Shown: positions 1 through 64,000 of the stretch, one piece after another | Position numbering within the stretch: the stretch's first letter is position 1 | Layout of the letters: each line of letters begins with the position of its first letter | Assembly: GCF_913055165.1 (NCBI RefSeq) | Contig: NZ_CAJXJS010000008.1 | Span: 1 to 64,000 of the forward strand | Origin: an uncultured Devosia sp. | GTDB lineage: Bacteria > Pseudomonadota > Alphaproteobacteria > Rhizobiales > Devosiaceae | DNA: 64,000 nucleotides | Reading direction: 5' to 3' | Translations under genes and position numbers: made by a program | Notes under the pieces: model-generated | What the model was told of the DNA's origin: nothing | Databases searched by the model: none | What the model saw: the letters and a program-made list of their open reading frames with translations, nothing else

Positions 1-49
1 CGATCAAGACGACCCAAACCTGGTCACATCAGGCAAGAGCCAGCGGGTA

Positions 50-268
50 GTGATCGATGGATACGCCTTCTTGATCAATATCCATCGTCTCGAAACAGAC
101 ACGACCTGGTCCCTTGAGGTCGTGGACCATCAGAACGACAGCCACGTCTGGGATAATCAGTTCGAGACCGACAGCGAGGCGCGGGATGCTGCCTTAGCCG
201 CTCTAAACAACGAAGGGGCAATCGCCTTTATGCGCGGCAACAACGTCGTAAAGTTCCCGCGGCCCTGA
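50..268 (+). CDS. small hypothetical protein, possibly cut at the left edge
   Basis: Encodes 72 residues from a GTG at 50. The same frame stays open to the window edge, so the true start may lie outside. The product is acidic and soluble, with no signal peptide or membrane segment. Its central segment (TDSEARDAALAALNNEGAIA) is helical in character, and it ends in a short VVKFPRP tail. I do not recognise the family. It reads convergently toward the transposase remnant just downstream, and no operon partner is visible. Coding quality looks reasonable, but function is unknown. Confidence 0.5.
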   Translation: MIDGYAFLINIHRLETDTTWSLEVVDHQNDSHVWDNQFETDSEARDAALAALNNEGAIAFMRGNNVVKFPRP

Positions 269-289
269 GCGCCCGTGGCCGCAGAACAC

Positions 290-510
290 CGCTTACGAAC
301 TTCGTGCCCCAGCATCGCGAGCTCTCGAGCCCAATAATGTGCTGCTGAACAGGCTTCCATAACGATCAAACACGGCGATAGGCGAGAGAAGATCGACAGG
401 AGCTCACTGCGCCGCAGCCGCTTGCGGAGTACCGCTTTCCCGCTTCGATCAATCCCGTGAAATTGGAAGACCCGCTTTGCGATGTCCAGGCCGATAACAA
501 CTGGTACCAT
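290..510 (-). pseudogene. IS110-family transposase, N-terminal fragment
   Basis: The minus-strand frame starting at 510 begins MVPVVIGLDIAKRVFQFHG and continues to ELAMLGHEVR. This matches the first ~70 residues of IS110-family (DEDD) transposases: the first catalytic Asp lies in GLDIAK and the Glu in the IVMEACSAAHYW segment. After GHEVR the expected continuation is lost and the frame runs into unrelated residues, so about three quarters of the gene is missing. No C-terminal serine domain is present. It is a dead remnant at the edge of the polysaccharide cluster and evidence of past insertion there. Function as a transposase is ruled out by the truncation. Confidence 0.8.
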
Positions 511-850
511 TTCGTGGCTCCCGCTGGAAGGGTTGTTGGCGGCGACCAGCTTACTCCTGTCATCCGCCGCTGGTAGCGGGGGCCGTCCACACCATCAAAA
601 TGGGGTGCGCTCCACAGAGCTGCTCCGGCGCCCTCACCACGATCGGCCCCGCATATATCGCGCCGAACTTGGTGAAGTGTTGTCGGTCTTGGGATATCAT
701 CTGGCCATGTTGATCGAATATAGGAAGGCTTTGCCCGTCACAATGAAATGTAGTTCCGGCACCATGAAGAGTGCGCAATGACCAAATAGTGTCGACCGTA
801 ATGCACACCTCCACAACTCATACGACAAATTCAACGTGCGGGATTCGCCA
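511..850. other. intergenic stretch, probable IS110 end plus unassigned DNA
   Basis: No convincing gene. The first ~80 bases lie upstream of the transposase remnant on the minus strand and probably belong to the same decayed insertion sequence. The rest, up to the flippase stop at 851, has short open frames on both strands with poor composition. I see no strong terminator here. Confidence 0.4.
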
Positions 851-2395
851 TCAGCGGTCAATTAGAGCCCTTGACCATTTGAGCAAATGCCCAAAACCGG
901 GAATGGCTTTGCCAGCTTGGACTAGCATTTGCTTCAGCATGGTTTGCTGCCAATGCTGCAGGAACCTGCCCGGAATGCAGCTAAGCAGCAAAATCGGAGC
1001 GCTTGCTGCAGCAATCGGGGCTATTGCGAGAACTGCAATTTCCGGTGCGTCGTTCATCCGCAGAAAGTTGGCCGCAATCCACATAACACCGGCGTATATC
1101 GCGATGAGCGCAAATGGCCCGAGATGCATTGAGAGCAAATCTGAGAAGTTCGATCGACAAATCTTGGCCGTTGTAAGCAGTGAACCTGACCATTGAATCA
1201 CGCTTACAAACACAACACCAACAGCCGCACCATTGATGCCAGCGACGACGGTTCCCAACCAGACGAAAGCGGCCAGACAGACTGTCGTTAGAAAATTAAG
1301 CCAGAAAACGGTAAGGAGATTTCCTCGTGCGCGTCCAATCGCCACCACTAGTCTGAGAGCGTAACGTAACCCCATCGCCATTGTCAGGCATTGAAACGGG
1401 AACACCGCCGCTGTCCAGGCGCCGCCGCCCAAAAGCAGGCCAATTGTTTCCGGACCAAGGACACATAAAGTAGCAGAAATGGGAAGCATTGTTGCCGCTC
1501 CGGCAAACAGGCCTTTCTGGGCAGCTTTGTTGAAGCGTGATGTGTCGGTTTCCATTGCTGCTAGTGCCGGAAAAACTACCGATCGCACGGTTAAGCCAAG
1601 TAAGGTGTCGACTGGTGCGATGGCCAGCGTATAGGCGCGCGAGTAAAGTCCAAGGGCTTGTGCTCCCGCGATTACACCAACCATTGCATTGTCTAGCTGT
1701 TTGATGAACTTGGCAAAAAACCTGTTGGCTGTCCCCAAGAACGAATGGCGAAACATGAAGTCCAGTACTTCCCGAAGGTCAACGTTACCGACGTGAACAT
1801 CTGCAATGGCAGCTGCTCTACGCTGTTTATTGAGGAATGCCGCCATGAAAAAACAGCGCACGGCGGTCATTGCGATATAGGCTGTCGCCAACGCCATTGG
1901 CCCGGGAAAGAAGTACGCCATCAGGATGCCAGTCGCGCCGAAACCCAGCGCATAGCTCAGAAGGTTGGCCATTGCTACCTGTGAGAGGGCGCGGCCCCTA
2001 ATGAGCAGCGCCTCGAAAGGCACCTCAAATGCCTCGATAAGGATGATCAGGCACATGATACGCACTAGGTCCGCCAAGCCCGGCATGCCAAGATTTGATT
2101 CGAACCAAGGAGACAGCGTGAAGAGCAACCCACCCCATCCGATTGACGAGATACTTAGCACCAGACGCGTTGTCTGCACATGAACGCGTGATATGCGTGA
2201 CCGCTGGATGAGGGCGTCACGCAGATCAAGCTGGGCGATCAAGGAAAGGATGGTCACAATGGCAAGTGACATTGCCACGAGTCCAAAGTCTGTTGGCGTT
2301 AGGAGACGAGCCAGGACCGCCAAAGCTCCCAGCCTTAGTATCAAGTTGCCAATTGATGTTCCTGAAACGATGAAAGCGCTTGCAAGTGTCTTCAT
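851..2395 (-). CDS. Wzx-type polysaccharide flippase (MOP superfamily)
   Basis: 514 residues made almost entirely of hydrophobic segments, consistent with the 12-14 helices of the polysaccharide-synthesis branch of the MOP superfamily. The N-terminal stretch (SGTSIGNLILRLGALAVLAR, then LLTPTDFGLVAMSLAI) is typical of WzxC/lipopolysaccharide flippases. The known role of the family is moving undecaprenyl-diphosphate-linked repeat units from the cytoplasmic to the periplasmic face of the inner membrane. It is the last gene of the minus-strand operon that starts at gmd (11808), after the final sulfotransferase. The inferred cargo is therefore an already sulfated repeat unit. Base composition is visibly richer in A/T than in the housekeeping genes to the right. 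Confidence 0.85.
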   Translation of the reverse strand: MKTLASAFIVSGTSIGNLILRLGALAVLARLLTPTDFGLVAMSLAIVTILSLIAQLDLRDALIQRSRISRVHVQTTRLVLSISSIGWGGLLFTLSPWFESNLGMPGLADLVRIMCLIILIEAFEVPFEALLIRGRALSQVAMANLLSYALGFGATGILMAYFFPGPMALATAYIAMTAVRCFFMAAFLNKQRRAAAIADVHVGNVDLREVLDFMFRHSFLGTANRFFAKFIKQLDNAMVGVIAGAQALGLYSRAYTLAIAPVDTLLGLTVRSVVFPALAAMETDTSRFNKAAQKGLFAGAATMLPISATLCVLGPETIGLLLGGGAWTAAVFPFQCLTMAMGLRYALRLVVAIGRARGNLLTVFWLNFLTTVCLAAFVWLGTVVAGINGAAVGVVFVSVIQWSGSLLTTAKICRSNFSDLLSMHLGPFALIAIYAGVMWIAANFLRMNDAPEIAVLAIAPIAAASAPILLLSCIPGRFLQHWQQTMLKQMLVQAGKAIPGFGHLLKWSRALIDR

Positions 2396-2579
2396 GACGC
2401 GGCGGTGTCCACTGGAGTGCTGGCGGAGAAATGTAGCAGCAGCTCGTTAAATTCTGTAAGAAGTCACGCCAATTCCGTACATAGCATTAAATGCATCATA
2501 TTATATTATATCATCGACGATTTTCGATATACAGCGAATTCATTATTTTCAATGCCAGCTGAATTATCGCTAGTTCTAC
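2396..2579. other. A/T-rich gap between sulfotransferase and flippase genes
   Basis: The only sizeable gap in the sulfated-polysaccharide operon. Around 2485-2560 it is strikingly A/T-rich, with TATATTATATC-like runs. It may hold an internal promoter for the flippase gene or simply be imported DNA. No gene is seen. Confidence 0.4.
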
Positions 2580-3491
2580 CTATTTCCCTATTGCATTTGC
2601 ATAGCCATATCTAATAAGAAATGGCAGCGTTATTGCTGCAACTGTTGAGGCGTTGATCCCCGAAATTTCGTTCCTCCAACTGGTATCTGCATTGATTTTT
2701 GAGAAGCCGGCTAGGCGCGCGGGGTTCCCGGATACAGTATGGTCTGTCTTAAACTGAGGTGAGTAGACGCCAATTTCTGGGAGCTCGTTTAGATAAGGCA
2801 TGAGAGCCTCCGCCCCGAACTCGCACAATTGTTCATATTTGATCCGTTGATACGTGCCTGTCGTTCCGCGCAGCGCTTCTGCTGATACCTGGACCTTTAG
2901 CCATGCCAAGCCGCTCTGAAGGTATGAGCGTTGGGTCATCATGTCGCCAGCCCGACCGCTGTCGATCTTTGGGCGTTTCTTCGCCGCTGAATAAGCTACA
3001 CCACGCGGGTCACGCACCAAATGAAGCACGTGTACGCGGTCGGCTCCAAAACAATCGACAAGCAGCCGTGCATAGATGGGATGTTTCGAACTATCGACTA
3101 GCCATGGTGTGCGGGCGATTTGCGCCGCAGATTCATAAAGTCTGGTGATAAGGTTAAGCATATCCTGATAATCAGAGGTACGGTTCTCGGGTGTGTTCCA
3201 TCGCCTTAGCGAGTGGACTTTGAGAGCCGCATGCAACTGATCATGCCGCGCCATCGCATTTTCACCTGCTAGACCCGCATTTTGCACCACTGCGTTCCAG
3301 AAGGAACATGCGGAAAACTGTTGTTCGCACCCGCACAGATGATCCAGTGCTAACCCCCTATCCCAAAAATGGATGAGCTCCCCGAGGTAACTGGCATTTG
3401 TGAAGCGGCCGGCAAGCGTACCTGCAAGCGTGCTCCCACTACGAGCAGAACCCACAATTAGTAGAATTCTGGGTGTCTCGGTTGTCGCCAA
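2580..3491 (-). CDS. sulfotransferase (third GT-ST pair)
   Basis: 303-residue cytosolic protein. A 5'-phosphosulfate-binding P-loop is visible near residue 12-20 (VGSARSGSTLAG), and the 3'-phosphate-binding motif (HLVRDPRGVAYS) lies around residue 160-170. This is the standard order in PAPS-dependent sulfotransferases. A cysteine-rich stretch (LCGCEQQFSACSFW) near residue 55-65 is typical of the bacterial Sulfotransfer_3-like group. The family transfers sulfate from PAPS to a hydroxyl or amine and releases PAP. The gene starts 3 bases after the stop of glycosyltransferase 3495-4607, so the two are almost certainly co-translated. The acceptor is unknown; a sugar of the lipid-linked repeat is inferred from context. 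Confidence 0.85.
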   Translation of the reverse strand: MATTETPRILLIVGSARSGSTLAGTLAGRFTNASYLGELIHFWDRGLALDHLCGCEQQFSACSFWNAVVQNAGLAGENAMARHDQLHAALKVHSLRRWNTPENRTSDYQDMLNLITRLYESAAQIARTPWLVDSSKHPIYARLLVDCFGADRVHVLHLVRDPRGVAYSAAKKRPKIDSGRAGDMMTQRSYLQSGLAWLKVQVSAEALRGTTGTYQRIKYEQLCEFGAEALMPYLNELPEIGVYSPQFKTDHTVSGNPARLAGFSKINADTSWRNEISGINASTVAAITLPFLIRYGYANAIGK

Positions 3492-3494
3492 TTG

Positions 3495-4607
3495 TCAAAT
3501 TCCCTGCTGTGTGGTGCAATTGTTGATGACTGTCACATAGCGATCTGCCCAAGGCTCCACCCCAAACTTCTCGCGTGCCTTAGTTTCGCGTTCCTCTCTC
3601 GTATCCGGTTCGGACAGAATGGCTGCCAACTCGCGCGCCATTGCATCCGAATTGCCAACTGGCACCAGCCGTCCCAGCAAAGGTTCACTGAGTATCTCAC
3701 TTGGTCCAGAAGGGCAGTTGGTCGCGATGCAGGGCGTGCCGGTTGCCAGCGCCTCGATTAGGGCGTTGGGGCTACCCTCCCAGCGCGAGGAAAGGACGAA
3801 CAATTCTGCCCGAGACATCCAAGAAAACGGGTTTTCTTGAAATCCAGGCATCAAAACACGTTTAGCAATCCCCAGTGTCTCTGTAAGTCGTTCAAGTTCT
3901 CCCCGTAGTCGACCTTCACCGAGAATCACCAGTTTGACGTCGTTCGGGAGACCGGATTTGGCAAACGCCGATATCAAGGTGGGAAAATCCTTCTGCTCAA
4001 CCAACCTGCCAGCGCCAAGAACATATCGGCAATTTTTTAGTTCGGAGAGCCACGGCTCTGGCAACGGTTCTCTGGCCCTCTTGACGACATAATCATGATC
4101 CGTTGCGTTACCAATCAGTGATATTTTACTCTCGGGCCAGCCAGTAAGTTTGGCTAAGTCGTCCTTTCCTGCTTGAGAGACTGCGACGATGCCCTCGGCC
4201 TGACGATAGAGCAGAGGTAAGAGCGGTCGCCAAAACCTGAGCGCCCCCTTAACTGTTGAGCCTATTCGGTTAGGCTCGCGAATAATTACGTGATTATCAA
4301 TAGCTTTAACAAGCTTAAGAAGACCTAGAACGCGGCTGATATTCGTCTGAGCTGAAATCAAAGTGACATCGGGATTGGCATTGCAAAAACGACGAAGTCC
4401 GATCGCCATGGCCAAGGTACTCTTTCCAACCGTGGTTATGCGCGTGTTTGGCGGAAGTGAATGTTGGTATGCACCGAATTTTTGCGCGACGATGATATCG
4501 ATTTTCGCGCCTCTTCTAAAAAGGGCATTGGCGAGCGTGACCATTGCTCGTTGTGCACCACCCACGCCAAGATTCATGATGCACAAAGCAATACGAGCAT
4601 GCATCAT
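3495..4607 (-). CDS. family 4 (GT-B) glycosyltransferase
   Basis: 370 residues. The N-terminal Rossmann half opens with IALCIMNLGVGGAQRAMVTL, the usual glycine-rich start of GT4 enzymes. The C-terminal half carries RYVLGAGRLVEQKDFPTLI and the sugar-nucleotide-binding EX7E region (WEGSPNALIEALATGTP). This is a retaining GT4 enzyme that would add one sugar to the growing repeat on the cytoplasmic face. It overlaps the upstream sulfotransferase stop by four bases (ATGA) and is followed after 3 bases by another sulfotransferase. Donor and acceptor cannot be read from sequence. No signal peptide. Confidence 0.88.
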   Translation of the reverse strand: MMHARIALCIMNLGVGGAQRAMVTLANALFRRGAKIDIIVAQKFGAYQHSLPPNTRITTVGKSTLAMAIGLRRFCNANPDVTLISAQTNISRVLGLLKLVKAIDNHVIIREPNRIGSTVKGALRFWRPLLPLLYRQAEGIVAVSQAGKDDLAKLTGWPESKISLIGNATDHDYVVKRAREPLPEPWLSELKNCRYVLGAGRLVEQKDFPTLISAFAKSGLPNDVKLVILGEGRLRGELERLTETLGIAKRVLMPGFQENPFSWMSRAELFVLSSRWEGSPNALIEALATGTPCIATNCPSGPSEILSEPLLGRLVPVGNSDAMARELAAILSEPDTREERETKAREKFGVEPWADRYVTVINNCTTQQGI

Positions 4608-5437
4608 TCGTATCCCAGTCTTGCGGGGAGTTTTCCTAAGGATTGTTCAAAAGCGACCCGAGCGTCGTTGACCAGATGGTCCTGCCACGGCCTTTGACCC
4701 GCGGCGGCATATTTTTTGTCCGGGTTAGACTTGTTGCCGCGCAACTTTCCTATCGAGTATGTGTCCAAAACAGCGTTTAGTGTTCCCGGGCTGGTCAAGA
4801 TGTCAAGATGATCAAAAATATCCATCCAAGTCTGTTTCTGCGAAGCACCTATGAGATCTTCGAATCTTACCAGTTTGCAGTCAACACTGTTTTCTATTCG
4901 ATTTAGCCAAGCTTCAAAAACCGGGACAAACTCCTTCTCGAATTCTGAGATCATGTAAGTCAGCGCTTGCTCTTCGTTCAACCCCTCCATAGCTTGGCGG
5001 TGTCTTTCGACTCCTTCTGTGGACACATGCGAGAAACGCGTCGAAAAATACCAGGAAACTAGGAGTGCGCGCGGGTCTCGAACAACGAAAATGGAACGGA
5101 ACGGGGCGCCGTCCAACTGAATACTGGCATGTTCAGGCGTTCCATAACAGGCGAGCAAGGATGCTCCGGGTACTCTGCCGATATCGGGAATGGAAGTAGT
5201 TTGCCTTTTGTACACACCCCAAACATAGGGTAAGTGTCCGCTGGCCCGATATATGCGTGGATCTGATAGGACCAGGCGAACAAATTGGCTCCCAGTTTTC
5301 CATAAGCAAGCATGTACAATCCTAGAGTGCTGGGAGCGATGTTTTAATGGAATCAAACTGTATGCGCCGCGGCGCACGCTATATTCGCTCTTCAGTGAAA
5401 CGAGCGGGCGCAAGAGATTTCTAACTTGGCGAAGCAT
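4604..5437 (-). CDS. sulfotransferase (second GT-ST pair)
   Basis: 277 residues. The 5'-phosphosulfate-binding region is HACLWKTGSQFVRLVLSD near residue 43-60; the KTGSQ core is a lysine-bearing variant of the usual P-loop. The 3'-phosphate-binding motif FVVRDPRALLVSWYFS follows near residue 115-130. A late segment with KLRGNKSNPDKKYAAAG resembles the PAPS-contacting RKG-type loop. Assigned as a PAPS-dependent sulfotransferase from these motifs and their order. It lies 15 bases after glycosyltransferase 5453-6622 and overlaps the next glycosyltransferase by ATGA, so translation is coupled on that side. It is clearly divergent from the sulfotransferases at 2580 and 6624, which suggests a different acceptor. 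Confidence 0.82.
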   Translation of the reverse strand: MLRQVRNLLRPLVSLKSEYSVRRGAYSLIPLKHRSQHSRIVHACLWKTGSQFVRLVLSDPRIYRASGHLPYVWGVYKRQTTSIPDIGRVPGASLLACYGTPEHASIQLDGAPFRSIFVVRDPRALLVSWYFSTRFSHVSTEGVERHRQAMEGLNEEQALTYMISEFEKEFVPVFEAWLNRIENSVDCKLVRFEDLIGASQKQTWMDIFDHLDILTSPGTLNAVLDTYSIGKLRGNKSNPDKKYAAAGQRPWQDHLVNDARVAFEQSLGKLPARLGYE

Positions 5438-5452
5438 GCTGTTTCTCTAGTT

Positions 5453-6622
5453 TTAATTGCTGTATATTGTTTGAGATTGTGCGCCGTTCCCACCCGGACG
5501 AACATTGCTCCCCGCCACTGCATTTAAAAATTGTGCGTAGGCGAACCGATCTCGTTTGATGCCCTGTTGTGCTAGTTGATGGGCGCGGGTCCGTGCGGTT
5601 TCCAGCACTTCTCGATTAGCGGACATTTTCTCCAGATGTGCGAGATAGCTGTCGGCATTGGATTCGCTTTCGGAAGCGACAATGGCCCCCGCGTCCCCAA
5701 CGTCTGACGCGATGCAACCCCTGTCAGCCGAGATAATGGCGCATCCGGCACACATGGCTTCTAAAACGACGTTAGGTTGTGCCTCCAAAGCGTATCGCGT
5801 CGCGAACATGAAGACATCTAAGCCTACGTAGAAGGCATCCTTATGCCGCCCATGCAACGGCCCGGTCACTTCCAGCATGCTGCCCAGATTCTCCTTTGCC
5901 ATATCGATCAACGTCTTGCTGGCGCTATCTGGAACTGGTCCTGCCAGGACAAAGTGTACCGGCAGGCATTTGTCTTTTGCACGCTGAGCAACCGCAAGAA
6001 AAGTGTCCAAACCCTTGGTCAGATAGAGATTAGACAGAAGGCCTACCCTGATAACGCTGTTATCGGGACGCCGCTCTGGTGCGGGCTGCCCAAGAAAATT
6101 GCTGTACTGGGAAAGGTTGCCTACGACCATATACGCGGCCTTCGAGTTGTAGCGTGCGCGATACTGCATGGCCATGGCGTCGCATAGAAACACGTGGAAG
6201 CCATTCACGGATCTATCGATCCAGCCTGCCAGCCGTTTTGTCGTCCGCACATACTGGAAAGTGCGGTGCTGAATAATAAGCCGGTAGCCGAGCAGACGGC
6301 CCGTCCAGGCAAGCAGAAACGTATAAATTAGGCCCCAACCGCCATCGGACACCAAATAGAGCGTGCGTTCTCGGTTTTCGAAGCGCTTCAGGAAAAGCAC
6401 GCACAGAGCCTTCGCCACACGAAACAGTTTTAGAGTACGGCTTGCTGGATTTCGAGTGAGACTACCTGCTGCAATGGTGCAGCGCGTCAAGCGAACACCG
6501 TCAATTTTGCTGATGTCTTCAGTGATTGCCGCGAGGTTTTTCGACTGCCCATTTATGGGCGGTGGCAGGCTGCCGATAACCACCACGCTGTGTTTAGTAG
6601 AGGGTGTTACTTCTCGGAGCAT
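5453..6622 (-). CDS. family 4 (GT-B) glycosyltransferase
   Basis: About 389 residues from the ATG at 6622. An in-frame ATG at 6655 would add 11 residues and overlap the preceding gene. I favour 6622 because a purine run (GGGGGGCGGAAAC) precedes it at ribosome-binding distance and the upstream stop is one base away. The N-terminal SVVVIGSLPPPINGQSKNL loop and the C-terminal EAQPNVVLEAMCAGCAIISA segment are GT4 hallmarks. The predicted role is addition of one sugar to the repeat unit in the cytoplasm. It sits between two sulfotransferases in the alternating operon. Substrate unknown. Confidence 0.85.
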   Translation of the reverse strand: MLREVTPSTKHSVVVIGSLPPPINGQSKNLAAITEDISKIDGVRLTRCTIAAGSLTRNPASRTLKLFRVAKALCVLFLKRFENRERTLYLVSDGGWGLIYTFLLAWTGRLLGYRLIIQHRTFQYVRTTKRLAGWIDRSVNGFHVFLCDAMAMQYRARYNSKAAYMVVGNLSQYSNFLGQPAPERRPDNSVIRVGLLSNLYLTKGLDTFLAVAQRAKDKCLPVHFVLAGPVPDSASKTLIDMAKENLGSMLEVTGPLHGRHKDAFYVGLDVFMFATRYALEAQPNVVLEAMCAGCAIISADRGCIASDVGDAGAIVASESESNADSYLAHLEKMSANREVLETARTRAHQLAQQGIKRDRFAYAQFLNAVAGSNVRPGGNGAQSQTIYSN

Positions 6623-6623
6623 G

Positions 6624-7523
6624 TCAGTTTCCGCCCCCCTGCGTGGTGTTGACATAGCCGAATGCTCTCAGTTCCTGCGCGAGCATTAGCCCAATACGAT
6701 CAGCGTCACCTGCCGACATGGCGGTTCGCCATTTCTCCGTGCCGCCCTCGCGAAATGTATGCGATTTGCCCGGATCGATGGCCGCTTCCATACTATAGAT
6801 CAATCGGTCCTCATGGGCGCCCGGCACCCCTGCTTTTTTTAGCTTTGCTGCGATGTGGCCCAGGACATCAAGACGGTTGGGTCCCACCAGATCTTCGTAC
6901 TTGATCGACAGTGTTTCGGGATGCTGCAACCAGCCGACAAAAGGGGCTATTCGTTTCGCGCAATCGGGATAACGGTCATCAAAGCCTTCAATAGCCACCT
7001 TTAGGCGATCATGTGGATCGTCGATTTTTGAGAAAACCTTATGCATTCGGTGCCAGCGGTTCATATCTGCTAGATAGTTAACTTCCGACAGCAATACATC
7101 TCGTGGATCACGATAAATAAACAAATGGACTGCATTTATGGCGCTCATGGCCGCCGCTGCGGAATCAGAGTAATATAAGTGGGCTCCAACCGTTTCTCCT
7201 GGAAGAAGACCGCATATTTTTTTTGCCAAAACTGTCTGTGATCGTTCCTTGAGAGTTAACGAGGGCGTGGTTGCGATAAACCCACCGAAGTATCGAGTAC
7301 TCGGCAAAGCGCGCGTAATCTGGAGGAGGAGATGCGTTCCACTTTTGGGCAGGGAATTAACTATGATCGGTGGATTATTTGCATAATCCCGTGTTGTTGC
7401 GAAAGCACGCATTGCCCGTTTTGGCGCCACAAGACTAAAAGCAAGTGCCTTCCGGGCCACGTTGCTATTACGGACCATACCCACGTCAAACAAGGAGTTC
7501 ATTCTTTGCCACCAAAAGGCCAC
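6624..7523 (-). CDS. sulfotransferase (first GT-ST pair)
   Basis: 299 residues. A textbook P-loop (IIVNSLPKSGTHLLLQI, residues ~53-68) binds the 5'-phosphosulfate. FIYRDPRDVLLSEV around residue 130 is the 3'-phosphate site, and HTFREGGTEKWR near residue 255 is the C-terminal PAPS-binding segment. This is the most canonical of the three sulfotransferases here, resembling the Sulfotransfer_1 group. The start is uncertain: the frame overlaps the preceding glycosyltransferase by 25 bases from 7523, and alternative ATGs lie at 7502 and 7478. It is followed one base later by the start of the next glycosyltransferase. The acceptor is inferred to be the sugar placed by the enzyme encoded just upstream. 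Confidence 0.88.
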   Translation of the reverse strand: MAFWWQRMNSLFDVGMVRNSNVARKALAFSLVAPKRAMRAFATTRDYANNPPIIVNSLPKSGTHLLLQITRALPSTRYFGGFIATTPSLTLKERSQTVLAKKICGLLPGETVGAHLYYSDSAAAAMSAINAVHLFIYRDPRDVLLSEVNYLADMNRWHRMHKVFSKIDDPHDRLKVAIEGFDDRYPDCAKRIAPFVGWLQHPETLSIKYEDLVGPNRLDVLGHIAAKLKKAGVPGAHEDRLIYSMEAAIDPGKSHTFREGGTEKWRTAMSAGDADRIGLMLAQELRAFGYVNTTQGGGN

Positions 7524-8803
7524 TGTTGTTCAATTGGCCTCCACCTCGGTAGCATTGTGTGCTTCCGGGGTCTGGCTTCCTCCATGCTGGCAAAGCAAGC
7601 TTGGAAGCGGCGGGCAATGACGTCAATGTCGAACGTACGCTCGGCATAATCTCGACCGCGCTGCCCCATAATCCGACCTTCTTCGGGATCGGAAAGCAAT
7701 CTTGCGGCGTTGTCTACGAGTTCGGTCGGGTTGCCGGGGTCACTCACAAGTCCGGCGCCCGCCCTAACAATAGTGCGGCTGGCCAGATTTTCGGCCGGCA
7801 TTGATGCAAGAATCGGCCGTCCGGCGGCAAGATAGGAGAGTATTTTTGAAGGAACGGAGAACCGACCGGCATCCTTCTCTATGAAACCACACAAGATGTC
7901 GGCTCCTGCAAGTACCTTGGGCAGGTCTTCGACCGAGACCCAAGGACGAACAAACATATTTCCGAGCCCTTCCTCTGCAGCGACACCGCGTACATACTCG
8001 GCGGCGCTTCCCATCGAGTAAAGGTGAATGTCGGCGTCGACGTTGCGAGCCAAATTGAGGAGAATGTCCGGGTTGTGTTTGCGGGCCAAAGTGCCGGAAT
8101 ACAATATCCTCGGGCGTCCTGGACGGAAATGGCGGTTGGCCACATCATTGTCACGCTGATAGAGCGGCATGTCGCCGATCGGAGCCCAGTTCTCGATTGT
8201 AGTGAAATGACGGGTGTCGACCCCCCAGCTCTTGATGAGATCGGTAAAGCCATCCGTTATGACGATTACAGCGTCGCTGTCCGCGAGCAGCCGACCCTCC
8301 ATCCACGAATAATATCTTGTCGCTGCTGACCCGAGCAGTGGGACGCGGCGCCCTAGGATGCGGCCGATGGCCTCTGAATGAAGGTCTTGGAGCCAGAATA
8401 CAAACTTGGCGTCGATTTTCCGGCATGCGGCGAGAAGGTGACTTTGCACTTCCAATGGGCAGTTTGAGGAGACTACAATTTTGGGCCGTTCAGCGATGAC
8501 CCTAGCAGCGGCTGTGCGTCCATACTCGATTTGCTGGCGATAACGCTTGATCAAATTGTCCTTGTTCACCGGCTCGGAGATGTTGATTTCATCAATCGCA
8601 AAGCAGGCGGGATCAGTCGCCGTCCTGCCGACCCTCCCTTTTGGCGAACCAAAACCGCCGAAAGAAAAATACGCCGTGCTTACGCCCTTGCGAGCCAAAT
8701 GACGGGCAAGCTGGGCCGTGAATCCGTAACCGCCGTAGTCATGGAATAGTATGTCGAGGGGATTTTTTCTCTGGGTCACTTGAAGTCGCTTTCTGCTTTC
8801 CAT
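7499..8803 (-). CDS. WbuB/WcaI-like family 4 glycosyltransferase
   Basis: 434 residues. Features include LDILFHDYGGYGFTAQLARH near the N-terminus, an internal FVFWLQDLHSEAIGR segment, RILYSGTLARKHNPDILL opening the C-terminal half, and SVPSKILSYLAAGRPILA near the nucleotide-sugar site. Together these fit the WbuB/WcaI branch of GT4, whose known members transfer fucosamine or fucose in O-antigen and colanic acid synthesis. This is the first glycosyltransferase after the GDP-fucose genes, so fucosyl transfer is a reasonable but unproven inference. The start ATG at 8803 lies inside the end of the SDR gene (28-base overlap), and no earlier in-frame alternative is better. Confidence 0.85.
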   Translation of the reverse strand: MESRKRLQVTQRKNPLDILFHDYGGYGFTAQLARHLARKGVSTAYFSFGGFGSPKGRVGRTATDPACFAIDEINISEPVNKDNLIKRYRQQIEYGRTAAARVIAERPKIVVSSNCPLEVQSHLLAACRKIDAKFVFWLQDLHSEAIGRILGRRVPLLGSAATRYYSWMEGRLLADSDAVIVITDGFTDLIKSWGVDTRHFTTIENWAPIGDMPLYQRDNDVANRHFRPGRPRILYSGTLARKHNPDILLNLARNVDADIHLYSMGSAAEYVRGVAAEEGLGNMFVRPWVSVEDLPKVLAGADILCGFIEKDAGRFSVPSKILSYLAAGRPILASMPAENLASRTIVRAGAGLVSDPGNPTELVDNAARLLSDPEEGRIMGQRGRDYAERTFDIDVIARRFQACFASMEEARPRKHTMLPRWRPIEQQWPFGGKE

Positions 8804-9738
8804 CGCCGGAGGGCTTCAGGGAGAGACGTCTTGAACCTCCACCCCCGGGAGACTAGTTCGTGGGGGTACAGATTGGTCGACTGGATGAGTTTTTTCACTC
8901 GCGCTCGATTTATGGAGGTCTTGAGCCCGAGCCTGCTAAGAACTTCAAATCCCAGGGCTGCCATATTGATTATGCTCTCAGGGACCACGATCGTTGGCAG
9001 CTCGAACCCGGCAGCCTCGTTGAAGGCACGATTGATGATTTCTGTGGTCGTGCGTTCTGGATAAGCATAGAGAAAACGGATGACCGGTTCATCGAAGGCG
9101 GCCATGAATTTTATGCAGTCGTAGAGATCATAGACTGGAGCGCACGCCTTGATAGTATCTTTGCGAGCTGGATAGACGAAGCGCCTCTTTCGCAGCAGAC
9201 TCGCTAGACGCTCGAAATTGCCATGCTCACCGTCGCCGAAAGTCACCGAAGGTCGGACTGTAACGAGACGTCGGGTGGGATCTACCGCTTGCCAATCCTC
9301 ATGAATCTTCTCGGCCAAGAGCTTTGACTTACCATATGCGGTGACAGGTCGAGGCTTTGTGCGCTCATCGACCTGTTCCTCCTGAGGGCCATAAATGCCC
9401 ATGGTAGAGGTGAAAATTATCCGGCGTGCGCCTATCGCTGTGGCGAAGCGACAGACCTCGATCGCGCCGCGCACATTAGTCCAGTAATACTCCCAATCTT
9501 CAAAGCCGGGAGTGGTGTGGACGGCTGCAAGATTGAAGATGACGACCTCGCGTTCGACAGCCAGATCAATGGGCTCACGCACATCGCATTGGACGAAATC
9601 GGCCTTGGCATGGGTAAACCGGGGTTCGCGGATATCGGCGAGCACGATCCGGACCACTTCCGGGTCCTCGGCAAGATGCCCGGCCAGATGGGTGCCGAAA
9701 AAGCCAGACCCGCCGAAGATGACCGCCGTATACGTCAT
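8776..9738 (-). CDS. extended SDR NAD-dependent epimerase/dehydratase
   Basis: 320 residues. The N-terminal VIFGGSGFFGTHLAGHL motif is the GxxGxxG NAD(P)-binding fold, and FTSTMGIYGPQ plus the YGKSK active-site YxxxK are intact. It therefore should oxidise, reduce or epimerise a nucleotide sugar or sugar-like substrate in the cytoplasm. It overlaps fcl by four bases (ATGA) and belongs to the gmd operon. A clear paralogue sits at 32203-33183, sharing NLAAVHTTPG, DWEY-WTNV and the late SINRAR--KL--STN blocks. A mevalonate/sterol-dehydrogenase-like 3-beta-HSD relationship is also possible from the C-terminal half. Exact substrate unknown. Confidence 0.82.
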   Translation of the reverse strand: MTYTAVIFGGSGFFGTHLAGHLAEDPEVVRIVLADIREPRFTHAKADFVQCDVREPIDLAVEREVVIFNLAAVHTTPGFEDWEYYWTNVRGAIEVCRFATAIGARRIIFTSTMGIYGPQEEQVDERTKPRPVTAYGKSKLLAEKIHEDWQAVDPTRRLVTVRPSVTFGDGEHGNFERLASLLRKRRFVYPARKDTIKACAPVYDLYDCIKFMAAFDEPVIRFLYAYPERTTTEIINRAFNEAAGFELPTIVVPESIINMAALGFEVLSRLGLKTSINRARVKKLIQSTNLYPHELVSRGWRFKTSLPEALRRWKAESDFK

Positions 9739-10679
9739 TGCCAGCGCTCCTGATTGGCGAGGAACCAGTCATAGGTCTCCGCAATGCCGTCCCGCAGCCC
9801 GATGCGGGGTGCCCAGCCCATGCCGCGCAGCCGGTCGGCGCTCATCAGCTTGCGCGGCGTGCCGTCCGGCTTGGAGAAATCGTGCACGATCTCGCCATCA
9901 AAGCCGACCGCTTCGCAGATCAGTTCAGTCAGTTCGAGAATGGTCACGTCCTCACCCGAACCGACATTGACATGCTCGTAACCGGAATAGGTCTTGAGCA
10001 GGAAGACCAAAGCGTCCACGCAATCGTCGGCATGTAGGAATTCGCGGCGCGGCGTGCCTGTACCCCAGACGGTGATGGTCTTGTCGCCGTTGAGCTTGGC
10101 GTGGTGGGCCTTACGGATTAGAGCCGGCAGGACGTGACTGGAGCTGAGATCGAAATTGTCGCCCGGACCGTACAGATTGGTGGGCATGGCAGAGATAAAA
10201 TCGCAGCCATGCTGTTTGCGGTAGGCCTGGGCGAGCTTGATTCCGGCGATCTTGGCGATGGCATACCATTCATTGGTCGGCTCGAGCGGACCGGTCAGGA
10301 GCGCATCTTCCGTAATCGGCTGCTCCGCCATCTTGGGATAGATGCAGCTCGAGCCTAGAAACAGCATCTTGCTGACGCCGTTCTCGAAGGCCGCCTGAGT
10401 GATATTGGCTTCGATGATGAGGTTTTCGTAGAGGAAGTCGGCCGGATAGGTGTCATTGGCCAGAATACCGCCCACCTTTGCCGCCGCCATGACAATGGCA
10501 TCCGGCTTGGCGTCGGCCATGAAGGCCTCGACCTCGGTCTGCCGCTTGAGATCGACGACATCGCGGCCCGCGGTAATCACTTCGCAACCTTCGGTGCCAA
10601 GCCGGCGCACCACGGCGCTGCCGACCATGCCGCGATGGCCGGCGACGTAGACGCGCTTATTGGTCAGATCGAAGGTCAT
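9735..10679 (-). CDS. fcl: GDP-L-fucose synthase
   Basis: 314 residues from the ATG at 10679. Translation upstream of that point is low quality, and the length then matches the family. RVYVAGHRGMVGSAVVRRL is the NADP-binding start typical of Fcl/WcaG. FLGSSCIYPKMAEQPI contains the conserved Ser and Cys, and NEWYAIAKIAG carries the YxxxK pair. The C-terminal part includes PTNLYGPGDNFD and TGTPRREFLHADD. It carries out the 3,5-epimerisation and 4-reduction of GDP-4-keto-6-deoxymannose to GDP-L-fucose. It lies four bases after gmd, the enzyme that makes its substrate, so the pathway assignment is firm. Confidence 0.96.
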   Translation of the reverse strand: MTFDLTNKRVYVAGHRGMVGSAVVRRLGTEGCEVITAGRDVVDLKRQTEVEAFMADAKPDAIVMAAAKVGGILANDTYPADFLYENLIIEANITQAAFENGVSKMLFLGSSCIYPKMAEQPITEDALLTGPLEPTNEWYAIAKIAGIKLAQAYRKQHGCDFISAMPTNLYGPGDNFDLSSSHVLPALIRKAHHAKLNGDKTITVWGTGTPRREFLHADDCVDALVFLLKTYSGYEHVNVGSGEDVTILELTELICEAVGFDGEIVHDFSKPDGTPRKLMSADRLRGMGWAPRIGLRDGIAETYDWFLANQERWQ

Positions 10680-10683
10680 GGCA

Positions 10684-11808
10684 CTACTCAACGCTGACGG
10701 GAAGGTCGAGCCCATGCTGCTTGAGAAGGGCATGGCGGCGCGCTGCCTTATGGTCCTCGCGAACCATCTCGGCGCACATTTCCTGGGCGGTAATTTCGGG
10801 GGTCCAGCCAAGCTTTTGCTTCGCCTTGCTCGGATCCCCCAGCAAGGTTTCCACTTCAGACGGACGGAAATAGCGCGGGTCTATGCGGACGATCACGTCA
10901 CCGGGCTTCAGGGCAGGGGCCATGTCGCCCTCGATCGCAGTGACGGTTGCTACTTCGTCAACGCCAAATCCGGAAAATTCCAGGGTGATACCGAGGTCCT
11001 CAGCGGTCCAGCGGATGAACTCGCGCACGGAATACTGCACGCCCGTGGCGATGACGAAGTCCTCGGGTTCGTCCTGCTGCAGCATCATCCACTGCATGCG
11101 GACATAGTCTTTTGCATGGCCCCAATCGCGCAGGGCATCGATATTGCCCATATAGAGGCAGGGCTCGAGCCCCATGGCGATGTTGGAGAGACCGCGGGTG
11201 ATCTTGCGGGTCACGAAGGTTTCCCCGCGACGTGGAGACTCGTGGTTGAAGAGGATGCCGTTGCAGGCATAGATCCCATAGGCCTCGCGATAGTTCACCG
11301 TGATCCAATAGGCGTACATCTTGGCCACGGCATAGGGCGAGCGCGGATAGAAGGGCGTGGTTTCGCGCTGCGGGGTCTCCTGGACGAGGCCATAGAGTTC
11401 CGAGGTCGAGGCCTGGTAGAACCTTGTCTTCTTTTCAAGCCCCAGGAAGCGGATGGCCTCGAGCAATCGCAGCGTGCCGATGGCGTCGACATCGGCGGTA
11501 TATTCGGGCGCCTCAAAGCTCACGGCGACGTGCGACTGGGCACCGAGATTATAGACCTCGTCGGGCTCAATATCGCGCAGGATGCGCGTCAGGTTCGAGG
11601 TATCGGAGAGATCCCCATAGTGCAGCTTGAAGCGGCCATTCTTGGTGTGCGGGTCTTCGTAGATATGGTCGACGCGCTGGGTGTTGAGCAGCGAGGCCCG
11701 GCGCTTGATGCCATGCACTTCATAGCCCTTTTCGAGCAGAAGCTCGGCCAGGTAGGAGCCATCCTGGCCTGTAATACCGGTGATGAGCGCAGTTTTTCCC
11801 GACCCCAT
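10684..11808 (-). CDS. gmd: GDP-mannose 4,6-dehydratase
   Basis: 374 residues from the ATG at 11808 ([20 protein letters not shown]), the usual Gmd start. An upstream in-frame extension exists but is poor coding. Key segments are [19 protein letters not shown], the [10 protein letters not shown] Ser/Thr block with the catalytic Glu, and the [10 protein letters not shown] YxxxK. It removes water from GDP-mannose to give GDP-4-keto-6-deoxymannose, the first committed step to GDP-fucose. It is the first gene of the ten-gene polysaccharide operon, so the promoter should lie in 11809-12364. Confidence 0.96.
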
Positions 11809-12364
11809 GCAATATCCCCAATCAATAATCATGCGTTCAGCCCGTGATGATGCGGAAATGTCCGCAACCCGGTTGCTGAACTCCCAGTCCCAAAAACGAG
11901 GAAACCAACTACACGCAAAACTGCAAGTAGAAAACCACACCAATTGTTAATCGTGACCAATGGTTACCACGCGGACGGGAGCGAAACGCCTGGTTACGGC
12001 GGTGCTTCTTCCATCGGCCATCTGTTTTTGCATGGGACGAATGCAGTTCTCGCATGTATCGGAAGTGCGGGGCGTGGGGCTGCGGCGATGCCGAACGTGC
12101 GGAAACACAAGTTGGCGCACGCTCGGCCGCAAAGCCGGGGGATGTGCGCAAGACAAGCTGGCGCATGTCGACCACCGGGCATCCGTCAGGCATTGATACT
12201 GACCGGGTGCAACCGGCCAGTCCATGTCACCTCCATCATCGCAGCTCTCCCTGCACCCTCTGAATATACAATATGTGAATTTCGATTCCGGCTTGCCGCT
12301 CGCCTTTTAAGAGCCGCCGTAAAGCCGTTCCATGCCTCGCGCTTCGACCCCTCGATCACTGCGG
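11809..12364. other. intergenic region upstream of the gmd operon
   Basis: No gene is supported in these ~550 bases, although fragments stay open on both strands. The region should hold the gmd promoter. It contains a 6-bp stem (TGCGGA/TCCGCA, 11851-11866, AATG loop) close to the start and an imperfect direct repeat at 12097-12167 that may be an operator. The far end abuts the 3' end of the relaxase gene. Confidence 0.5.
12097..12167. repeat. imperfect direct repeat, 24-25 bases, two copies
   Basis: Copies at 12097-12121 and 12144-12167 share GTGCG, ACAAG, TGGCGCA and a final G in the same order with a few substitutions and a one-base length difference. Their starts are 47 bases apart. Both lie ~300 bases upstream of gmd. 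Paired direct repeats upstream of a large operon may be regulator sites, but no regulator is identified. Confidence 0.45.
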
Positions 12365-14362
12365 TCATTCGGGCTCGTAGGGGCTCTCAAGATCGCCCCC
12401 GTCCCAGTCCGGTTCGTCAGCGTCTTCGAAATCGAAATCGTCCGGCGAAGGCGGCTCGGGGTCCGGGTCATCCTCGGGCAAATCATCAAAACCCGCGTCA
12501 TCGAGCATGGCAAAGGCGGCTGCCTCTGCTGCAAGGTCGGCATCGACCGCCTCGAGATCGGCCCGCTCATCCCAGAAGAGCTCACCTTCGGTCCCGACAA
12601 ATCTTGCGAGCTCCTGTACTAGGCCCGCCTCATCCGCAGAAGCGTCGCGTTCGGGAAAGGTCCATTCCAGATCATAAGGGTAGGTGGCAAAGAAGCGTAT
12701 CGCGGCGGCGATGCCAGACGGGGTGGTTATGAGCGCGCCGTCGGGATCGACTGCAAAGGCCGGCCAGTCGGACCCGGCCGGCACAATTCCGGCGCCAGAA
12801 GGTGCATGAAAGATGGCTGATCGGGGCGGGGCGGGGCGTTTGGTGCGCCCGGCTTCCGGGGCGGCTCGAGCGGCCGCATCGCGCCAGGTGAGAACCCGGA
12901 CGTGGCTGGCGGCGAGATCAAGCAGTGGCAGCCTTGTCCAGTCACTATCCGCCCGTCGGATGAGGACAATTTTGGAATTGCCGGCGATGGCCGCCGCAAG
13001 GACGAGGGACAGCTCCGGCGCGTTGAGGGCATCGGCATCGTCGATGATGATGGTGGCCCGCGAAACCATCCGGCTTTTCACTGCCTCGAGGTCCCGCACG
13101 ACCGCTTTTGGGGGCGGGTGTCCCGCTGCATGGGCGATGACCACCGGGGTCAAACCGGCCGCCTGCGCGGTTCGGGCGATATCGGACACGAGGAGCCCGG
13201 CAGCACCAGTGGCCTCGACCAGCGTTAAATCGGCATCATCGAAATTCGCGTTCAGAACCGCTCGCGTTTCTTCTGAAAAGCCTTCTTGAGTGTGAGGCTC
13301 TACCGTCCGACGGCAGGTGTCTTTATTGGCCAAGATCAGCATCCGGCCAAAGGCCGCGAGTTCGGTCTGCACCAGGTGAACGCTGGCAAACCACTCACGC
13401 TGATCCGGGATATCGAGTTCCACGCATTGGCCGAGCCCGATGCTGGCCTCGGTCATTTCTGCGGCGAGTTCAGGATGGAGGTGACGCGAAAAGAATGTCC
13501 TCAACTCGCTTCGGGTAAAGGGCGCCTCAAAACAGGCCAGGGCGTCATGGATGGAAAGGACGATCGTAGCGTTTTCGTCTTCGCGCGCCTGGTTGACGAG
13601 GAGGGCGCGACCCTTGACGTCCGAAGCGTTCTGGCGTTGGCGGCTGCGCCACCGCCTCACCGCTCGCAGCGGCGCGGGATCGAGGGCCATCGGCGGGCTG
13701 GGGGTGACGCGCAGATCAAGGCCTTCTGCCGCAAAGAAGCGGTTCTGAGAATCGCCCCACAGCTTGCCCCAGTGCCGGCCATAGATCTTGCCGGCACGTT
13801 TGATCGGGTCGAGGGCCGTGTAGCGCCGCCGCGCCAGCCCCTGAGGCGTGATCTGCCGCGGCGCGACCAGAATGTGGCAGTGAAGATTGGCGCTGGCCGT
13901 GGCGATCGATCTGGCGAAAGCGTCGTCTTCGGTTCCAAAGGCGTCCTCCAGCGTTGCTTCTTCGCTCTGGGCTCCATGCGGGCGGTGCACGGCCAGAGTG
14001 GCCGCTAAATTGTGTCTCTCGACAATGATCTCGCGCGCGAAAGCTTCGGCCATGCGGCAGCTCAACTCGATCGGAAGCTCGCCAGGCATGGGCAGGGCGA
14101 GAACCAGCTCGAAGCCGAGCACGGCGTCACGGCGAGGGGCGGCGGCCTCGACCGCCTCCCAGAGATCTGCTCCCTCCATTTCCGCGCATCCCTCGGGCAC
14201 CAGGGTCACCGTCTCGATCAGGTCGGGCCGGTCCTTGTGGTCGAAAGCCTGCCCTGTGCGGGCGGAAACGAGATGCCGGCGGGTGATATAGGCGAGCCGT
14301 TGGATGGATGAATGACCGCGCGAGCGCTGTAACGGCATCGATCTCGCAAACGCAATGGCCAT
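12365..14362 (-). CDS. MobA/MobL-type relaxase with degenerate helicase half
   Basis: 665 residues, starting at the ATG at 14362 behind an AGGAAG ribosome site. The N-terminal third is a MobA/MobL (TraA-like) relaxase: HSSIQRLAYITRRHL holds the catalytic Tyr (~25), AVHRPHG and NLHCHILVAPR supply the metal-binding histidines (~126-129, 161, 163). An insertion of about 30 residues separates the two histidine motifs. The middle resembles the helicase part of TraA, with a Walker B-like TIIIDDADALNAPELSLVLA, but where a GxxGxGKS Walker A is expected there is VEATGAAGLLVSDIA. The C-terminal ~50 residues are extremely acidic. Nicking by the relaxase domain seems possible; ATP-driven unwinding does not. 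The gene is much shorter than full TraA proteins (over 1000 residues). Confidence 0.78.
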   Translation of the reverse strand: MAIAFARSMPLQRSRGHSSIQRLAYITRRHLVSARTGQAFDHKDRPDLIETVTLVPEGCAEMEGADLWEAVEAAAPRRDAVLGFELVLALPMPGELPIELSCRMAEAFAREIIVERHNLAATLAVHRPHGAQSEEATLEDAFGTEDDAFARSIATASANLHCHILVAPRQITPQGLARRRYTALDPIKRAGKIYGRHWGKLWGDSQNRFFAAEGLDLRVTPSPPMALDPAPLRAVRRWRSRQRQNASDVKGRALLVNQAREDENATIVLSIHDALACFEAPFTRSELRTFFSRHLHPELAAEMTEASIGLGQCVELDIPDQREWFASVHLVQTELAAFGRMLILANKDTCRRTVEPHTQEGFSEETRAVLNANFDDADLTLVEATGAAGLLVSDIARTAQAAGLTPVVIAHAAGHPPPKAVVRDLEAVKSRMVSRATIIIDDADALNAPELSLVLAAAIAGNSKIVLIRRADSDWTRLPLLDLAASHVRVLTWRDAAARAAPEAGRTKRPAPPRSAIFHAPSGAGIVPAGSDWPAFAVDPDGALITTPSGIAAAIRFFATYPYDLEWTFPERDASADEAGLVQELARFVGTEGELFWDERADLEAVDADLAAEAAAFAMLDDAGFDDLPEDDPDPEPPSPDDFDFEDADEPDWDGGDLESPYEPE

Positions 14363-14556
14363 ACCAACTTCCTATACGCGATGACCCTCCGGCGAGAGCG
14401 GGAGGCGTTCTGGCAAGGGACAATAGCAAAATTTTGCGACCGACCCGGAAATTTTCGGTTTCGGGGGCACGTGTCTTGCCAGAGCCAGGGGCAGTCTCGG
14501 GGAAGACCGGTGGCGGCGATGCGCCGCCGGGCCTAACTTAGCTCAAGGAACCCAAG
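14363..14556. other. candidate origin of transfer between relaxase and divergent partner
   Basis: Divergent intergenic region next to a relaxase gene, the usual place for an oriT. A perfect 9-base inverted repeat TCTGGCAAG (14409-14417) / CTTGCCAGA (14475-14483) flanks a segment with a perfect 12-base palindrome GCAAAATTTTGC (14426-14437) and an imperfect palindrome CCGGAAATTTTCGG (~14445-14458). These may equally be operators controlling the two divergent promoters. I do not recognise a known nic sequence. Confidence 0.4.
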
Positions 14557-15393
14557 ATGGCTGAAAATAGTCCCGGCTCGGACGACATCCGTGCGCAAAC
14601 CCATGCGCTGGCCGACATGACCCGCCAGCTCACGCGCCGGAAGCTCGGCAACGGCCAGACGCCTGCAGGACGGAGCGCTGCGCTCGCCCAGAAGACGGCT
14701 CGCGTGGAGCTCGCGGCCGTGCAAAATTCGCTCGCGATTGCCGGAACTCTGACGGCAATCGCCACTCAGATTGGCTTCCAAACCTGCCCGCTTGACGCGT
14801 CTGCATTGCGTGGGGCGCTGCTCACAGTGATGGACAGTGCCAGCGACGAAGCCAAGGTCGCAGCGTTTCGCCAGTGCGAGGAGGTGTACCAGGCTAGCCG
14901 GCGCCGCCGGGTCCAAGGCGTCCAGGGCCTGGTCCTTGTGGCGCGCCCCGGCGCCGAACTCGTCAAGGCCGCAGCGGCACTGGGGCTGCGCCGTGACCGG
15001 CTCGCCGGCGGTCTCAGGGGGCGTGCCGACCCCGCGGCCTTCGCCGCTCTTGGGCGTGACTACTCGTGCTCCGTGGTTGTGACCAGCGAGGGCGAGTGCG
15101 TCCAGCTTGTCGTCGATGGCCTGGTCGATGAGGAGGCGTTGAGCCTGCTCGGCGGGCAACTGGCCCAGGTGGATGCCGTACAGACATCGGCCGGCCTTGA
15201 GGGCGAGGCGGCGCCGCCGCTCGCGGGCGATCCGCTGACGAAGGGGGCGGATGGTACTGAGGGCGATGGCGGGTTGGGTCCCAAAGGAGCCCACGGACAC
15301 AATCGCATCGCCTCGGCCTTGCGCCGCCCCATGGGGTCGCCTGCGGATTCTCGTTCCGCGCCCGACCATGGAGACGAGGATATCGGGCGCTAG
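14557..15393 (+). CDS. hypothetical protein divergent from the relaxase
   Basis: 278 residues from an ATG behind AAGGAA. The N-terminal half is helical and basic (MTRQLTRRKLGNGQ, AALAQKTARVELAAVQ); the middle contains RRRRVQGVQGLVLVARPGA; the last ~60 residues are glycine/proline-rich and probably disordered. No signal peptide or membrane segment. I do not recognise the family and it lacks the ribbon-helix-helix look of MobC. Its position, back-to-back with the relaxase gene across an inverted-repeat region and closed by its own terminator, suggests a relaxosome accessory or a co-mobilised gene, but that is inference. The opposite strand is also open, with a less protein-like translation. Confidence 0.6.
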   Translation: MAENSPGSDDIRAQTHALADMTRQLTRRKLGNGQTPAGRSAALAQKTARVELAAVQNSLAIAGTLTAIATQIGFQTCPLDASALRGALLTVMDSASDEAKVAAFRQCEEVYQASRRRRVQGVQGLVLVARPGAELVKAAAALGLRRDRLAGGLRGRADPAAFAALGRDYSCSVVVTSEGECVQLVVDGLVDEEALSLLGGQLAQVDAVQTSAGLEGEAAPPLAGDPLTKGADGTEGDGGLGPKGAHGHNRIASALRRPMGSPADSRSAPDHGDEDIGR

Positions 15394-15413
15394 GCTGGAA
15401 CGGATCAAAAGGT

Positions 15414-15449
15414 GGGCGGACGGGATTCGATTCCCGCCCGCCCTTTTTT
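15414..15449 (+). terminator. rho-independent terminator
   Basis: GGGCGGACGGGA pairs with TCCCGCCCGCCC (one mismatch, TTCGAT loop) and is followed by a run of six T. It lies 20 bases after the stop of the gene at 14557-15393. The TTCGATT loop resembles a tRNA T-arm, but no tRNA body is present. Confidence 0.85.
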
Positions 15450-15848
15450 CGCCTCTGGACTACCTGTCCTCAGCCGGCATGGGAGCGCGGCTTATCCCAG
15501 GGATTGGGGAGCCGCTCGGTCGGCGACGGGCGCCGGATGCTTTACCTGTATAGAGTGGCATCCCCCTCGGCTGGTGGGAGCGCGTTAGCAACCTTCCCAT
15601 CCACGCGATCTGGGCCGCGTGTGTCCTTGCCGCGGGATCCAAAATCGGGTCCCACGTCAATTCAGATGCCGGTTTTCGCGGCGGTCGGGCGGAAATCGTG
15701 TGGCAGGGCCCATTGTGCCAACACGCTACGCTTTTTTGTTCTTAGCCACCGGACTGTATAGCCTCGGTGGCTGCCAAGCGAGGCTATCGGTCTTGATTTG
15801 ACCTGTTGCCTGAGGCCGAAGAGGTTTCCCAACCCCGGCATTGCTGGA
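15450..15848. other. intergenic region with two overlapping, mutually exclusive hairpins
   Basis: No gene is supported. Near its right end are two perfect inverted repeats that overlap: AGCCACCG/CGGTGGCT (15744-15751 with 15765-15772) and ATAGCCTCG/CGAGGCTAT (15758-15766 with 15779-15787). Only one can form at a time. Neither is followed by a T-run, so they are not standard terminators. They lie just past the 3' end of the exported-protein gene. Confidence 0.5.
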
Positions 15849-16820
15849 CTAATAGACGCTCGTCAGCACCTCGACCTCGCGGGGACTGCCCGGCTGGATC
15901 TGGACCGCCCGGTTATAGACCTGGTCGCCGAGCTTAGCGAGGACAAGGTATTCGCCCTCGGCAAGCACGGTGGAAGGAAATGCCCCTCGCTCACTGAAAA
16001 CAGTGGCGCCATCCGCAGTCTTCACGGTCCACTCGACATCGGCGATGGCTTCGCCGCCTTCTTCCGAGACGAGTCTGAACGAGACCTCAGCCGCATGGTG
16101 ATAGAGTGTGGCGTCGGTCAACTGACCCGGCTCGACCCGAAGATCGGCTCGAACCAACGCATTGACGGTGCCGAAGCGTGAAACGATATGATAGGTGCCG
16201 GAAGTGAGTGTTACGATCTCTTGAGGTGGCACATTGTCGACGACCAGCGCGCGACTGCTTTCGTCCCCAGAGGTAAAGATGTCGAAATGCAGTTGCGTCG
16301 GGGAAATCGGGATGTCGCCGGTGACGGCCGAATTCAGGCGCAGGGCTCCAGCCTCGAGAATGACGTCATGGGTTGTCGTGCCTGGTACTACCGTCAGCGG
16401 TTCGCTTACCTGGGCCTGACCATAGGCAACATGCACCACATATTCCCCCGGCGGCAGTTCAAGCTGTGCGCTGCCGGCGTCGGCCTTGGCGATAAGCGCC
16501 ATTTCGCCATCTTCTCCTGGCGCACCCTCAAAGACGCGCCAGACCAATCCCTCGGGAATTGGCGTGCCATCGGCAGTGATACGGGCGGTAAGTACGACCG
16601 GCTGCGGTACGCTGGAGACCGCAGCAATGGCTTCGGTGGCCGTCGTTTCGCCCTCGCTCGTCGCTCCAGTGGGCGGCACCATGGCTTCGCGATCCGGCCG
16701 GGGTCTAGGCAAAGGCGGGATCTCGCCGGTTTCCTGGGAAAGCGTGGGCTGCACGGCAGGCAAAGCGCCAAGGGCCGCCGAGAGCCCGATAAGGATTGCC
16801 AGAACTTTTGCCGAACGCAT
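15849..16820 (-). CDS. exported protein with Ig-like/PEGA-type repeats
   Basis: 323 residues from the ATG at 16820. The upstream in-frame GTG at 16832 lies in the GGGAGA ribosome site of that ATG, so it is not the start. A signal peptide is clear (KVLAILIGLSAALGALPA), followed by a proline-rich linker (IPPLPRPRPDREAMVPP). The rest contains three or four beta-rich repeats with recurring glycine-tyrosine turns (ELPPGEYVVHVAYG, LTSGTYHIVSRFG, LAEGEYLVLAKLG), like carboxypeptidase-regulatory or PEGA folds. It probably acts in the periplasm or on the surface. Similar proteins are widespread in Rhizobiales without an assigned function. Single gene, convergent with nothing obvious. Confidence 0.75.
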   Translation of the reverse strand: MRSAKVLAILIGLSAALGALPAVQPTLSQETGEIPPLPRPRPDREAMVPPTGATSEGETTATEAIAAVSSVPQPVVLTARITADGTPIPEGLVWRVFEGAPGEDGEMALIAKADAGSAQLELPPGEYVVHVAYGQAQVSEPLTVVPGTTTHDVILEAGALRLNSAVTGDIPISPTQLHFDIFTSGDESSRALVVDNVPPQEIVTLTSGTYHIVSRFGTVNALVRADLRVEPGQLTDATLYHHAAEVSFRLVSEEGGEAIADVEWTVKTADGATVFSERGAFPSTVLAEGEYLVLAKLGDQVYNRAVQIQPGSPREVEVLTSVY

Positions 16821-17007
16821 TTGATCTCCCACTCGCGGCGCCTGTGTTGCGACCGACTCTCGACTTCACCTAGAGCCCGAATGGGGAAAAGCTGTGTCAC
16901 AATCGCTGTTGATTTTAAACCATTGCGTGAGACTTCAAAACCTTTTTACGTCGACGGCTGGCCTTATCGGCGGGTATGGCTGGGCCGAAACTGTTTGGAG
17001 ATGATTG

Positions 17008-17595
17008 ATGCCCGTTAATGCGGCCCTGCGTGATTACTTGCTGTCCCGCCGCTCCGTCGGCCCGGCCTTTCTGCGCGAGCCGGGGCCCAACGAGGATGAA
17101 CTCGCTCAGATGCTGACCATAGCAACCCGGGTGCCGGATCACGGCAAGCTCACGCCCTGGCGGCTGGTGGTGATTGCAGGTAACGACCGGATTGCAGCCG
17201 GCGAGGCGCTGGCCGAAATCGCGCGGCAAAACAATCCGGAGCTGGATGCCGAGAGCCTTGAGATCGAGCGGCAGCGTTTTCTGCCTATGCCCCTTACCAT
17301 CGGGGTCCTCTCAGCGCCGCAGGAGCATCCCAAGGTCCCGGCCTTCGAACAACTGCTCTCGGCAGGCAATGTCGCCTTTAATCTGGTTCATGCCGCCCAT
17401 GCCATGGGCTATGCCGCCAGTTGGGTTACGCGCTGGTTCACTTTCGATGAAGCTGCCGCGGCCATGTTGGGCGCAGGACCAGGCGAGCGCTTTGTCGGGT
17501 TTGTCCATATCGGAACGCCCACCATCGTGCCTGAGGATCGACCCCGCCCCGCGCTTGAGACCATCGTGCGCAAGTGGAGTGGTGGGAACCGCTAG
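17008..17595 (+). CDS. nitroreductase-family (YdjA-like) flavoprotein
   Basis: 195 residues from the ATG at 17008, with GGAG eight bases upstream. The N-terminal LLSRRSVGPAFLREPGP is the FMN-phosphate-binding RRS motif; ATRVPDHGKLTPWRLVVI and MGYAASWVTRW complete the small YdjA-type nitroreductase fold. FMN-dependent, NAD(P)H-using reductase working as a cytoplasmic dimer; the natural substrate is generally unknown. Monocistronic here and probably unconnected to the polysaccharide genes. Confidence 0.88.
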   Translation: MPVNAALRDYLLSRRSVGPAFLREPGPNEDELAQMLTIATRVPDHGKLTPWRLVVIAGNDRIAAGEALAEIARQNNPELDAESLEIERQRFLPMPLTIGVLSAPQEHPKVPAFEQLLSAGNVAFNLVHAAHAMGYAASWVTRWFTFDEAAAAMLGAGPGERFVGFVHIGTPTIVPEDRPRPALETIVRKWSGGNR

Positions 17596-17611
17596 CTCTC
17601 CAGTGCCAGGG

Positions 17612-17627
17612 TTAACAGTGTGTTAAC
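17612..17627 (+). promoter_or_regulatory. perfect CtrA-type binding box
   Basis: TTAACAGTGTGTTAAC matches the alphaproteobacterial CtrA consensus TTAA-N7-TTAAC exactly. It ends 51 bases before the start of the lytic transglycosylase gene, and is framed by CTCCAG/CTGGAG inverted repeats. This implies cell-cycle control of the downstream gene. Confidence 0.65.
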
Positions 17628-17678
17628 GTGCTGGAGTGCTAAGCTGAAGGCATTAGCGCACGATTCGCAGGCTCCCCC

Positions 17679-18485
17679 ATGGGTGTGCAGTCCATCTCGG
17701 TTTCTCAAAGCCTGGCCCAGGCCCTCAATGCCGCGGGCAATCGCAGCGGAGTTGATTTCAGCTATCTGCTGCAAACCGCGATGCGTGAAAGCAGCCTCAA
17801 CCCGCAGGCGCGCGCGGGCACGTCTACGGCGGTGGGTTTATTTCAATTCCTCGAAGGCACCTGGCTTCAGGTGATGAAGGAGGAGGGGCCAAGGCTTGGG
17901 TACCAATCCTATGCCGATGCCATCACCCGTAACTCGGGCGGCGATTATGTAATCACCGACCCGGCAAAGCGCGCCCACATCCTGCAATTGCGAGAAAACC
18001 CCGAGATCGCAGCCGATCTGGCGGCGGCGTTCACCCGGTCCAATGGCGAATATCTGCGCACTCAATTTGGGCGCATGCCCAGCGCGGGAGAGCTCTATAT
18101 CGCCCATTTCCTCGGCGCCCAGGGGGCTGAAAAGATGTTTCGGGCGGGACTTCAAAATCCTGACCAGGTCGCGGTTAATCTGTTTCCGCGTCAGGCGGCC
18201 GCCAACAGGGCCATTTTTTACGATGGCGACGGGCAGGCGCGTACCATCCGGCAGGTTTACCAGGTGCTGGTGGCAAAGCACGAAGCACCGCAAAACCCCG
18301 GATTTTCCGTTCAGCAAATGACGGGAGAGGGGGCGAACCAGACCCGTGTCGCCGAACCGCCGCTGCCGTCACGGTTTTCGCAAGAGAATTTGTCCTTTAC
18401 GGGCCTCTTTAAGACGGAGGCGGAGGGCACAGAGGGATCTGAGCATGACGGCTCGGCCTTTTTCACGCAGCTCTACGCGCAATGA
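17679..18485 (+). CDS. soluble lytic transglycosylase-like protein
   Basis: 268 residues. The SLT fold is visible in the first half: LLQTAMRESSLNPQARAG carries the catalytic Glu (~37) and STAVGLFQFLEGTW the following substrate-groove motif; YIAHFLGAQGAEKMFRA is the third conserved block. No signal peptide is seen, which is unusual for a peptidoglycan-cleaving enzyme. It may be exported by a flagellar-type or other non-Sec route, as for some rod-associated muramidases. The C-terminal ~80 residues are low-complexity. A perfect CtrA box lies 51 bases upstream, suggesting a cell-cycle or flagellum-linked role. Confidence 0.82.
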   Translation: MGVQSISVSQSLAQALNAAGNRSGVDFSYLLQTAMRESSLNPQARAGTSTAVGLFQFLEGTWLQVMKEEGPRLGYQSYADAITRNSGGDYVITDPAKRAHILQLRENPEIAADLAAAFTRSNGEYLRTQFGRMPSAGELYIAHFLGAQGAEKMFRAGLQNPDQVAVNLFPRQAAANRAIFYDGDGQARTIRQVYQVLVAKHEAPQNPGFSVQQMTGEGANQTRVAEPPLPSRFSQENLSFTGLFKTEAEGTEGSEHDGSAFFTQLYAQ

Positions 18486-18598
18486 TCTAGGTCGAACGAT
18501 CAGCTTGGCTGAATTTGCTGGATTGATTTTATTGAGTGTTAAGGGGTGTGACGTCTAGTAGTCCCAGGGTTTCCACGCTCCGGCAAGGAGAAACGAGA

Positions 18599-18751
18599 AT
18601 GGCAGGGTCTTTCCGTCAGGTTCGGGCGCGGTCTACCGGCCATTTGCCGCGCGGCGTCGTCATTGCCTGCCTTGCGCTACTGTCGTGGGTAGCTGTGCTT
18701 GCGGCCTGGAGTGCAATCGTCCAGACCTTTAGCTATATCTCCGGGGTCTGA
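18599..18751 (+). CDS. small single-pass membrane protein (50 residues)
   Basis: ATG at 18599 with AAGGAG at 18585-18590, an ideal ribosome site. The product has a basic N-terminal segment (MAGSFRQVRARSTGHLPRG), one strong hydrophobic helix (VVIACLALLSWVAVLAAWSA) and a short polar tail. By the positive-inside rule the N-terminus should be cytoplasmic. No family recognised. It sits between the transglycosylase and DUF2336 genes on the same strand. Confidence 0.65.
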   Translation: MAGSFRQVRARSTGHLPRGVVIACLALLSWVAVLAAWSAIVQTFSYISGV

Positions 18752-18846
18752 TGAGCATCTGGATCCGGTCGCGATCCGCCTTCCTTATGGTGAACCGTTC
18801 CTTAAAGATTGGCCGTTAGCCTCCTCACATCAGTGCGGAGTGCGTG

Positions 18847-20046
18847 ATGACAGGCTATGAAGCTTTTGCGGAATTGTCGCAGTCCAGGGACAGCGACGAG
18901 CGGGGACATGCGGCCCATCTTGCTGCAATGGCTTATCTCGACCACTCCGGCCCGGCTGACGAGCATGCAGCGCTCTATGCCGCCCTGATCGGGTTTCTCG
19001 ATGACAGCTCGGTCAAGGTTCGGGCTGCTCTTGCCTATGGCCTGCTGCACTCCGAGCGGGCGCCGCGCCCGGTGATCCTGGCGCTCCTTCAGGATAGCGC
19101 CATCATATCCAGAGCCGTGCTGCAATATTCCCCGATTCTGATTGATGCCGATCTCCTGCCCATCATCGTCAAGGGCGACATCGCGGCGCTGACGGCGATT
19201 TCCCAGCGACGCAAGGTCAGTGCCCGACTTGCTGCGGCCCTGATCGCGAGCGGAGATCACGACCTCATCATCCGGGTTCTGGAGCGTCAGGACCTCAAGA
19301 TTGACGGCAGCGTTCTCGCCGAACTCGCCCGGTCGAGGGGCACGGATGGACGGTTACGAGGTGCGCTGCTCGCTCGGAAGGAACTCCCAGGGACTGCGCG
19401 CCTCATGCTGGTGCAGCAGATTACCGAAAGCCTTAAGACCTGCCGTATGGTCAAGGGTGCCCTCACCGCTGAACGGCTCGGACGGATTTTGCGAGACGGC
19501 ACGGATACCGCCGTTGCCATCATAGGCGAAGCCGAAGCGACCGACGCACGGGAGCAGTTCGTCGAGACGCTCGTCGACACAGACCAGGTTTCAGCACGGT
19601 TGCTGCTACATGCAATTGCCACGGGCCGGGTGATGTTCTTTGCATCCTGCATTGCAGGCCTGTCCTCGACCAGCGCCAGCAAGGTTTTTACGCTTCTCGA
19701 AGCCGGCAGCGCCACAACCCTTCAGGCGCTATTTTCGCGGTGCGGGCTATCGTCCAATGTCAGCGGCCTGCTGGTGCGGATCGTGCTTCACGCCAGGACC
19801 GCTGATCTGGCCGACGATGTAGCAGCGCGTCATTACGTCCTGACGGCGCTGACCGAAGAACTGATCAACGAATATGACGGGAACATCCCGGCAGAACTTG
19901 AGGAAGCGTTCTGCTATCTCAACGAGCAGAACATAAGTCTGGCCCGGAAGGCCGCCCGAGGCGTCATGGCAGCGTTCGACCGCACTACGCATGCCCAACT
20001 GCCGGTACCGCGCGAGCAGCAACAACTGGTCCTGCCCGCGGCCTAA
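18847..20046 (+). CDS. DUF2336 domain protein
   Basis: 399 residues from the ATG at 18847 (GGAG six bases upstream; an in-frame GTG at 18844 is too close). The N-terminal half is made of HEAT-like helical pairs (DDSSVKVRAALAYGLLHSER, then DSAIISRAVLQYSPIL), and the rest continues as alpha-solenoid. This matches DUF2336, common in Rhizobiales and Caulobacterales and of poorly known function. Cytoplasmic; no enzyme motif is seen. Convergent with NAD kinase, 9 bases apart. Confidence 0.85.
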   Translation: MTGYEAFAELSQSRDSDERGHAAHLAAMAYLDHSGPADEHAALYAALIGFLDDSSVKVRAALAYGLLHSERAPRPVILALLQDSAIISRAVLQYSPILIDADLLPIIVKGDIAALTAISQRRKVSARLAAALIASGDHDLIIRVLERQDLKIDGSVLAELARSRGTDGRLRGALLARKELPGTARLMLVQQITESLKTCRMVKGALTAERLGRILRDGTDTAVAIIGEAEATDAREQFVETLVDTDQVSARLLLHAIATGRVMFFASCIAGLSSTSASKVFTLLEAGSATTLQALFSRCGLSSNVSGLLVRIVLHARTADLADDVAARHYVLTALTEELINEYDGNIPAELEEAFCYLNEQNISLARKAARGVMAAFDRTTHAQLPVPREQQQLVLPAA

Positions 20047-20055
20047 ATGGATGCG

Positions 20056-20817
20056 CTAGAAGCGGAACTGTTCGCTCAACACCCGCTCTTCGAGGCTGGT
20101 GCCCGGATCAAACAAAAGCGTCACGCCGTGCGTGCGGTCTTCGCGTACCGTGACTTCCGCGACATTCTGGAATTCGACATTGTCGGCGACAGCGCTCACG
20201 GGGCGTTTATTAGCCTCCCGCGTAATGAATTTGACGACCGCCCGGTTGGAGAGAATTGCTCCCCGCCAGCGTCTTGGGCGGAACGGGGAAATGGGGGTGA
20301 GCGCAAGGAGCGGCGCCTCGATGGGCAGGATGGGGCCGTGCGCGGAGAGGTTATAGGCCGTCGAGCCAGCCGGCGTCGCGAGGAGGGCCCCGTCGCAGAT
20401 CAACTCGTCCAACCGCACTTCGCCATCGACCAGGATCTGGAGCTTGGCCGCCTGATAGGTGGACCTAAATAAAGAGACTTCGTTTAGAGCCAGAGCCGTC
20501 CGGGCGTTGCCGGCAATATCGATAACGTCCATGGCGAGAGGATAAATGCGGGTGCGCTGGCTGGCCATCAGACGGTCGGGCAGGTCGTCCTCGCTGAAGG
20601 TGTTCATCATGAACCCCACCGACCCAAAATTCATACCATAGACCGGTTTATCGGTTTGCATTACCCGGTGCAGCGTTTGCAGCATCAGGCCGTCGCCGCC
20701 CAGCGCCACGACATAGTCGGCCGCGTTGAGACCCACCTCGCCATAGCGCCTGCGAAGACGCTCGGCCGCCGCTTCAGCAGTGGGTGTTTCGTTGGTGACG
20801 AAACAGATTTGACACAT
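20056..20817 (-). CDS. nadK: NAD kinase
   Basis: 253 residues, the usual size of alphaproteobacterial NAD kinase. The nucleotide-binding GGDG motif is at residues 40-43 (VVALGGDGLML). VYGMNFGSVGFMMN, ALNEVSLFR and the ATPAGSTAYNLSAHGPILP block are all intact. It phosphorylates NAD to NADP. It faces the DUF2336 gene convergently and is housekeeping in character. Confident. Confidence 0.96.
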   Translation of the reverse strand: MCQICFVTNETPTAEAAAERLRRRYGEVGLNAADYVVALGGDGLMLQTLHRVMQTDKPVYGMNFGSVGFMMNTFSEDDLPDRLMASQRTRIYPLAMDVIDIAGNARTALALNEVSLFRSTYQAAKLQILVDGEVRLDELICDGALLATPAGSTAYNLSAHGPILPIEAPLLALTPISPFRPRRWRGAILSNRAVVKFITREANKRPVSAVADNVEFQNVAEVTVREDRTHGVTLLFDPGTSLEERVLSEQFRF

Positions 20818-20997
20818 GCGGCTGGCCCCTGCGGCGATTTTCAGGGCGCCTGCCTAGCACGAGTGGTTCGCGTGTGCCAGCGCGGCGGCTCGCGCGGATG
20901 TCCAATGCTATTGAATCAAATTTGCCGACATCTCGCTTCAAAACTGCCTACGGGCCGCAAGGACCCGTTGCGACTGCAATCTTAGGAGAGTTGGAAG

Positions 20998-21027
20998 ATG
21001 CGGCAGGAACCGCGTCAAATTGAATAA
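20998..21027 (+). CDS. possible 9-codon leader ORF
   Basis: ATG at 20998 preceded by TTAGGAGAG, one of the best ribosome sites in the window, and encoding only MRQEPRQIE before TAA. It lies ~80 bases upstream of the transglutaminase-like gene, with a small inverted repeat CCTGC-TTAG-GCAGG (21042-21055) between. The 5' context closely resembles that of the small exported-protein gene at 21995 (TTTAGGAGAGTGAG-ATGCGG). It could be a leader peptide or the broken start of a duplicated gene. Confidence 0.3.
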   Translation: MRQEPRQIE

Positions 21028-21105
21028 AATTGTATCTATCCTGCTTAGGCAGGCGCAATGTCTCGCGCGCATTCTGATGCCATCAACGCATCAGGGATGG
21101 CGCAA

Positions 21106-21672
21106 ATGAATACCAAGTTTTCCATGAAGATCGCGGGCCTGGTCCTCGCGCTCGTCGTGACTTCCACCGGCGGTGCATCCGCCTATCACCAGACATCGAC
21201 CGCCCCGGCTTTTGAGCCGGTCGTTCAGATGGCGGCCATCACGCCGCTTTCCATGCAGTATTTCTGCGCCAAGAACCGAAGCGAATGCCGCTCGGGCGGC
21301 AGCGGGCAAGTCACCATGACGCCCGATCTCATGGCCATGCTCAAGCAGGTCAATGTTCACGTGAACCGGGCCATTCGACCCAAGGTGGATGTCTCTGACA
21401 ATTGGAGCCTCAACCCGACTGCGGGTGACTGCGAGGACTACGTTATCAGCAAGCGCAGCATGCTCATTCGCCATGGTGTCTCGGCCGGGTCGCTCCGGAT
21501 CGCCTACACGCATACGCGCCGGGGTGAGCCCCACGCTGTCCTGGTCGTTCGGACCAGCCAAGGCGACTACGTGCTCGACAATCTGAACAATTCGGTCAAG
21601 ACGCTCCGGGCTTCGGGCTACAATATTCGCTCCATGTCCGGCCCCAATCCGATGCGTTGGACCGCGGGCTAG
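21106..21672 (+). CDS. exported transglutaminase-like cysteine peptidase (BTLCP)
   Basis: 188 residues from the ATG at 21106; an earlier ATG at 21058 is in frame but would bury the signal peptide. The signal sequence is KIAGLVLALVVTSTGGASA. The mature part shows the catalytic order of bacterial transglutaminase-like cysteine proteinases: Cys in NPTAGDCEDYVISK, His in GEPHAVLVVRT, Asp in YVLDNLNN. The family is typical of Rhizobiales and is thought to be periplasmic, with a suggested tie to c-di-GMP/LapG-type adhesin cleavage; the substrate is not known here. Followed by a strong terminator. Confidence 0.85.
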   Translation: MNTKFSMKIAGLVLALVVTSTGGASAYHQTSTAPAFEPVVQMAAITPLSMQYFCAKNRSECRSGGSGQVTMTPDLMAMLKQVNVHVNRAIRPKVDVSDNWSLNPTAGDCEDYVISKRSMLIRHGVSAGSLRIAYTHTRRGEPHAVLVVRTSQGDYVLDNLNNSVKTLRASGYNIRSMSGPNPMRWTAG

Positions 21673-21695
21673 CAGTCCGAAGAAATCATAGTTGC

Positions 21696-21726
21696 AAGGT
21701 CCCGCGTCTGCGGGACCTTTTGTTGT
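21696..21726 (+). terminator. rho-independent terminator
   Basis: AAGGTCCCGC pairs perfectly with GCGGGACCTT around a GTCT tetraloop, followed by TTGTTGTTTTG. It lies 24 bases after the stop of the transglutaminase-like gene. Confidence 0.88.
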
Positions 21727-21994
21727 TTTGTTTACAAATCCTCGGTCGCCACATGCAAGTTATGCGTCTGGCGCATGCCTGCTTTGCGGAAACGCGCTCG
21801 CGCGAACCAGTTGCAGCCCCAAGAATTATTCCAAACACCATCGAACGAGGAAGTTTGTGGCGCAAAAGACATCGGGCTTTACCATATTTAACGCGCCATA
21901 CTTGCGAATGAGACTAACAATACGTAAACACCATGCTTGACCGTGGAGCCAAGGCAATCTAAAACCTTGTCGCGGCGCACTTTAGGAGAGTGAG
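21727..21994. other. intergenic region upstream of small exported protein
   Basis: Nothing coding is recognised. An A/T-rich stretch around 21880-21930 and a strong ribosome site (TTAGGAGAG) just before 21995 suggest the promoter and leader of the next gene. Confidence 0.4.
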
Positions 21995-22345
21995 ATGCGG
22001 AACCGATTTGCATCAATACTGACAGCTGGGGTAATGACTGCAATGTCTCTTGGCGCGGTTCAGCCGATCGCCGCACCTGTCCCAGGGTTTGAAGAACTGT
22101 ATGAGGCGGTGCTTGTGGCGTGCACCCCGCCGCTTGGGACCCCACCTGCATGCGAAGCGGCGATTAATGCCTATTCGGCGGCCTTGGTGGCAGCTGGAAT
22201 TGATCCCGCGGTGGCGCTGCAGTCGTTCACGGAATTGCGCGCTGAAGTGCGGGCTCGAGGTGGCGGTGACGTTATCGACGCACTCTTCGAAGAGCTGCTG
22301 CCCGATTCCGGCGCGGTTGGCGGCAATGAGGCTAGCCCGGTCTAA
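21995..22345 (+). CDS. small secreted hypothetical protein
   Basis: 116 residues from an ATG with TTAGGAGAG at ribosome-binding distance. The signal peptide is evident (FASILTAGVMTAMSLGAVQPIAA), followed by a mature helix-rich domain of about 90 residues holding two cysteines (VACTPP and PPACEA) about ten residues apart that could form a disulfide. No family is recognised. It is flanked by its own terminator and is probably a monocistronic periplasmic protein. Confidence 0.7.
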   Translation: MRNRFASILTAGVMTAMSLGAVQPIAAPVPGFEELYEAVLVACTPPLGTPPACEAAINAYSAALVAAGIDPAVALQSFTELRAEVRARGGGDVIDALFEELLPDSGAVGGNEASPV

Positions 22346-22380
22346 GGGCATTTTCTCTACATTTCATACTAGTCACTGAG

Positions 22381-22408
22381 GGCGTGAGCGTAGTTCACGC
22401 CTTTTTTG
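22381..22408 (+). terminator. rho-independent terminator
   Basis: GGCGTGA pairs with TCACGCC across a GCGTAGT loop and is followed by six T. It lies ~35 bases after the small secreted protein gene. Confidence 0.85.
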
Positions 22409-22683
22409 CGCGCATTCCAAGTATTACGCATGTTCATGGGGGCGATGCTTCTTGCGCATGACTGCTTGCTTGAAGAGAATTGTGTTTCTTAACTCGAAGG
22501 GGACTGTGGCTTCGGGCCGCGTCAAGTTAACCACGCAAGTGGAATATTGCTCATTCATGCCACGTTAGCTGGTTTTGAAGTCTTCCGGAGCGTTTTTGGA
22601 CTTGGCGATCGTAAACTTTCTGTTAAACTCATACTGCGGCACAAAAATGATGTGACCACCCTGGTGCAGAGGGAACAGAGATC
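22409..22683. other. upstream region of the sugar transferase with degenerate CtrA-like box
   Basis: No gene. At 22612-22626, TAAACTTTCTGTTAA differs by one base from TTAA-N7-TTAA, and it lies ~60 bases before the GTG start at 22684. A TTGGCG...TAAACT promoter-like pair overlaps it. The match is too weak to claim regulation. Confidence 0.35.
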
Positions 22684-23475
22684 GTGGACAGTCTAGCGCG
22701 CGCTGAAACTTTGGATGGTGTCGCCCAAGTGGGCATGTATCCGCTCGACGATGTCGACCGGGAGCCTTCTCAAGATCATCAAGTCCTCGAATACCGTCAG
22801 CGGATAAGCTGGCATTCGGGTCTGCCCGTGCGCTGGACGACGATGCCGGATAATAGCGAACCGTCGCGCCGCCTGCAGCTGGCCATCAAACGGGTTATCG
22901 ACGTTACTGGTGCCGCGATTGGGTTGGTCATTCTCGCGCCATTGCTCATATTTGTGGCCCTTGCCATCAAGGCCTCCAGCCCTGGGCCGGTCTTTTTTCG
23001 ACAGGCGCGCGAAGGGCAGGGGGGTAAGCTGTTTGATGCGCTCAAATTCCGCTCAATGCGCATCGAGAGCTGTGATCTCTCAGGCGTCTCGCAGACGCAG
23101 GACAATGACCCCAGGGTGACCCCGGTCGGGCAATTCATCCGCCGGACGAGCATTGATGAGCTGCCGCAGCTGTTCAATGTTCTTGTTGGCGATATGTCCC
23201 TTGTAGGCCCGCGACCACATGTTCCGGGCATGCTGGCCGGCGGTCGGTCCTATCGGGAGCTCGTGCCCTACTACGATGAGCGCCTTGCGATGCCGCCCGG
23301 GATCACCGGTTGGGCACAGGCCAATGGCCTGCGAGGGTCCACGCGGGACCGGCGGTTAGCGCGTGAACGCATCGATCATGATCTGGCCTATATCCAGAAT
23401 TTTTCCGTCTGGCTGGATCTCAAAATCATCGCGAAAACCGTGGTTCGCGAGTTCTTCACCGGAAGCGGCAACTAG
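22684..23475 (+). CDS. undecaprenyl-phosphate sugar phosphotransferase (ExoY-like)
   Basis: 263 residues from a GTG behind AGAGGGAAC. After a ~60-residue polar leader comes one hydrophobic helix (VTGAAIGLVILAPLLIFVAL) and then the bacterial sugar transferase domain: SPGPVFFRQAREGQGGKLFD, LKFRSMR, RRTSIDELPQLFNVL, GDMSLVGPRPHVPGM and PGITGWAQANGLRG. It transfers a sugar-1-phosphate from a nucleotide sugar to undecaprenyl phosphate, priming the repeat unit at the inner membrane. It lacks the extra N-terminal helices of WbaP, as ExoY does. An IS element begins at the last base of its stop codon. It probably primes the polysaccharide built by the 851-11808 operon. Confidence 0.92.
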   Translation: MDSLARAETLDGVAQVGMYPLDDVDREPSQDHQVLEYRQRISWHSGLPVRWTTMPDNSEPSRRLQLAIKRVIDVTGAAIGLVILAPLLIFVALAIKASSPGPVFFRQAREGQGGKLFDALKFRSMRIESCDLSGVSQTQDNDPRVTPVGQFIRRTSIDELPQLFNVLVGDMSLVGPRPHVPGMLAGGRSYRELVPYYDERLAMPPGITGWAQANGLRGSTRDRRLARERIDHDLAYIQNFSVWLDLKIIAKTVVREFFTGSGN

Positions 23476-24325
23476 GCTGTGTTGACAAAAGGGATTCCCA
23501 AATCGCTGCCTGGCTGATTCAAGGCTTCCTTTCAGAGGAGGCAGTTTTGGCTCGGGGCGATCTGACTGATGATCAGTGGGCGCTGGTAGGGGCATTGTTG
23601 CCGGCCGAGCGTGGTCGGTGGTCTCGGCCAGCCCTGGACAACCGGCGCTTTCTGAATGGCATGCTCTATGTGTTGCGGGTCGGTTGCCCCTGGCGCGACA
23701 TGCACGAACGCTATGGCAAGTGGAACTCGGTCTATGTCCGGTTCCGGCGCTGGGCAGAGCAAGGGGTCTGGGACGCCTTGCTGGAAACGCTGGTCGAGCT
23801 TGGGCTCACCGACGACTGGCAGCACATGATCGACAGCACCACGGTGCTCGGCCACTCTCAGGCAGCGGGCGCAAAAGGGGGACTCATAAGGAGGGTTTTG
23901 GTCGAAGCCGCGGCGGCTTTACGAGCAAAATCCACGCCGGCGCAGACAGTCAGGGACGCCCTCTTGGCTTCGTCCTCACCGGCGGCGAAGCCTCCGACTA
24001 CAAGGCCATCGATGACCTGATCTCCTTGCCTGTCGCCAAACCCAGGCTGATGCTGGCTGACAAGGGCTACGACAGCGACGATGTCCGCGCCAGCCTGCTG
24101 CTCAAGGGGATTCTGGCGGTCATCCCGCCCAAGGCCAACGATAAAGAGGCCATCGCCTGCGATTACCGTGCCTACAAGGAACGTAATTGGGTCGAGCGCA
24201 TGTTCAACAAGCTCAAGCAGTTCCGGCGCATCGCAACCCGATAAGACAAGACCGCCGTCTCATTCCTTGGCTTCCTGGCATTCGCCGCCGCAAAGCTATG
24301 GATGCCAACTTATGTCAACAGGGCC
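23475..24325 (+). mobile_element. IS5-family insertion sequence (IS427 group)
   Basis: About 850 bases bounded by imperfect inverted repeats GGCTGTGTTGAC (left, from 23475) and GGCCCTGTTGAC (right end, ending 24325 when read inward). They are flanked by a TA duplication (23473-23474 and 24326-24327), typical for this group. It carries a two-frame transposase. If the TA duplication is right, the pre-insertion stop codon of the sugar transferase gene was TAA and is now TAG, leaving the protein unchanged. Confidence 0.85.
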
Positions 24326-24328
24326 TAA
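23547..24328 (+). pseudogene. IS427-group transposase, frameshifted and nonsense-interrupted
   Basis: Starts at a TTG after GAGGAGG. The first frame encodes the IS5 N-terminal domain (LTDDQWALVGALLPAERGR) and the first DDE Asp (MIDSTTVLGHSQAAGAKGG). At the slippery run GCAAAAGGGGG (23871-23881) the reading moves to the -1 frame, which carries SRGGFTSKIHAGAD, the second Asp (LADKGYDSDDVRA) and the Glu (RNWVERMFNKLKQFRR). Such a shift is normal for this group. However, a TAA at 24242-24244 replaces the expected Tyr codon in RRIATR-Y-D and cuts the last ~28 residues (KTAVSFLGFLAFAAAKLW), which remain readable to 24328. The element is probably inactive or weak. Confidence 0.85.
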
Positions 24329-24391
24329 TCTGCACAGATCAGTGTTTCAGGAGCGCCTGGTGCGCGCGCCGATCGCGGGATGTGCGGCCCA

Positions 24392-25174
24392 TCACGCGGT
24401 CTGCAAAAAGCTCGTTGATCCATCAGGAGTAATTCGGACAGCACTCAACACGCCAGTGGCAAAGGCGCCGGTGTCCAGGCCGATGCGGCCGGGCGTGACT
24501 TCGGGGGCGCTGGTCGGAGTGTGTCCATGGACCACACGGTCCGGATAGGCGTTGTTCGCCCCTAGAAATTCTTCCCTGATCCAATGCAGGTCCGACGGGG
24601 ACTGGTCTTCGAGAGAAACGCCGGGTTTGACGCCAGCATGGACGAAGAGCCAGCCAGGTAGGCTGACGGTCCATGGGCGGCTATTCAAAAAATCCAGGTG
24701 CTCCTCGGGGATATAGGCCCTGAGCATCTGTTCAAGACGCCGGGTCCCCATTGCTGGAACTTGCGCTGTCGGCAGCCCGTAGGACTTAAGGGTTTCAAGG
24801 CCGCCAAGCTCGAACCACTGCGCCCACCGATGGGGGCGTTCAATGAACTCGGCTGCCATGACCTCATGATTGCCCTGCAAACAAATACGCTCAAACCCTG
24901 GAGGAGGGGGGGCGAGCAGGTGATCGATGACGCCGGCCGCCTCCGGACCACGATCGACATAGTCCCCCAGCATGATCAACAGCTTTGGCCCCTCGAAGCG
25001 GATGCCATCCGCGATGATCTGCCTTTCCAATTCCTGCAGTTCCGCAAGACACCCGTGCACGTCGCCGATCGCGTAAAGCGCTGAAGGCATTTGTTCGAGC
25101 CGGATATGTCGGCTGCCGCTTGTGGGGTGCTGTGGCTGCGATCGGCCCCAGAGACGTTTGAAAGCCCCGAACAT
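24392..25174 (-). CDS. PPP-family metallophosphatase
   Basis: 260 residues. The phosphoprotein phosphatase motifs are in order: AIGDVHG (~37), MLGDYVDRGPE (~70), LQGNHEVMA (~100), then LFVHAGVKPG and VVHGHTP carrying the later metal-binding histidines. It is a cytoplasmic two-metal Ser/Thr- or bis(5'-nucleosyl)-phosphatase type. It lies two bases after the ligase/polymerase gene on the same strand, so it belongs to the exoP operon. Related phosphatases occur in rhizobial exopolysaccharide loci. The substrate (a protein or a nucleotide) is not determined. Confidence 0.87.
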   Translation of the reverse strand: MFGAFKRLWGRSQPQHPTSGSRHIRLEQMPSALYAIGDVHGCLAELQELERQIIADGIRFEGPKLLIMLGDYVDRGPEAAGVIDHLLAPPPPGFERICLQGNHEVMAAEFIERPHRWAQWFELGGLETLKSYGLPTAQVPAMGTRRLEQMLRAYIPEEHLDFLNSRPWTVSLPGWLFVHAGVKPGVSLEDQSPSDLHWIREEFLGANNAYPDRVVHGHTPTSAPEVTPGRIGLDTGAFATGVLSAVRITPDGSTSFLQTA

Positions 25175-25176
25175 GA

Positions 25177-26583
25177 CTAACGATGCGAATTGCCGCGTTG
25201 CGCGCGCGACGTCGTGGCGAGGCCAGCCGCAACGATTGCGACGAAGAGGAAGGTGTTGGCAGGGATCTCCAGGCTGAAATCAACGGTGGAATGGATTGCC
25301 ACCTGCACGATCACCGCGAAAGCGGCAATCTGAGCGGTCCAGGAGCCAATATCCTGCCGCATTGCCTGCAGCAGGCGGAAGGCAATGAAGCCGACGGCAA
25401 GAATGGGCATCGACCCGGCGATCAGGCCCAGTTCTGCCCAGAGCGTTAAATAGGTGTTGTGCGCCATGCTCCAGGCCAAATCAGGGCTTAGCGGCAACTG
25501 GTGGACGATCGGGAAGGCAATGCCGAATGTGCCGCCGCCAAAACCGGTCAAGGGCCGTAGCGCGATCAGATCCAGCACCTGCTGGTAGAGCAGAAGACGA
25601 CTATCGGAACCAAAACCTTGCCATTCGATGCGTTCGAGGAGCCCGCCACCGAACAACCAAAGCAAGGCCACGATGAGGCCGACCCCCAGCGGAATGAGCA
25701 CGAGAAGCAGGCCCAAGCGGCGAATGGCCAGCAGGGCGGCGACGATGACCACAACCGATCCGGCAAGGGCGGCGAACAGGCCCATGCGGGACTGCGTTCC
25801 CACGATTGCGAGCATGAGAAACGCATAGGCAGCGCCATAGAGGATGACATTGCTGCGCAGCCCAGTGATCCAGCCGTCGTCCCGGTGCCGTTCGGCCTGC
25901 CGCTTCAGCACCGCGCAGCCATGGGCTAACGTCAGAATGGCGCCAAAGCCCAGAAAGGTGGCAAATGAGTTCCGATTGACAAAGCTCCCGGTCAGGGAGC
26001 CGAGATAAGCCCATTTGGGCAGGCCAAGAATGGTGTCCCCCGTTCTCAGAGCAACAAGTCCATAGGCCGCATAGGCAAGCGTGATGACGATTAGCCCATG
26101 CAACAGGACCGGACGGCGCTTGTCACTGATCCCCAGCTGCATGATCAAAACTGCGACGAGTGCGAAGCTTAACTGCCGCAGGAGCATCAGGACGGTCTGG
26201 CCCGGCGCAACGCTGGTCTGTGGTGCCGTCAGAACGATATTGCCTTCAGCCAGAATGGGCACTGCTCCCACCGGCACGAGCTGCAACAATAGAGCGATAA
26301 ATGTCAGGCCGAAAAGTGCGGTCGGAACGGGGTGTGCCGTAAGGGGCACGCGCAATTGTGACCTTGAACGCAGCTGCCAGGCGAAGAAGACCGTTGCGAT
26401 GAGACCGGCGTAAATCCCCCAAATCGTCCAGATGAACGGGCGTGCGCTGGCAAAAGGCAGGGGTACCAGCGCGAAGAGGACCAAGAGAGCCCATAATGCG
26501 AAACGGTTCTGGGGCCGGCTACGCGACTGATCGTTCAATAAACCCCCTGCGCGTCCGAGATGGGAAAGTCCTAGGGCCGCCAT
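25177..26583 (-). CDS. O-antigen ligase/Wzy-polymerase-like membrane protein
   Basis: About 468 residues from the ATG at 26583; an in-frame TTG two codons upstream is better spaced from AAGGTG and could be the real start. There are 10-12 hydrophobic helices with a periplasmic loop and the Wzy_C hallmarks: GSLTGSFVNRNSFATFLG, RPLTGFGGGTFGIAFP and SMAHNTYLTLWAELGLI. Known members either polymerise repeat units or join glycan to an acceptor in the periplasm. Next to an ExoP-type kinase and with no separate Wzy in view, it is most likely the polymerase of this polysaccharide. The HNTYL-type His is present. Confidence 0.85.
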   Translation of the reverse strand: MAALGLSHLGRAGGLLNDQSRSRPQNRFALWALLVLFALVPLPFASARPFIWTIWGIYAGLIATVFFAWQLRSRSQLRVPLTAHPVPTALFGLTFIALLLQLVPVGAVPILAEGNIVLTAPQTSVAPGQTVLMLLRQLSFALVAVLIMQLGISDKRRPVLLHGLIVITLAYAAYGLVALRTGDTILGLPKWAYLGSLTGSFVNRNSFATFLGFGAILTLAHGCAVLKRQAERHRDDGWITGLRSNVILYGAAYAFLMLAIVGTQSRMGLFAALAGSVVVIVAALLAIRRLGLLLVLIPLGVGLIVALLWLFGGGLLERIEWQGFGSDSRLLLYQQVLDLIALRPLTGFGGGTFGIAFPIVHQLPLSPDLAWSMAHNTYLTLWAELGLIAGSMPILAVGFIAFRLLQAMRQDIGSWTAQIAAFAVIVQVAIHSTVDFSLEIPANTFLFVAIVAAGLATTSRAQRGNSHR

Positions 26584-26599
26584 GCTCAAAATGACACCT

Positions 26600-27277
26600 T
26601 TAGAGTTGCCGCCGGATCAGCGAAAGGAAGCGACGTTGAACGGCCTCAGGCTGGGCTTCGACTATTGTCTCAGCGCGTTCGCGGAAGGCCGGGTTGGTGA
26701 CATATTCGCGTGCCACGACCCAACCTCGGTTGGAGGGGACGAGGGCCGCGGTATCCGCGTCGGCGACCGCCCGAATACGATCCGAAACCGCGTCCGGGGC
26801 GCTCTGGACGAGCTCAAATCGAGCCGCGGCGAGCCAGCTTTCGTTCGGGCCCGTCAGGGCCGACCGGACAATACTGGTCTCAGCCGCCTCTTGATCGCCT
26901 TGGCGCAGCTGTGCGGTGGCAAGGATCAACCAGGCATAGGAATCGGCTGGGGATGCGGATACCGATTGCTCGGCAATGCTGCGGCAAAGCGGCTGGGCGT
27001 TTTCCTGCTGCTCTTCGGTTGCGAAGCGAAAAGCCAAAGGCGCAGTTTCCTGCAAGATCAGCTCGCACCGCCGCAAGAACGCGCGGCGGCCTTGGATCGA
27101 CAGGGGCAGCACCGTCTCCTCGGCTGACATGCTCATGAATTGCGGAAGCCCGGTGAAACCGGATCCGACTGTATTGGCACCAGCTTCTTTGTGGAATGCC
27201 ATGGAGCCAAGTGCCACGGTGCCGAGCGATACGGCCAATAGGCCCCACAATGAAAAACGGTGTGTTCTGCTCATCAT
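26600..27277 (-). CDS. exported TPR-like protein of the exoP operon
   Basis: 225 residues with an N-terminal membrane or signal segment (FSLWGLLAVSLGTVALGSMA). The rest is helical with TPR-like character (DSYAWLILATAQLRQGDQEA, SWLAAARFELVQSAP). It sits between the exoP-like gene and the polymerase-like gene on the same strand with short gaps, so it is co-transcribed. Small exported helical proteins of this kind recur in rhizobial exopolysaccharide loci without a defined biochemical role. It probably helps assembly at the inner membrane or in the periplasm. No catalytic motif is seen. Confidence 0.72.
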   Translation of the reverse strand: MMSRTHRFSLWGLLAVSLGTVALGSMAFHKEAGANTVGSGFTGLPQFMSMSAEETVLPLSIQGRRAFLRRCELILQETAPLAFRFATEEQQENAQPLCRSIAEQSVSASPADSYAWLILATAQLRQGDQEAAETSIVRSALTGPNESWLAAARFELVQSAPDAVSDRIRAVADADTAALVPSNRGWVVAREYVTNPAFRERAETIVEAQPEAVQRRFLSLIRRQL

Positions 27278-27373
27278 CTTTTAGGGTCGGCCAGAGTCGG
27301 CGGGTTGATCACCAATGATGGTGGACGCCAGTTGATGGAACTGGTCATTGCCAAGGATCGCGACGCAGCACGG

Positions 27374-29515
27374 TCAGCTCTCATAGGAATAATAGCCACC
27401 ATATTTACGGTAATAGTCGGATCGCGACTGCTCCTGCTGGGTGAGGGCAACAAGCACGGGTATGTTTTCGCCTGCGGCCTCTTCAAGCGCCTCGATATTC
27501 TTCCTTGCTTCCCCTTGTTGGGTGCTCGCCCACTTGATGACGAAGGCGATGGCATCAGATTGCTGGCAGATATAGAGGCCGTCAACAACCGGCCCTATGG
27601 GCGGAGTGTCGAGAACGACCAGGTCGAAGGCGCGGCGCGCTGCGGCCAGGATGCGCTGGAAGGAGCTGTTGGAGAGGAGCTGGTCGGTAGGAACATTGCT
27701 TCGCCTTGATCCCACGATGATCGAGGTCTTGGACAAGGGGTCCTGCACCATGATCTTGCGAAGGGCAGCGACGTGATCGGTGTCATCCGATTGGAGCAGC
27801 TCAAGCAGACCTATATCGGACTGCAGGCCGATATGCCGATGCACCGAGGGTTTGCGCAGATCGCAATCGATCAGCAGGACCGACTGACCCGAGAGCGCGG
27901 CCGATCGGGCAATGGAAAGGGCGAGCGTGGTTTTGCCTTCATTGGGATTGGAAGAGGTCACCATCAGCACCCGGCCAGTGCCTTCCTCTTTTGGTCCAGG
28001 CTGGGTTTTCCGGATCGCCTGATCAATGGCGGCCCTGGCGCGCCGAATGGATTCTGAAAAAACCGATAGCGGGGACGCCACGACAAGGTCAGCGTGGCTC
28101 TTGGACTCGTTCTTGGCCTGTTGCCGCGGGACGGTGGCGGCCACAGGGCGTTTGAGGACCGTGGCGACCTGTTCGTCGGTGACAAAACCACCGATCAGGT
28201 TTTCGTAGAGGAATGCCAGGGCAACGCCCAATCCAAGCCCTGCCAGTCCGGCGAGGATCAGGATCAGTCGCTGGTTGGGGAAGGATGGACCGTTTGGTGC
28301 AAGCGCGGCAGAAACGATGCGGCTGTCGGCCAATTGCAGGTCTGCCTGCGCTTCGAGGTCCTGGGCGCGCGAGAGCAGTGTCTGATACTGACGTCGCGCC
28401 AGTTCTGCGTTTTGCTGCAGCTCGAAAATCTGGGTGAGCGTGTCGGCCGAGAGCGCCGAACCAATGATTTCGGAACGGAGTGATTGACGCAGCGCATCGG
28501 CCTGGCTCTGGGTCTGCTGCAGATTGCTCTGGAGAGCCGAGACCTCGCTCGTTGCCGCCTCCAGAAGGCTTTGCTCGATATTGGCCAACTCATTCCGCAG
28601 ATCGACAGCAGCTGTGCCGTCCGCAGCGCTCTCAATATCGCGCTGCAGCCGCTCGCGTTGGCTCTCAAGTTCGGCAATGGCTTCGGTTTCGAGCGAGTTG
28701 ACGATTGCGTTGATGTCGTTTCCGGCAATGGCGACCTGCACGGTATTGGCCAGGCTTGCAGATTGCTCGCGGGCTGCCTCCAGAGCGGCGATCTGGCTCT
28801 GCATGCTCGTCAGATCGCTCCGGCCGCTGTCACGGGCGATCTCGTTGATATTGTCCGCTATGAACTGGTCATAAGTGTTCTCGGAGGTCACGATGGCCAG
28901 CCGAGCCTGTTCCAGCCGGCTCTGGATCACCGAGAGCGAGGCGATGGCACTTGAAACCTTGGAGGAGAGCTGATCCTGGATATAGACCTCCGCCAGGGTA
29001 TTGGCGAGGTTGGCGGCCATGGCGGCGCGTTCCGAGCTGGCCTGAAGCGAGATCAGATAGGTTAGACCGCGACGCTGAACGGTAACAGCTGAACGCAGTT
29101 TGGCCAGTGTCTGGTTGACGGCTTCCTGTCCGGTGGGGAGCTCAGGCACCGGTATACCGAAGAACGACAAAAGCCGCGCCCTCAGGCCAACTGAGACACC
29201 GAATTCGGGGTCCGAGATCAGGTTCTCACGCTCAATGACCTTGATGAGGATGTTGTCCGATCGTGCCAGCTCCACTTCGCTGTCGATCCGGGCGTTGTCG
29301 GCGGCCGAGGAGGACCCCTGCAGGGCCGTATCGTCCAGAATGTTCTTCCGCGAGGGGTCGACCATCACCAGGGCCGAGGCGGTGTAGAGCGGCGTCAGGG
29401 TGAAGGCCACCGATGCGGCCAGGCCCACGACCAGCACGGTTGTGGACACAATCAAGAGCAAACGACGTTTCAGCAGGCCGATGATGCCGCGGATGTCGAT
29501 TTCATTCTCTTCCAT
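27374..29515 (-). CDS. polysaccharide co-polymerase/tyrosine autokinase (ExoP/Wzc type)
   Basis: 713 residues. A Wzz domain opens the protein (helix RRLLLIVSTTVLVVGLAASV), then long coiled-coil segments (~170-390), a second membrane helix (LILILAGLAGLGLGVALAF, ~420), and a cytoplasmic BY-kinase: Walker A (SSNPNEGKTTLA), Walker A' (LLIDCDLRKPS), Walker B (LVVLDTPPIGP). The tail has a tyrosine cluster (SDYYRKYGGYYSYES) that would be autophosphorylated. The family controls chain length and export in Wzy-dependent pathways. It is the first gene of a four-gene minus-strand operon with the TPR-like, polymerase-like and phosphatase genes. The outer-membrane partner (Wza/ExoF type) is not in this window. 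Confidence 0.95.
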   Translation of the reverse strand: MEENEIDIRGIIGLLKRRLLLIVSTTVLVVGLAASVAFTLTPLYTASALVMVDPSRKNILDDTALQGSSSAADNARIDSEVELARSDNILIKVIERENLISDPEFGVSVGLRARLLSFFGIPVPELPTGQEAVNQTLAKLRSAVTVQRRGLTYLISLQASSERAAMAANLANTLAEVYIQDQLSSKVSSAIASLSVIQSRLEQARLAIVTSENTYDQFIADNINEIARDSGRSDLTSMQSQIAALEAAREQSASLANTVQVAIAGNDINAIVNSLETEAIAELESQRERLQRDIESAADGTAAVDLRNELANIEQSLLEAATSEVSALQSNLQQTQSQADALRQSLRSEIIGSALSADTLTQIFELQQNAELARRQYQTLLSRAQDLEAQADLQLADSRIVSAALAPNGPSFPNQRLILILAGLAGLGLGVALAFLYENLIGGFVTDEQVATVLKRPVAATVPRQQAKNESKSHADLVVASPLSVFSESIRRARAAIDQAIRKTQPGPKEEGTGRVLMVTSSNPNEGKTTLALSIARSAALSGQSVLLIDCDLRKPSVHRHIGLQSDIGLLELLQSDDTDHVAALRKIMVQDPLSKTSIIVGSRRSNVPTDQLLSNSSFQRILAAARRAFDLVVLDTPPIGPVVDGLYICQQSDAIAFVIKWASTQQGEARKNIEALEEAAGENIPVLVALTQQEQSRSDYYRKYGGYYSYES

Positions 29516-30194
29516 GAGGTTCGTTCCGTAACTGCTCAGTGCCTGATGTTGTAGGGGAACCGCGACCGGGCGCGTCTAGCGCAATGCCGGGGCCGCTGCG
29601 GCCAGAAAAGCATATTCAGTCCGCAAGATCGGACGGACGCACTTGATGCCTGGTTCGCAATGGATAGGACCAGTCTTGATGTGTGGTGCGCACCCTTTTG
29701 CATCGTCAAGATGCTCTTGTCGCACAAGAATCCTAAAGATTTTCAATTTTCTGAGGCCGCGAGGGGTGAATCGATTGGGCTTTGCGCAGTAGTTTCAAGT
29801 TTGATTGGTGTTAAGCCCCATATTTGTCGCTATTTCCAGTGTCTTTCGGGGCTCTCGTGCGAATTGCCGCAACTACGGTTAAGCGGGATAGGCATATCCG
29901 CAAGGACATAATGCTCGATAGATTGCAGGGACCAGCCCGTTCCGCAATCTGGGTTTGTTGCATGGCGCGCGCATAGGTGGCATGCGTCGTGGACAGGGTT
30001 TCGTCGGTCCTGGCATGCCGACGGAACGAATGCCCGGACGGGCTGGCGGACGTTTCCCTCACCAACGATTGCGTGTAACTACTGCCCAACCGCGTGAGTT
30101 GGTCGGGCAGGTGAAGGCATGGGGCATCAGAACGTGCGTTGTCGTTTCGGGGCTATCTGGTTGTTCTGCCTAAAGGCGCACGCTGGGAAGGGAC
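29516..30194. other. long divergent intergenic region (exoP operon / SLC13 permease)
   Basis: About 680 bases with no convincing gene. It must contain the promoters of the exoP operon (leftward) and the permease (rightward). The segment 29700-29830 is A/T-richer than its surroundings. Open frames in 29811-30173 have poor composition and no ribosome sites. No repeat of note is seen. Confidence 0.4.
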
Positions 30195-31976
30195 ATGGCC
30201 ATGAGCGTTGACCAGATTTTTGTGCTGGTCCTTCTCGGCCTGATCTTTGTTGGCTTCATCACCGAAATCTATCCCCCCGAGGTCGTTGCTCTCAGCGCCT
30301 CGGCGATCCTACTGGTCACTGGCATCGTCACCACAGATCAGTTCCTGACGGTCTTCAGTTCTCCGGCTGCCATCACTATTGCCATGATGTTCATCATGTC
30401 CGCTTCGCTCGAACGGACGGGCGTGCTCGATGCGGTGGGTCAGTTCATCCGAGGCGTCGCCAAGGGATCCCTGCTTCGCGCGACACTGGTCATGATGGTC
30501 GGGGCCGCAGGGGCGTCAGCCTTCATCAACAATACGCCTGTCGTCGTCCTGTTGACGCCGGTCATGATTTCCATTGCGCGATCACTTGGCGTGCAACCAT
30601 CGCGCCTTCTCATTCCTCTTTCCTACGCCTCGATCTTGGGGGGGACGCTGACGCTGGTTGGCACATCGACAAATGTGCTTGTGAGCGGGGTGGCCGAACA
30701 GGCTGGCCTGGCGCCAATTGGCATGTTCGAGATGACGGGCGTTGGCGCCATTTTCGTCGCTATCGGGCTTATATACACCACCATTGCCGGCCGGTTTCTC
30801 CTGCCCGACCGCGCGTCGATGGCCAGCATGCTTGGACAAGAGGGCAAGCGCCGCTTCATGGCGCGTTTTCTGATCCCCCATGGTTCGCGCTTTGTCGGTA
30901 AGATGATTAAGGACCTGCCATTCCATGATCCCTCGGCACGCATATTGGACGTGGTGCGCGGCGAAGCATCGATGCGGCGCCGGATGGCAGACCTGACCCT
31001 ACAGGCCGGCGATCGGGTCGTGGTCAAGACCGATACGGGCGAGATTCTTGGGCTAAAGGAAAACGGTCAGATCGAGTTTCGCGAGATCGAAGAGGGGGGG
31101 CTGGAGCCGGTTACCGCTGAGCAAACCGTCCTCATGGAGGCCAGCATCGGTCCCAGCTCGCATCTTGTCGGTCGGCCAGTGGTGGAGCTCAAACTGCGCC
31201 GCAAATATGGGGTGTACCTGATAGCCGTTCACCGGCAGGAGCAGAACATTTCGCAGAACATTCAGGCCCTCCGCCTGCAATTTGCGGATACGCTTTTGTT
31301 GGAGGGCCCCCCTGAAGGAATTCGGCGCCTCATGGAAGATGGTGGGGTCGTCAATCTGACCGCACCGTCCGAAAGGCCGATGCGCCGCGGGCGAGCCCCG
31401 ATTGCCGTCGGTACAATCCTTGCCGTGGTGCTCCTTGCGGCGTTCAATGTCATGCCAATTGCGGGGCTTGCCGTGATCGGCGCCGTCTTGGTGATGCTCA
31501 CCCGTTGTCTTGACCCCCAGGACGCCTTCGAGGCCATAGATTGGCGCATCCTGTTCCTTATCTTCGGCATGCTGGGCTTTTCGATCGCTCTTGAATCCAC
31601 CGGAACAGTGCAGGTTCTCGTCGATTTCGCGGCGGGCCAACTCGCCTTTGCCGGGCCGCTCGCTATGCTTGCCATGATCTATATTCTCACCAGCGTTCTG
31701 ACCGAGATCGTCTCCAACAACGCCGTGGCAGTCCTTACCGGGCCCATCGCGGTCGCCTTGGCCTTGCATCTCGGCTACGATCCGCGCCCCTTCCTGATGG
31801 CCGTTATGTTTGCCTCATCGGCAAGCTTTGCAACGCCCATCGGCTATCAGACGAACACATTTGTCTATAGTGCGGGCGGTTACAAGTTTAGGGATTTCCT
31901 AGTAGTCGGCTTACCCCTCAACATAATCTTTGCTGCGGTTGCCATTGTTGCTATCCCGTTATTTTTCCCATTCTGA
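30195..31976 (+). CDS. SLC13-family permease with internal TrkA-C domains
   Basis: 593 residues, ATG after GGGAAGGGAC. Two membrane halves (residues ~5-200 and ~400-590) flank a soluble middle holding two RCK_C/TrkA_C-like folds (LTLQAGDRVVVKTDTGEI and LRLQFADTLLLEGPPEGI). Each half has a re-entrant asparagine signature (SAFINNTPVVVLLTPV and TEIVSNNAVAVLTGP), typical of SLC13/DASS sodium-coupled carriers. This architecture is shared with the SAC1/SLT-type sulfate permeases as well as uncharacterised anion carriers. Placed among sulfated-polysaccharide genes and upstream of cysQ, a sulfate uptake role is attractive but inferred. Dicarboxylate transport is the alternative. Confidence 0.85.
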   Translation: MAMSVDQIFVLVLLGLIFVGFITEIYPPEVVALSASAILLVTGIVTTDQFLTVFSSPAAITIAMMFIMSASLERTGVLDAVGQFIRGVAKGSLLRATLVMMVGAAGASAFINNTPVVVLLTPVMISIARSLGVQPSRLLIPLSYASILGGTLTLVGTSTNVLVSGVAEQAGLAPIGMFEMTGVGAIFVAIGLIYTTIAGRFLLPDRASMASMLGQEGKRRFMARFLIPHGSRFVGKMIKDLPFHDPSARILDVVRGEASMRRRMADLTLQAGDRVVVKTDTGEILGLKENGQIEFREIEEGGLEPVTAEQTVLMEASIGPSSHLVGRPVVELKLRRKYGVYLIAVHRQEQNISQNIQALRLQFADTLLLEGPPEGIRRLMEDGGVVNLTAPSERPMRRGRAPIAVGTILAVVLLAAFNVMPIAGLAVIGAVLVMLTRCLDPQDAFEAIDWRILFLIFGMLGFSIALESTGTVQVLVDFAAGQLAFAGPLAMLAMIYILTSVLTEIVSNNAVAVLTGPIAVALALHLGYDPRPFLMAVMFASSASFATPIGYQTNTFVYSAGGYKFRDFLVVGLPLNIIFAAVAIVAIPLFFPF

Positions 31977-32202
31977 CCGTTAGTTTGCAGTTTCTTCATT
32001 ATTTTTTGCTTCTTTCTGCGTCCTCTGGTTGACCAGTTCCTGCGGCCGCTGCACTTGTCGCTCCAAAAGCGCAGGGCAACTTGGTGTTACTGGTCGTTCT
32101 CTCCAGGTGTTCTAGTGGCGTCCGATCGATCTGCCGGCACGAATAGCGGGTTGATCAGGGCGCCGGGGAAACAAGGTGTCGCTCACACTGAGAGGAAGGC
32201 GA

Positions 32203-33183
32203 ATGGTCGGGAAGTCAGCGGTCGTTTTTGGCGGAGCGGGGTTCGTCGGGTCGCATTTGCTCAAGGCTCTCGTTGCCAGCGGCGAATACGATAGAATCGT
32301 GAGCGGCGACATTCAGGCGCCACGCTTCGCGGTTGAAGGGGTCGACTACAAGCACGTCGATGTGACGCGGCCTATCCCTGAGGAGGTTTGCGACACCGCT
32401 ACGGAAATCTACAATCTGGCGGCGGTGCACACCACGCCGGGTCACCCGGATTGGGAATACTTCTGGACCAATGTGACCGGCGCCACGAACTGTTCCGATT
32501 TTGCGCGTCGGGTCGATTGCAGGAAGATCGTCTTTACCAGCTCGATCTCCGTTTATGGCGCCAGCGAGGATCCAAAGGACGAAAGCTCGATGCCAATGCC
32601 GGATTCCGCCTATGGGCGATCAAAGCTGTGTGCAGAAGCCATTCACGCCCAGTGGGCGAAGGAAGACCCGGGGCATCGCCGGTTGGTGGTCGTGCGGCCG
32701 GCCGTCATCTACGGCTACACAGAGGGCGGGAACTTCACTCGTCTCGCTCACCTGATGGCCACAGGTCGCTTCCTGTTTCCCGGCCGGACGGACACGGTGA
32801 AGGCCTGTGGTTATGTCGAGGACCTCATCCGCTCTTTCCGCTTTGCATTGGACTGTGACCAGACCCATCTCGTCTACAATTTTGCCCATGCCGAGCGGTT
32901 CACCTCGCAGACCATCTGCGATGCATTTACCGCCGTTGCGGGTTATCCCAGGGCCAGACGCATTGTGCCGATATCGCTGATGATGCTTGCCGGGGTCGGG
33001 TTCGAAATACTCAGTTTGTTGGGCATACGCAGCTCGATAAATCGTGCGCGGATCAGAAAGCTCTATCGGTCGACCAACATCGTGCCTGCCAAGCTTGCCG
33101 AACTTGGATTCACTTATAGCTATGATCTGCCCCAATCTCTGCGCCACTGGCGCGAGATGAGCGGAGGGGAGGTCTTTCGCTAA
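32203..33183 (+). CDS. extended SDR epimerase/dehydratase, paralogue of 8776-9738
   Basis: 326 residues from the ATG at 32203, preceded by the strong site AGAGGAAGG. VVFGGAGFVGSHLLKAL is the nucleotide-binding motif; FTSSISVYGASED and YGRSK give the Ser and YxxxK active site. It shares long blocks with the SDR of the gmd operon (IYNLAAVHTTPG, DWEYFWTNV, RSSINRARIRKL, STN) and is clearly its paralogue. It stands outside the sulfotransferase operon but near the exoP genes. It may therefore modify another nucleotide sugar of the same polysaccharide. Substrate unknown. Confidence 0.82.
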   Translation: MVGKSAVVFGGAGFVGSHLLKALVASGEYDRIVSGDIQAPRFAVEGVDYKHVDVTRPIPEEVCDTATEIYNLAAVHTTPGHPDWEYFWTNVTGATNCSDFARRVDCRKIVFTSSISVYGASEDPKDESSMPMPDSAYGRSKLCAEAIHAQWAKEDPGHRRLVVVRPAVIYGYTEGGNFTRLAHLMATGRFLFPGRTDTVKACGYVEDLIRSFRFALDCDQTHLVYNFAHAERFTSQTICDAFTAVAGYPRARRIVPISLMMLAGVGFEILSLLGIRSSINRARIRKLYRSTNIVPAKLAELGFTYSYDLPQSLRHWREMSGGEVFR

Positions 33184-33219
33184 TTGGAATCGGCACGGAC
33201 CGGGTGACCCCTTGCGAAC

Positions 33220-33591
33220 CTATGCCTCAGTCTTTGCCGCTTCCCGCAAACCGGTATTGGCCGAGATAAGAATAGATCGGATCTGTTCAAGCAGCGCCTT
33301 CTGCTGTTCGAGCTCCCCGATGCGTCGGCGGGCGGCGCTGGCTGATGCTTCAAACGCTCGGATCTCGGCCTCTTCCTCCGCTGACCGGACGGCGTATTCT
33401 CCGCTCGCTTCAAGAAGAGACGTAGCGCTGAGATAGGCTTGGTCCATACGCGCTTTCAGTCCTGCCATTTCTCGACCGATCTCAGTCAGCTGGCCGTCGA
33501 CGGCGGACGCAATGGTACCCAGTCTGTTGACATCTGTCTGGCGGTCCCGATCCGGTGAGCGTGTGCGGAACGGCAGTCGAATTTGAAACAT
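33220..33591 (-). CDS. small coiled-coil protein
   Basis: 123 residues from the ATG at 33591, chosen because GGAAGG lies at ribosome-binding distance; the in-frame extension to 33819 is poor coding. After a basic start (MFQIRLPFRTRSPDRDRQ) almost the entire chain is heptad-like helix rich in Ala, Glu and Arg (EEEAEIRAFEASASAARRRI, then ELEQQKALLEQIRSIL). No signal peptide or membrane span. It is convergent with the SDR gene. It may be structural or an assembly factor; function unknown. Confidence 0.6.
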   Translation of the reverse strand: MFQIRLPFRTRSPDRDRQTDVNRLGTIASAVDGQLTEIGREMAGLKARMDQAYLSATSLLEASGEYAVRSAEEEAEIRAFEASASAARRRIGELEQQKALLEQIRSILISANTGLREAAKTEA

Positions 33592-33940
33592 GGCTTGACC
33601 TTCCAGGCGGACAAATCGGCGGGATGATAGTTGCGATTTGGTAAATGAATGGTCACGCGTGTGCGAGGGTCTGGCTCGAGATTGGCAGGTTTTGGCTGAA
33701 CCCCACCCAGCCAACCATTTCAGTTCACCAAGGCTGATGGCATGCATCACTTCTGGTGCCCCCCGGCTAATTCGCAAACCATCAGTCCCACGAAATTGGA
33801 CGTTCTCTGGCAAGTGCATAAGTCCTGCCGATTGAACATTTGGGCAAAGTTGTCTACGAGGGGCTGCTTTCCTGGGCAGCGGTCGACGCCGGACGTCCCC
33901 AGTTTACGTTCTGGATAATTGATTGTTGGAAGGAGAGACT

Positions 33941-34747
33941 TTGGTCTTTGTCAATGAACTCTGCCAGGTGGCTCTACGTGCCGGCAAAGAGATCCTGCGC
34001 GTTTATGGCACCGACTTTCAGGTGGAGATCAAGTCGGACCACTCTCCTGTTACCACGGCCGATATTGCCGCCGAAGCGATCATCTTTGAAGCGCTAAACG
34101 AGCTTTATCCTAATATTCCGGTTGTCGCCGAAGAAGCGGTGTCGCGTGGCATCGTTCCCCCGACTGAGGGCAGTTTTTTTCTGGTGGACCCCCTCGATGG
34201 CAGCAAGGAGTTCGTATCGAGAAATGGTGAGTTCACAGTCAATATCGCTCTTGTCGTTGATTGGGCGCCTGTGCACGGCGTTGTCTACGCGCCGGCATTG
34301 GAGCGCATCTGGTGGGGAGCGCGCGACGAAGGCAGCTTCACAGCATCTGTCGTTGATGGTGTAATTGGGACTGCCTCTGCCATTCGTGTACGTGATGCGG
34401 AGAGGGGACTTCGGGCCGTTGGCAGCCGATCCCATGGAAGCGGACAGGGCGATGAACGTCTCGCCCGGTTTCCGATCACCGATTACATTTCTGCCGGCTC
34501 TTCGCTGAAATTCTGCCTAGTGGCGTCGGGCGAGGCCGACATCTATCCGCGCCTCGGAAGGACGATGGAGTGGGACACCGCTGCGGGCGATGCGGTATTG
34601 CGTGCGGCAGGTGGGCGCGTCGAATGTCTTGACGGAAGCCTCCTACGCTATGGCAAGCGCAATCAGTCTACCGACAGCGATTTTGCCAATCCTTTCTTCA
34701 TTGCCTATGGCGACACCCGATTTTGTCAAATGGCCGATGCCGGCTGA
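33941..34747 (+). CDS. cysQ: 3'(2'),5'-bisphosphate nucleotidase
   Basis: 268 residues from a TTG at 33941 with GGAAGGAG at 33928-33936; the upstream in-frame TTGs overlap that ribosome site. Inositol-monophosphatase-fold motifs are in order: PVTTADIAAE, VVAEEA, the metal-binding FLVDPLDGSKEF, and late WDTAAGDAVLRAAGG. The SKEF variant of the DPLDG motif marks CysQ. It hydrolyses 3'-phosphoadenosine 5'-phosphate, the inhibitory by-product of PAPS-dependent sulfotransferases, to AMP. In a region with three sulfotransferases this role is direct support for active sulfation. Confidence 0.93.
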   Translation: MVFVNELCQVALRAGKEILRVYGTDFQVEIKSDHSPVTTADIAAEAIIFEALNELYPNIPVVAEEAVSRGIVPPTEGSFFLVDPLDGSKEFVSRNGEFTVNIALVVDWAPVHGVVYAPALERIWWGARDEGSFTASVVDGVIGTASAIRVRDAERGLRAVGSRSHGSGQGDERLARFPITDYISAGSSLKFCLVASGEADIYPRLGRTMEWDTAAGDAVLRAAGGRVECLDGSLLRYGKRNQSTDSDFANPFFIAYGDTRFCQMADAG

Positions 34748-35186
34748 CACGTTTCAATCTCGATAGCCGCTTTCGACCGACACTTTGTCCATTGCTCGCT
34801 CCAGGTGGTCGAGTTTATGGGGAATATTTCGGCATTTCCCGGAAAGCATCTTGCTCGCTGGTGGACACCACCATTCCCTTTCCGGCTATCTGGGAATGCC
34901 TTTTGCCGGCGCTGGCCGGGTGAGGGAACTCTTAGCACTTCGTCTTGACCATCGCTAACGAACTCCTTCCCGATCGTTGAGCTGCCGGTCTGGTCATATT
35001 GAGTGGGCTCCCGGTCAAAATGGGCTTAGTCGGGCTCGAGCAGATCATATCGACTTTGCGACCAGAAAAGCTCCTCATCTGACGAAGTCCGGGATGATTT
35101 CGGCACATTCTTTCGCGCGCGCGATGCGATGAAAGGTTGATCGGAATTTTTCTTCCGCAGTCTTGGCAGTCGAGGTTGGTTGGAAC
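34748..35186. other. intergenic region between cysQ and the FAD oxidase
   Basis: About 440 bases without a supported gene. The nested hairpin at 34831-34904 is the only notable structure. The boundary between the polysaccharide region and the catabolic island falls here. Promoter elements for the oxidase at 35187 are presumably in the right half but not distinct. Confidence 0.4.
34831..34904 (+). other. three-tier hairpin followed by TTTT
   Basis: Outer stem GGCATTTCCC/GGGAATGCC (34831-34840 with 34892-34900, one bulged T), inner GGAAAG/CTTTCC (34841-34846 with 34878-34883), apical TGGTG/CACCA (34859-34863 with 34869-34873), then TTTT at 34901-34904. It lies ~85 bases past cysQ. It may be an elaborate terminator or a small structured RNA; the T-run is short for a strong terminator. 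Confidence 0.45.
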
Positions 35187-36509
35187 ATGTCGCCCAGAGT
35201 CGAACGCATTCACAGCGATGAACGCCTTCCGGCAGAGGCCGATGTCGTCATTGTCGGCGGCGGAATTCTCGGCTCCACGGCCGCCTATTTCCTGGCGAAG
35301 CGTGGCCTCTCCGTGGCGCTGCTCGAGAAGGGCCACATCGCCTGTGAGCAATCGAGCCGCAACTGGGGCTGGTGCCGCCAGCAGAACCGCGACCGACGCG
35401 AACTGCCGCTTTCGGTTCTCTCCATGCGACTGTGGGACGAGCTGACGCACGACATCGGTCGGGACCTCGGATTTCGCCGCTGCGGTCTCGTCTATGCTAC
35501 CCACGATGAGGCCGTGCTCGCAGGCTGGGAAAAGTGGCGCGAGGTCGCACGCGAATACGAGGTCGACACCCGTCTGCTCAGCCGGACAGAACTGGCCGAG
35601 CGTGTTCCTGAAGCGCGCGACAAATGGGTCGGCGGGACCTATTCAGAACGGGACGGCAAGGCCGAACCGGCCCTCGCCGCGCCGACCATCGCCGAAGGGG
35701 CCAGGGCGCTGGGCGCCACGATTCACCAGGAGTGCGCCGCGCGGGCGCTCGATGTGACCAATGGCAAGATCACGGGCGTGCATACGGAAAAGGGTTACAT
35801 CAAGACCAGCGCGGTTCTGTGCGCCGCCGGGGCCTGGTCTTCGCGTTTTTTGAGGCCGCTTGGGGTTAGTTTTCCGCAGGCCAGCATCCGGCAGACCGCG
35901 CTGCGTTCTGCCCCGACCATAAACATTGGCGAGGCGATCTCTACGCCCTACTGCACGATCACGCGCCGGCTGGACGGAAGCTATACGCTGGCCATCAGTG
36001 GCAAGGCGAACCTCGAAATCACGCCCCAGGCCATCCGGTACAGTCGGGAATTCATGCCGCAGTTCATCCGTCGGCTGAAGAATGTCAAAATTGGCATTGG
36101 CCAATCGTTCCTTTCCGGGCCGGATTCACTGTCGGCCTTGATGGCCAGCGATGATCGGATCTTCGAACAGAACCGGGTGCTGGACCCTCCGCCCCTGAAG
36201 TGGCTGATCGGTCAGGTGGTGGAAAGCGTTCGGAAGACTTTCCCCCAACTGGGCGACATAAAGATCGACAGCGCGTGGGGTGGCTTCGTTGACTGCACGC
36301 CGGACGCAGTACCCGTGGTGTCGAAGGTGGACGCGGTGGAGGGCCTGGTCCTCGCCGCGGGCTGCTCAGGCCACGGCTTTGGTCTAGGCCCGGGGCTCGG
36401 CCATCTGGCCGCAGAGCTTGTCGCAAACGACATACCCAGCGTCGACCCGACCCCATTCCGCCTCTCGCGACTGGTTGACGGCTCGAAGCTGGACATCGCC
36501 GCCATTTGA
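35187..36509 (+). CDS. FAD-dependent amine/amino-acid oxidoreductase (DadA-like)
   Basis: 440 residues from the ATG at 35187. DVVIVGGGILGSTAAYFLAK is the N-terminal FAD-binding Rossmann motif, followed by ALLEKGHIACEQSSRNWGW and CRQQNRDRREL. The C-terminal LVLAAGCSGHGFGLGPGLG block completes the DAO fold. The family oxidises secondary or primary amines (D-amino acids, glycine, sarcosine, opines) to imines using FAD. No signal peptide. A close paralogue lies at 53558-54883. It is the first gene of the catabolic island; a GntR regulator follows convergently. Substrate not readable from sequence. Confidence 0.85.
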   Translation: MSPRVERIHSDERLPAEADVVIVGGGILGSTAAYFLAKRGLSVALLEKGHIACEQSSRNWGWCRQQNRDRRELPLSVLSMRLWDELTHDIGRDLGFRRCGLVYATHDEAVLAGWEKWREVAREYEVDTRLLSRTELAERVPEARDKWVGGTYSERDGKAEPALAAPTIAEGARALGATIHQECAARALDVTNGKITGVHTEKGYIKTSAVLCAAGAWSSRFLRPLGVSFPQASIRQTALRSAPTINIGEAISTPYCTITRRLDGSYTLAISGKANLEITPQAIRYSREFMPQFIRRLKNVKIGIGQSFLSGPDSLSALMASDDRIFEQNRVLDPPPLKWLIGQVVESVRKTFPQLGDIKIDSAWGGFVDCTPDAVPVVSKVDAVEGLVLAAGCSGHGFGLGPGLGHLAAELVANDIPSVDPTPFRLSRLVDGSKLDIAAI

Positions 36510-36601
36510 AGTCTGTCGAAGCCAGGTCTGGCGGGCTACGCGAAGACCCCAGTTTGGCGCTTTGGCGCGCCTGATAGCACCAGAGACGAGGTTCCGCGGT
36601 G

Positions 36602-37267
36602 TTACCGCGGAGCGAGCAATTTGGTCTGGAGATCTTCCCAGTGCTCCTTGAAGGCATCCCGGGCAGTGTCATAGTGGCGGCTTCTGAGGCTGCCGATAAG
36701 CCGTTCGTGCTCCAGCGCCATCTCCTCGGCAGTGCCGTAGAACGCCTGACGCTGGACGAGAAGCAGCTCGATCTCGCCCTCGAGGTTGGAATAGGCACGC
36801 TTTAGGCGGACACTCCCGCTCGCACCGATGATGGCATGGTGAAAGTCGCGGTCCGCTGTCACGAGGGCGGACGTGTTTGAGGACAGGGTCGAGGCATGCA
36901 TGACCTCGACCGCCTCGAGTGCCGGGGGCGGAATGATCCCGGTCAACACGATCAGGCGAATGGCTTCGCCCTCTATGGCGCCGCGCACCCGTGTGATGTC
37001 GACGATGTCGTCCGGACCAAATTCGGGCAGCATGAAGCCCCGGTTCGGAATCTGGCGCAGCAAGCCCTGGGTCACCAGCAACTGAGCTGCGGAGCGGTAT
37101 GTGTGTCGCGAGGTTGCATGCTCTTCGCACATGCGGGCGTCGCGGAGGAATTCGCCGGGCTTGAAGTCGCCCGACAGGATACGGCGGCGCAGATCGCGCG
37201 CCAGGATCTCCACGGCGCTAAGGGGGGCGAGTTCGTCGTTGGCGTCGAGTTCTTGTTTTTGGTTCAT
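36602..37267 (-). CDS. GntR-family transcriptional regulator, FCD subfamily
   Basis: 221 residues from the ATG at 37267; upstream in-frame sequence is arginine-rich and not conserved-looking. A winged helix-turn-helix fills residues ~15-75 (LARDLRRRILSGDFKPGEFL, CEEHATSRHTYRSAAQLL, QIPNRGFMLP). The helical FCD effector domain follows, with TRVRGAIEGEAIRL, DRDFHHAIIGASG and EHERLIGSLRSRHYDTA; its Asp and His residues form the usual metal/acid-binding site. FCD regulators usually repress catabolic operons and respond to small organic acids or amino acids. Two TnGTnnnACnA sites upstream of the kinase gene are likely targets. Confidence 0.9.
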   Translation of the reverse strand: MNQKQELDANDELAPLSAVEILARDLRRRILSGDFKPGEFLRDARMCEEHATSRHTYRSAAQLLVTQGLLRQIPNRGFMLPEFGPDDIVDITRVRGAIEGEAIRLIVLTGIIPPPALEAVEVMHASTLSSNTSALVTADRDFHHAIIGASGSVRLKRAYSNLEGEIELLLVQRQAFYGTAEEMALEHERLIGSLRSRHYDTARDAFKEHWEDLQTKLLAPR

Positions 37268-37322
37268 GGGCCCGGTGTTGATAGTGCCGCGTGAGGTGCC
37301 ACAGGGCTCGCGGCGTATACTC

Positions 37323-38693
37323 CTAGATCTGCACCGCGCGCAGTGCCTTGTCGACACCCTCGAGCAGGCGCCCGGCATTGGCTGAGGTGAAGACAAGCGG
37401 GGGCCTGATCTTGAGGATATGCGCATCCGCCCCAGTCGCCGAGATCAGAATGCGTTGGTCGCGTAGCGCATTGACGGCCGCCAGCGCCCGATCCATGTCC
37501 GGCACCTTGCCCTCGCGATCCTTGACGAGCTCGACGGCGAAGTAAAGGCCCGCTCCGCGCACATCGCCGACGAAGTCGTATTTGTCCTGCAGGGTGCGCA
37601 GGCCATCGAGGATTTCGCCGCCGACCCGGGTGGCATTGGCCATTAGGTTGTCTTCAAGGATGGTGTCGAGCACGGCCCTCGCGGCGGCGATGGCGACAGA
37701 GTTGCCGCCGAAGGTGTTGAAGTAGCGCATGCTGGCCCCGAATTCCGCCACGATTTCGGGCCGAACCACGAGGCCCGCAACGGGGTAGCCGTTGCCCATG
37801 GGCTTGCCCAGGGTGACGATGTCTGGATCGACCTTGTGGCGGGCATGACCCCAAAGGTGGGTGCCGGTCCGCCCGAAACCGGATTGCACCTCGTCGGCGA
37901 TGAAGAGGCCTCCCGCCTTGCGGACGACCTCCGCCACCGGTGCCAGGACGTCCGTGGGGTCGACATAAAGACCATCGGAGGAGAAGACGGAATCGGCGAT
38001 GAATGCCGCCACGCCGTCCCCATGCCTTTCAAGGTCGGCAATCTGCCGGGCGACATCCTCGGCCATGCGCCGACCGATTTCGGCGGCAGGCAGACGGTAG
38101 GGGTCCGGGGCAGGGACCGTTCGAAGGTAGGGATCGAGCGCCGACTTCTTGCCAAGCGAGGGCGAGATCGCTGCCACCGCGCCACTATTGCCGTGATAGG
38201 CTTCGGCCGTGACGATGACGCCCCTTTTGCGAGTGTGATAGCGCGCGATGCGCAAGGCGAGGTCGTTGGCCTCCGAACCAGTACAGGTGAACATGGCGCA
38301 TCCGGTCCGGCCGAGTTCGCCATCAAATGTGTTGATCAGGGTTTCGGCGTAATCGAGCAGCGGTTCCTGCATGTAGCGTGTGTGGGTGCAGAGGGTTTCG
38401 AGCTGCTTCTGGATCGCCTCGACGACGCGCGGATGCGCATGCCCCAGCGACACGACATTGTTGTAGGCGTCGAGATACTCGTTGCCATGCTTGTCATAGA
38501 GGAAGACGCCCTTGGCGCGGGAAATCTCGACCGGCGTCTTGTAGAAGAGCCGGTAGGCGGGCCCTAGCAGCCTTTGTCGCCTGGCTACATGCGCCGCGTC
38601 ATCGTCAGAGAGATGGTCTGCATCCCGGGGATTGAAGCCGTTGGCCATGTCACCACGGAAGCCCTTGGGCACGATCGTTGCAGGCTTGGACAT
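37323..38693 (-). CDS. class III PLP enzyme, aminotransferase or amine phospho-lyase
   Basis: 456 residues. PLP motifs: CTGSEANDLALRIARYHT, AYHGNSGAVAAIS, LFIADEVQSGFGRTG and LGKPMGNGYPVAGLV, which carries the Schiff-base lysine. The closest relatives by eye are the AGXT2-like proteins, including ethanolamine-phosphate and 5-phosphohydroxylysine phospho-lyases, which are often wrongly called aminotransferases. The start codon overlaps the stop of the kinase gene by one base (TAATG), so the two are translationally coupled. A kinase-then-phospho-lyase pathway is therefore more attractive than plain transamination, although both are possible. Confidence 0.87.
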   Translation of the reverse strand: MSKPATIVPKGFRGDMANGFNPRDADHLSDDDAAHVARRQRLLGPAYRLFYKTPVEISRAKGVFLYDKHGNEYLDAYNNVVSLGHAHPRVVEAIQKQLETLCTHTRYMQEPLLDYAETLINTFDGELGRTGCAMFTCTGSEANDLALRIARYHTRKRGVIVTAEAYHGNSGAVAAISPSLGKKSALDPYLRTVPAPDPYRLPAAEIGRRMAEDVARQIADLERHGDGVAAFIADSVFSSDGLYVDPTDVLAPVAEVVRKAGGLFIADEVQSGFGRTGTHLWGHARHKVDPDIVTLGKPMGNGYPVAGLVVRPEIVAEFGASMRYFNTFGGNSVAIAAARAVLDTILEDNLMANATRVGGEILDGLRTLQDKYDFVGDVRGAGLYFAVELVKDREGKVPDMDRALAAVNALRDQRILISATGADAHILKIRPPLVFTSANAGRLLEGVDKALRAVQI

Positions 38694-39760
38694 TATGGTT
38701 CCTCTCGGGTCAGAAGCTCAGAAATTTGTGTGGTCGATAGCCCGTTGAACCACTCGAGGTGAGCCCAACCGGCTTCGGTATTGCGGAGGATGTAGCGGCT
38801 GTTTTCAGGGAAGAGCTCGGCGCGCCAGCAGGTCAGCAGTGCCCGGACCGCCAGGCGCCCTTGCGCCAGGAAGGGGATGAGCTCGAGCTCGTCATTCGTC
38901 AGGTCGGCATGGCGGAGATAGCCGCGCAAAACGTCGCGGGGTTCCCTGAAGAGGTCCTGACGGTCGCCGAAGGCCTTTGGCATCTGGTTCATCAATGCCG
39001 TCGAGACATCGACGGCGATAGCCGTACGCACGGCGTCGCCGAAATCGATGACGCCGGTCACGAAGTGCGGGCTGGTCGGATCAACAACGAGATTCGAGGT
39101 ATTGAAGTCGTTGTGAAGCACTTGCCGCCGGCACCGGTCGAGCCGAGGCTTGATCTCGGCAAACCGCTCCAGCGCACGGATGGTCCATGCGCGTTTGCTG
39201 CCCGCCGGAATGAAATCGAGCAAGTCCGAGAGATCGAGCAGGTGGGTGACGTCCCAGGCCAGGGTTCGGCTGTCCGCAGGATGGGAAAAATCGGCCATGG
39301 CGTGGCGGAGTTTTGCCAGGACCTCGCCGATCCGCTCGCGTTGCAGGGCGGTGGAATTCGTGCGGTCGAGCGGCGTGCCGGGAAGAAAAGCGATCAGGCG
39401 CACCACACGCCGTTCCCCTGCGCTGGTCGTAACGACGGGCAATTCCTCGCCGTCGACATCGCGATACGCCCGGGGGACAGGCAGATTCGGAGCGCGCTCC
39501 GCAACATGGCGCAGGAGTGCTACCTGGAAATCGAGCTCCTCCATTTGCTCGGAAGGATGCGCGATCTTCAGGACGAACTTCCCACGCTCTCCGGAGTCGA
39601 GAAGAAACGTGTCGTCCTTTTCGGTCTCGAACCGCGTGGCTGAGCCGCAGATATCATAGAGACGAGCGGCAATTACTTCTGCCTCTGCGGCACTGACGGG
39701 GCAGCAGGCATCGGAAAGCTCCGAAGCGCGAGCCGGCTTGTCTTGCAGGTTTAGAGCCAT
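38693..39760 (-). CDS. APH-fold small-molecule kinase (hydroxylysine/homoserine kinase-like)
   Basis: 355 residues. The aminoglycoside-phosphotransferase fold is indicated by FVLKIAHPSEQ (ATP-binding Lys), the catalytic loop VLHNDFNTSNLVVD and the metal-binding VTGVIDFGDAVRT. The long C-terminal helical part and GERRVVRLIAFLPGTPLD resemble the AGPHD1 hydroxylysine kinase and ThrB2-like homoserine kinases. It would phosphorylate a hydroxyl on an amine or amino acid in the cytoplasm. First gene of the pair with 37323-38693; ribosome site GGTAGAAG. A promoter with TTGAAC (39851-39856) and TACAAA (39828-39833) 17 bases apart lies upstream, overlapped by an operator-like site. Confidence 0.82.
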   Translation of the reverse strand: MALNLQDKPARASELSDACCPVSAAEAEVIAARLYDICGSATRFETEKDDTFLLDSGERGKFVLKIAHPSEQMEELDFQVALLRHVAERAPNLPVPRAYRDVDGEELPVVTTSAGERRVVRLIAFLPGTPLDRTNSTALQRERIGEVLAKLRHAMADFSHPADSRTLAWDVTHLLDLSDLLDFIPAGSKRAWTIRALERFAEIKPRLDRCRRQVLHNDFNTSNLVVDPTSPHFVTGVIDFGDAVRTAIAVDVSTALMNQMPKAFGDRQDLFREPRDVLRGYLRHADLTNDELELIPFLAQGRLAVRALLTCWRAELFPENSRYILRNTEAGWAHLEWFNGLSTTQISELLTREEP

Positions 39761-39828
39761 CTTCTACCCGATTCAGCGGCCACATGGATGGGCTTTGGCG
39801 CCGCGATCTGTTCTAGTGTGTCAATTTT

Positions 39829-39839
39829 TTGTACAACAA
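39829..39839. promoter_or_regulatory. GntR/FCD-type operator TTGTACAACAA over a promoter
   Basis: An exact match to TnGTnnnACnA, the core recognised by FCD-type GntR regulators. It covers the -10 (TACAAA, 39828-39833, minus strand) of a promoter whose -35 is TTGAAC at 39851-39856 with a 17-base spacer. This is a repressor arrangement for the kinase/PLP-enzyme operon. Confidence 0.55.
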
Positions 39840-40304
39840 TCTTTATGCAAGTTCAAGGTGACCTTCTGCCCGATCGCAGGGCGCGTGAAGGTTGCGATCC
39901 CGTTGGGGGCTGCTGCTGACCTGCGCTTGGTTCGTCGCTTTCATAAAGGAAGTCTTACAATACGGAGCGATTCTGGGGCGCGAAGCATTGCGCCTGTTCT
40001 GCTCAAGGCGCTGCAGAGGCGGCGTTCATGCCGTAGCGAGTGCTGGCGCTCAGAGAGCGTCCGGCGCTATCGATCGAAAAATTGTGGAACAATAATGGTG
40101 GTCATGTGGGTGGTGTGCCACCGTCTGTCGGGATAGCCCGGCCTTGCGGGTGGCTCGGCGACAGAATGTGCTTCAGGAGGGGACAAATTCAGAACAATGC
40201 GCTTCCGGCGCTGAGGGTTCGGAAAGTTATGCTCCGCTGCTCACACAAAGATTGTGTTCCGAGAGCGGCCAGTCGGGGTCGTCATATTGAAAGGAATGCA
40301 CGCT
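39840..40304. other. divergent control region between kinase and HAD genes
   Basis: No gene is supported in these ~465 bases. The right part carries the second operator-like site and the leader of the HAD gene. Composition is mixed, and frames on both strands are short and poor. Confidence 0.45.
40082..40092. promoter_or_regulatory. second GntR/FCD-type operator TTGTGGAACAA
   Basis: A second exact TnGTnnnACnA site within the palindrome ATTGTGGAACAAT (40081-40093). It overlaps an AATAAT -10-like box (40091-40096) reading toward the HAD gene at 40305. Together with the site at 39829 it suggests that one regulator controls both divergent units. Confidence 0.5.
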
Positions 40305-40994
40305 ATGACCAAGTTCAGGCCTAAGTATATCACCTTCGACTGCTACGGCACGCTGACCAATTTCGACATGGCTGGCGCAGCGCGGCGCGTCTATGCCGAG
40401 CGCCTTTCCGCCGATGCGATGGACAATTTCGTTGAGGCGTTCAGGGGCTATCGCCTGGATGAGGTTCTCGGTGCCTGGAAGCCCTTCGCCGATGTCGTGC
40501 ACAATTCTGTTGAGCGCACCTGCAAGCGCATCGGCATCCAGTTCAAGCCCGAAGACGCGCAGCGCATCTATGACGAAATCCCCACCTGGGGTCCGCACCC
40601 GGACGTTCCCGCGGGTCTGGCCAAGGTCGCCAAGGAAATTCCGCTGGTGATCCTGTCGAACTCGATGAAGAACCTGATCATGTCGAATGTGGAGAAGCTC
40701 GGCGCGCCCTTCCACACCGTCATTACCGCCGAAGAGGTTGGCGCCTACAAGCCTCTTGCAAAGGGTTTCGAGTACATGCTCGACAAGCTCGGCTGCGGTC
40801 CCGAAGACATCACCCATGTGTCGTCTTCCTTCCGTTACGACCTGATGCCGGCCTATGACCTGGGAATCAAGAGCAAGGTCTGGGTCAATCGCGGCCACGA
40901 GCCAGCCAATCCGTTCTACGAATACACCGAAGTCAAGGATATCGGCGGTCTGGCCGCCGCCGTGGGGCTGGAGCCGCTTCTCAAGAGCGCCTGA
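40305..40994 (+). CDS. haloacid-dehalogenase-type (HAD type II) hydrolase
   Basis: 229 residues from the ATG at 40305 with AAGGAA upstream. The nucleophile motif YITFDCYGTLTNFD places Asp at ~11. The Ser motif LVILSNSMKNLI and the Lys in EEVGAYKPLAKGFE follow; SSSFRYDLMPAYDLG is the acidic end motif region, with an Asp. The family includes 2-haloacid dehalogenases and phosphatases. In this setting, next to a kinase gene, a phosphatase acting on a related phosphorylated intermediate is conceivable but unproven. Followed by a good terminator. Confidence 0.87.
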   Translation: MTKFRPKYITFDCYGTLTNFDMAGAARRVYAERLSADAMDNFVEAFRGYRLDEVLGAWKPFADVVHNSVERTCKRIGIQFKPEDAQRIYDEIPTWGPHPDVPAGLAKVAKEIPLVILSNSMKNLIMSNVEKLGAPFHTVITAEEVGAYKPLAKGFEYMLDKLGCGPEDITHVSSSFRYDLMPAYDLGIKSKVWVNRGHEPANPFYEYTEVKDIGGLAAAVGLEPLLKSA

Positions 40995-41021
40995 CAGTCA
41001 CGGGCGCCGGGAGACTAGAAG

Positions 41022-41047
41022 AAGGGGTGGCCCGGCCGCCCCTTTTT
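41022..41047 (+). terminator. rho-independent terminator
   Basis: AAGGGGTGG pairs with CCGCCCCTT (one G-U pair) around a CCCGG loop, leading into TTTTT. It lies 28 bases past the HAD gene. Confidence 0.85.
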
Positions 41048-41195
41048 CCGCGCGGTGCATGTGGCGAAGCAGATTGTGCGGTAAGGGCCGCGCATTCGGC
41101 AGAACGAGCCGTGACACTCCGGCACAGGCAGCACCGCCTTCCGCGCGGATGGCTGTAGCTTCAGGGCACGTAAAGCCCTGCCGGAAGTTCGAAGA

Positions 41196-42032
41196 GTGCA
41201 GACTGACACACTGGAATTGACATCGATCGATGCCCGGCACCTGGATGGTGCATGGAACTTGTCGCGTGCGGCGGGCTGGCCGCACCGCCGGGAGGACTGG
41301 GCTTTTTCGCTGTCGGTCAGCGTGGGCATGGTAGCATTGGACGGTGATCGCGTCGTCGGTACCGCCCTGATGACGCCTTTCGGCGGGGAAAGCGCCGCCA
41401 TCAATCTGATTATCGTTGACCAGCGAATGCGGGGGCGCGGACTGGGCCGCAGGCTGACCTCAGCCGCCCTGGCTCTGGCAGGCGACCGGACCTGTCGCCT
41501 AGTTGCCACCGCCGACGGTTTGCCACTCTATGAAAAGCTCGGCTTCAGGGCGACGCAGGAAATCTATCAGCATCAGGGCTTCGTCGAAGTCAGCCAGCCT
41601 CTCGTCGGCATCGAATGGGCTGACACCGCCAGCCTGCCCGATCTGGCTGCACTGGATGGCCAGGCCTGTGGCGGTGATCGCCGAAACCTTCTGGAGCAGA
41701 TTGCGGCCGGCGGGCAATTTGCCATTCTGCGCCGGTCCGGCGCCATCGCCGCCTTCGCGGCCGTACGGCCGTTTGGCCGGGGCCAGGTGATCGGACCGGT
41801 CGTGGCGCCCGACGAGGAAACGGCCCGCCAGTTGATCCGCTTTGTTGCCGCGTCGCGGGAAGGGCAGTTCCTGCGCATCGACGTGCCTGGCGACAGCGGC
41901 CTTTCCCATTGGCTGGACGGGCTCGGGTTCACCCATGTCGGCGGCGGCATGGCCATGACGCGCGGCGCTAGCAGCTCGCGCCAGCCTTCGATCGCACGGA
42001 CCTTTGCCCTGGCCAGCCAGGCATTCGGATAA
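41196..42032 (+). CDS. tandem-GNAT N-acetyltransferase-like protein
   Basis: 278 residues from a GTG at 41196 (GAAG upstream; start moderately certain). Two GNAT-like halves: the first has the acetyl-CoA-binding RMRGRGLGRRLTSAALALA loop and a YEKLGFRATQEIYQ end. The second, around residues 140-260, carries GQFAILRRSGAIAAFAA and FGRGQVIGPVVAP but lacks a clear QxxGxG loop and may be a substrate-binding half. It lies 14 bases before the class III aminotransferase gene and is co-transcribed with it. A paralogue lies at 49259-50137. Function is perhaps protective acetylation of a pathway amine. Confidence 0.8.
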   Translation: MQTDTLELTSIDARHLDGAWNLSRAAGWPHRREDWAFSLSVSVGMVALDGDRVVGTALMTPFGGESAAINLIIVDQRMRGRGLGRRLTSAALALAGDRTCRLVATADGLPLYEKLGFRATQEIYQHQGFVEVSQPLVGIEWADTASLPDLAALDGQACGGDRRNLLEQIAAGGQFAILRRSGAIAAFAAVRPFGRGQVIGPVVAPDEETARQLIRFVAASREGQFLRIDVPGDSGLSHWLDGLGFTHVGGGMAMTRGASSSRQPSIARTFALASQAFG

Positions 42033-42046
42033 CAAGGATCTTGCAA

Positions 42047-43417
42047 ATGTACGCCAACTCTATCGTCGAACTCGACCGGGCCCACCTGATCCACCCCGTT
42101 GCCTCATGGCGCGGCCACGAAAAGGCGGGCGTCCGCCTGCTGCAGTCGGGCAAGGGTGCCTGGGTGATCGATGTGACGGGCCGCCAACTGGTGGACGGGT
42201 TTTCCGGGCTGTGGTGCGTCAATGCCGGCTATGGCCACGAGAGCATCGTTGAAGCCGCAGCAAAGCAGATGCGGGAGCTGCCCTATGCGACCGGCTATTT
42301 CGGGCTGGGCAGTGAGCCGGCGGCGCGCCTCGCCGCTGAACTGGCCGAGCGGACGCCGGGCGATCTCGACCACGTCTACTTCACCCTGGGCGGTTCGGAC
42401 GCCGTCGATACGGCGGTGCGGTTCATCCGCTACTATTTCGGCGCCAGGGGCGAACCGCAGCGCGACCAGTTCATCTCGCTCGAGCAGGGTTACCATGGCT
42501 CAACCACGGTCGGCGCCGGGCTGACGGCGCTGCCGGTCTTCCACCAGGGTTTTGGCCTGCCCTTCCCCTGGCAGCACAAGATCGCCTCGCACTATCCCTA
42601 CCGCAGCACAGTAACCTCGGACGCCGAGATCATCACGGCTTCGGTGGCGGCGCTTAAGACCAAAGTAGCCGAGATCGGACCCGACCGGGTGGCGGCATTC
42701 TTCGCCGAACCCATCCAGGGGTCGGGCGGGGTGATCGTGCCGCCGCGCGGGTGGATGAAGGCGATGCGCGAGACGTGCCGCGACCTCGGCATCCTCTTCG
42801 TGGCCGATGAGGTGATCACTGGCTTCGGGCGTACCGGCCCGCTGTTTGCTTGTTCCGAGGACGAGATCGTGCCGGACCTCATGACCGTGGCCAAGGGCCT
42901 GACCTCGGGTTACGCGCCCATGGGCGCGGTGTTCCTCACCGAGCATGTCTATCAGACCATCGCCGATGGCGCTGGCGCCGCGATGGTGGGGCACGGCTTT
43001 ACCTATTCGGCCCATCCCGTCAGTGCCGCCGTAGGCCTCGAAGTCTTGCGCCTTTACGAAGAAGGCGGCCTGCTCGAGAATGGCCGCGTCATGGGCGCCA
43101 GGCTGCTCGCGGGGCTGAACAGCCTCAAGGACCATCCTCTGGTTGGCGATGTGCGCGGCCGCGGCATGCTGGCCGCCGTGGAACTGGTGACGGACAAGCA
43201 GGCAAAGACCCCTTTGCCGGCAGCGTCCCAGCCTAGCAAGCGCATCTTCGACCGGGCATGGGATAATGGCCTCATCATCCGCGCCTTTGCGCAGGGCGTT
43301 CTGGGTTATGCCCCGGCGCTGTGCTGCACGGCAGATGACATCGACGCCATCATTGAGCGGACCCGCACGGTGCTCGATCTGACTTTGGCCGACCCTGACG
43401 TCCGCAGCGCTCTGTAG
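42047..43417 (+). CDS. class III omega-aminotransferase
   Basis: 456 residues from the ATG at 42047 with AAGGAT eight bases upstream (a TTG at 42041 is less well placed). Motifs: FSGLWCVNAGYGHESIVEAA, FTLGGSDAVDTAVRFIRYY, LEQGYHGSTTVGAGL, LFVADEVITGFGRTGPLF and MTVAKGLTSGYAPMGAVF with the PLP lysine. This pattern is that of pyruvate-dependent omega-aminotransferases acting on putrescine, GABA, taurine or beta-alanine. With a succinate-semialdehyde-type dehydrogenase nearby (47636), a GABA or diamine route is plausible. Differs from the phospho-lyase-like enzyme at 37323. Confidence 0.9.
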   Translation: MYANSIVELDRAHLIHPVASWRGHEKAGVRLLQSGKGAWVIDVTGRQLVDGFSGLWCVNAGYGHESIVEAAAKQMRELPYATGYFGLGSEPAARLAAELAERTPGDLDHVYFTLGGSDAVDTAVRFIRYYFGARGEPQRDQFISLEQGYHGSTTVGAGLTALPVFHQGFGLPFPWQHKIASHYPYRSTVTSDAEIITASVAALKTKVAEIGPDRVAAFFAEPIQGSGGVIVPPRGWMKAMRETCRDLGILFVADEVITGFGRTGPLFACSEDEIVPDLMTVAKGLTSGYAPMGAVFLTEHVYQTIADGAGAAMVGHGFTYSAHPVSAAVGLEVLRLYEEGGLLENGRVMGARLLAGLNSLKDHPLVGDVRGRGMLAAVELVTDKQAKTPLPAASQPSKRIFDRAWDNGLIIRAFAQGVLGYAPALCCTADDIDAIIERTRTVLDLTLADPDVRSAL

Positions 43418-43444
43418 CGAAGGGCGGGCCGTGAGGCCGCGAAC

Positions 43445-44206
43445 CTAGATGAGATAGTGGACGTGGGGCCGTCCGTGGTGCGGGCTGGAGTCGATCCGAG
43501 CCTCCACGCGAAAGACGTCTCGCATCAGGGTCTCGCTCAGGATGTCTTCCGGCGCGCCCTGAGCCACAACCTTGCCGGCATCCAGGACCAGCAACTGGTC
43601 GCAGAACATGGCCGCGTGGTTGATGTCATGCAGGGCAACCACGGTGGTTAGGGCAAGTTCGCCAACCAGCTTGAGCAAAGCGATCTGATGCTGAATGTCG
43701 AGGTGGTTGGTAGGCTCGTCCAGAAGCAGTTCACGGGGAGATTGGGCCAGGGCGCGCGCAAGATGAACGCGCTGGCGCTCGCCGCCCGACAGGCTGTGCC
43801 AGTTTCGGTCCGCCCGGCCCCACATGCCGACGCGATCAAGGGCCGCAATGACGGCTTCTTCGTCCACCACGGTCCAGCCACTGAGCGGGGAGCGATGCGG
43901 GATACGGCCAAGGGTCACCACATCGCGGACGCGCACATTGGCCTCGGTCGTCGCATGCTGCTCAACAAGGGCCATGCGGCGGGCGAGGGCGCGGCGACCA
44001 ATGGCCTGAATGTCCCGTCCTTCGAGCAACACTTGCCCGCTTGCCGGCCGTCGCAATCCGGCCAGCAGGCGCAGCAGCGAGGACTTGCCTGACCCGTTCG
44101 GGCCGAGCAGGCCCAGAACCTTGCCGGGCGGCACGGAGAGGGACACGTCGTTGACGATGTTGATCTTGCCCACGGACCAGCAGAGGTTTTGTGCACTGAT
44201 GCTCAT
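43445..44206 (-). CDS. FecE/BtuD-type ABC transporter ATP-binding protein
   Basis: 253 residues from the ATG at 44206; upstream in-frame sequence lies within the permease gene and is not this protein. Walker A LLGPNGSGKSSLLRLLAG, signature LSGGERQRVHLARAL, Walker B ELLLDEPTNHLDIQ and the switch His in VVALHDINHAA are all intact. It energises the FecCD-type permease encoded immediately upstream, overlapping it by four bases (ATGA). It converges on the aminotransferase gene. The cargo is probably a metal chelate or other FecB-type ligand. Confidence 0.93.
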   Translation of the reverse strand: MSISAQNLCWSVGKINIVNDVSLSVPPGKVLGLLGPNGSGKSSLLRLLAGLRRPASGQVLLEGRDIQAIGRRALARRMALVEQHATTEANVRVRDVVTLGRIPHRSPLSGWTVVDEEAVIAALDRVGMWGRADRNWHSLSGGERQRVHLARALAQSPRELLLDEPTNHLDIQHQIALLKLVGELALTTVVALHDINHAAMFCDQLLVLDAGKVVAQGAPEDILSETLMRDVFRVEARIDSSPHHGRPHVHYLI

Positions 44207-45243
44207 GCGGCCCCCTTGGCGCGATAGAGAATGATCGAGAAGGCCGGCACGCCGACCAGTGCCGTAACCACCCCTATAGGCAGAATCTGCTGGGGCAGGA
44301 TTACGCGCGAGACGATATCGGCCAGGACCATGAAAATGCCGCCCGCCACAACACATGTGGGCAGCAGGCGCGCATGGTTGTGCCCCACGATGAAGCGCGC
44401 CGCATGCGGTACGACGAGCCCGACGAAGCCAATGGAGCCCACCATGGAAACAATCGTTGCGGTCATCATGGCGGTGATGCCTAAGAGCACCAGCCTCACG
44501 GTCCCTACCGGTATGCCGAGTGAAGCCGCTGCATCGTCGCCAAAGGCGAAAGCGTCGAGCGCCCGCGCGTAATAGAGGCACACCAAAAGGCCGACGGCCA
44601 CGACCACCAGCACCAGTTGGAATTCCGGCCAGCGCACGCCGCCAAAGCTGCCCAGCAGCCAGAACATGACATCCCGCGCCTGTTGCGCATTGCCAGATGT
44701 CGTGACGATATAGGAGGTCAGTGCATTGAAAAGCTGCGATGCCGCGACGCCTGCCAGGATCGTCTTGCTCGGCCCGCCGCGTCCGCCATTCGACAGCATG
44801 GCGACAAAGGTGAAGGCGGCAAAGGCGCCGGCGAAAGCGCCTGCCGAAAGCGATATTGTCCCGGCGCCAACGCCAAGGACGATAATGCCGACAGCGCCCG
44901 TCGAGGCACCGGCCGAAATGCCCAGCACATAGGGCTCCGCCAACGGATTGCGCAACAGCGCCTGCAACACCGCCCCGCAGATGGCCAGGCCCGCACCGCA
45001 GCAGGCCGCCACCAGTGCCCGGCTCAGGCGATAGTCCCAGATGACGCTTTCCTGGATCGGGGGCAGGTCAATGGCCGTCCAGCCAAGCCGGTTCGTCACG
45101 GCGGCGAAAGTTGTCTCGATCGGGATCGGCATTTCTCCAATGCCGGTGCCCGCCGCGATCGCGACCAGCAGCACAAGGCCACCCAATGCGAAAAACAGGC
45201 CGAGACCGGCCTGTTCCCATGTCTTGCGCGCAGGCGTGCTCAC
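44203..45243 (-). CDS. FecCD-type ABC transporter permease
   Basis: 346 residues with 9-10 membrane helices. SRALVAACCGAGLAICGAVL, then LLRNPLAEPYVLGISAGAST and GFVGLVVPHAARFIVG are the standard FecCD/BtuC signatures; the latter carries the coupling segment that contacts the ATPase. A single permease gene implies a homodimer in the membrane. It overlaps the binding-protein gene by four bases at its start and the ATPase gene by four at its end, so the three are translationally coupled. Import of ferric siderophore, corrinoid or another metal complex is expected for the family. Confidence 0.94.
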   Translation of the reverse strand: MSTPARKTWEQAGLGLFFALGGLVLLVAIAAGTGIGEMPIPIETTFAAVTNRLGWTAIDLPPIQESVIWDYRLSRALVAACCGAGLAICGAVLQALLRNPLAEPYVLGISAGASTGAVGIIVLGVGAGTISLSAGAFAGAFAAFTFVAMLSNGGRGGPSKTILAGVAASQLFNALTSYIVTTSGNAQQARDVMFWLLGSFGGVRWPEFQLVLVVVAVGLLVCLYYARALDAFAFGDDAAASLGIPVGTVRLVLLGITAMMTATIVSMVGSIGFVGLVVPHAARFIVGHNHARLLPTCVVAGGIFMVLADIVSRVILPQQILPIGVVTALVGVPAFSIILYRAKGAA

Positions 45244-46259
45244 TTGCCCAGGCCGAGCTTTGCCAGTTGGTCAGCCACTTCCTCGGCACCGTAAATGGTG
45301 CGGATGGTCGGGTTCATCGCGGACGCCTGCATCACCACGATGCGGCCTTGCTTGACCGCATCGAGCTGGCTCACCGCCGGATCGGAGTTGAGGAAGGCGA
45401 TCTTGTTCTCGGCCCTGTCGAGCTCCCAGCGATTGCGATCGGACTCACCGACAACGATCACGTCTGGATTGGCGGCCATGATGCCTTCCCAGCTCACGGT
45501 GGGCCATTCGGCCTCGGTATCGATGGCATTGTGTCCGCCCAGCAGGTCGGCGATGAAGCCCGAGGCGCCGTTCTTGCCGCCCAGGTAGGCGTCGTCGGCG
45601 GGGGAGGGGCTGGAGAACCAGAAGACATAGGACAGGTCAGCATTGTCGGCGCCGACGCGGGCCCGCAGCGCCGCTTCACGAGCCTTAAACTCGGAGATCA
45701 GGGACTGGCCGCGGTCCTGCACGTCGAAGATCTGCGAGAGCTCGTCGATCTCCTGATAGACATAGTCCATGTTCCAGAGATAGTCGCGGCTGCCATAGGC
45801 GTCCTTGGTGTCGTGCGTCACCGCGCAGATGCCGGGGGCGAGATAGCTGCCGATGCCAAGGCGCTCGAAGTCCTCTCGCTTGGCGACCTTGCTGTCCGGC
45901 CCCATCAGAATGGGTAGCTGTGCCGCAACGAAATCGGGATTCTCAGCCAGCACCGATTCGAGACTGGGGGTTTCGACGCTCAACAGTTTGACGCTGTCAT
46001 TGGCTTCCTGCAGCTCGGGCAGAACCTTTGTCGGCCAGAAGGCTGTTCCCACCATCCGGTCTTCCAGCCCGAGCAACAGCATGATCTCGGCGCTGTTCTG
46101 GCCCAGGGCGACCGCACGTTCGGGAGCCTTTTCAAAGGTCACCGAGACGCCGCAATTGTCGAGTGTCAGAGGATAGGTAGTGGGAGCGGCGAAGGTCGGC
46201 GTTGTGATGATGCATAACGAAACGGCAAGCAGTGCCACGAGGTCTTTTGCTGGAGACAT
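45240..46259 (-). CDS. FecB/BtuF-type periplasmic binding protein
   Basis: 339 residues. Signal peptide LVALLAVSLCIITTPTFA, then a TroA-like class III fold: NCGVSVTFEKAPERAVALGQ, AEIMLLLGLEDRMVGTAFW and AANPDVIVVGESD. Two lobes bridged by a long helix are typical of ferric siderophore and cobalamin binding proteins. First gene of the three-gene importer; AAGGAA precedes the ATG. A Zur-like palindrome lies ~90 bases upstream. The ligand cannot be told from sequence; no cobalamin riboswitch is visible. Confidence 0.9.
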   Translation of the reverse strand: MSPAKDLVALLAVSLCIITTPTFAAPTTYPLTLDNCGVSVTFEKAPERAVALGQNSAEIMLLLGLEDRMVGTAFWPTKVLPELQEANDSVKLLSVETPSLESVLAENPDFVAAQLPILMGPDSKVAKREDFERLGIGSYLAPGICAVTHDTKDAYGSRDYLWNMDYVYQEIDELSQIFDVQDRGQSLISEFKAREAALRARVGADNADLSYVFWFSSPSPADDAYLGGKNGASGFIADLLGGHNAIDTEAEWPTVSWEGIMAANPDVIVVGESDRNRWELDRAENKIAFLNSDPAVSQLDAVKQGRIVVMQASAMNPTIRTIYGAEEVADQLAKLGLGK

Positions 46260-46577
46260 GGAGCGTTCCTTGAGAGCTTGAAAGCGAGCGGGGCCATCGG
46301 CGCACGTGCTCTATTCGTCTGGTGCGCAGAAAACAAGATCAAAAAAGTCATGTTATAATGTCCTGGCTTGCCAGCCGCGTCATCCAGCTCTCCGGTGAAC
46401 AGCGCCGCACACACACCCGAAAACTCGAACTGATATGCCGCTAAAGCCGACTCTTTCAGCGCAATCTGCCGTGCAGAGAGCCGATGATATGAAGGCCTGC
46501 CCAGACAAACTGCCCCCGGTGTGGGCGCTTCTGTCGCAGCCATTCCTGGACCTAATATTTTCTGAGCGTGAGGATAC
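46260..46577. other. divergent control region of the metal-chelate importer
   Basis: About 318 bases between the binding-protein gene (leftward) and the dehydrogenase gene (rightward). No gene and no B12-box riboswitch motif is seen. It contains the palindrome at 46347-46362 and a run of six A just before it. Confidence 0.45.
46347..46362. promoter_or_regulatory. possible Zur/metalloregulator operator
   Basis: GTCATGTTATAATGTC is an imperfect palindrome resembling alphaproteobacterial Zur boxes, which are built around ATGTTATAACAT. It overlaps -10-like hexamers on both strands (TATAAT on plus, TATAAC on minus) ~90 bases before the importer operon. If real, it would point to zinc or another metal rather than iron. 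Confidence 0.35.
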
Positions 46578-47621
46578 ATGAAGACCTATTCCATCGCCCT
46601 CATCCCTGGTGACGGGATCGGCCCAACCGTCACCGATGCGGCCTGGCAGGTGGTCGAAGCAGTCGCGCGCGGTTCCGGCTTTGCCCTCGAGGGCACGCGC
46701 CTGCCCTGGTCGTGCGACCTCTATCTGGAAACCGGCGCGATGATGCCGGAGGACGGTATTGCAGTTCTGCGCGATCATGACGCCATTCTGCTCGGCGCTG
46801 TCGGCTGGCCGGCCAAGGTCCCAGATTCCATCTCGCTGCATGGCCTGCTGCTGCCCATCCGCAAGGCCTTCCGGCAATATGCCAATATTCGGCCCCACCG
46901 GCTGCTGCCGGGGGTGGAGGGGCCGTTGCGGAAATCGGAATTCGATATCCTCTGCGTGCGCGAAAACACCGAGGGCGAATATTCAGGGGCCGGCGGGCGC
47001 GTCCATCAGGGAAGCGCGGACGAGGTTGCTGTCGAAACCGCTATTTTCACCCGCAAGGGCGTGGAACGCATCCTGCGCTTCGGCTTCGAGCAGGCGCGCA
47101 AGCGACGCGGCAAGCTGGCCTCGGTCACCAAATCCAATGCTCAGCGGCACTCGATGGTGTTCTGGGACGAGGTGACCCGCGAATTGGGGCGCGAATACGC
47201 CGATGTCGAGGTCACGAGCTATCACATCGACGCCATGGCAGCCCGCATGGTCATGGCCCCGGAGACGCTGGATGTCGTGGTCGCCTCGAACCTTTTCGGC
47301 GACGTGCTGACTGATCTGGGTGCGGCTATTCAGGGTGGGCTCGGCTTTGCGGCATCGGCAAATCTCAACCCGGATCGCACCACCCCGTCCATGTTCGAGC
47401 CGGTGCATGGCTCGGCTCCCGATATTGCCCATCTGGGCATCGCCAACCCCATTGCCGCGATCTGGTCCGCCTCGATGATGCTCGACCATCTCGGGGAGGC
47501 CGACGCGGCCATCCGCATCATTGGGGCCATCGAACGGGTTACTGCCCGCGGCATTGGCACCGTCCCTGGCAAGCACAAGACAGATGAAATCACCCGCGCC
47601 GTCCTGGCGGCGCTGGACTGA
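46578..47621 (+). CDS. tartrate/D-malate-type beta-decarboxylating dehydrogenase
   Basis: 347 residues. The isocitrate/isopropylmalate dehydrogenase fold is indicated by IALIPGDGIGPTVTDAAW, RPHRLLPGVEGPLR, CVRENTEGEYSGAGG and VVASNLFGDVLTDLGAAI. The RVHQGSADEVAVETAIFTRK segment is characteristic of tartrate/D-malate dehydrogenases rather than LeuB. It uses NAD and a divalent metal to oxidise and decarboxylate a 2-hydroxyacid such as D-malate or tartrate. It lies 14 bases before gabD and is co-transcribed. Preceded by GAGG at the ribosome site. Confidence 0.88.
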   Translation: MKTYSIALIPGDGIGPTVTDAAWQVVEAVARGSGFALEGTRLPWSCDLYLETGAMMPEDGIAVLRDHDAILLGAVGWPAKVPDSISLHGLLLPIRKAFRQYANIRPHRLLPGVEGPLRKSEFDILCVRENTEGEYSGAGGRVHQGSADEVAVETAIFTRKGVERILRFGFEQARKRRGKLASVTKSNAQRHSMVFWDEVTRELGREYADVEVTSYHIDAMAARMVMAPETLDVVVASNLFGDVLTDLGAAIQGGLGFAASANLNPDRTTPSMFEPVHGSAPDIAHLGIANPIAAIWSASMMLDHLGEADAAIRIIGAIERVTARGIGTVPGKHKTDEITRAVLAALD

Positions 47622-47635
47622 CATGGAGCACTGAA

Positions 47636-49093
47636 ATGACCGCACTGACCGACCCCGATCTGTTCCGCCAGCAGGCTCTTGTCGATGGCATCTGGGTCGA
47701 TGCCGCCTCCGGCAAGACCGTCGACGTTGTCGATCCCGCCAGCGGCAAGACCATTGGTACCATTCCCGATCTCGACCGTGACGAGACCAAGCGGGCCATC
47801 GCAGCGGCCGAACAGGCATTTGCCAGCTTTCGGCGCACCACCCATGCGGCGCGCGCGGCCATGCTCGAAAAGTGGTTCGACCTGATCATGGCCAACCAGG
47901 AAGACCTGGCGCGCATCATGACGCTGGAACAGGGCAAGCCATTGGCCGAGGCGCGGGGCGAGATCGTCTACACCGCCTCATTCGTCAAGTGGTATGCCGA
48001 GGAAGCGCGGCGCATAGGCGGCACCACCATTCCGGCACCACAGGCGGACCGGCGTATTCTGGTGCTCAAGGAGCCCGTGGGCGTCGCTGGCATCATTACG
48101 CCGTGGAACTTCCCGGCGGCCATGATTACCCGAAAGGTCGCCCCTGCCATTGCGGCGGGCTGTACCACGGTCATCAAGCCCTCCGAGTTCACGCCCTATT
48201 CGGCCCTGGCCCTGGCCGTTCTGGCGCAGCGCGCTGGCATCCCCGATGGCGTCGTCAATGTCGTCACCGGTTTGCCGACGGAGATTGGCACCGAACTGAC
48301 CAGCAATCCGGCGGTCCGCAAGATTTCGTTCACCGGCTCGACCCGCGTTGGGGCGCTGCTGATGCGCCAGTCGGCTGACAGTATCAAGAAGCTGAGCCTT
48401 GAACTTGGCGGCAACGCGCCCTTCATCGTTTTCGACGATGCCGATATCGAATTGGCCGTAGATGGCGTGATGACCTCCAAGTTCCGCAACGGTGGTCAGA
48501 CCTGCGTGTGCGCCAATCGCATCCTGGTGCAGAGCGGGGTCTATGATGCCTTCGCCGAACGGCTGGCGGCGCGAGTTTCGGCGCTCAAGGTCGGCCCCGG
48601 CGCCCAGGCTGGCACGCAGATTGGCCCGATGATTAATCGCGCCGCCGTCGACAAGATTGAGCGCCACGTCGAAGATGCCCTTGCCAAGGGCGCCAGCCTG
48701 ATGGGGTCGCGTCCGGCGCTACCAGATGGCGATCACTACGCGGCTCCGGTCGTCCTGGCCAATGCCAGCACCGACATGCTGCTGGCCAATGAGGAGACTT
48801 TTGGTCCGGTGGCGCCGCTCTTCCGCTTCGAGACCGAGGATGAGGCCATCGCTATCGCCAATGGTACACCCTTTGGGCTGGCCGCCTATTTCTATACCCA
48901 GGGGCTCAAGCGCGCCTGGCGCGTCGGCGAGGCCCTGGAATTCGGCATGGTGGGTCTCAATACCGGCGTCATCTCCATGGAGGTCGCGCCCTTTGGCGGC
49001 GTCAAGCAATCCGGTATCGGCCGCGAAGGCGGTCAGGCCGGTATCGAGGAATATCTCGAGCTCAAGAGCTTCCACATTGGTGGTCTCGACTGA
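47636..49093 (+). CDS. gabD: succinate-semialdehyde dehydrogenase family enzyme
   Basis: 485 residues. ALDH motifs are complete: ITPWNFPAAMITRKVAPAIA, the NAD-binding FTGSTRVGALLMRQ, the glutamate in LSLELGGNAPFIVF, and the catalytic cysteine in GGQTCVCANRILVQSG; the two adjacent cysteines are typical of GabD. EVAPFGGVKQSGIGREGG closes the fold. It oxidises succinate semialdehyde, glutarate semialdehyde or a related omega-oxo acid with NAD(P). With the omega-aminotransferase at 42047 it would complete amine-to-acid conversion. Substrate breadth in this family leaves the exact aldehyde open. Confidence 0.92.
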   Translation: MTALTDPDLFRQQALVDGIWVDAASGKTVDVVDPASGKTIGTIPDLDRDETKRAIAAAEQAFASFRRTTHAARAAMLEKWFDLIMANQEDLARIMTLEQGKPLAEARGEIVYTASFVKWYAEEARRIGGTTIPAPQADRRILVLKEPVGVAGIITPWNFPAAMITRKVAPAIAAGCTTVIKPSEFTPYSALALAVLAQRAGIPDGVVNVVTGLPTEIGTELTSNPAVRKISFTGSTRVGALLMRQSADSIKKLSLELGGNAPFIVFDDADIELAVDGVMTSKFRNGGQTCVCANRILVQSGVYDAFAERLAARVSALKVGPGAQAGTQIGPMINRAAVDKIERHVEDALAKGASLMGSRPALPDGDHYAAPVVLANASTDMLLANEETFGPVAPLFRFETEDEAIAIANGTPFGLAAYFYTQGLKRAWRVGEALEFGMVGLNTGVISMEVAPFGGVKQSGIGREGGQAGIEEYLELKSFHIGGLD

Positions 49094-49098
49094 TCAAT

Positions 49099-49124
49099 GT
49101 ACCGGGCCTCATCAGGCCCGGTAC
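49099..49124 (+). other. perfect hairpin without T-tract
   Basis: GTACCGGGCC pairs perfectly with GGCCCGGTAC around TCATCA, six bases after the gabD stop. No T-run follows on either strand, so it may be a processing or stability hairpin or a weak terminator between convergent genes. Confidence 0.5.
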
Positions 49125-49258
49125 ACCCTCACCGTCAGTCCGTGCCGACCTTGTCGGCTGCAGCAATGGCCCCCTTGGCGGCAACTTGGTCGATACCAAT
49201 GGGCATCGGCAAGTTGGCGCGTTGGGGGCCGTGCCTATGAGGCTCCGGCGCTTCGGCA

Positions 49259-50137
49259 TCAACTCAGCGCGTGACCTGCAAGTCCATAGAAAAGGGGTTG
49301 GTCCGGTTGGCGGTTAAGGAACCGCCGACCTTTGGACATGGTCGTCACCACCTCGGCAATGGTGAGGCCGCATTGCTCGAGAAACGTCGCATAGGGGCCG
49401 CTGGCTTCTCGCGTATCGACGCGGACAAACTGACCCTTGAGGCTCTCCATGTGTGCCGCCGTGAGATGAAGTGCGTCGTCGGCATTGCTCGCCGCTACCG
49501 GGCCGATAACATGGCCGCGTCCGAAATCACGCCTCATCGAATACCCGACCACCTTGCCTTCACGTCGAAGCACGCAAATCGAGGCGTTCTCCGACAGCAT
49601 GGTCAGCAGCCGTTCTCGGCTTCGGCCGAAGGCCTGGCTGTCAAGTGGCAAGACTTCTGCGAGGCGGTCAGCACTGAGAGGGCTCAGTTCGCCATTTACT
49701 GGCGGCAGTGCCGGAACGTCCCGCACCAGTTCGCCTTGGCGCATATGCACCGAGGCTTCGTCGACAAAGCCGAGCGAAAGGTAGAGCCCGTGCGCGGCGC
49801 GGGTTGCGTTGAGCGCCAAGTCTCGTCCATGGCACCGTTCAAGCACGTGGCTCATCAGCCAGCGACCGCCACCTTGCGCCTGGGTGCGGGGGGAGGTGAT
49901 CACCAAACCGATGGTGGCGAAGTCGTCGCCATGAGGAAACCACATGGCGGTGCCGAAGACCCGACCAATGCCGTCCACGGCGGCAATGCCCTGACCGGCT
50001 CGGATCAGCAATTCCCAATCCTTAGGCCGGTGTGGCCAGCCTACAGAAATGGTCAGTGCATGCAGCAGATGTGGATCGACACCGGCAATGTCTCGCGCAA
50101 CCAGCTCAAAGGACTTCAGGCGCACCGATTCTTGCAT
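49259..50137 (-). CDS. tandem-GNAT protein, paralogue of 41196-42032
   Basis: 292 residues. It shares the layout of the GNAT protein at 41196: SVGWPHRPKDWELLI near the start (compare GWPHRREDW), an acetyl-CoA loop TQAQGGGRWLMSHVLE, a YLSLGFVDEASVHM turn, then a second half with SICVLRREGKVVGYSMRR and FGRGHVIGPVAAS. Both probably come from one duplication. It is transcribed against its neighbours and is not in an operon with them. Two copies in one catabolic island suggest that the acetyltransferase reaction is tied to the same substrate. Substrate unknown. Confidence 0.78.
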   Translation of the reverse strand: MQESVRLKSFELVARDIAGVDPHLLHALTISVGWPHRPKDWELLIRAGQGIAAVDGIGRVFGTAMWFPHGDDFATIGLVITSPRTQAQGGGRWLMSHVLERCHGRDLALNATRAAHGLYLSLGFVDEASVHMRQGELVRDVPALPPVNGELSPLSADRLAEVLPLDSQAFGRSRERLLTMLSENASICVLRREGKVVGYSMRRDFGRGHVIGPVAASNADDALHLTAAHMESLKGQFVRVDTREASGPYATFLEQCGLTIAEVVTTMSKGRRFLNRQPDQPLFYGLAGHALS

Positions 50138-50379
50138 TCAATTCATCCGCTCTCTCGCCGCAGGTTCCGTTCCAGCAGCAGATTGTGACACCCACCGGAC
50201 ATTGCAGCGTTGCATCTCGCTATTGCATCAGGATGCCGCAGGTAGGCCAGCAGGAATGACCGGTTTCCTCTGGCAATTCGGTATCTTCGTCTGAACCGAC
50301 GTCCCATTCGGCAGGGAACGCTGTGTTCCGCCCGCCATGCTGTCGGCATTCTACAATTTATGCAAGGCGGCGTGGCCTG

Positions 50380-51504
50380 ATGCGCGTTGAGGAGATTCTC
50401 GCCCAGCTGGTGGCATTCCCGACTGTTGTCGGCATGCCGAACCATGCCATTGTTGACTGGATCGCCGACTATTGCCGTTCTTACGGCGCCTCCGTTTCGG
50501 TTCTCATCGGACCCGAAGGCGATCGGTCCAATCTGCTCGCGACTATCGGCCCGGCTCGAGGCAAGGGCTATGTCCTCTCCGGCCATATGGATGTGGTTCC
50601 GGCGCGGGAAGATGGCTGGACGAGCGACCCATTTGCGCTGCGCCGTGATGGAAGCAAGCTGTTCGGCCGCGGAACCAGCGACATGAAGGGGTTTCTGGCC
50701 TGCGCGCTGGCGGCCCTGCCCAAGCTCGCCGGGCAGGATTTGCAGAACCCGATCCATCTCGCATTTTCCTATGACGAGGAGGCTGGCTGCAGGGGTGTGC
50801 CACACCTCCTCGCGGCGTTGCCCGGCCTATGCGATGCGCCGCTGGGTGCCATCATCGGTGAACCGAGCCGTATGCAGGCGGTGCGCGCCCACAAGGGCAA
50901 GGCCGCCGCGCGTCTGGAGGTAACTGGCCGGTCAGGTCACTCCTCGCGTCCGGATCTGGGGCTAAATGCCATCCATGCCATGGCGGGCATCGTTGCGCAG
51001 ATCATTGAATACAGCGGTGAGCTAGAAGGCGGGCCTGTGGACCCCGATTTCGAGCCGCCTTGCTCGACCGTACAGATAGGCGTGATCCAGGGCGGGCAAT
51101 CGGTCAACATCATTCCTGATCGTTGCATCGCCGAGATCGAGCTGCGCGCCATACCCGGTGCCAGTCCGACGGCCCTTCTCGAGCCCGTGAAGAATGCGCT
51201 CCTTGCGCTCCGCGACAGCGGCTATGAGGTTGCCTGGCATGAGTTGACCACTTATCCGGGCCTGTCGCTTTCCAGGGACAGCGCCCTGGCGTCGCTGCTG
51301 TCGGAGCTGACGGACAAGCCAGTGCTGCCGGCTGTCAGCTACGGCACCGAGGCGGGGCTTTACCAGCAGGCCGGTATCGAAGCGATCATCTGCGGTCCCG
51401 GCGACATTGGGCGTGCCCACAAGCCCGACGAATACATCGAAACAGCCGAACTCGCCGCCTGCCAGGCCCTGATCGAGGATCTTGGCGCCAAGCTGGCCGC
51501 GTAG
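50380..51504 (+). CDS. M20-family deacylase (ArgE-like)
   Basis: 374 residues from the ATG at 50380; the earlier in-frame ATG adds a poor extension. Zinc-ligand motifs of the M20 family: LSGHMDVVPAREDGW, GRGTSDMKGFLACAL, FSYDEEAGCRGVPHLL (catalytic Glu) and a late CGPGDIGRAHKPDEY with the last His. The dimerisation domain lies around 175-285 (LEVTGRSGHSSRPDLGLNA). It most resembles acetylornithine deacetylase/ArgE, hydrolysing an N-acyl amino acid. First gene of a three-gene unit with the hydroxyacid dehydrogenase and the cupin. Probably removes an acyl group from the imported or acetylated substrate; role in arginine synthesis is unlikely in this context. Confidence 0.88.
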   Translation: MRVEEILAQLVAFPTVVGMPNHAIVDWIADYCRSYGASVSVLIGPEGDRSNLLATIGPARGKGYVLSGHMDVVPAREDGWTSDPFALRRDGSKLFGRGTSDMKGFLACALAALPKLAGQDLQNPIHLAFSYDEEAGCRGVPHLLAALPGLCDAPLGAIIGEPSRMQAVRAHKGKAAARLEVTGRSGHSSRPDLGLNAIHAMAGIVAQIIEYSGELEGGPVDPDFEPPCSTVQIGVIQGGQSVNIIPDRCIAEIELRAIPGASPTALLEPVKNALLALRDSGYEVAWHELTTYPGLSLSRDSALASLLSELTDKPVLPAVSYGTEAGLYQQAGIEAIICGPGDIGRAHKPDEYIETAELAACQALIEDLGAKLAA

Positions 51505-51522
51505 CGCAAAAGAGGGGTCTCG

Positions 51523-52446
51523 ATGACATTCCTGTTCAACTCGGATGCCGCCCGCGCTGCGGTCTTTCGTGAGGTGTTCGCGCGCGAATTGCCGGATCTG
51601 CCGTTCGTCATGCCTTCCGACGCGATCGATGCGGAAGCGGTACGGTACCTCATCACCTGGACTGTGCCCGCGGTCCTTTCGCGCTACCGCAACCTCGAGA
51701 TGCTGTTCTCGATCGGCGCCGGCGTCGACCAGTTCGACTGGGACGGCCTTCCTGAGGGCGTCAAGCTCGTACGCATGGTCGAAGAGGGCATCATCCGCAT
51801 GATGGAGGAATACGTTGCGCTCGGCGTGCTGGCGCTGCATCGGCAATTGCCTACCTACCGGACGCAGCAGCAGAACGGGATCTGGAAGCCCCTCCCGGCG
51901 TATCAGGCCAGCCAGCGTCGCTTGGGCTTCCTGGGCCTGGGCGTGTTGGCCAAGGCGGCCATCGAACGCCTCAAACCCTTCGGCTTCCCGATTGCCGGGT
52001 GGAGCCGCGGCCCCAAGCAGATCGAAGGGATCGAGTGCTTTGATGGCGCGGCCGCGTTGCCCGCCTTTCTCGCCCAGACGGACATCCTGATTTGTCTCTT
52101 GCCGCTGACGCGGGAGACGCGCGGCCTCCTCAATGCCGATCTCTTCGCCGCCCTGCCGCGGGGAGCGCAATTGCTACATGTGGGTCGAGGGCCTCAGCTC
52201 GACCAGCAGGCGCTGCTCGCGGCGCTGAATTCGGGGCAGATTTCGGCGGCCATGCTCGATGTGACCGACCCGGAACCGTTGCCGTCCGATCACCCTTTCT
52301 GGTCGCACCCACAGGTGCTGATCACGCCCCATATTGCCTCGGTCACGCAGCCGCTCAGTGCGGCGCGGGCCGTGGTGGACAACATCCGGCGTCACCGCGC
52401 CGGGGAGGAACCGATCGGCCTGGTCGATCGCGCACTTGGCTATTAG
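51523..52446 (+). CDS. D-2-hydroxyacid dehydrogenase (GhrA-like)
   Basis: 307 residues. [18 protein letters not shown], the NAD(P)-binding [20 protein letters not shown], the catalytic Arg in [12 protein letters not shown] and the Glu/His pair in [15 protein letters not shown] and [10 protein letters not shown] are present. This matches GhrA-type glyoxylate/hydroxypyruvate reductases. It reduces a 2-oxo acid such as glyoxylate to the 2-hydroxyacid using NADPH. It starts 18 bases after the deacylase and ends 14 before the cupin. It may process the oxo acid released by the FAD oxidases. Confidence 0.9.
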
Positions 52447-52460
52447 CAAGGAAGGCCACT

Positions 52461-52817
52461 ATGTCCCTTATCAAGACCATCGAGCACAATCCCGACTTCG
52501 AACCCGTCCAGTCCAAGCCCGAAGCGGATCGCCTGATCTCCGGCGATCCGGCCTTCAAGTCCTGGCCGCAGGATGCCGACAAGGGCGACAAGGTGCGCAC
52601 CGGGGTGTGGGAAGCCACGCCCGGCGTGACGCATTCGCGCAAGGGGACGATGTATGAGTTCTGCCACATCCTCTCGGGCGTGATCGAAATCGAGGAGCAG
52701 GGCGGCGAGACCCGCACCTATCGCGCCGGCGATAGCTTCGTGATGAAGCCCGGCTTTGTGGGTGTCTGGCGGACCATCGAAACGGTCCGCAAGATCTTCG
52801 TCTGCGTCTACGAATAG
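52461..52817 (+). CDS. cupin-domain protein (DUF861/EutQ-like)
   Basis: 118 residues from the ATG at 52461 with AAGGAAGG upstream. One small RmlC-like cupin: GVWEATPGVTHSRKGTMYEF, CHILSGVIEIEEQGGETR, YRAGDSFVMKPGFVGVWRT. It matches the DUF861 group found next to amino-acid oxidases and aldehyde dehydrogenases. A metal-binding His and Glu are visible (TMYEFCHIL, HSRKG). Last gene of the argE-like unit. The biochemical role of this group is unproven; it may act on an unstable intermediate. Confidence 0.82.
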   Translation: MSLIKTIEHNPDFEPVQSKPEADRLISGDPAFKSWPQDADKGDKVRTGVWEATPGVTHSRKGTMYEFCHILSGVIEIEEQGGETRTYRAGDSFVMKPGFVGVWRTIETVRKIFVCVYE

Positions 52818-52883
52818 GTTCAGTTGGGCGCGTCCGGCGGCCTTTACCTGCTGCCGGACCCTGCAGTGCTTTGGCGGCGGGGG

Positions 52884-53360
52884 TCAGGCCGTGAAGATAC
52901 TGTCCAGAGGCACGTGGGATTTCACTATCGGGGACTTCAGGACCACGAAGGTGAAGTACTTGTCGATCCCGATATCGAGCTCGATCAGCCGCTCGATGAT
53001 TGCTTGGTATTCGCTGATCCCGGCCGTGACGAATTTCACCAGGTAGTCGTATCCCCCCGAGACCAGGTGACACTCGACGACCGCATCGATCTTTTCGATC
53101 GTCGTCAGGAACCGCGAAAAGTCGATGGGACGGTGATTGCGCAGGGTGATTTCCGTGAACACCGTCAAGGTCTGTCCCAGCTTGGCCACGTCGATCTGCG
53201 CGCTGTAGCCGGTGATGAAACCTTCCGACTGCAGCTTCTTGACCCGCATCAGGCATGGGCTGGGCGACAGGTTGACCAGTTCGGCCAGCTCGACATTGGA
53301 GATCCGTCCATTCTTCTGGAGTTCCGCCAGAATCCTGATGTCGATCCTATCGAGCTTCAT
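52884..53360 (-). CDS. Lrp/AsnC-family regulator
   Basis: 158 residues from the ATG at 53360, which opens the usual MKLDRIDIRILAELQKNG and has GGAT at ribosome-binding distance; ATGs at 53372 and 53402 are alternatives. The helix-turn-helix (ISNVELAELVNLSPSPCLMR) occupies residues ~20-50, followed by the RAM effector-binding domain with ECHLVSGGYDYLVKFVTAG. It probably senses an amino acid and controls the neighbouring divergent or convergent catabolic genes. It converges with the cupin gene. Confidence 0.92.
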   Translation of the reverse strand: MKLDRIDIRILAELQKNGRISNVELAELVNLSPSPCLMRVKKLQSEGFITGYSAQIDVAKLGQTLTVFTEITLRNHRPIDFSRFLTTIEKIDAVVECHLVSGGYDYLVKFVTAGISEYQAIIERLIELDIGIDKYFTFVVLKSPIVKSHVPLDSIFTA

Positions 53361-53557
53361 AACAGTATCCATTCCAAGAACGCGACGCGGCGCATCATGC
53401 ACAGTTGGTCATGCATCGGCGTGGCCGTCCAGTATATCGTCTCGCGGCGGAATGTTTCCACCCTGAGGATCCACTGCCGCTCACAAAGGCTCCACACTCG
53501 CATCCTATAGCCGGTCCTATTAGCGCCCATGCCAATTCACGACTTCCAGGGTGACCG

Positions 53558-54883
53558 CTAGAACTCGGCGACCTTGCCCCAGGCCGCTGTTTTCAGGCGC
53601 TCAGGGCGGAATTGGGCTGGATCGACGATGGGGGCCTTTCCGGTGATGATGTCGGCAATCAGGTGCCCGGCACCGGGTCCGATGGCAAAGCCATGGCCAC
53701 TGAAGCCAGCCGCAAGGATGAAGCCGGGAATGCTCTCGACCTCGCCGATTACCGGAATACCATCGGGCGTACTGTCAATATAACCGGCCCAGGAATCGGT
53801 AATGGAGAGGTTTCGAATCTCCGGGATCAGTTCGCAGGCACGCTCGTAGGTCAGGCGTATCTGTGCCATGTCCGGCCCTGGGTCGAGGATACGGTTTTGC
53901 TCCATCGGCGTAATGTCGTCGAGCGACCATTTCTTCAAGGTTTCGTGTCCCTGTCGCCATCCCTCCAGCCCTCCGGGGGAGAGACTACGCCAGCGGCGGG
54001 CAAACATGGGCAAGAATTCCCGTCCAAACCGGAACTGCTGAGGCGTCGGGTCTACGCGCGCGCGACCGCTTATGGCCAGCGTGTAGCCGCCATTGCCCCG
54101 CCGCGTGATGGCAACATCAGGCGCGGCAAGGGCAGGGGGCATGGCCGAGAGGCCTGGCGCGACCGCCAGGATAGAGGAGCGTACGGAGGCTTGCGGAAAC
54201 CGGATGCCCAGTTGGTGACAGAAGGACGAGGCCCAGGCCCCACCCGCCATAACCACGGTCCTGGTCTTGATCGTGCCTTTTTCAGTCACCACCCCGCTGA
54301 CCCGGCCCGCACTGAGCTCGATGCCGCGGGCGGCACAGAACTGATGCACCGTACCGCCTGCGGCCATGATGCCGCGTGCCGCAACCGGCACCGCACGCGA
54401 GGGATCGGCTGTTCCGTCGGTGGGCGAGAAGACGCCGCCTTTCCACTTGCGCCCGGTGGCCTTGCCTCGCTCACTGGCCTCCTGAGCGCTGAGCATATGT
54501 GTGGTGACCCCGGCGGTGCGCGCGAAGTCTCGCCACTTTGCCCATCCGGCCAACTGGCTTTCATCATCGGAAAGGTAAAGTAGGCCACAACGCCGGAAGC
54601 CGGTATCTTCGCCGGTCTCCTTGGCGACATTCTCCCACAATTGGAGGCTCTTGGTAGCCATTGGCAGCTCGCGGGCATCGCGGTTCTGCTGACGGCACCA
54701 GCCCCAGTTTCGGCTCGACTGCTCGGCGGCGACGCGCCCCTTTTCGAGCAGGGCAACTCGTACGCCCCGGCGCGACAGGTAATAGGCGGTGAACACGCCC
54801 ACGACGCCGCCACCGATGACGACGGCGTCGGCCTCCCCGGGCAAATCGGCACTGGATTCGATGTGAAGCAGGGGCGCGGGCAT
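53558..54883 (-). CDS. FAD-dependent amine/amino-acid oxidoreductase, paralogue of 35187-36509
   Basis: 441 residues from the ATG at 54883, preceded by AAAGGAG at ideal spacing; the in-frame extension to 55450 is low-complexity. AVVIGGGVVGVFTAYYLSR binds FAD, followed by AAEQSSRNWGWCRQQNRD and a DAO-type C-terminus (FILAAGFSGHGFAIGPGAG). It shares the NWGWCRQQNRD block, RRCGLLY and YTLAISG-type segments with the oxidase at 35187. It is divergent from the peptide-type ABC importer, which suggests a shared substrate. Both enzymes lack signal peptides and work in the cytoplasm. Confidence 0.86.
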   Translation of the reverse strand: MPAPLLHIESSADLPGEADAVVIGGGVVGVFTAYYLSRRGVRVALLEKGRVAAEQSSRNWGWCRQQNRDARELPMATKSLQLWENVAKETGEDTGFRRCGLLYLSDDESQLAGWAKWRDFARTAGVTTHMLSAQEASERGKATGRKWKGGVFSPTDGTADPSRAVPVAARGIMAAGGTVHQFCAARGIELSAGRVSGVVTEKGTIKTRTVVMAGGAWASSFCHQLGIRFPQASVRSSILAVAPGLSAMPPALAAPDVAITRRGNGGYTLAISGRARVDPTPQQFRFGREFLPMFARRWRSLSPGGLEGWRQGHETLKKWSLDDITPMEQNRILDPGPDMAQIRLTYERACELIPEIRNLSITDSWAGYIDSTPDGIPVIGEVESIPGFILAAGFSGHGFAIGPGAGHLIADIITGKAPIVDPAQFRPERLKTAAWGKVAEF

Positions 54884-55396
54884 GAAGAACTCCTTTGTTC
54901 CATACATTCTAGCGCGCCGTCTTTTGCCGCGTGCCATGGCTGATCGGCACTCTGCGGAATCTTTTGCGGCCAAGGAGCTACCGCGCAGCAGGATGTGCTG
55001 TCCGAGTGAAGGGGATGAAAGAGTCTCCGGAACATCGGCACCCGGCGCGCGCGGTTTATACCCACTGGCGGCGGTGCAGGACGAATCGCTGTCTGGCTCG
55101 GCAGATTTAGCATGTCGTGCTGCCTGACGACGCACTTTCGGAGAATCTGCGGGGGCTGTGGGGAGGACACTGTCTAAACTTCGAGGCGTCCACCTGACGA
55201 GGATTGGGGGTCTTGCAAAAGACGGCAACAGGTCGGCGTCGCTCGCAGGAGCCAGGGACCGAACCGGAGTTAGGGAACAATGTCTTGGAGCCCCCCGATG
55301 GACGATGCGACTATGTTTCCCAGCCCGGCCTTGGGCATGAGCCGACGGCGCGCCGGGCCGCAATTTGATCCCAGTACGCGGCGGGAGAACAGCACC
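54884..55396. other. divergent region between FAD oxidase and peptide ABC importer
   Basis: About 510 bases with no supported gene. It should carry both promoters. A small hairpin capped by a GCAA tetraloop (GTCTT/AAGAC, 55210-55223) is present. The longer frames crossing it are extensions of the flanking genes with poor composition. No known riboswitch motif is found. Confidence 0.4.
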
Positions 55397-57094
55397 ATGA
55401 CCGTGACCACCGAGACGGCATCGCCCCAGGACCTGGCGCTTTCCGTGCACGATCTCACGATAAGCCTTCCTCCCGGAATGGAGCGGCCCTACGCCGTCGA
55501 AGGTGTCTCGTTCCAGCTCGAACGCGGAAAGATACTCTGCATCATCGGCGAGTCCGGCTCAGGCAAGTCGGTTACGGCCAATGCCTTGATGGGCTTTCTG
55601 CCCAATCCGATTAAGATCACATCCGGGACGATCCATCTCGAAGGCATGGGCATCGTGGGGATGCCGGCCGAACAACTGCGCAGCGTGCGCGGGCGGGTGG
55701 TCTCGATGATCTTTCAGGACCCGCTATCGGCATTGAACCCCCTGATGACGGTGGGTGAGCAGATCACCGAGGTGCTGCTGGCACATGGCGTCGGTACCAA
55801 GCAGTCTCGGCGCGCCCGTGCCGTCGAGCTGCTCACCGAGGTCGGTCTGCCCGACCCGCAACTCATGTATCACCAATATCCATTCCGGCTGTCCGGCGGC
55901 CAGCGCCAGCGCGTCATGATCGCCATGGCCCTGGCTTTGGAGCCGGCCATCCTCATTGCCGATGAGCCGACCACGGCTCTAGACGTGACTACCCAGGCGC
56001 AGATCCTCAAGCTCATTCGGGACATCCAGCGCCGCAAAGGGATGAGCGTGATGTTCATCACCCATGACTTCGGCGTGGTGGCCGAAATCGCTGACGACGT
56101 CGTGGTCATGGAAAAGGGCAAGATCGTCGAGCAGGGTGATGCCGATCAGGTGCTGAAATCTCCCAGCCACCCCTATACGCGCCGCCTGTTGGCGGCAGTT
56201 CCCCACCTCACGGGCGAGGATCGCTCGCGCACTGAAAAGGCCACGGCACCGGTTCTCAAGGTGGAGAACCTGGTCAAGACCTATCGCAGCGGCGGCGTGC
56301 TTTTCGGCAAGAAGCGCGTCGTGCCGGCGGTGAACGATATTTCGTTTGAGGTCGCACCGGGCCGCACGCTCGGCGTGGTGGGCGAAAGCGGTTCGGGAAA
56401 GACCTCGCTGGGCCGCCTGCTGATCAAGCTGCTCGACAGCGATAGCGGTAAAATTTTGTTCGAAGGCCGAGACATCGCCGGGCTGCGGGAGCCTGAATTC
56501 CGCGCCTTGCGCCCAAGCATCCAGATGATCTTCCAGGATCCGTTCGCTTCTCTCAATCCACGCTCGACCATCGGCCATATCCTGACCGTGGGGCCGGTGG
56601 CACATGGAACGCCCTATAGCCGGGCTCGCGATGAGGCTAAGGCCCTCCTGGCCCATGTCGGCCTCGATGCTGGTGCCTTCGACCGCTACCCGCATGAGTT
56701 TTCCGGTGGCCAACGCCAGCGCATCGGCATCGCCAGGGCGCTGATGTTCAAGCCCAAGCTATTGATCGCCGACGAGGCAGTCTCGGCGCTGGATGTGTCC
56801 ATCCAGGCGCAGATCCTCCAACTGCTGGATCAGATCCAGCGGGAAACCGGCGTATCGATGCTGTTCATCACCCACGACCTGCGCGTCGCCAGCCAGATCT
56901 GCGACGAGATCGTGGTGATGCAGAAGGGACGGATCGTCGAATACGGGCCGCCGTCCCAGATATTCCTATCGCCGCAGTCGGCTTACACCCGTGAGCTGGT
57001 GGCGGCGATCCCGGGGGAGCGTCCGGACCTGGCTGTGCCGGACGTGCTCGACAGCTCAGCCGTGGCGGGAACGCCGAAAGGGAGAAAATCATGA
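55397..57094 (+). CDS. fused DppD-DppF peptide-type ABC ATPase
   Basis: 565 residues from the ATG at 55397 (GGGAG upstream). Two full nucleotide-binding domains in one chain. First: [48 protein letters not shown]. Second: [48 protein letters not shown]. Oligopeptide-type extensions follow each domain ([12 protein letters not shown] and [11 protein letters not shown]). It is the energising subunit for the importer encoded next, and its stop overlaps the binding-protein start (ATGA). The fusion of DppD and DppF is common in Rhizobiales. Confidence 0.93.
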
Positions 57095-58761
57095 CCAAGA
57101 TCACGACGAAAGCTGCGAGTTATTCGCGGCGCGATGCGATGCGACTGCTTGCCGCCGGCGGCGTCCTGGGCCTCACCGCCCCGCATTTGCTGGGCAAGCC
57201 CGCCTTTGCCCAGACACCGCCCAGCGCCCCCACAGGTCGCGTCATTGTTGGCCTGTCGCAGGAGCCAACTGTCTTCCACCCGTTGATGGCCAAGATTGAG
57301 GTCGATGACGGTGTGCACTTCTCGATCTTCGATGCACTGTTCCGCATTACCCCCGAGGGCGTCATTGTCCCCAATCTGGCCACTGAAGTGCCCAGCCTCG
57401 AAAATGGCGGCATTTCCGAAGACGGCCTCAACTGGCGCGTTCGCCTGCGCGACGACGTCAAATGGCATGACGGCACCCCGTTTACGGCCGAAGACGTCAA
57501 GTTCACCCTCGAACTGATCGTGAACCCGGACTTCCGGGCCTGGCGCACGACCGGCCACTCGCAGGTGCGCGACCTTACCGTCGTGTCTCCCACTGAGATC
57601 ACCTGGCGCATGGAAGAGCCCTTTGCGCCCTACATGTCCTTCCTGACCGAGACTTTCATCGTGCCCAAGCACGTGCTGGAAGGCGAGGCCGATCCCAATG
57701 CCACCGCTTTTGCCCAGGCGCCGATCGGCACCGGTGCCTTCAAGTGGGGGCAGCGCGTCCCGGGCGATCACCTCGAGCTGGTGGCCAATCCGGACTATTT
57801 CGGCGAGGGGCCCTATATCGAACAGCTGGTATTCAAGTACATCCCAGATCTCACGGTCTTCTACAGCCAGTTTGAGAGCGGCGATGTGGACTTGACCGGT
57901 CAGGTGTATATCACGCCCGACCGATACCAGGATGCCCTCAAGCTGCCGGATCGGACCATCACGATGGTTCCCAAGTCCTCGTTTGAGTCCTTCTACCTCA
58001 ATCTGGGCCGCCCCCAGTTTCAGGATCTGGCAGTGCGCCAGGCTCTGTTCGCCGCCATCGACCGCAAGGCCATTATCGAAAGCCTCTATTACAACGTGCC
58101 GACGCCGACCGAGACCTTCATGCCGCGGCAGTCGTACTACTACAATCCGAACCTGCCGGTGCAGGAGTACAACCTCGAACGCGCCGCGCAGATCCTTGAT
58201 GAAGCCGGCTGGCTGCCGGGTGCGGATGGCGTGCGCGCCAAGGACGGCGTCCGTCTGGCGTTCACCAACTCGACCACTTCGGGCGATCCGCTCCGCGAGC
58301 AGGTCCAGCAGTTCCTGCAGCAGACCTTCGGCAGCATCGGCATCGAGATGGCGATCGAGAACCTGCCGTCGGCGGTCATGTGGGGTGACTTCTGGCAGCA
58401 ATCCCAGTTCGACTCGGTCATCGTGGGTAGCACCTGGGTGATCGGCGCCGATCCGGACGTGACGAACCGTCTCCATTCCGGTTCCTCCAATGCCAAGGGC
58501 GGTCGCGGTTCCAACAACGCCCAATATGCCAATGCCGAGGTGGATGCGTTGCTGGAGGAGGGTGCCCGGACCTACGACCCCGAAGCCCGCCGCGAAATCT
58601 ACTTCCGCGTGCAGGAACTGGTCCGCAATGACCTGCCCTACCTGCCGCTTTTCCAGAATGTGTCGATCGTAGGACAGAAGAGCGGCATTGCCGGCTTTGT
58701 GTCCAACGCCAATACGCGCACTGAATCCTGGAACGCCGCTGCCTGGTACTGGCAGGCCTGA
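57091..58761 (+). CDS. peptide/opine-type ABC binding protein, Tat-exported
   Basis: 556 residues. A twin-arginine signal (SRRDAMRLLAAGGVLGL) ends near PAFAQ. The mature protein is an SBP_bac_5 (DppA/OppA) fold: NGGISEDGLNWRVRLRDDVK, WHDGTPFTAEDVKFTLELI and GTGAFKWGQRVPGDHLELV. Ligands of the family range from di- and oligopeptides to nickel, opines and sugars. First membrane-side component of the operon, between the fused ATPase and two permeases. Use of the Tat pathway suggests folding before export, seen in several binding proteins of this family. Confidence 0.93.
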   Translation: MTKITTKAASYSRRDAMRLLAAGGVLGLTAPHLLGKPAFAQTPPSAPTGRVIVGLSQEPTVFHPLMAKIEVDDGVHFSIFDALFRITPEGVIVPNLATEVPSLENGGISEDGLNWRVRLRDDVKWHDGTPFTAEDVKFTLELIVNPDFRAWRTTGHSQVRDLTVVSPTEITWRMEEPFAPYMSFLTETFIVPKHVLEGEADPNATAFAQAPIGTGAFKWGQRVPGDHLELVANPDYFGEGPYIEQLVFKYIPDLTVFYSQFESGDVDLTGQVYITPDRYQDALKLPDRTITMVPKSSFESFYLNLGRPQFQDLAVRQALFAAIDRKAIIESLYYNVPTPTETFMPRQSYYYNPNLPVQEYNLERAAQILDEAGWLPGADGVRAKDGVRLAFTNSTTSGDPLREQVQQFLQQTFGSIGIEMAIENLPSAVMWGDFWQQSQFDSVIVGSTWVIGADPDVTNRLHSGSSNAKGGRGSNNAQYANAEVDALLEEGARTYDPEARREIYFRVQELVRNDLPYLPLFQNVSIVGQKSGIAGFVSNANTRTESWNAAAWYWQA

Positions 58762-58828
58762 TCCGGTAGCCGCCGCCCGGCTGGTTCGGGTGGCGGCAAC
58801 CGCTTTTCGCAAATTTACGGAGGAGACA

Positions 58829-59779
58829 ATGCGCAGCTTCCTGATCAATCGCCTTTCGCAAAGCCTCGTGCTGCTCGTGATCGTCTCCATCATCGGCTTT
58901 GGTGTTCTCAACCTTATACCCGGTGGACCACTTGCCCAATATGGTCTCGATCCCGGTATGACTCAGGACGATATGGCCCGGCTCACTGAGCAGCTCGGGT
59001 TGAACCGGCCGATCTGGGTGCAGTATTTCGAGTGGGCTGGTGGTCTGCTGCAGGGCGACTGGGGCCATTCCTTCCGCGATGGTGCGCCAGTTCTTAACGT
59101 GATCGGCCGCCATATCGTGGCAACGCTGCTGCTGATGGGCAGCTCGACCGCTGTGGCCATCGCCATTGGCACCTGGATTGGCATTCGCGGCGCCACCCAC
59201 CGCTATTCGGTATTCGACTACACGGCGACGATCGGGGCCATGGTGGCCCTGTCCATTCCGACCTTTTGGTTCGGCCTCATAGGCATCTACGTGTTCTCGC
59301 TCAGGCTGAGCTGGTTCCCGGCTGGCAACATGTACACGATCGGCGATGGTTCAGTTCTCGACGTGCTGCACCACCTCGTCATGCCGTCCATCGTGCTGGC
59401 CCTGGTTCATATCGCTATCTGGAGCCGCTATATGCGCTCGGCGACGCTCGAGGCCATCAATCAGGACTTCGTCAAGACCGCCCGCGCCAAGGGTCTGAGC
59501 GAGCGCCGCGTGCTGATCAAGCACGTCGTCGGCAATGCGCTCCTGCCCATGATTACCCTGGCCGGGATGCAGCTCCCGAGTGTGCTGACCGGCGCCCTCG
59601 TGACTGAAACCGTCTTCACCTGGCCGGGCATGGGGCGCCTGTTCCTCGATAGCCTGGGTTACAGCGACTACCCCGTGGTGATGGGCCTGCTGATGTTCTC
59701 GGCTATTCTCGTCATTCTGGGCAACCTGATCGCCGACTTCATCATCGCGATCGTCGACCCGCGCATCCGTCTGGCGTGA
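58829..59779 (+). CDS. DppB-type ABC permease
   Basis: 316 residues from the ATG at 58829, after GGAGGAGA. Six helices; the N-terminal FLINRLSQSLVLLVIVSIIG and the conserved NLIPGGPLAQYG segment are typical of the OppB/DppB family. KTARAKGLSERRVLIKHVVG is the EAA-type loop that contacts the ATPase, and ETVFTWPGMGRLFLDS follows. It pairs with the second permease at 59803. Operon spacing is 67 bases after the binding protein and 23 before the next permease. Confidence 0.94.
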   Translation: MRSFLINRLSQSLVLLVIVSIIGFGVLNLIPGGPLAQYGLDPGMTQDDMARLTEQLGLNRPIWVQYFEWAGGLLQGDWGHSFRDGAPVLNVIGRHIVATLLLMGSSTAVAIAIGTWIGIRGATHRYSVFDYTATIGAMVALSIPTFWFGLIGIYVFSLRLSWFPAGNMYTIGDGSVLDVLHHLVMPSIVLALVHIAIWSRYMRSATLEAINQDFVKTARAKGLSERRVLIKHVVGNALLPMITLAGMQLPSVLTGALVTETVFTWPGMGRLFLDSLGYSDYPVVMGLLMFSAILVILGNLIADFIIAIVDPRIRLA

Positions 59780-59802
59780 CCACCCCAAGAGGAGACAGCG
59801 AC

Positions 59803-60681
59803 ATGACTGCCATTGCTCAATATCAAGGCTCTACCCGCTGGTGGCACAGCCGCGCGGCTCGTAAGTTTATGAGGCATAACCTGGCTCTCCTGGGCGTTGC
59901 CATGATCGTCGCGCTGACGCTGGCCTGTATCGTGGCGCCCTACCTGCTGCCCTATGACTCGCTCTATATTGATCTCAGAGCCCGCTTCGCGCCGCCAATG
60001 ACCGGAGGTCACATCCTCGGTGCCGATCCGCTGGGCCGTGATGTGGCGGCGCGCCTATTCGAGGCAGGCCGGATTTCACTTCTGGTCGGTTTTTCGGCTA
60101 TGCTGCTGTCGACCTTTGTCGGGACCATCGTGGGCGTGATTTCCGGCTATCGCGGGGGCTGGCTGGGGGCTGCGCTGATGCGGCTGGTTGATGGCTTTCT
60201 TGCCTTCCCGTCGATCTTCCTGTTGCTGGCCCTGGCGGCAGCGCTCAAGCCCAGCCCCATCATGGTCACGGTCATCATTGCCATCACCAGCTGGATGGAG
60301 GTGGCCCGCATAGTGGACGCGGAAGTGCGCTCGCTGAGGGAGCGCGAATTTGTCCAGGCCGGCCGCATGCTTGGCCTGAGCGGGGCGCACATCATGTTCC
60401 GCGAGATCCTGCCCAATGCCATGGGCCCGATCATTGTCGCCGCGACCCTGACGGTTGCCCGTGCCATCCTGCTCGAAGCCTATATCAGCTTCCTCGGCTA
60501 TGGCATTCAGCCGCCGTTGCCCAGCTGGGGCAACATGCTCCACGGTGCCCAGCAATATCTGGGGAGCGCGCCCTGGCTGGCGATTGTTCCGGGCGTGGCC
60601 ATCACGATCGCTGTCACCAGCTTCAACTTCATCGGCGACGGACTACGCGACGCGCTCGACGTGAGGGACGGGCATTCCTGA
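59803..60681 (+). CDS. DppC-type ABC permease
   Basis: 292 residues from the ATG at 59803, after AGAGGAGAC. The short cytoplasmic N-terminus with FMRHNLALLGVAMIVALTL, the HILGADPLGRDVAARLF loop and the EAA-type QAGRMLGLSGAHIMFREILP identify DppC/OppC. EAYISFLGYGIQPPLPSWG near the end is characteristic. With DppB it forms the membrane channel of the importer. Last of the four transporter genes; 93 bases separate it from the threonine synthase gene. Confidence 0.94.
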   Translation: MTAIAQYQGSTRWWHSRAARKFMRHNLALLGVAMIVALTLACIVAPYLLPYDSLYIDLRARFAPPMTGGHILGADPLGRDVAARLFEAGRISLLVGFSAMLLSTFVGTIVGVISGYRGGWLGAALMRLVDGFLAFPSIFLLLALAAALKPSPIMVTVIIAITSWMEVARIVDAEVRSLREREFVQAGRMLGLSGAHIMFREILPNAMGPIIVAATLTVARAILLEAYISFLGYGIQPPLPSWGNMLHGAQQYLGSAPWLAIVPGVAITIAVTSFNFIGDGLRDALDVRDGHS

Positions 60682-60774
60682 CTTGATTGGCAGGCACGAC
60701 CTGCCCATCGCAATTGGCCCAAGCACAAGGCACCTGGACCTGCGGTCCCGACAATCGCAAGACGACGAGATACC

Positions 60775-62202
60775 ATGCGCTGCATCTCCACCCGCGGGCA
60801 CCAAAACCGAGAGACCTTTTGTCAGGTCCTCGTCGAGGGACTGGCGCCGGATGGGGGTCTCTACATGCCCGAGACCTATCCCCAGGTGAATGCGGAGACA
60901 TTGGCGCGCTGGCGCGAGCTCAGCTATGCCGAGCTGGCCTTTGAAATCGTCTCGCTCTACGCCGACGACATTCCCGCTGCCGATCTCATGGCGATTTGCG
61001 CCCGAACCTATACACTCGAAGTGTTCGGGTCCGAGGCCATTGTCCCGGTGCGTGCCCTGTCGTCCGGCTTGCACATCGCCGGGCTCTCGAACGGCCCGAC
61101 CCTGGCCTTCAAGGACATGGCAATGCAGTTGCTCGGCAACCTGCTCGAGTATGAGCTGGGCTGCCGGGGTGAGGAGCTTAACATCGTCGGCGCCACAAGC
61201 GGCGATACCGGCAGTGCTGCCGAATATGCGATGCGCGGCAAGAAGGGTATCCGCGTCTTCATGATGTCGCCGCATGGGCGCATGAGCGCGTTCCAGCAGG
61301 CGCAGATGTTCAGCCTCCACGACGACAACATCCACAATATTGCCGTCGAGGGCGTCTTCGACGACTGCCAAGATATCGTCAAGGCCATTGCCGGAGACGC
61401 TGCGTTCAAGCGGAACCATCGCGTGGGCGCGGTCAATTCGATCAACTGGGCCCGGCTGGTGGCACAGGTCGTCTATTACTTCTGGTCCTATTTCCGGGTT
61501 GCCCCTGACAATGGCACTTCGGTGGACTTCACCGTGCCGTCGGGCAATTTCGGCAATGTCTGCGCCGGTCATGTGGCGCGCATGATGGGCCTGCCGATTT
61601 CCCGCCTCGTGGTGGCCACCAACGAGAATGACGTTCTGGACGAATTCTTCCGCACCGGGCTTTATCGCGTGCGCGGCCGCGACGACACGTTCGAGACCTC
61701 GAGCCCGTCCATGGACATCTCAAAGGCTTCCAATCTCGAGCGCTTCCTGTTCGACCTGCTTGGCCGCGATGCTGACCGGACCCGCATGCTGATGACCGAC
61801 CGGCTCAGCCAGTATGGCTCGTTCGATTTGGGCGGCGATTCGGTCTTCGCCCAAGCCGCGGAACGGTACGGCTTCCGGAGTGGGCGTAGCACGCATGCCG
61901 ATCGCCTGGCGACCATTCGGGAGTGCTGGGAGCGCTACGATGCGCTGATCGACCCGCATACTGCAGATGCCGTCAAGGTAGCAAAGGCGCATGCCGTGCC
62001 TCAAACGCCGATGATCGTTCTCGAAACGGCGTTGCCCATCAAATTCGCCGAGACTATCCGGGAGGCTGTCGGCCAGGAGCCACCGCGCCCCGCCCGGTTC
62101 GACGGGCTCGAGCACTTGCCCAAGCGGTTCAAGGTGCTTCCCGCTGACACGGCCGCCGTGCGAGCCTATGTCGCCCAGGCCTTGAAGGCAGAAGCCTGCT
62201 GA
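60775..62202 (+). CDS. thrC: threonine synthase
   Basis: 475 residues, the size of the long bacterial class. STRGHQNRETFCQVLVEGL and APDGGLYMPETYP open the fold; the PLP lysine is in GPTLAFKDMAMQLLGN, and IVGATSGDTGSAAEYA binds the phosphate. It converts O-phosphohomoserine to threonine. The same strand continues with kbl and tdh, which degrade threonine, so biosynthesis and breakdown sit together. A second possibility is that this copy acts on another phosphorylated amino acid, perhaps made by a kinase such as that at 38693; whether this is the only thrC in the genome would decide. Confidence 0.85.
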   Translation: MRCISTRGHQNRETFCQVLVEGLAPDGGLYMPETYPQVNAETLARWRELSYAELAFEIVSLYADDIPAADLMAICARTYTLEVFGSEAIVPVRALSSGLHIAGLSNGPTLAFKDMAMQLLGNLLEYELGCRGEELNIVGATSGDTGSAAEYAMRGKKGIRVFMMSPHGRMSAFQQAQMFSLHDDNIHNIAVEGVFDDCQDIVKAIAGDAAFKRNHRVGAVNSINWARLVAQVVYYFWSYFRVAPDNGTSVDFTVPSGNFGNVCAGHVARMMGLPISRLVVATNENDVLDEFFRTGLYRVRGRDDTFETSSPSMDISKASNLERFLFDLLGRDADRTRMLMTDRLSQYGSFDLGGDSVFAQAAERYGFRSGRSTHADRLATIRECWERYDALIDPHTADAVKVAKAHAVPQTPMIVLETALPIKFAETIREAVGQEPPRPARFDGLEHLPKRFKVLPADTAAVRAYVAQALKAEAC

Positions 62203-62238
62203 TCGCAACCGCCGGCATCGGAGCCAACCCATGGCCGT

Positions 62239-62361
62239 CTACATAGCGTTTGCTGAAAGCAAGGCGCGGCGAAACAAAACGTCCTGCTCAATGCGCGTGA
62301 TCCCGCGCATTTCGAGCGCCTCTTGCGCACTGTTCGGAAAGAGGGATTGATGCGTGCCCAT
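62239..62361 (-). other. possible 40-codon minus-strand ORF between thrC and kbl
   Basis: Runs from an ATG at 62361 to a TAG at 62239-62241 and encodes [20 protein letters not shown] followed by [20 protein letters not shown], which is unusually protein-like for chance. No clear ribosome site precedes it. It may be a relic of a regulator or a small gene; unproven. Confidence 0.2.
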
Positions 62362-62393
62362 GTGCACCAGAACACATCGGAAGTGAGAAGAGC

Positions 62394-63581
62394 ATGAGCC
62401 GGACACTGGATAGCCACTTGCGTGGACTCTTGTCCCAGATCGAGCAGGATGGCCTCTACAAGCAAGAGCGCGTCATTCACTCGACCCAGTCTGCTCAGAT
62501 CGAAGTCGGCGACCGCCGCGTGCTGAATTTCTGCGCCAACAATTATCTGGGCCTGGCCGATTCGGAGGATTTGCGCGAGGCGGCCAAGGCGGCGCTGGAT
62601 CGCTATGGCTATGGCATGGCTTCGGTGCGATTCATCTGCGGCACCCAGGAGGAGCACAAGCAGCTCGAAGCGCGGCTGTCGCGCTTTCTCGGGATGGAGG
62701 ACACCATCCTCTATTCGTCCTGCTTCGATGCCAATGGCGGCCTGTTTGAGACCTTGCTGGGCGAGGAGGACGCGGTCATTTCCGACGCGCTCAACCATGC
62801 CTCAATCATCGATGGCATCAGGCTCTCCAAGGCCAGGCGTTACCGCTATGCCAACAATGACATGGCCGAGCTCGAGGCGCGGCTCAAGGAGGCCTCGGAT
62901 GCGCGCTTCCGCCTGATCGCGACCGACGGCGTTTTCTCGATGGATGGGGTGATCGCCAACCTACAGGGCATTTGCGATCTCGCGGACAAGTACGACGCCA
63001 TGGTGATGGTGGACGACAGTCACGCCGTCGGCTTCATCGGCGAGCATGGCCGCGGTACGCCGGAGTATTGCGGCGTGGAAGGCCGCGTGGACATTATCAC
63101 CGGCACGCTCGGCAAAGCCCTCGGTGGTGCCTCGGGCGGCTATACCGCCGCCAGCGGCGCTGTGGTCGAATGGCTGCGCCAGCGCTCGCGCCCCTACCTC
63201 TTTTCCAACACGCTGATGCCGGCGATTGCCGGGGCGACTCTCAGAGTGCTGGACCTGATCGAAGAGGGTGGCGGTTTGCGGCGCACGCTGCAGGACAATG
63301 CCGCCCGGTTCCGCGCGGGCATGGAGAAGCTGGGTTTCACCTTGGCCGGTGCTGACCACCCGATCATCCCGGTGATGATCGGCGACGCCGCGCTGGCCTC
63401 GCAGATGGCCGACAGGCTGCTCGATCGCGGCATCTATGTCATCGGCTTCTCGTTCCCGGTGGTCCCCAAGGGCCAGGCCCGCATCCGAACACAGATGTCG
63501 GCCGCCCACTCGGCCGATGACATTGATCGGGCCATTGCGGCCTTTGGCGACGTCGGTCGCGAACTCGGAGTGATTTCCTGA
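62394..63581 (+). CDS. kbl: glycine C-acetyltransferase (2-amino-3-ketobutyrate CoA ligase)
   Basis: 395 residues, the standard length. The alpha-oxoamine synthase fold: [56 protein letters not shown], and the PLP lysine in [15 protein letters not shown]. It cleaves 2-amino-3-oxobutyrate with CoA to glycine and acetyl-CoA. Its stop overlaps the tdh start by one base (TGATG), giving the classic kbl-tdh operon of threonine catabolism. Confidence 0.96.
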
Positions 63582-64000
63582 TGTCGAACATGATGCGCGC
63601 ACTGGTCAAGGCCAAGGCCGAACCCGGCATCTGGATGGAGCGGGTTCCGGTGCCCGAGATCGGGCCGAATGACGTGCTGATCAAGGTCAAGAAGAGCGCG
63701 ATCTGTGGCACGGATGTCCACATCTACAACTGGGACCAGTGGGCGCAAAAGACCGTGCCGGTGCCGCTGGTGACGGGCCATGAATTCGTCGGCGAGATCG
63801 CCGATGTCGGCAGCGCCGTCACCGAATACCGCGTCGGCCAGCGCGTTTCGGGCGAGGGCCATATCGTGTGCGGCCACTGCCGCAATTGCCGCGCGGGCAG
63901 GGGGCATCTGTGCCGCAATACGCTGGGCGTCGGCGTGCACCGGCCCGGCTCGTTCGCCGAGTTCCTGTCGCTGCCACAGCACAATGTCGTGCCCATACCG
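63581..64000 (+). CDS. tdh: L-threonine 3-dehydrogenase, N-terminal part
   Basis: Only the first 140 residues are in the window; the gene continues past the edge. [20 protein letters not shown] opens the protein. Catalytic zinc ligands are in [13 protein letters not shown] and [13 protein letters not shown]. The structural zinc cysteines are in [15 protein letters not shown]. It oxidises threonine to 2-amino-3-oxobutyrate with NAD, supplying the substrate of Kbl. Confidence 0.95.

Follow-up and report, generated by a model that had tools for sequence, protein, structure and literature searches.

The first part of the 64,000-nucleotide stretch of Devosia DNA analyzed here (the window) carries on its minus strand an operon in which three glycosyltransferase (GT) genes alternate strictly with three sulfotransferase (ST) genes, in the order gmd-fcl-SDR-GT1-ST3-GT2-ST2-GT3-ST1-wzx. 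We consider it probable that this operon serves the production of a fucose-containing exopolysaccharide (EPS), made by a Wzx/Wzy route and sulfated in the cytoplasm, in which ST3 would be tied to GT1, while ST2 and ST1 would be movable. Genes were called from open reading frames (ORFs) and codon-position GC. The six ORFs lie on the minus strand where an earlier note had placed them, in the GT-ST-GT-ST-GT-ST-flippase order that it claimed, and their families were confirmed.

The three GTs are of the GT4 type, with Pfam matches over the cut-offs. GT1 (7499..8803, starting at 8803 or at GTG 8779) and GT2 (5453..6622, matched from the shorter start, ATG 6622, of an ORF that extends to 6655) match PF13692 with 45.1 and 56.4 bits (cut-off 27), and GT3 (3495..4607) matches PF00534 with 103.6 bits (cut-off 26.4). 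ST3 (6624..7523, with GTG 7523 or ATG 7502 as the start) and ST2 (4604..5437) exceed the 22-bit cut-off of PF00685 with 27.3 and 23.9 bits, and their profiles retrieve from the PDB 5x2b (8.8e-10) and StaL (2ov8; 1.9e-7), respectively. ST1 (2580..3491, TTG start), on the PF13469/tyrosylprotein-sulfotransferase side of the family, falls under both Pfam cut-offs (PF13469, 22.7 bits against 27; PF00685, 16.7 bits against 22). A profile of ST1 with three relatives retrieves PDB sulfotransferases (4gox, 1.2e-9), and every Foldseek match of its model at E 0.001 or better, 14 in all, is a sulfotransferase, with modest TM-scores of 0.42 to 0.55; on these grounds we reject a non-sulfotransferase identity for ST1. 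The fold comparison is that of ST1, the AlphaFold model of ST2 being poor (pLDDT 36.9). Each ST contains a loop motif (PKSGTH, WKTGSQ, or RSGST) and an RDPR motif, which we take to be PAPS binding. By family, profile, and motif, and for ST1 by fold as well, all three are assigned as PAPS-dependent sulfotransferases. Their strong divergence, pointed out previously, is borne out, as only ST2 and ST3 align, weakly and locally (22.6% over 106 amino acids, E 1e-4); we therefore reject recent duplication as their origin. PF00685 (two matches) and PF13469 (one match) point to no further STs in the genome, which is 94.4% complete; PF03567 gave no match there, and its controls were silent as well. No relatives of ST3 were found in viral contigs.

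When the shorter starts are taken, the GT/ST junctions measure between -4 and +15 bases. GT1 and ST3 share an ATGA overlap (ST3 start at 7502) or a 25-base overlap (GTG 7523), ST3 and GT2 are 1 base apart, GT2 and ST2 15 bases, ST2 and GT3 again share an ATGA overlap, and GT3 and ST1 (TTG 3491) are 3 bases apart; 184 bases then separate ST1 from the flippase gene. The earlier note proposed that each GT is probably cotranslated with the next ST, but the ST-to-GT junctions are equal in tightness to the GT-to-ST junctions, so a unit made of a GT and the following ST is not singled out by the sequence. The operon is headed by gmd (GDP-mannose 4,6-dehydratase, 10684..11814, minus strand; NCBIfam TIGR01472, 576.4 bits, cut-off 415), fcl (GDP-L-fucose synthase, 9735..10691, minus strand; NF047922, 535.7 bits, cut-off 500), and a gene assigned at the family level to SDR-type NDP-sugar epimerases/dehydratases (8776..9738, minus strand; PF01370, 1.9e-22), a paralogue (46% identity) of a second SDR at 32176..33183 on the plus strand (PF01370, 9.2e-25). 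The GC content of the six GT and ST genes is 50 to 56%, below the 60% of the window, a difference that could point to recent acquisition. We read the run from gmd to wzx as the variable, probably acquired portion of a Wzx/Wzy system for EPS production, and it may be cut, because the window begins at a contig end next to an IS110 fragment.

Downstream of ST1 lies a Wzx-type MOP flippase gene (851..2395, minus strand; PF13440, 149.9 bits, cut-off 23; PF01943 over the cut-off; 10 hydrophobic segments). Other genes of assembly and sulfate supply are found at 22.7 to 34.7 kb: a priming polyprenyl-phosphate sugar transferase (22684..23475, plus strand; PF02397, 9.6e-65; TIGR03025, 292.7 bits, just under the cut-off of 295.55) that aligns with only the C-terminal part of long family models; a Wzy/O-antigen-ligase-type protein (25177..26589, minus strand; 62.6 bits, cut-off 31.7, to PF04932, a family named for O-antigen ligases); a Wzc/Wzz copolymerase with a kinase domain (27374..29515, minus strand; PF02706, 3.8e-13; PF13807, 6.7e-11; both over the cut-off); a DASS/SLC13-type anion permease with TrkA_C domains, putatively for sulfate uptake (30195..31976, plus strand; PF03600 and PF00939 over the cut-off, TIGR00785 under it); and the PAP phosphatase CysQ (33923..34747, plus strand; TIGR01331, 280.9 bits, equivalog cut-off 228.8). 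A calcineurin-like phosphoesterase (24392..25174, minus strand; PF00149, 3e-13) recurs in related EPS loci (L054 by annotation, L076 by Pfam). The outer membrane export protein family PF02563 has no match within the window; its single match in the genome is on contig C2, near another Wzc-like ORF and a priming-transferase-like ORF. Genes for PAPS supply and PAP removal are present, with CysQ in the window and, on contig C38, another SLC13-CysQ pair with CysD- and CysNC-like ORFs after it, an APS kinase lying within the CysNC-like one. APS kinase matches occur in 59 of 61 genomes of the genus and are therefore no special sign of a sulfated polymer.

Judged from related sequences, GT1-ST3 looks like the sole lasting partnership among the three pairs. 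Among the best 80 of 230 ST3 relatives, 11 of the 15 loci with a close ST3 relative contain a GT1 homologue, versus none of the remaining 64 (Fisher p 1.5e-10); in this count L068 and L074, close ST3 relatives whose contigs are short or cut, fall into the distant group. The two homologues are adjacent, in either order, in 7 of the 14 loci holding both, with L153 counted although its GT1 match (1e-17) falls short of the 1e-50 threshold applied to the rest. The partnership recurs in Alphaproteobacteria, in Mycolicibacterium, in a Planctomycetota metagenome-assembled genome (MAG), and in Caldithrix, and most of the annotated close ST3 relatives have GTs, Wzc, or priming transferases around them. 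Gene order in relatives upholds this pair in part: GT2-ST2 was not seen in the labelled loci, and GT3-ST1 has a single weak parallel, an overlap between a GT3-like and an ST1-like gene in L166. Coevolution within pairs, which the earlier note suggested looking for, was not detected for GT1-ST3, the only pair with enough cases (mirror-tree/Mantel r = 0.146, p = 0.23, n = 12). In L076, the ST2 homologue (44% identical, itself without a Pfam match) adjoins GT1, and the GT2 homologue adjoins another ST; the GT2-like gene has other neighbors in L040 too. None of the ST1-like genes in six other labelled loci has a same-strand GT neighbor, and class relatives of ST2 and ST1 are mostly without GTs (none beside the ST2-like L163 or the ST1-like L164 and L165; GTs nearby in L166 and L167). 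A Pseudosulfitobacter plasmid carries two annotated GT-then-ST pairs with 4-base overlaps, and another genome of the genus (G015) holds Wzy- and Wzc-type genes, GT1, an SDR, a flippase, a GT2-like gene, and three ST genes, of which one has a broken frame; an APS kinase lies some 3 kb beyond the GT2-like gene.

Starting from the gene content, order, junctions, families, and GT1-ST3 co-occurrence described above, we infer the sulfation of the polymer, its fucose, the cytoplasmic stage, and the assignment of STs to sites. The priming transferase would place the first sugar onto undecaprenyl phosphate, and the three GT4 enzymes would extend the glycan, at least one of them probably adding L-fucose from the GDP-fucose made by gmd and fcl. 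In the cytoplasm, the three divergent STs would add sulfate to this lipid-linked oligosaccharide, with CysD/CysNC providing PAPS and CysQ clearing PAP, before Wzx flips the sulfated unit and Wzy and Wzc polymerize and export it. Sulfation ahead of flipping, as suggested previously, is supported as an inference by STs that are packed with GTs upstream of Wzx and, like the GTs, have no predicted hydrophobic segments, and by the CysQ gene in the window and the APS kinase on contig C38. Because GT1 and ST3 recur together, ST3 would most likely act on the residue added by GT1 or on its neighbor; ST2 and ST1 may be movable modules whose places beside GT2 and GT3 are not conserved. It is possible, if somewhat doubtful, that cytoplasmic sulfation occurs only once the lipid-linked repeat unit is complete, so that the alternation has no temporal meaning. 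Halobacterium salinarum offers a precedent, according to the portions of the reports available: a lipid-linked glycan is sulfated (PMC4335974), and its assembly is completed before sulfation (PMC13308652). The varying positions of STs relative to GTs among related loci also fit late sulfation. The co-occurrence and adjacency of GT1 and ST3 read more easily as a partnership on one residue, yet they fit late sulfation too.

Given three GTs and three STs, 2 of 20 orders (0.10) alternate by chance. In 83 other labelled loci, same-strand alternation extends to three genes at most (in 7 loci), only 6 of those loci holding at least three of each. The 83 comprise 78 of 79 genome-contig loci (L074, 3.3 kb, was excluded) plus L040, L052, L053, L056, and L061; L052 and L056 overlap, and L083 and L086 have an identical label string. 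Loci entered the sample by their similarity to ST3 (the 80 best among 230 relatives) and extend at most 10 kb on either side, so the sample could have passed over alternating loci with STs of other families. Some STs escape the labelling: of the annotated STs, it finds two of the five in L052 and two of the four in L056, and an ST1-like gene in L053 goes unlabelled; by record annotation, alternation in these three loci spans at most two same-strand neighbors. L043 (extended to the left as L061), one of eight regions (L041 to L048) that the PF00685 matches suggested as potential ST clusters, is an EPS locus without alternation; it contains GTs, STs, and an ORF judged CysN-like from the start of its sequence. 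In 56 loci of the sample, ST-GT adjacency was not above shuffles (64 versus 57.6, p = 0.12); a poorer labelling that missed STs gave 60 versus 50.8 (p = 0.03, 49 loci), and we prefer the fuller one. Nor do same-strand neighbors show a preference for the GT coming first (21 GT-first and 27 ST-first; 9 versus 13 within 20 bases). Within these loci the six-gene run has no parallel, and pairing as a general rule is not supported.

These counts bear on a second account, tentative to about the same degree as late sulfation, by which the alternation is an accident of piecemeal acquisition of STs and GTs into a variable region, the order carrying no functional pairing. The chance of alternation, the adjacency at shuffled levels, the lack of a GT-first preference, the other partners of ST2 and GT2 in L076 and of GT2 in L040, and the uncorrelated GT1-ST3 distances all favor it. 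Against it stand a six-gene run unmatched in the 83 other loci, the tight junctions, and a GT1-ST3 linkage that is real. A stricter reading than the one we prefer would make the operon a relay, in which each ST sulfates the newest sugar, the sulfate helps the next GT to recognize its acceptor, and gene order is the order of steps; we find it unlikely, and slightly more so because no GT-before-ST preference was found. It is very unlikely that some STs act on a nucleotide sugar or monosaccharide, leaving a GT to transfer a presulfated sugar: the available text on Vibrio sp. KMM 8419 proposes that rhamnose is sulfated before it is built into the polymer (PMC11641403), but that case is a proposal only, and the present sequence offers no favoring feature. 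Similarly improbable is that the STs serve another substrate, such as a glycolipid or lipopolysaccharide, and leave the polymer unsulfated, for although bacterial STs are also described, in the part of the review available, as sulfating glycolipids and Nod factors (PMC11625862), these lie between GTs and ahead of Wzx, and the annotated close ST3 relatives mostly keep the surroundings noted above.

In the available parts of the reports on sulfated bacterial surface polysaccharides, the roles of single STs are proposals or gene disruption phenotypes (PMC11641403, PMC8205485, PMC11766843, PMC13390465). In so compact an operon, with as many STs as GTs, six deletions would allow one to ask when each sulfate is added and to which acceptor. 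The families of GT1 and ST3, taken as a pair, also offer a way to search for other sulfated EPS loci and for enzymes that place sulfate at defined positions.

Among known systems, as far as the available text of the report describes it (PMC8205485), the cytoplasmic sulfation that we favor resembles that of synechan (xss) of Synechocystis PCC 6803, a Wzx/Wzy-dependent sulfated EPS with two STs of distinct subfamilies, a general scheme that puts modification in the cytoplasm before flipping, an outer membrane exporter encoded elsewhere, and two sulfates per repeat, roughly the number of ST genes. Deleting one of its two STs abolished the EPS and deleting the other did not; the loss is as expected if sulfation precedes export. 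Synechan differs in having two STs and eight GTs, not one to one, where the present operon alternates three of each, and in containing rhamnose, mannose, galactose, and glucose, where the present operon is headed by GDP-fucose genes. The wps-1 locus of Actinoplanes missouriensis likewise has two STs of different families and a predicted Wzx/Wzy sulfated EPS, but its product is a prediction and the accessible part of the report describes no one-to-one alternation (PMC13390465).

Two sulfated capsule loci, that of Vibrio sp. KMM 8419 (PMC11641403) and that of Cobetia marina KMM 1449 (PMC11766843), share STs, GTs, and PAPS genes with the present system, in the sections of the reports available, and Cobetia groups cysNC, cysD, cysQ, and a sulfate permease much as contig C38 does (PMC11766843). 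They differ in their ABC transporter export and rhamnose-containing disaccharide repeats, and the three ST genes of the Vibrio strain lie in three separate regions. Closer in content are L040, of the same genus, with Wzy, Wzc, GT1, a GT2-like gene, and an ST3-like gene in common, and L076, of a Dinoroseobacter sp. MAG, with GT1, a GT2-like gene, ST2, ST3, Wzc, and the phosphoesterase. In both, however, alternation extends over at most two genes; among the differences are other neighbors of the STs, the use of both strands, and an ST of another family beside the GT2-like gene. The machinery is thus of a known kind, with a mechanism resembling that of synechan, and the alternating organization is a new variation within it.

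The operon lies entirely on the minus strand of contig G000:C8, whose first 64,000 of 86,705 bases form the window (the genome comprises 3.87 Mb in 123 contigs). In the order of transcription, its genes are gmd (10684-11814), fcl (9735-10691), an SDR gene (8776-9738), GT1 (7499-8803), ST3 (6624-7523), GT2 (5453-6622), ST2 (4604-5437), GT3 (3495-4607), ST1 (2580-3491), and the MOP flippase gene wzx (851-2395). Since gmd and fcl exceed their NCBIfam equivalog cut-offs, their products can probably make GDP-L-fucose. The three glycosyltransferases (GTs) are of the GT4 type, above the Pfam cut-off. The same-strand run of six confirms the alternation of GT and sulfotransferase (ST) genes described in the earlier note, which had also proposed that each GT is probably cotranslated with the following ST. 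The junctions are tight: GT1 and ST3 share an ATGA overlap, or one of 25 bases, depending on the start chosen, and 15 and three bases separate GT2/ST2 and GT3/ST1. The ST-to-GT junctions (one base for ST3/GT2, an ATGA overlap for ST2/GT3) are equally tight, and, as read directly from the sequence, the SDR gene overlaps GT1. Translational coupling, if any, would span the whole GT/ST series without favoring the following over the preceding ST; wzx lies 184 bases beyond ST1. The GC content of the six GT/ST genes (50 to 56%, versus 60% for the window) suggests that they were imported. Just beyond the flippase gene and close to the end of the contig is an IS110-type transposase fragment (157-510; PF01548, below cut-off); part of the operon may therefore lie on a different contig.

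The three STs diverge as strongly as had been claimed, ST2-ST3 being the sole alignable pair (22.6% over 106 residues). ST3 and ST2 exceed the PF00685 cut-off; ST1 falls below it (16.7 versus 22), as it does in PF13469 (22.7 versus 27). Each nevertheless carries the loop and RDPR motifs, and profiles built with relatives match solved sulfotransferases: 5x2b for ST3 (8.8e-10), StaL for ST2 (1.9e-7), and 4gox (1.2e-9) and CurM (5.8e-8) for ST1. As a single sequence, ST3 gave no match to solved structures better than E 0.47. The predicted structure of ST1 (pLDDT 72.8, pTM 0.78) had 14 structural matches with E ≤0.001, all sulfotransferases and mostly tyrosylprotein STs (TM-scores 0.42 to 0.55); that of ST2 was poor (pLDDT 36.9).

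Given three GTs and three STs, 2 of 20 orders alternate. Genes were labeled with locally built HMMs, which overlook some STs and so limit the alternation and adjacency counts, in 84 loci: the window, 78 of the 79 contig loci drawn by ST3 similarity (from the best 80 of 230 relatives), L040 from the same genus, and four others. None of the 83 other loci had a same-strand alternating run above three, a length that seven reached; the opportunity was small, because only six hold at least three STs and three GTs. ST-GT adjacency did not exceed that of shuffles in the 56 usable loci (64 versus 57.6, p=0.12; a cruder labeling, not used, had given p=0.03). Outside the window, 21 neighboring pairs ran GT then ST, 27 ST then GT, and 24 had their members on opposite strands; of the pairs no more than 20 bases apart, 9 were GT-first versus 13 ST-first. 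Thus, although the window is an outlier in alternation, the labeled loci in general neither alternate as a rule nor favor a GT ahead of its ST.

The STs are nearly absent from 101 relatives (own genome counted: ST3 in 3, ST2 in 1, ST1 in 3), and profiles matched in few of 385 genomes of the class, likewise inclusive (ST3 in 3 at 1e-20, ST2 in 2 at 1e-8, ST1 in 5 at 1e-15); PF00685 as a family is widespread, with matches in 210 of 397 genomes from the order. Among the best 80 of 230 ST3 relatives, the closest (44 to 51%) come from Mycolicibacterium hippocampi, Leisingera, Limimaricola, Halocynthiibacter, and Salipiger, followed by Phenylobacterium (42 to 46%) and by Caldithrix, Planctomycetota, Pseudomonadales, and more (35 to 41%). 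The top relative (51%; M. hippocampi locus L063, 9854-10849), clustered with GT1- and Wzc-like genes, is actinobacterial, which points to transfer across phyla.

A GT1 homologue (E <1e-30) occurs in 11 of the 15 close ST3 loci versus none of the 64 more distant ones (Fisher 1.5e-10; 79 loci). GT1 and ST3 lie within 200 bases in five of the 12 loci with both, window included; two further class genomes place GT1 beside ST3 (L152, GT1 match 4e-95; L153, weaker, 1e-17). Overall they adjoin in 7 of 14 loci, where GT1 leads in three (the window, L152, and L153) and ST3 in four (L069, L070, L071, and L075). The coevolution suggested for such pairs did not appear in this one, GT1 and ST3 distances being uncorrelated (r=0.146, p=0.23; 12 loci); the two are linked without visible codivergence.

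Pairing in related loci holds in part. Besides the recurring GT1-ST3, two annotated pairs in which a GT runs four bases into the ST after it occur on a Pseudosulfitobacter pseudonitzschiae plasmid typed as conjugative (L052, L056), whose annotation comprises GDP-fucose genes, GTs, and six sulfotransferase genes. Against it, the Dinoroseobacter MAG locus L076, which shares GT1, ST2 (44%), ST3, a GT2-like gene, Wzc, and phosphoesterase with the window, has ST2 adjoining GT1 and the GT2-like gene adjoining a different ST. L040 carries GT1, a frame-broken ST3-like gene, and two more STs, one beside a GT2-like gene on the opposite strand. L166 offers one weak case of overlap between a GT3-like and an ST1-like gene; other class loci with ST1- or ST2-like genes have no labeled GT (L163, L164, L165) or none directly adjacent (L167), and in six other labeled loci none of the ST1-like genes neighbors a GT on its own strand. 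From these shifting neighbors, the STs seem to reassort among GTs. The plasmid locus is itself another candidate sulfated-fucose locus, and L045 (G074:C9, 7203-10093) holds three adjacent sulfotransferase genes of one family.

The other half of the EPS locus encodes a priming sugar transferase (22684-23475), a phosphoesterase, a Wzy-type protein, a weak-TPR-match protein, and Wzc (all within 24392-29515), a DASS/SLC13 permease (30195-31976), a second SDR (32176-33183; 46% identical to the operon SDR), and CysQ (33923-34747; above the equivalog cut-off). Between the halves lie a MobQ-like MobA/MobL relaxase gene (12365-14362; PF03389, below the NCBIfam cut-off), an NAD kinase gene, and others. 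A core of metallophosphoesterase, Wzy-type protein, Wzc, priming transferase, SDR, and often GT1 recurs with varying completeness, with or without STs, in the window (22684-34747), L054, L076, L061, L065, and L166 (phosphoesterase of the last three identified from the sequence start only). On contig C38 (L060), SLC13 and CysQ homologues are followed by CysD- and CysNC-like ORFs named from sequence starts, with APS kinase assigned by PF01583. Because 59 of the 61 genomes of the genus have an APS kinase match, a supply of PAPS does not set this genome apart. The end of contig C75 (G000:C75, 10-165) gives a further, partial match to APS kinase; several other ORFs of that contig look transposase-like from their starts. 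Farther along the window, 42000-63556 (~21.5 kb) matches Aminobacter aminovorans plasmid NZ_CP015007.1 at 85.5% identity (91% of a 22-kb query, six pieces); with its ABC transporters, threonine synthase, dehydrogenases, and aminotransferases, we read it as a shared island.

We consider it probable that the locus makes a cytoplasmically sulfated, fucose-containing Wzx/Wzy EPS. In the cytoplasm, the site of PAPS synthesis, the priming transferase, GTs, and STs would work on sugars linked to undecaprenyl; Wzx would flip the sulfated unit, and Wzy and Wzc would polymerize the flipped units. That all STs act after the unit is complete is a serious, if less favored, alternative, with a precedent in Halobacterium, where sulfation is reported to follow completion of the glycan unit (PMC13308652) and to take place on the lipid carrier (PMC4335974). 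Strict residue-by-residue GT-ST relays, as the earlier note envisaged, are unlikely.

Cytoplasmic sulfation within the Wzx/Wzy-dependent EPS pathway would have a counterpart in synechan, for which PMC8205485 gives the same cytoplasm-then-Wzx/Wzy scheme and reports that deleting one ST abolished EPS and deleting the other did not. The genome's one PF02563 export protein is encoded on contig C2, near another Wzc-like ORF and a priming-transferase-like ORF, so the outer-membrane exporter may be shared, as in synechan (PMC8205485). Our search of open-licence PMC papers turned up no account of three GT-ST pairs in alternation. The machinery for sulfated Wzx/Wzy polysaccharides is known; the three alternating pairs are new as an organization of it.
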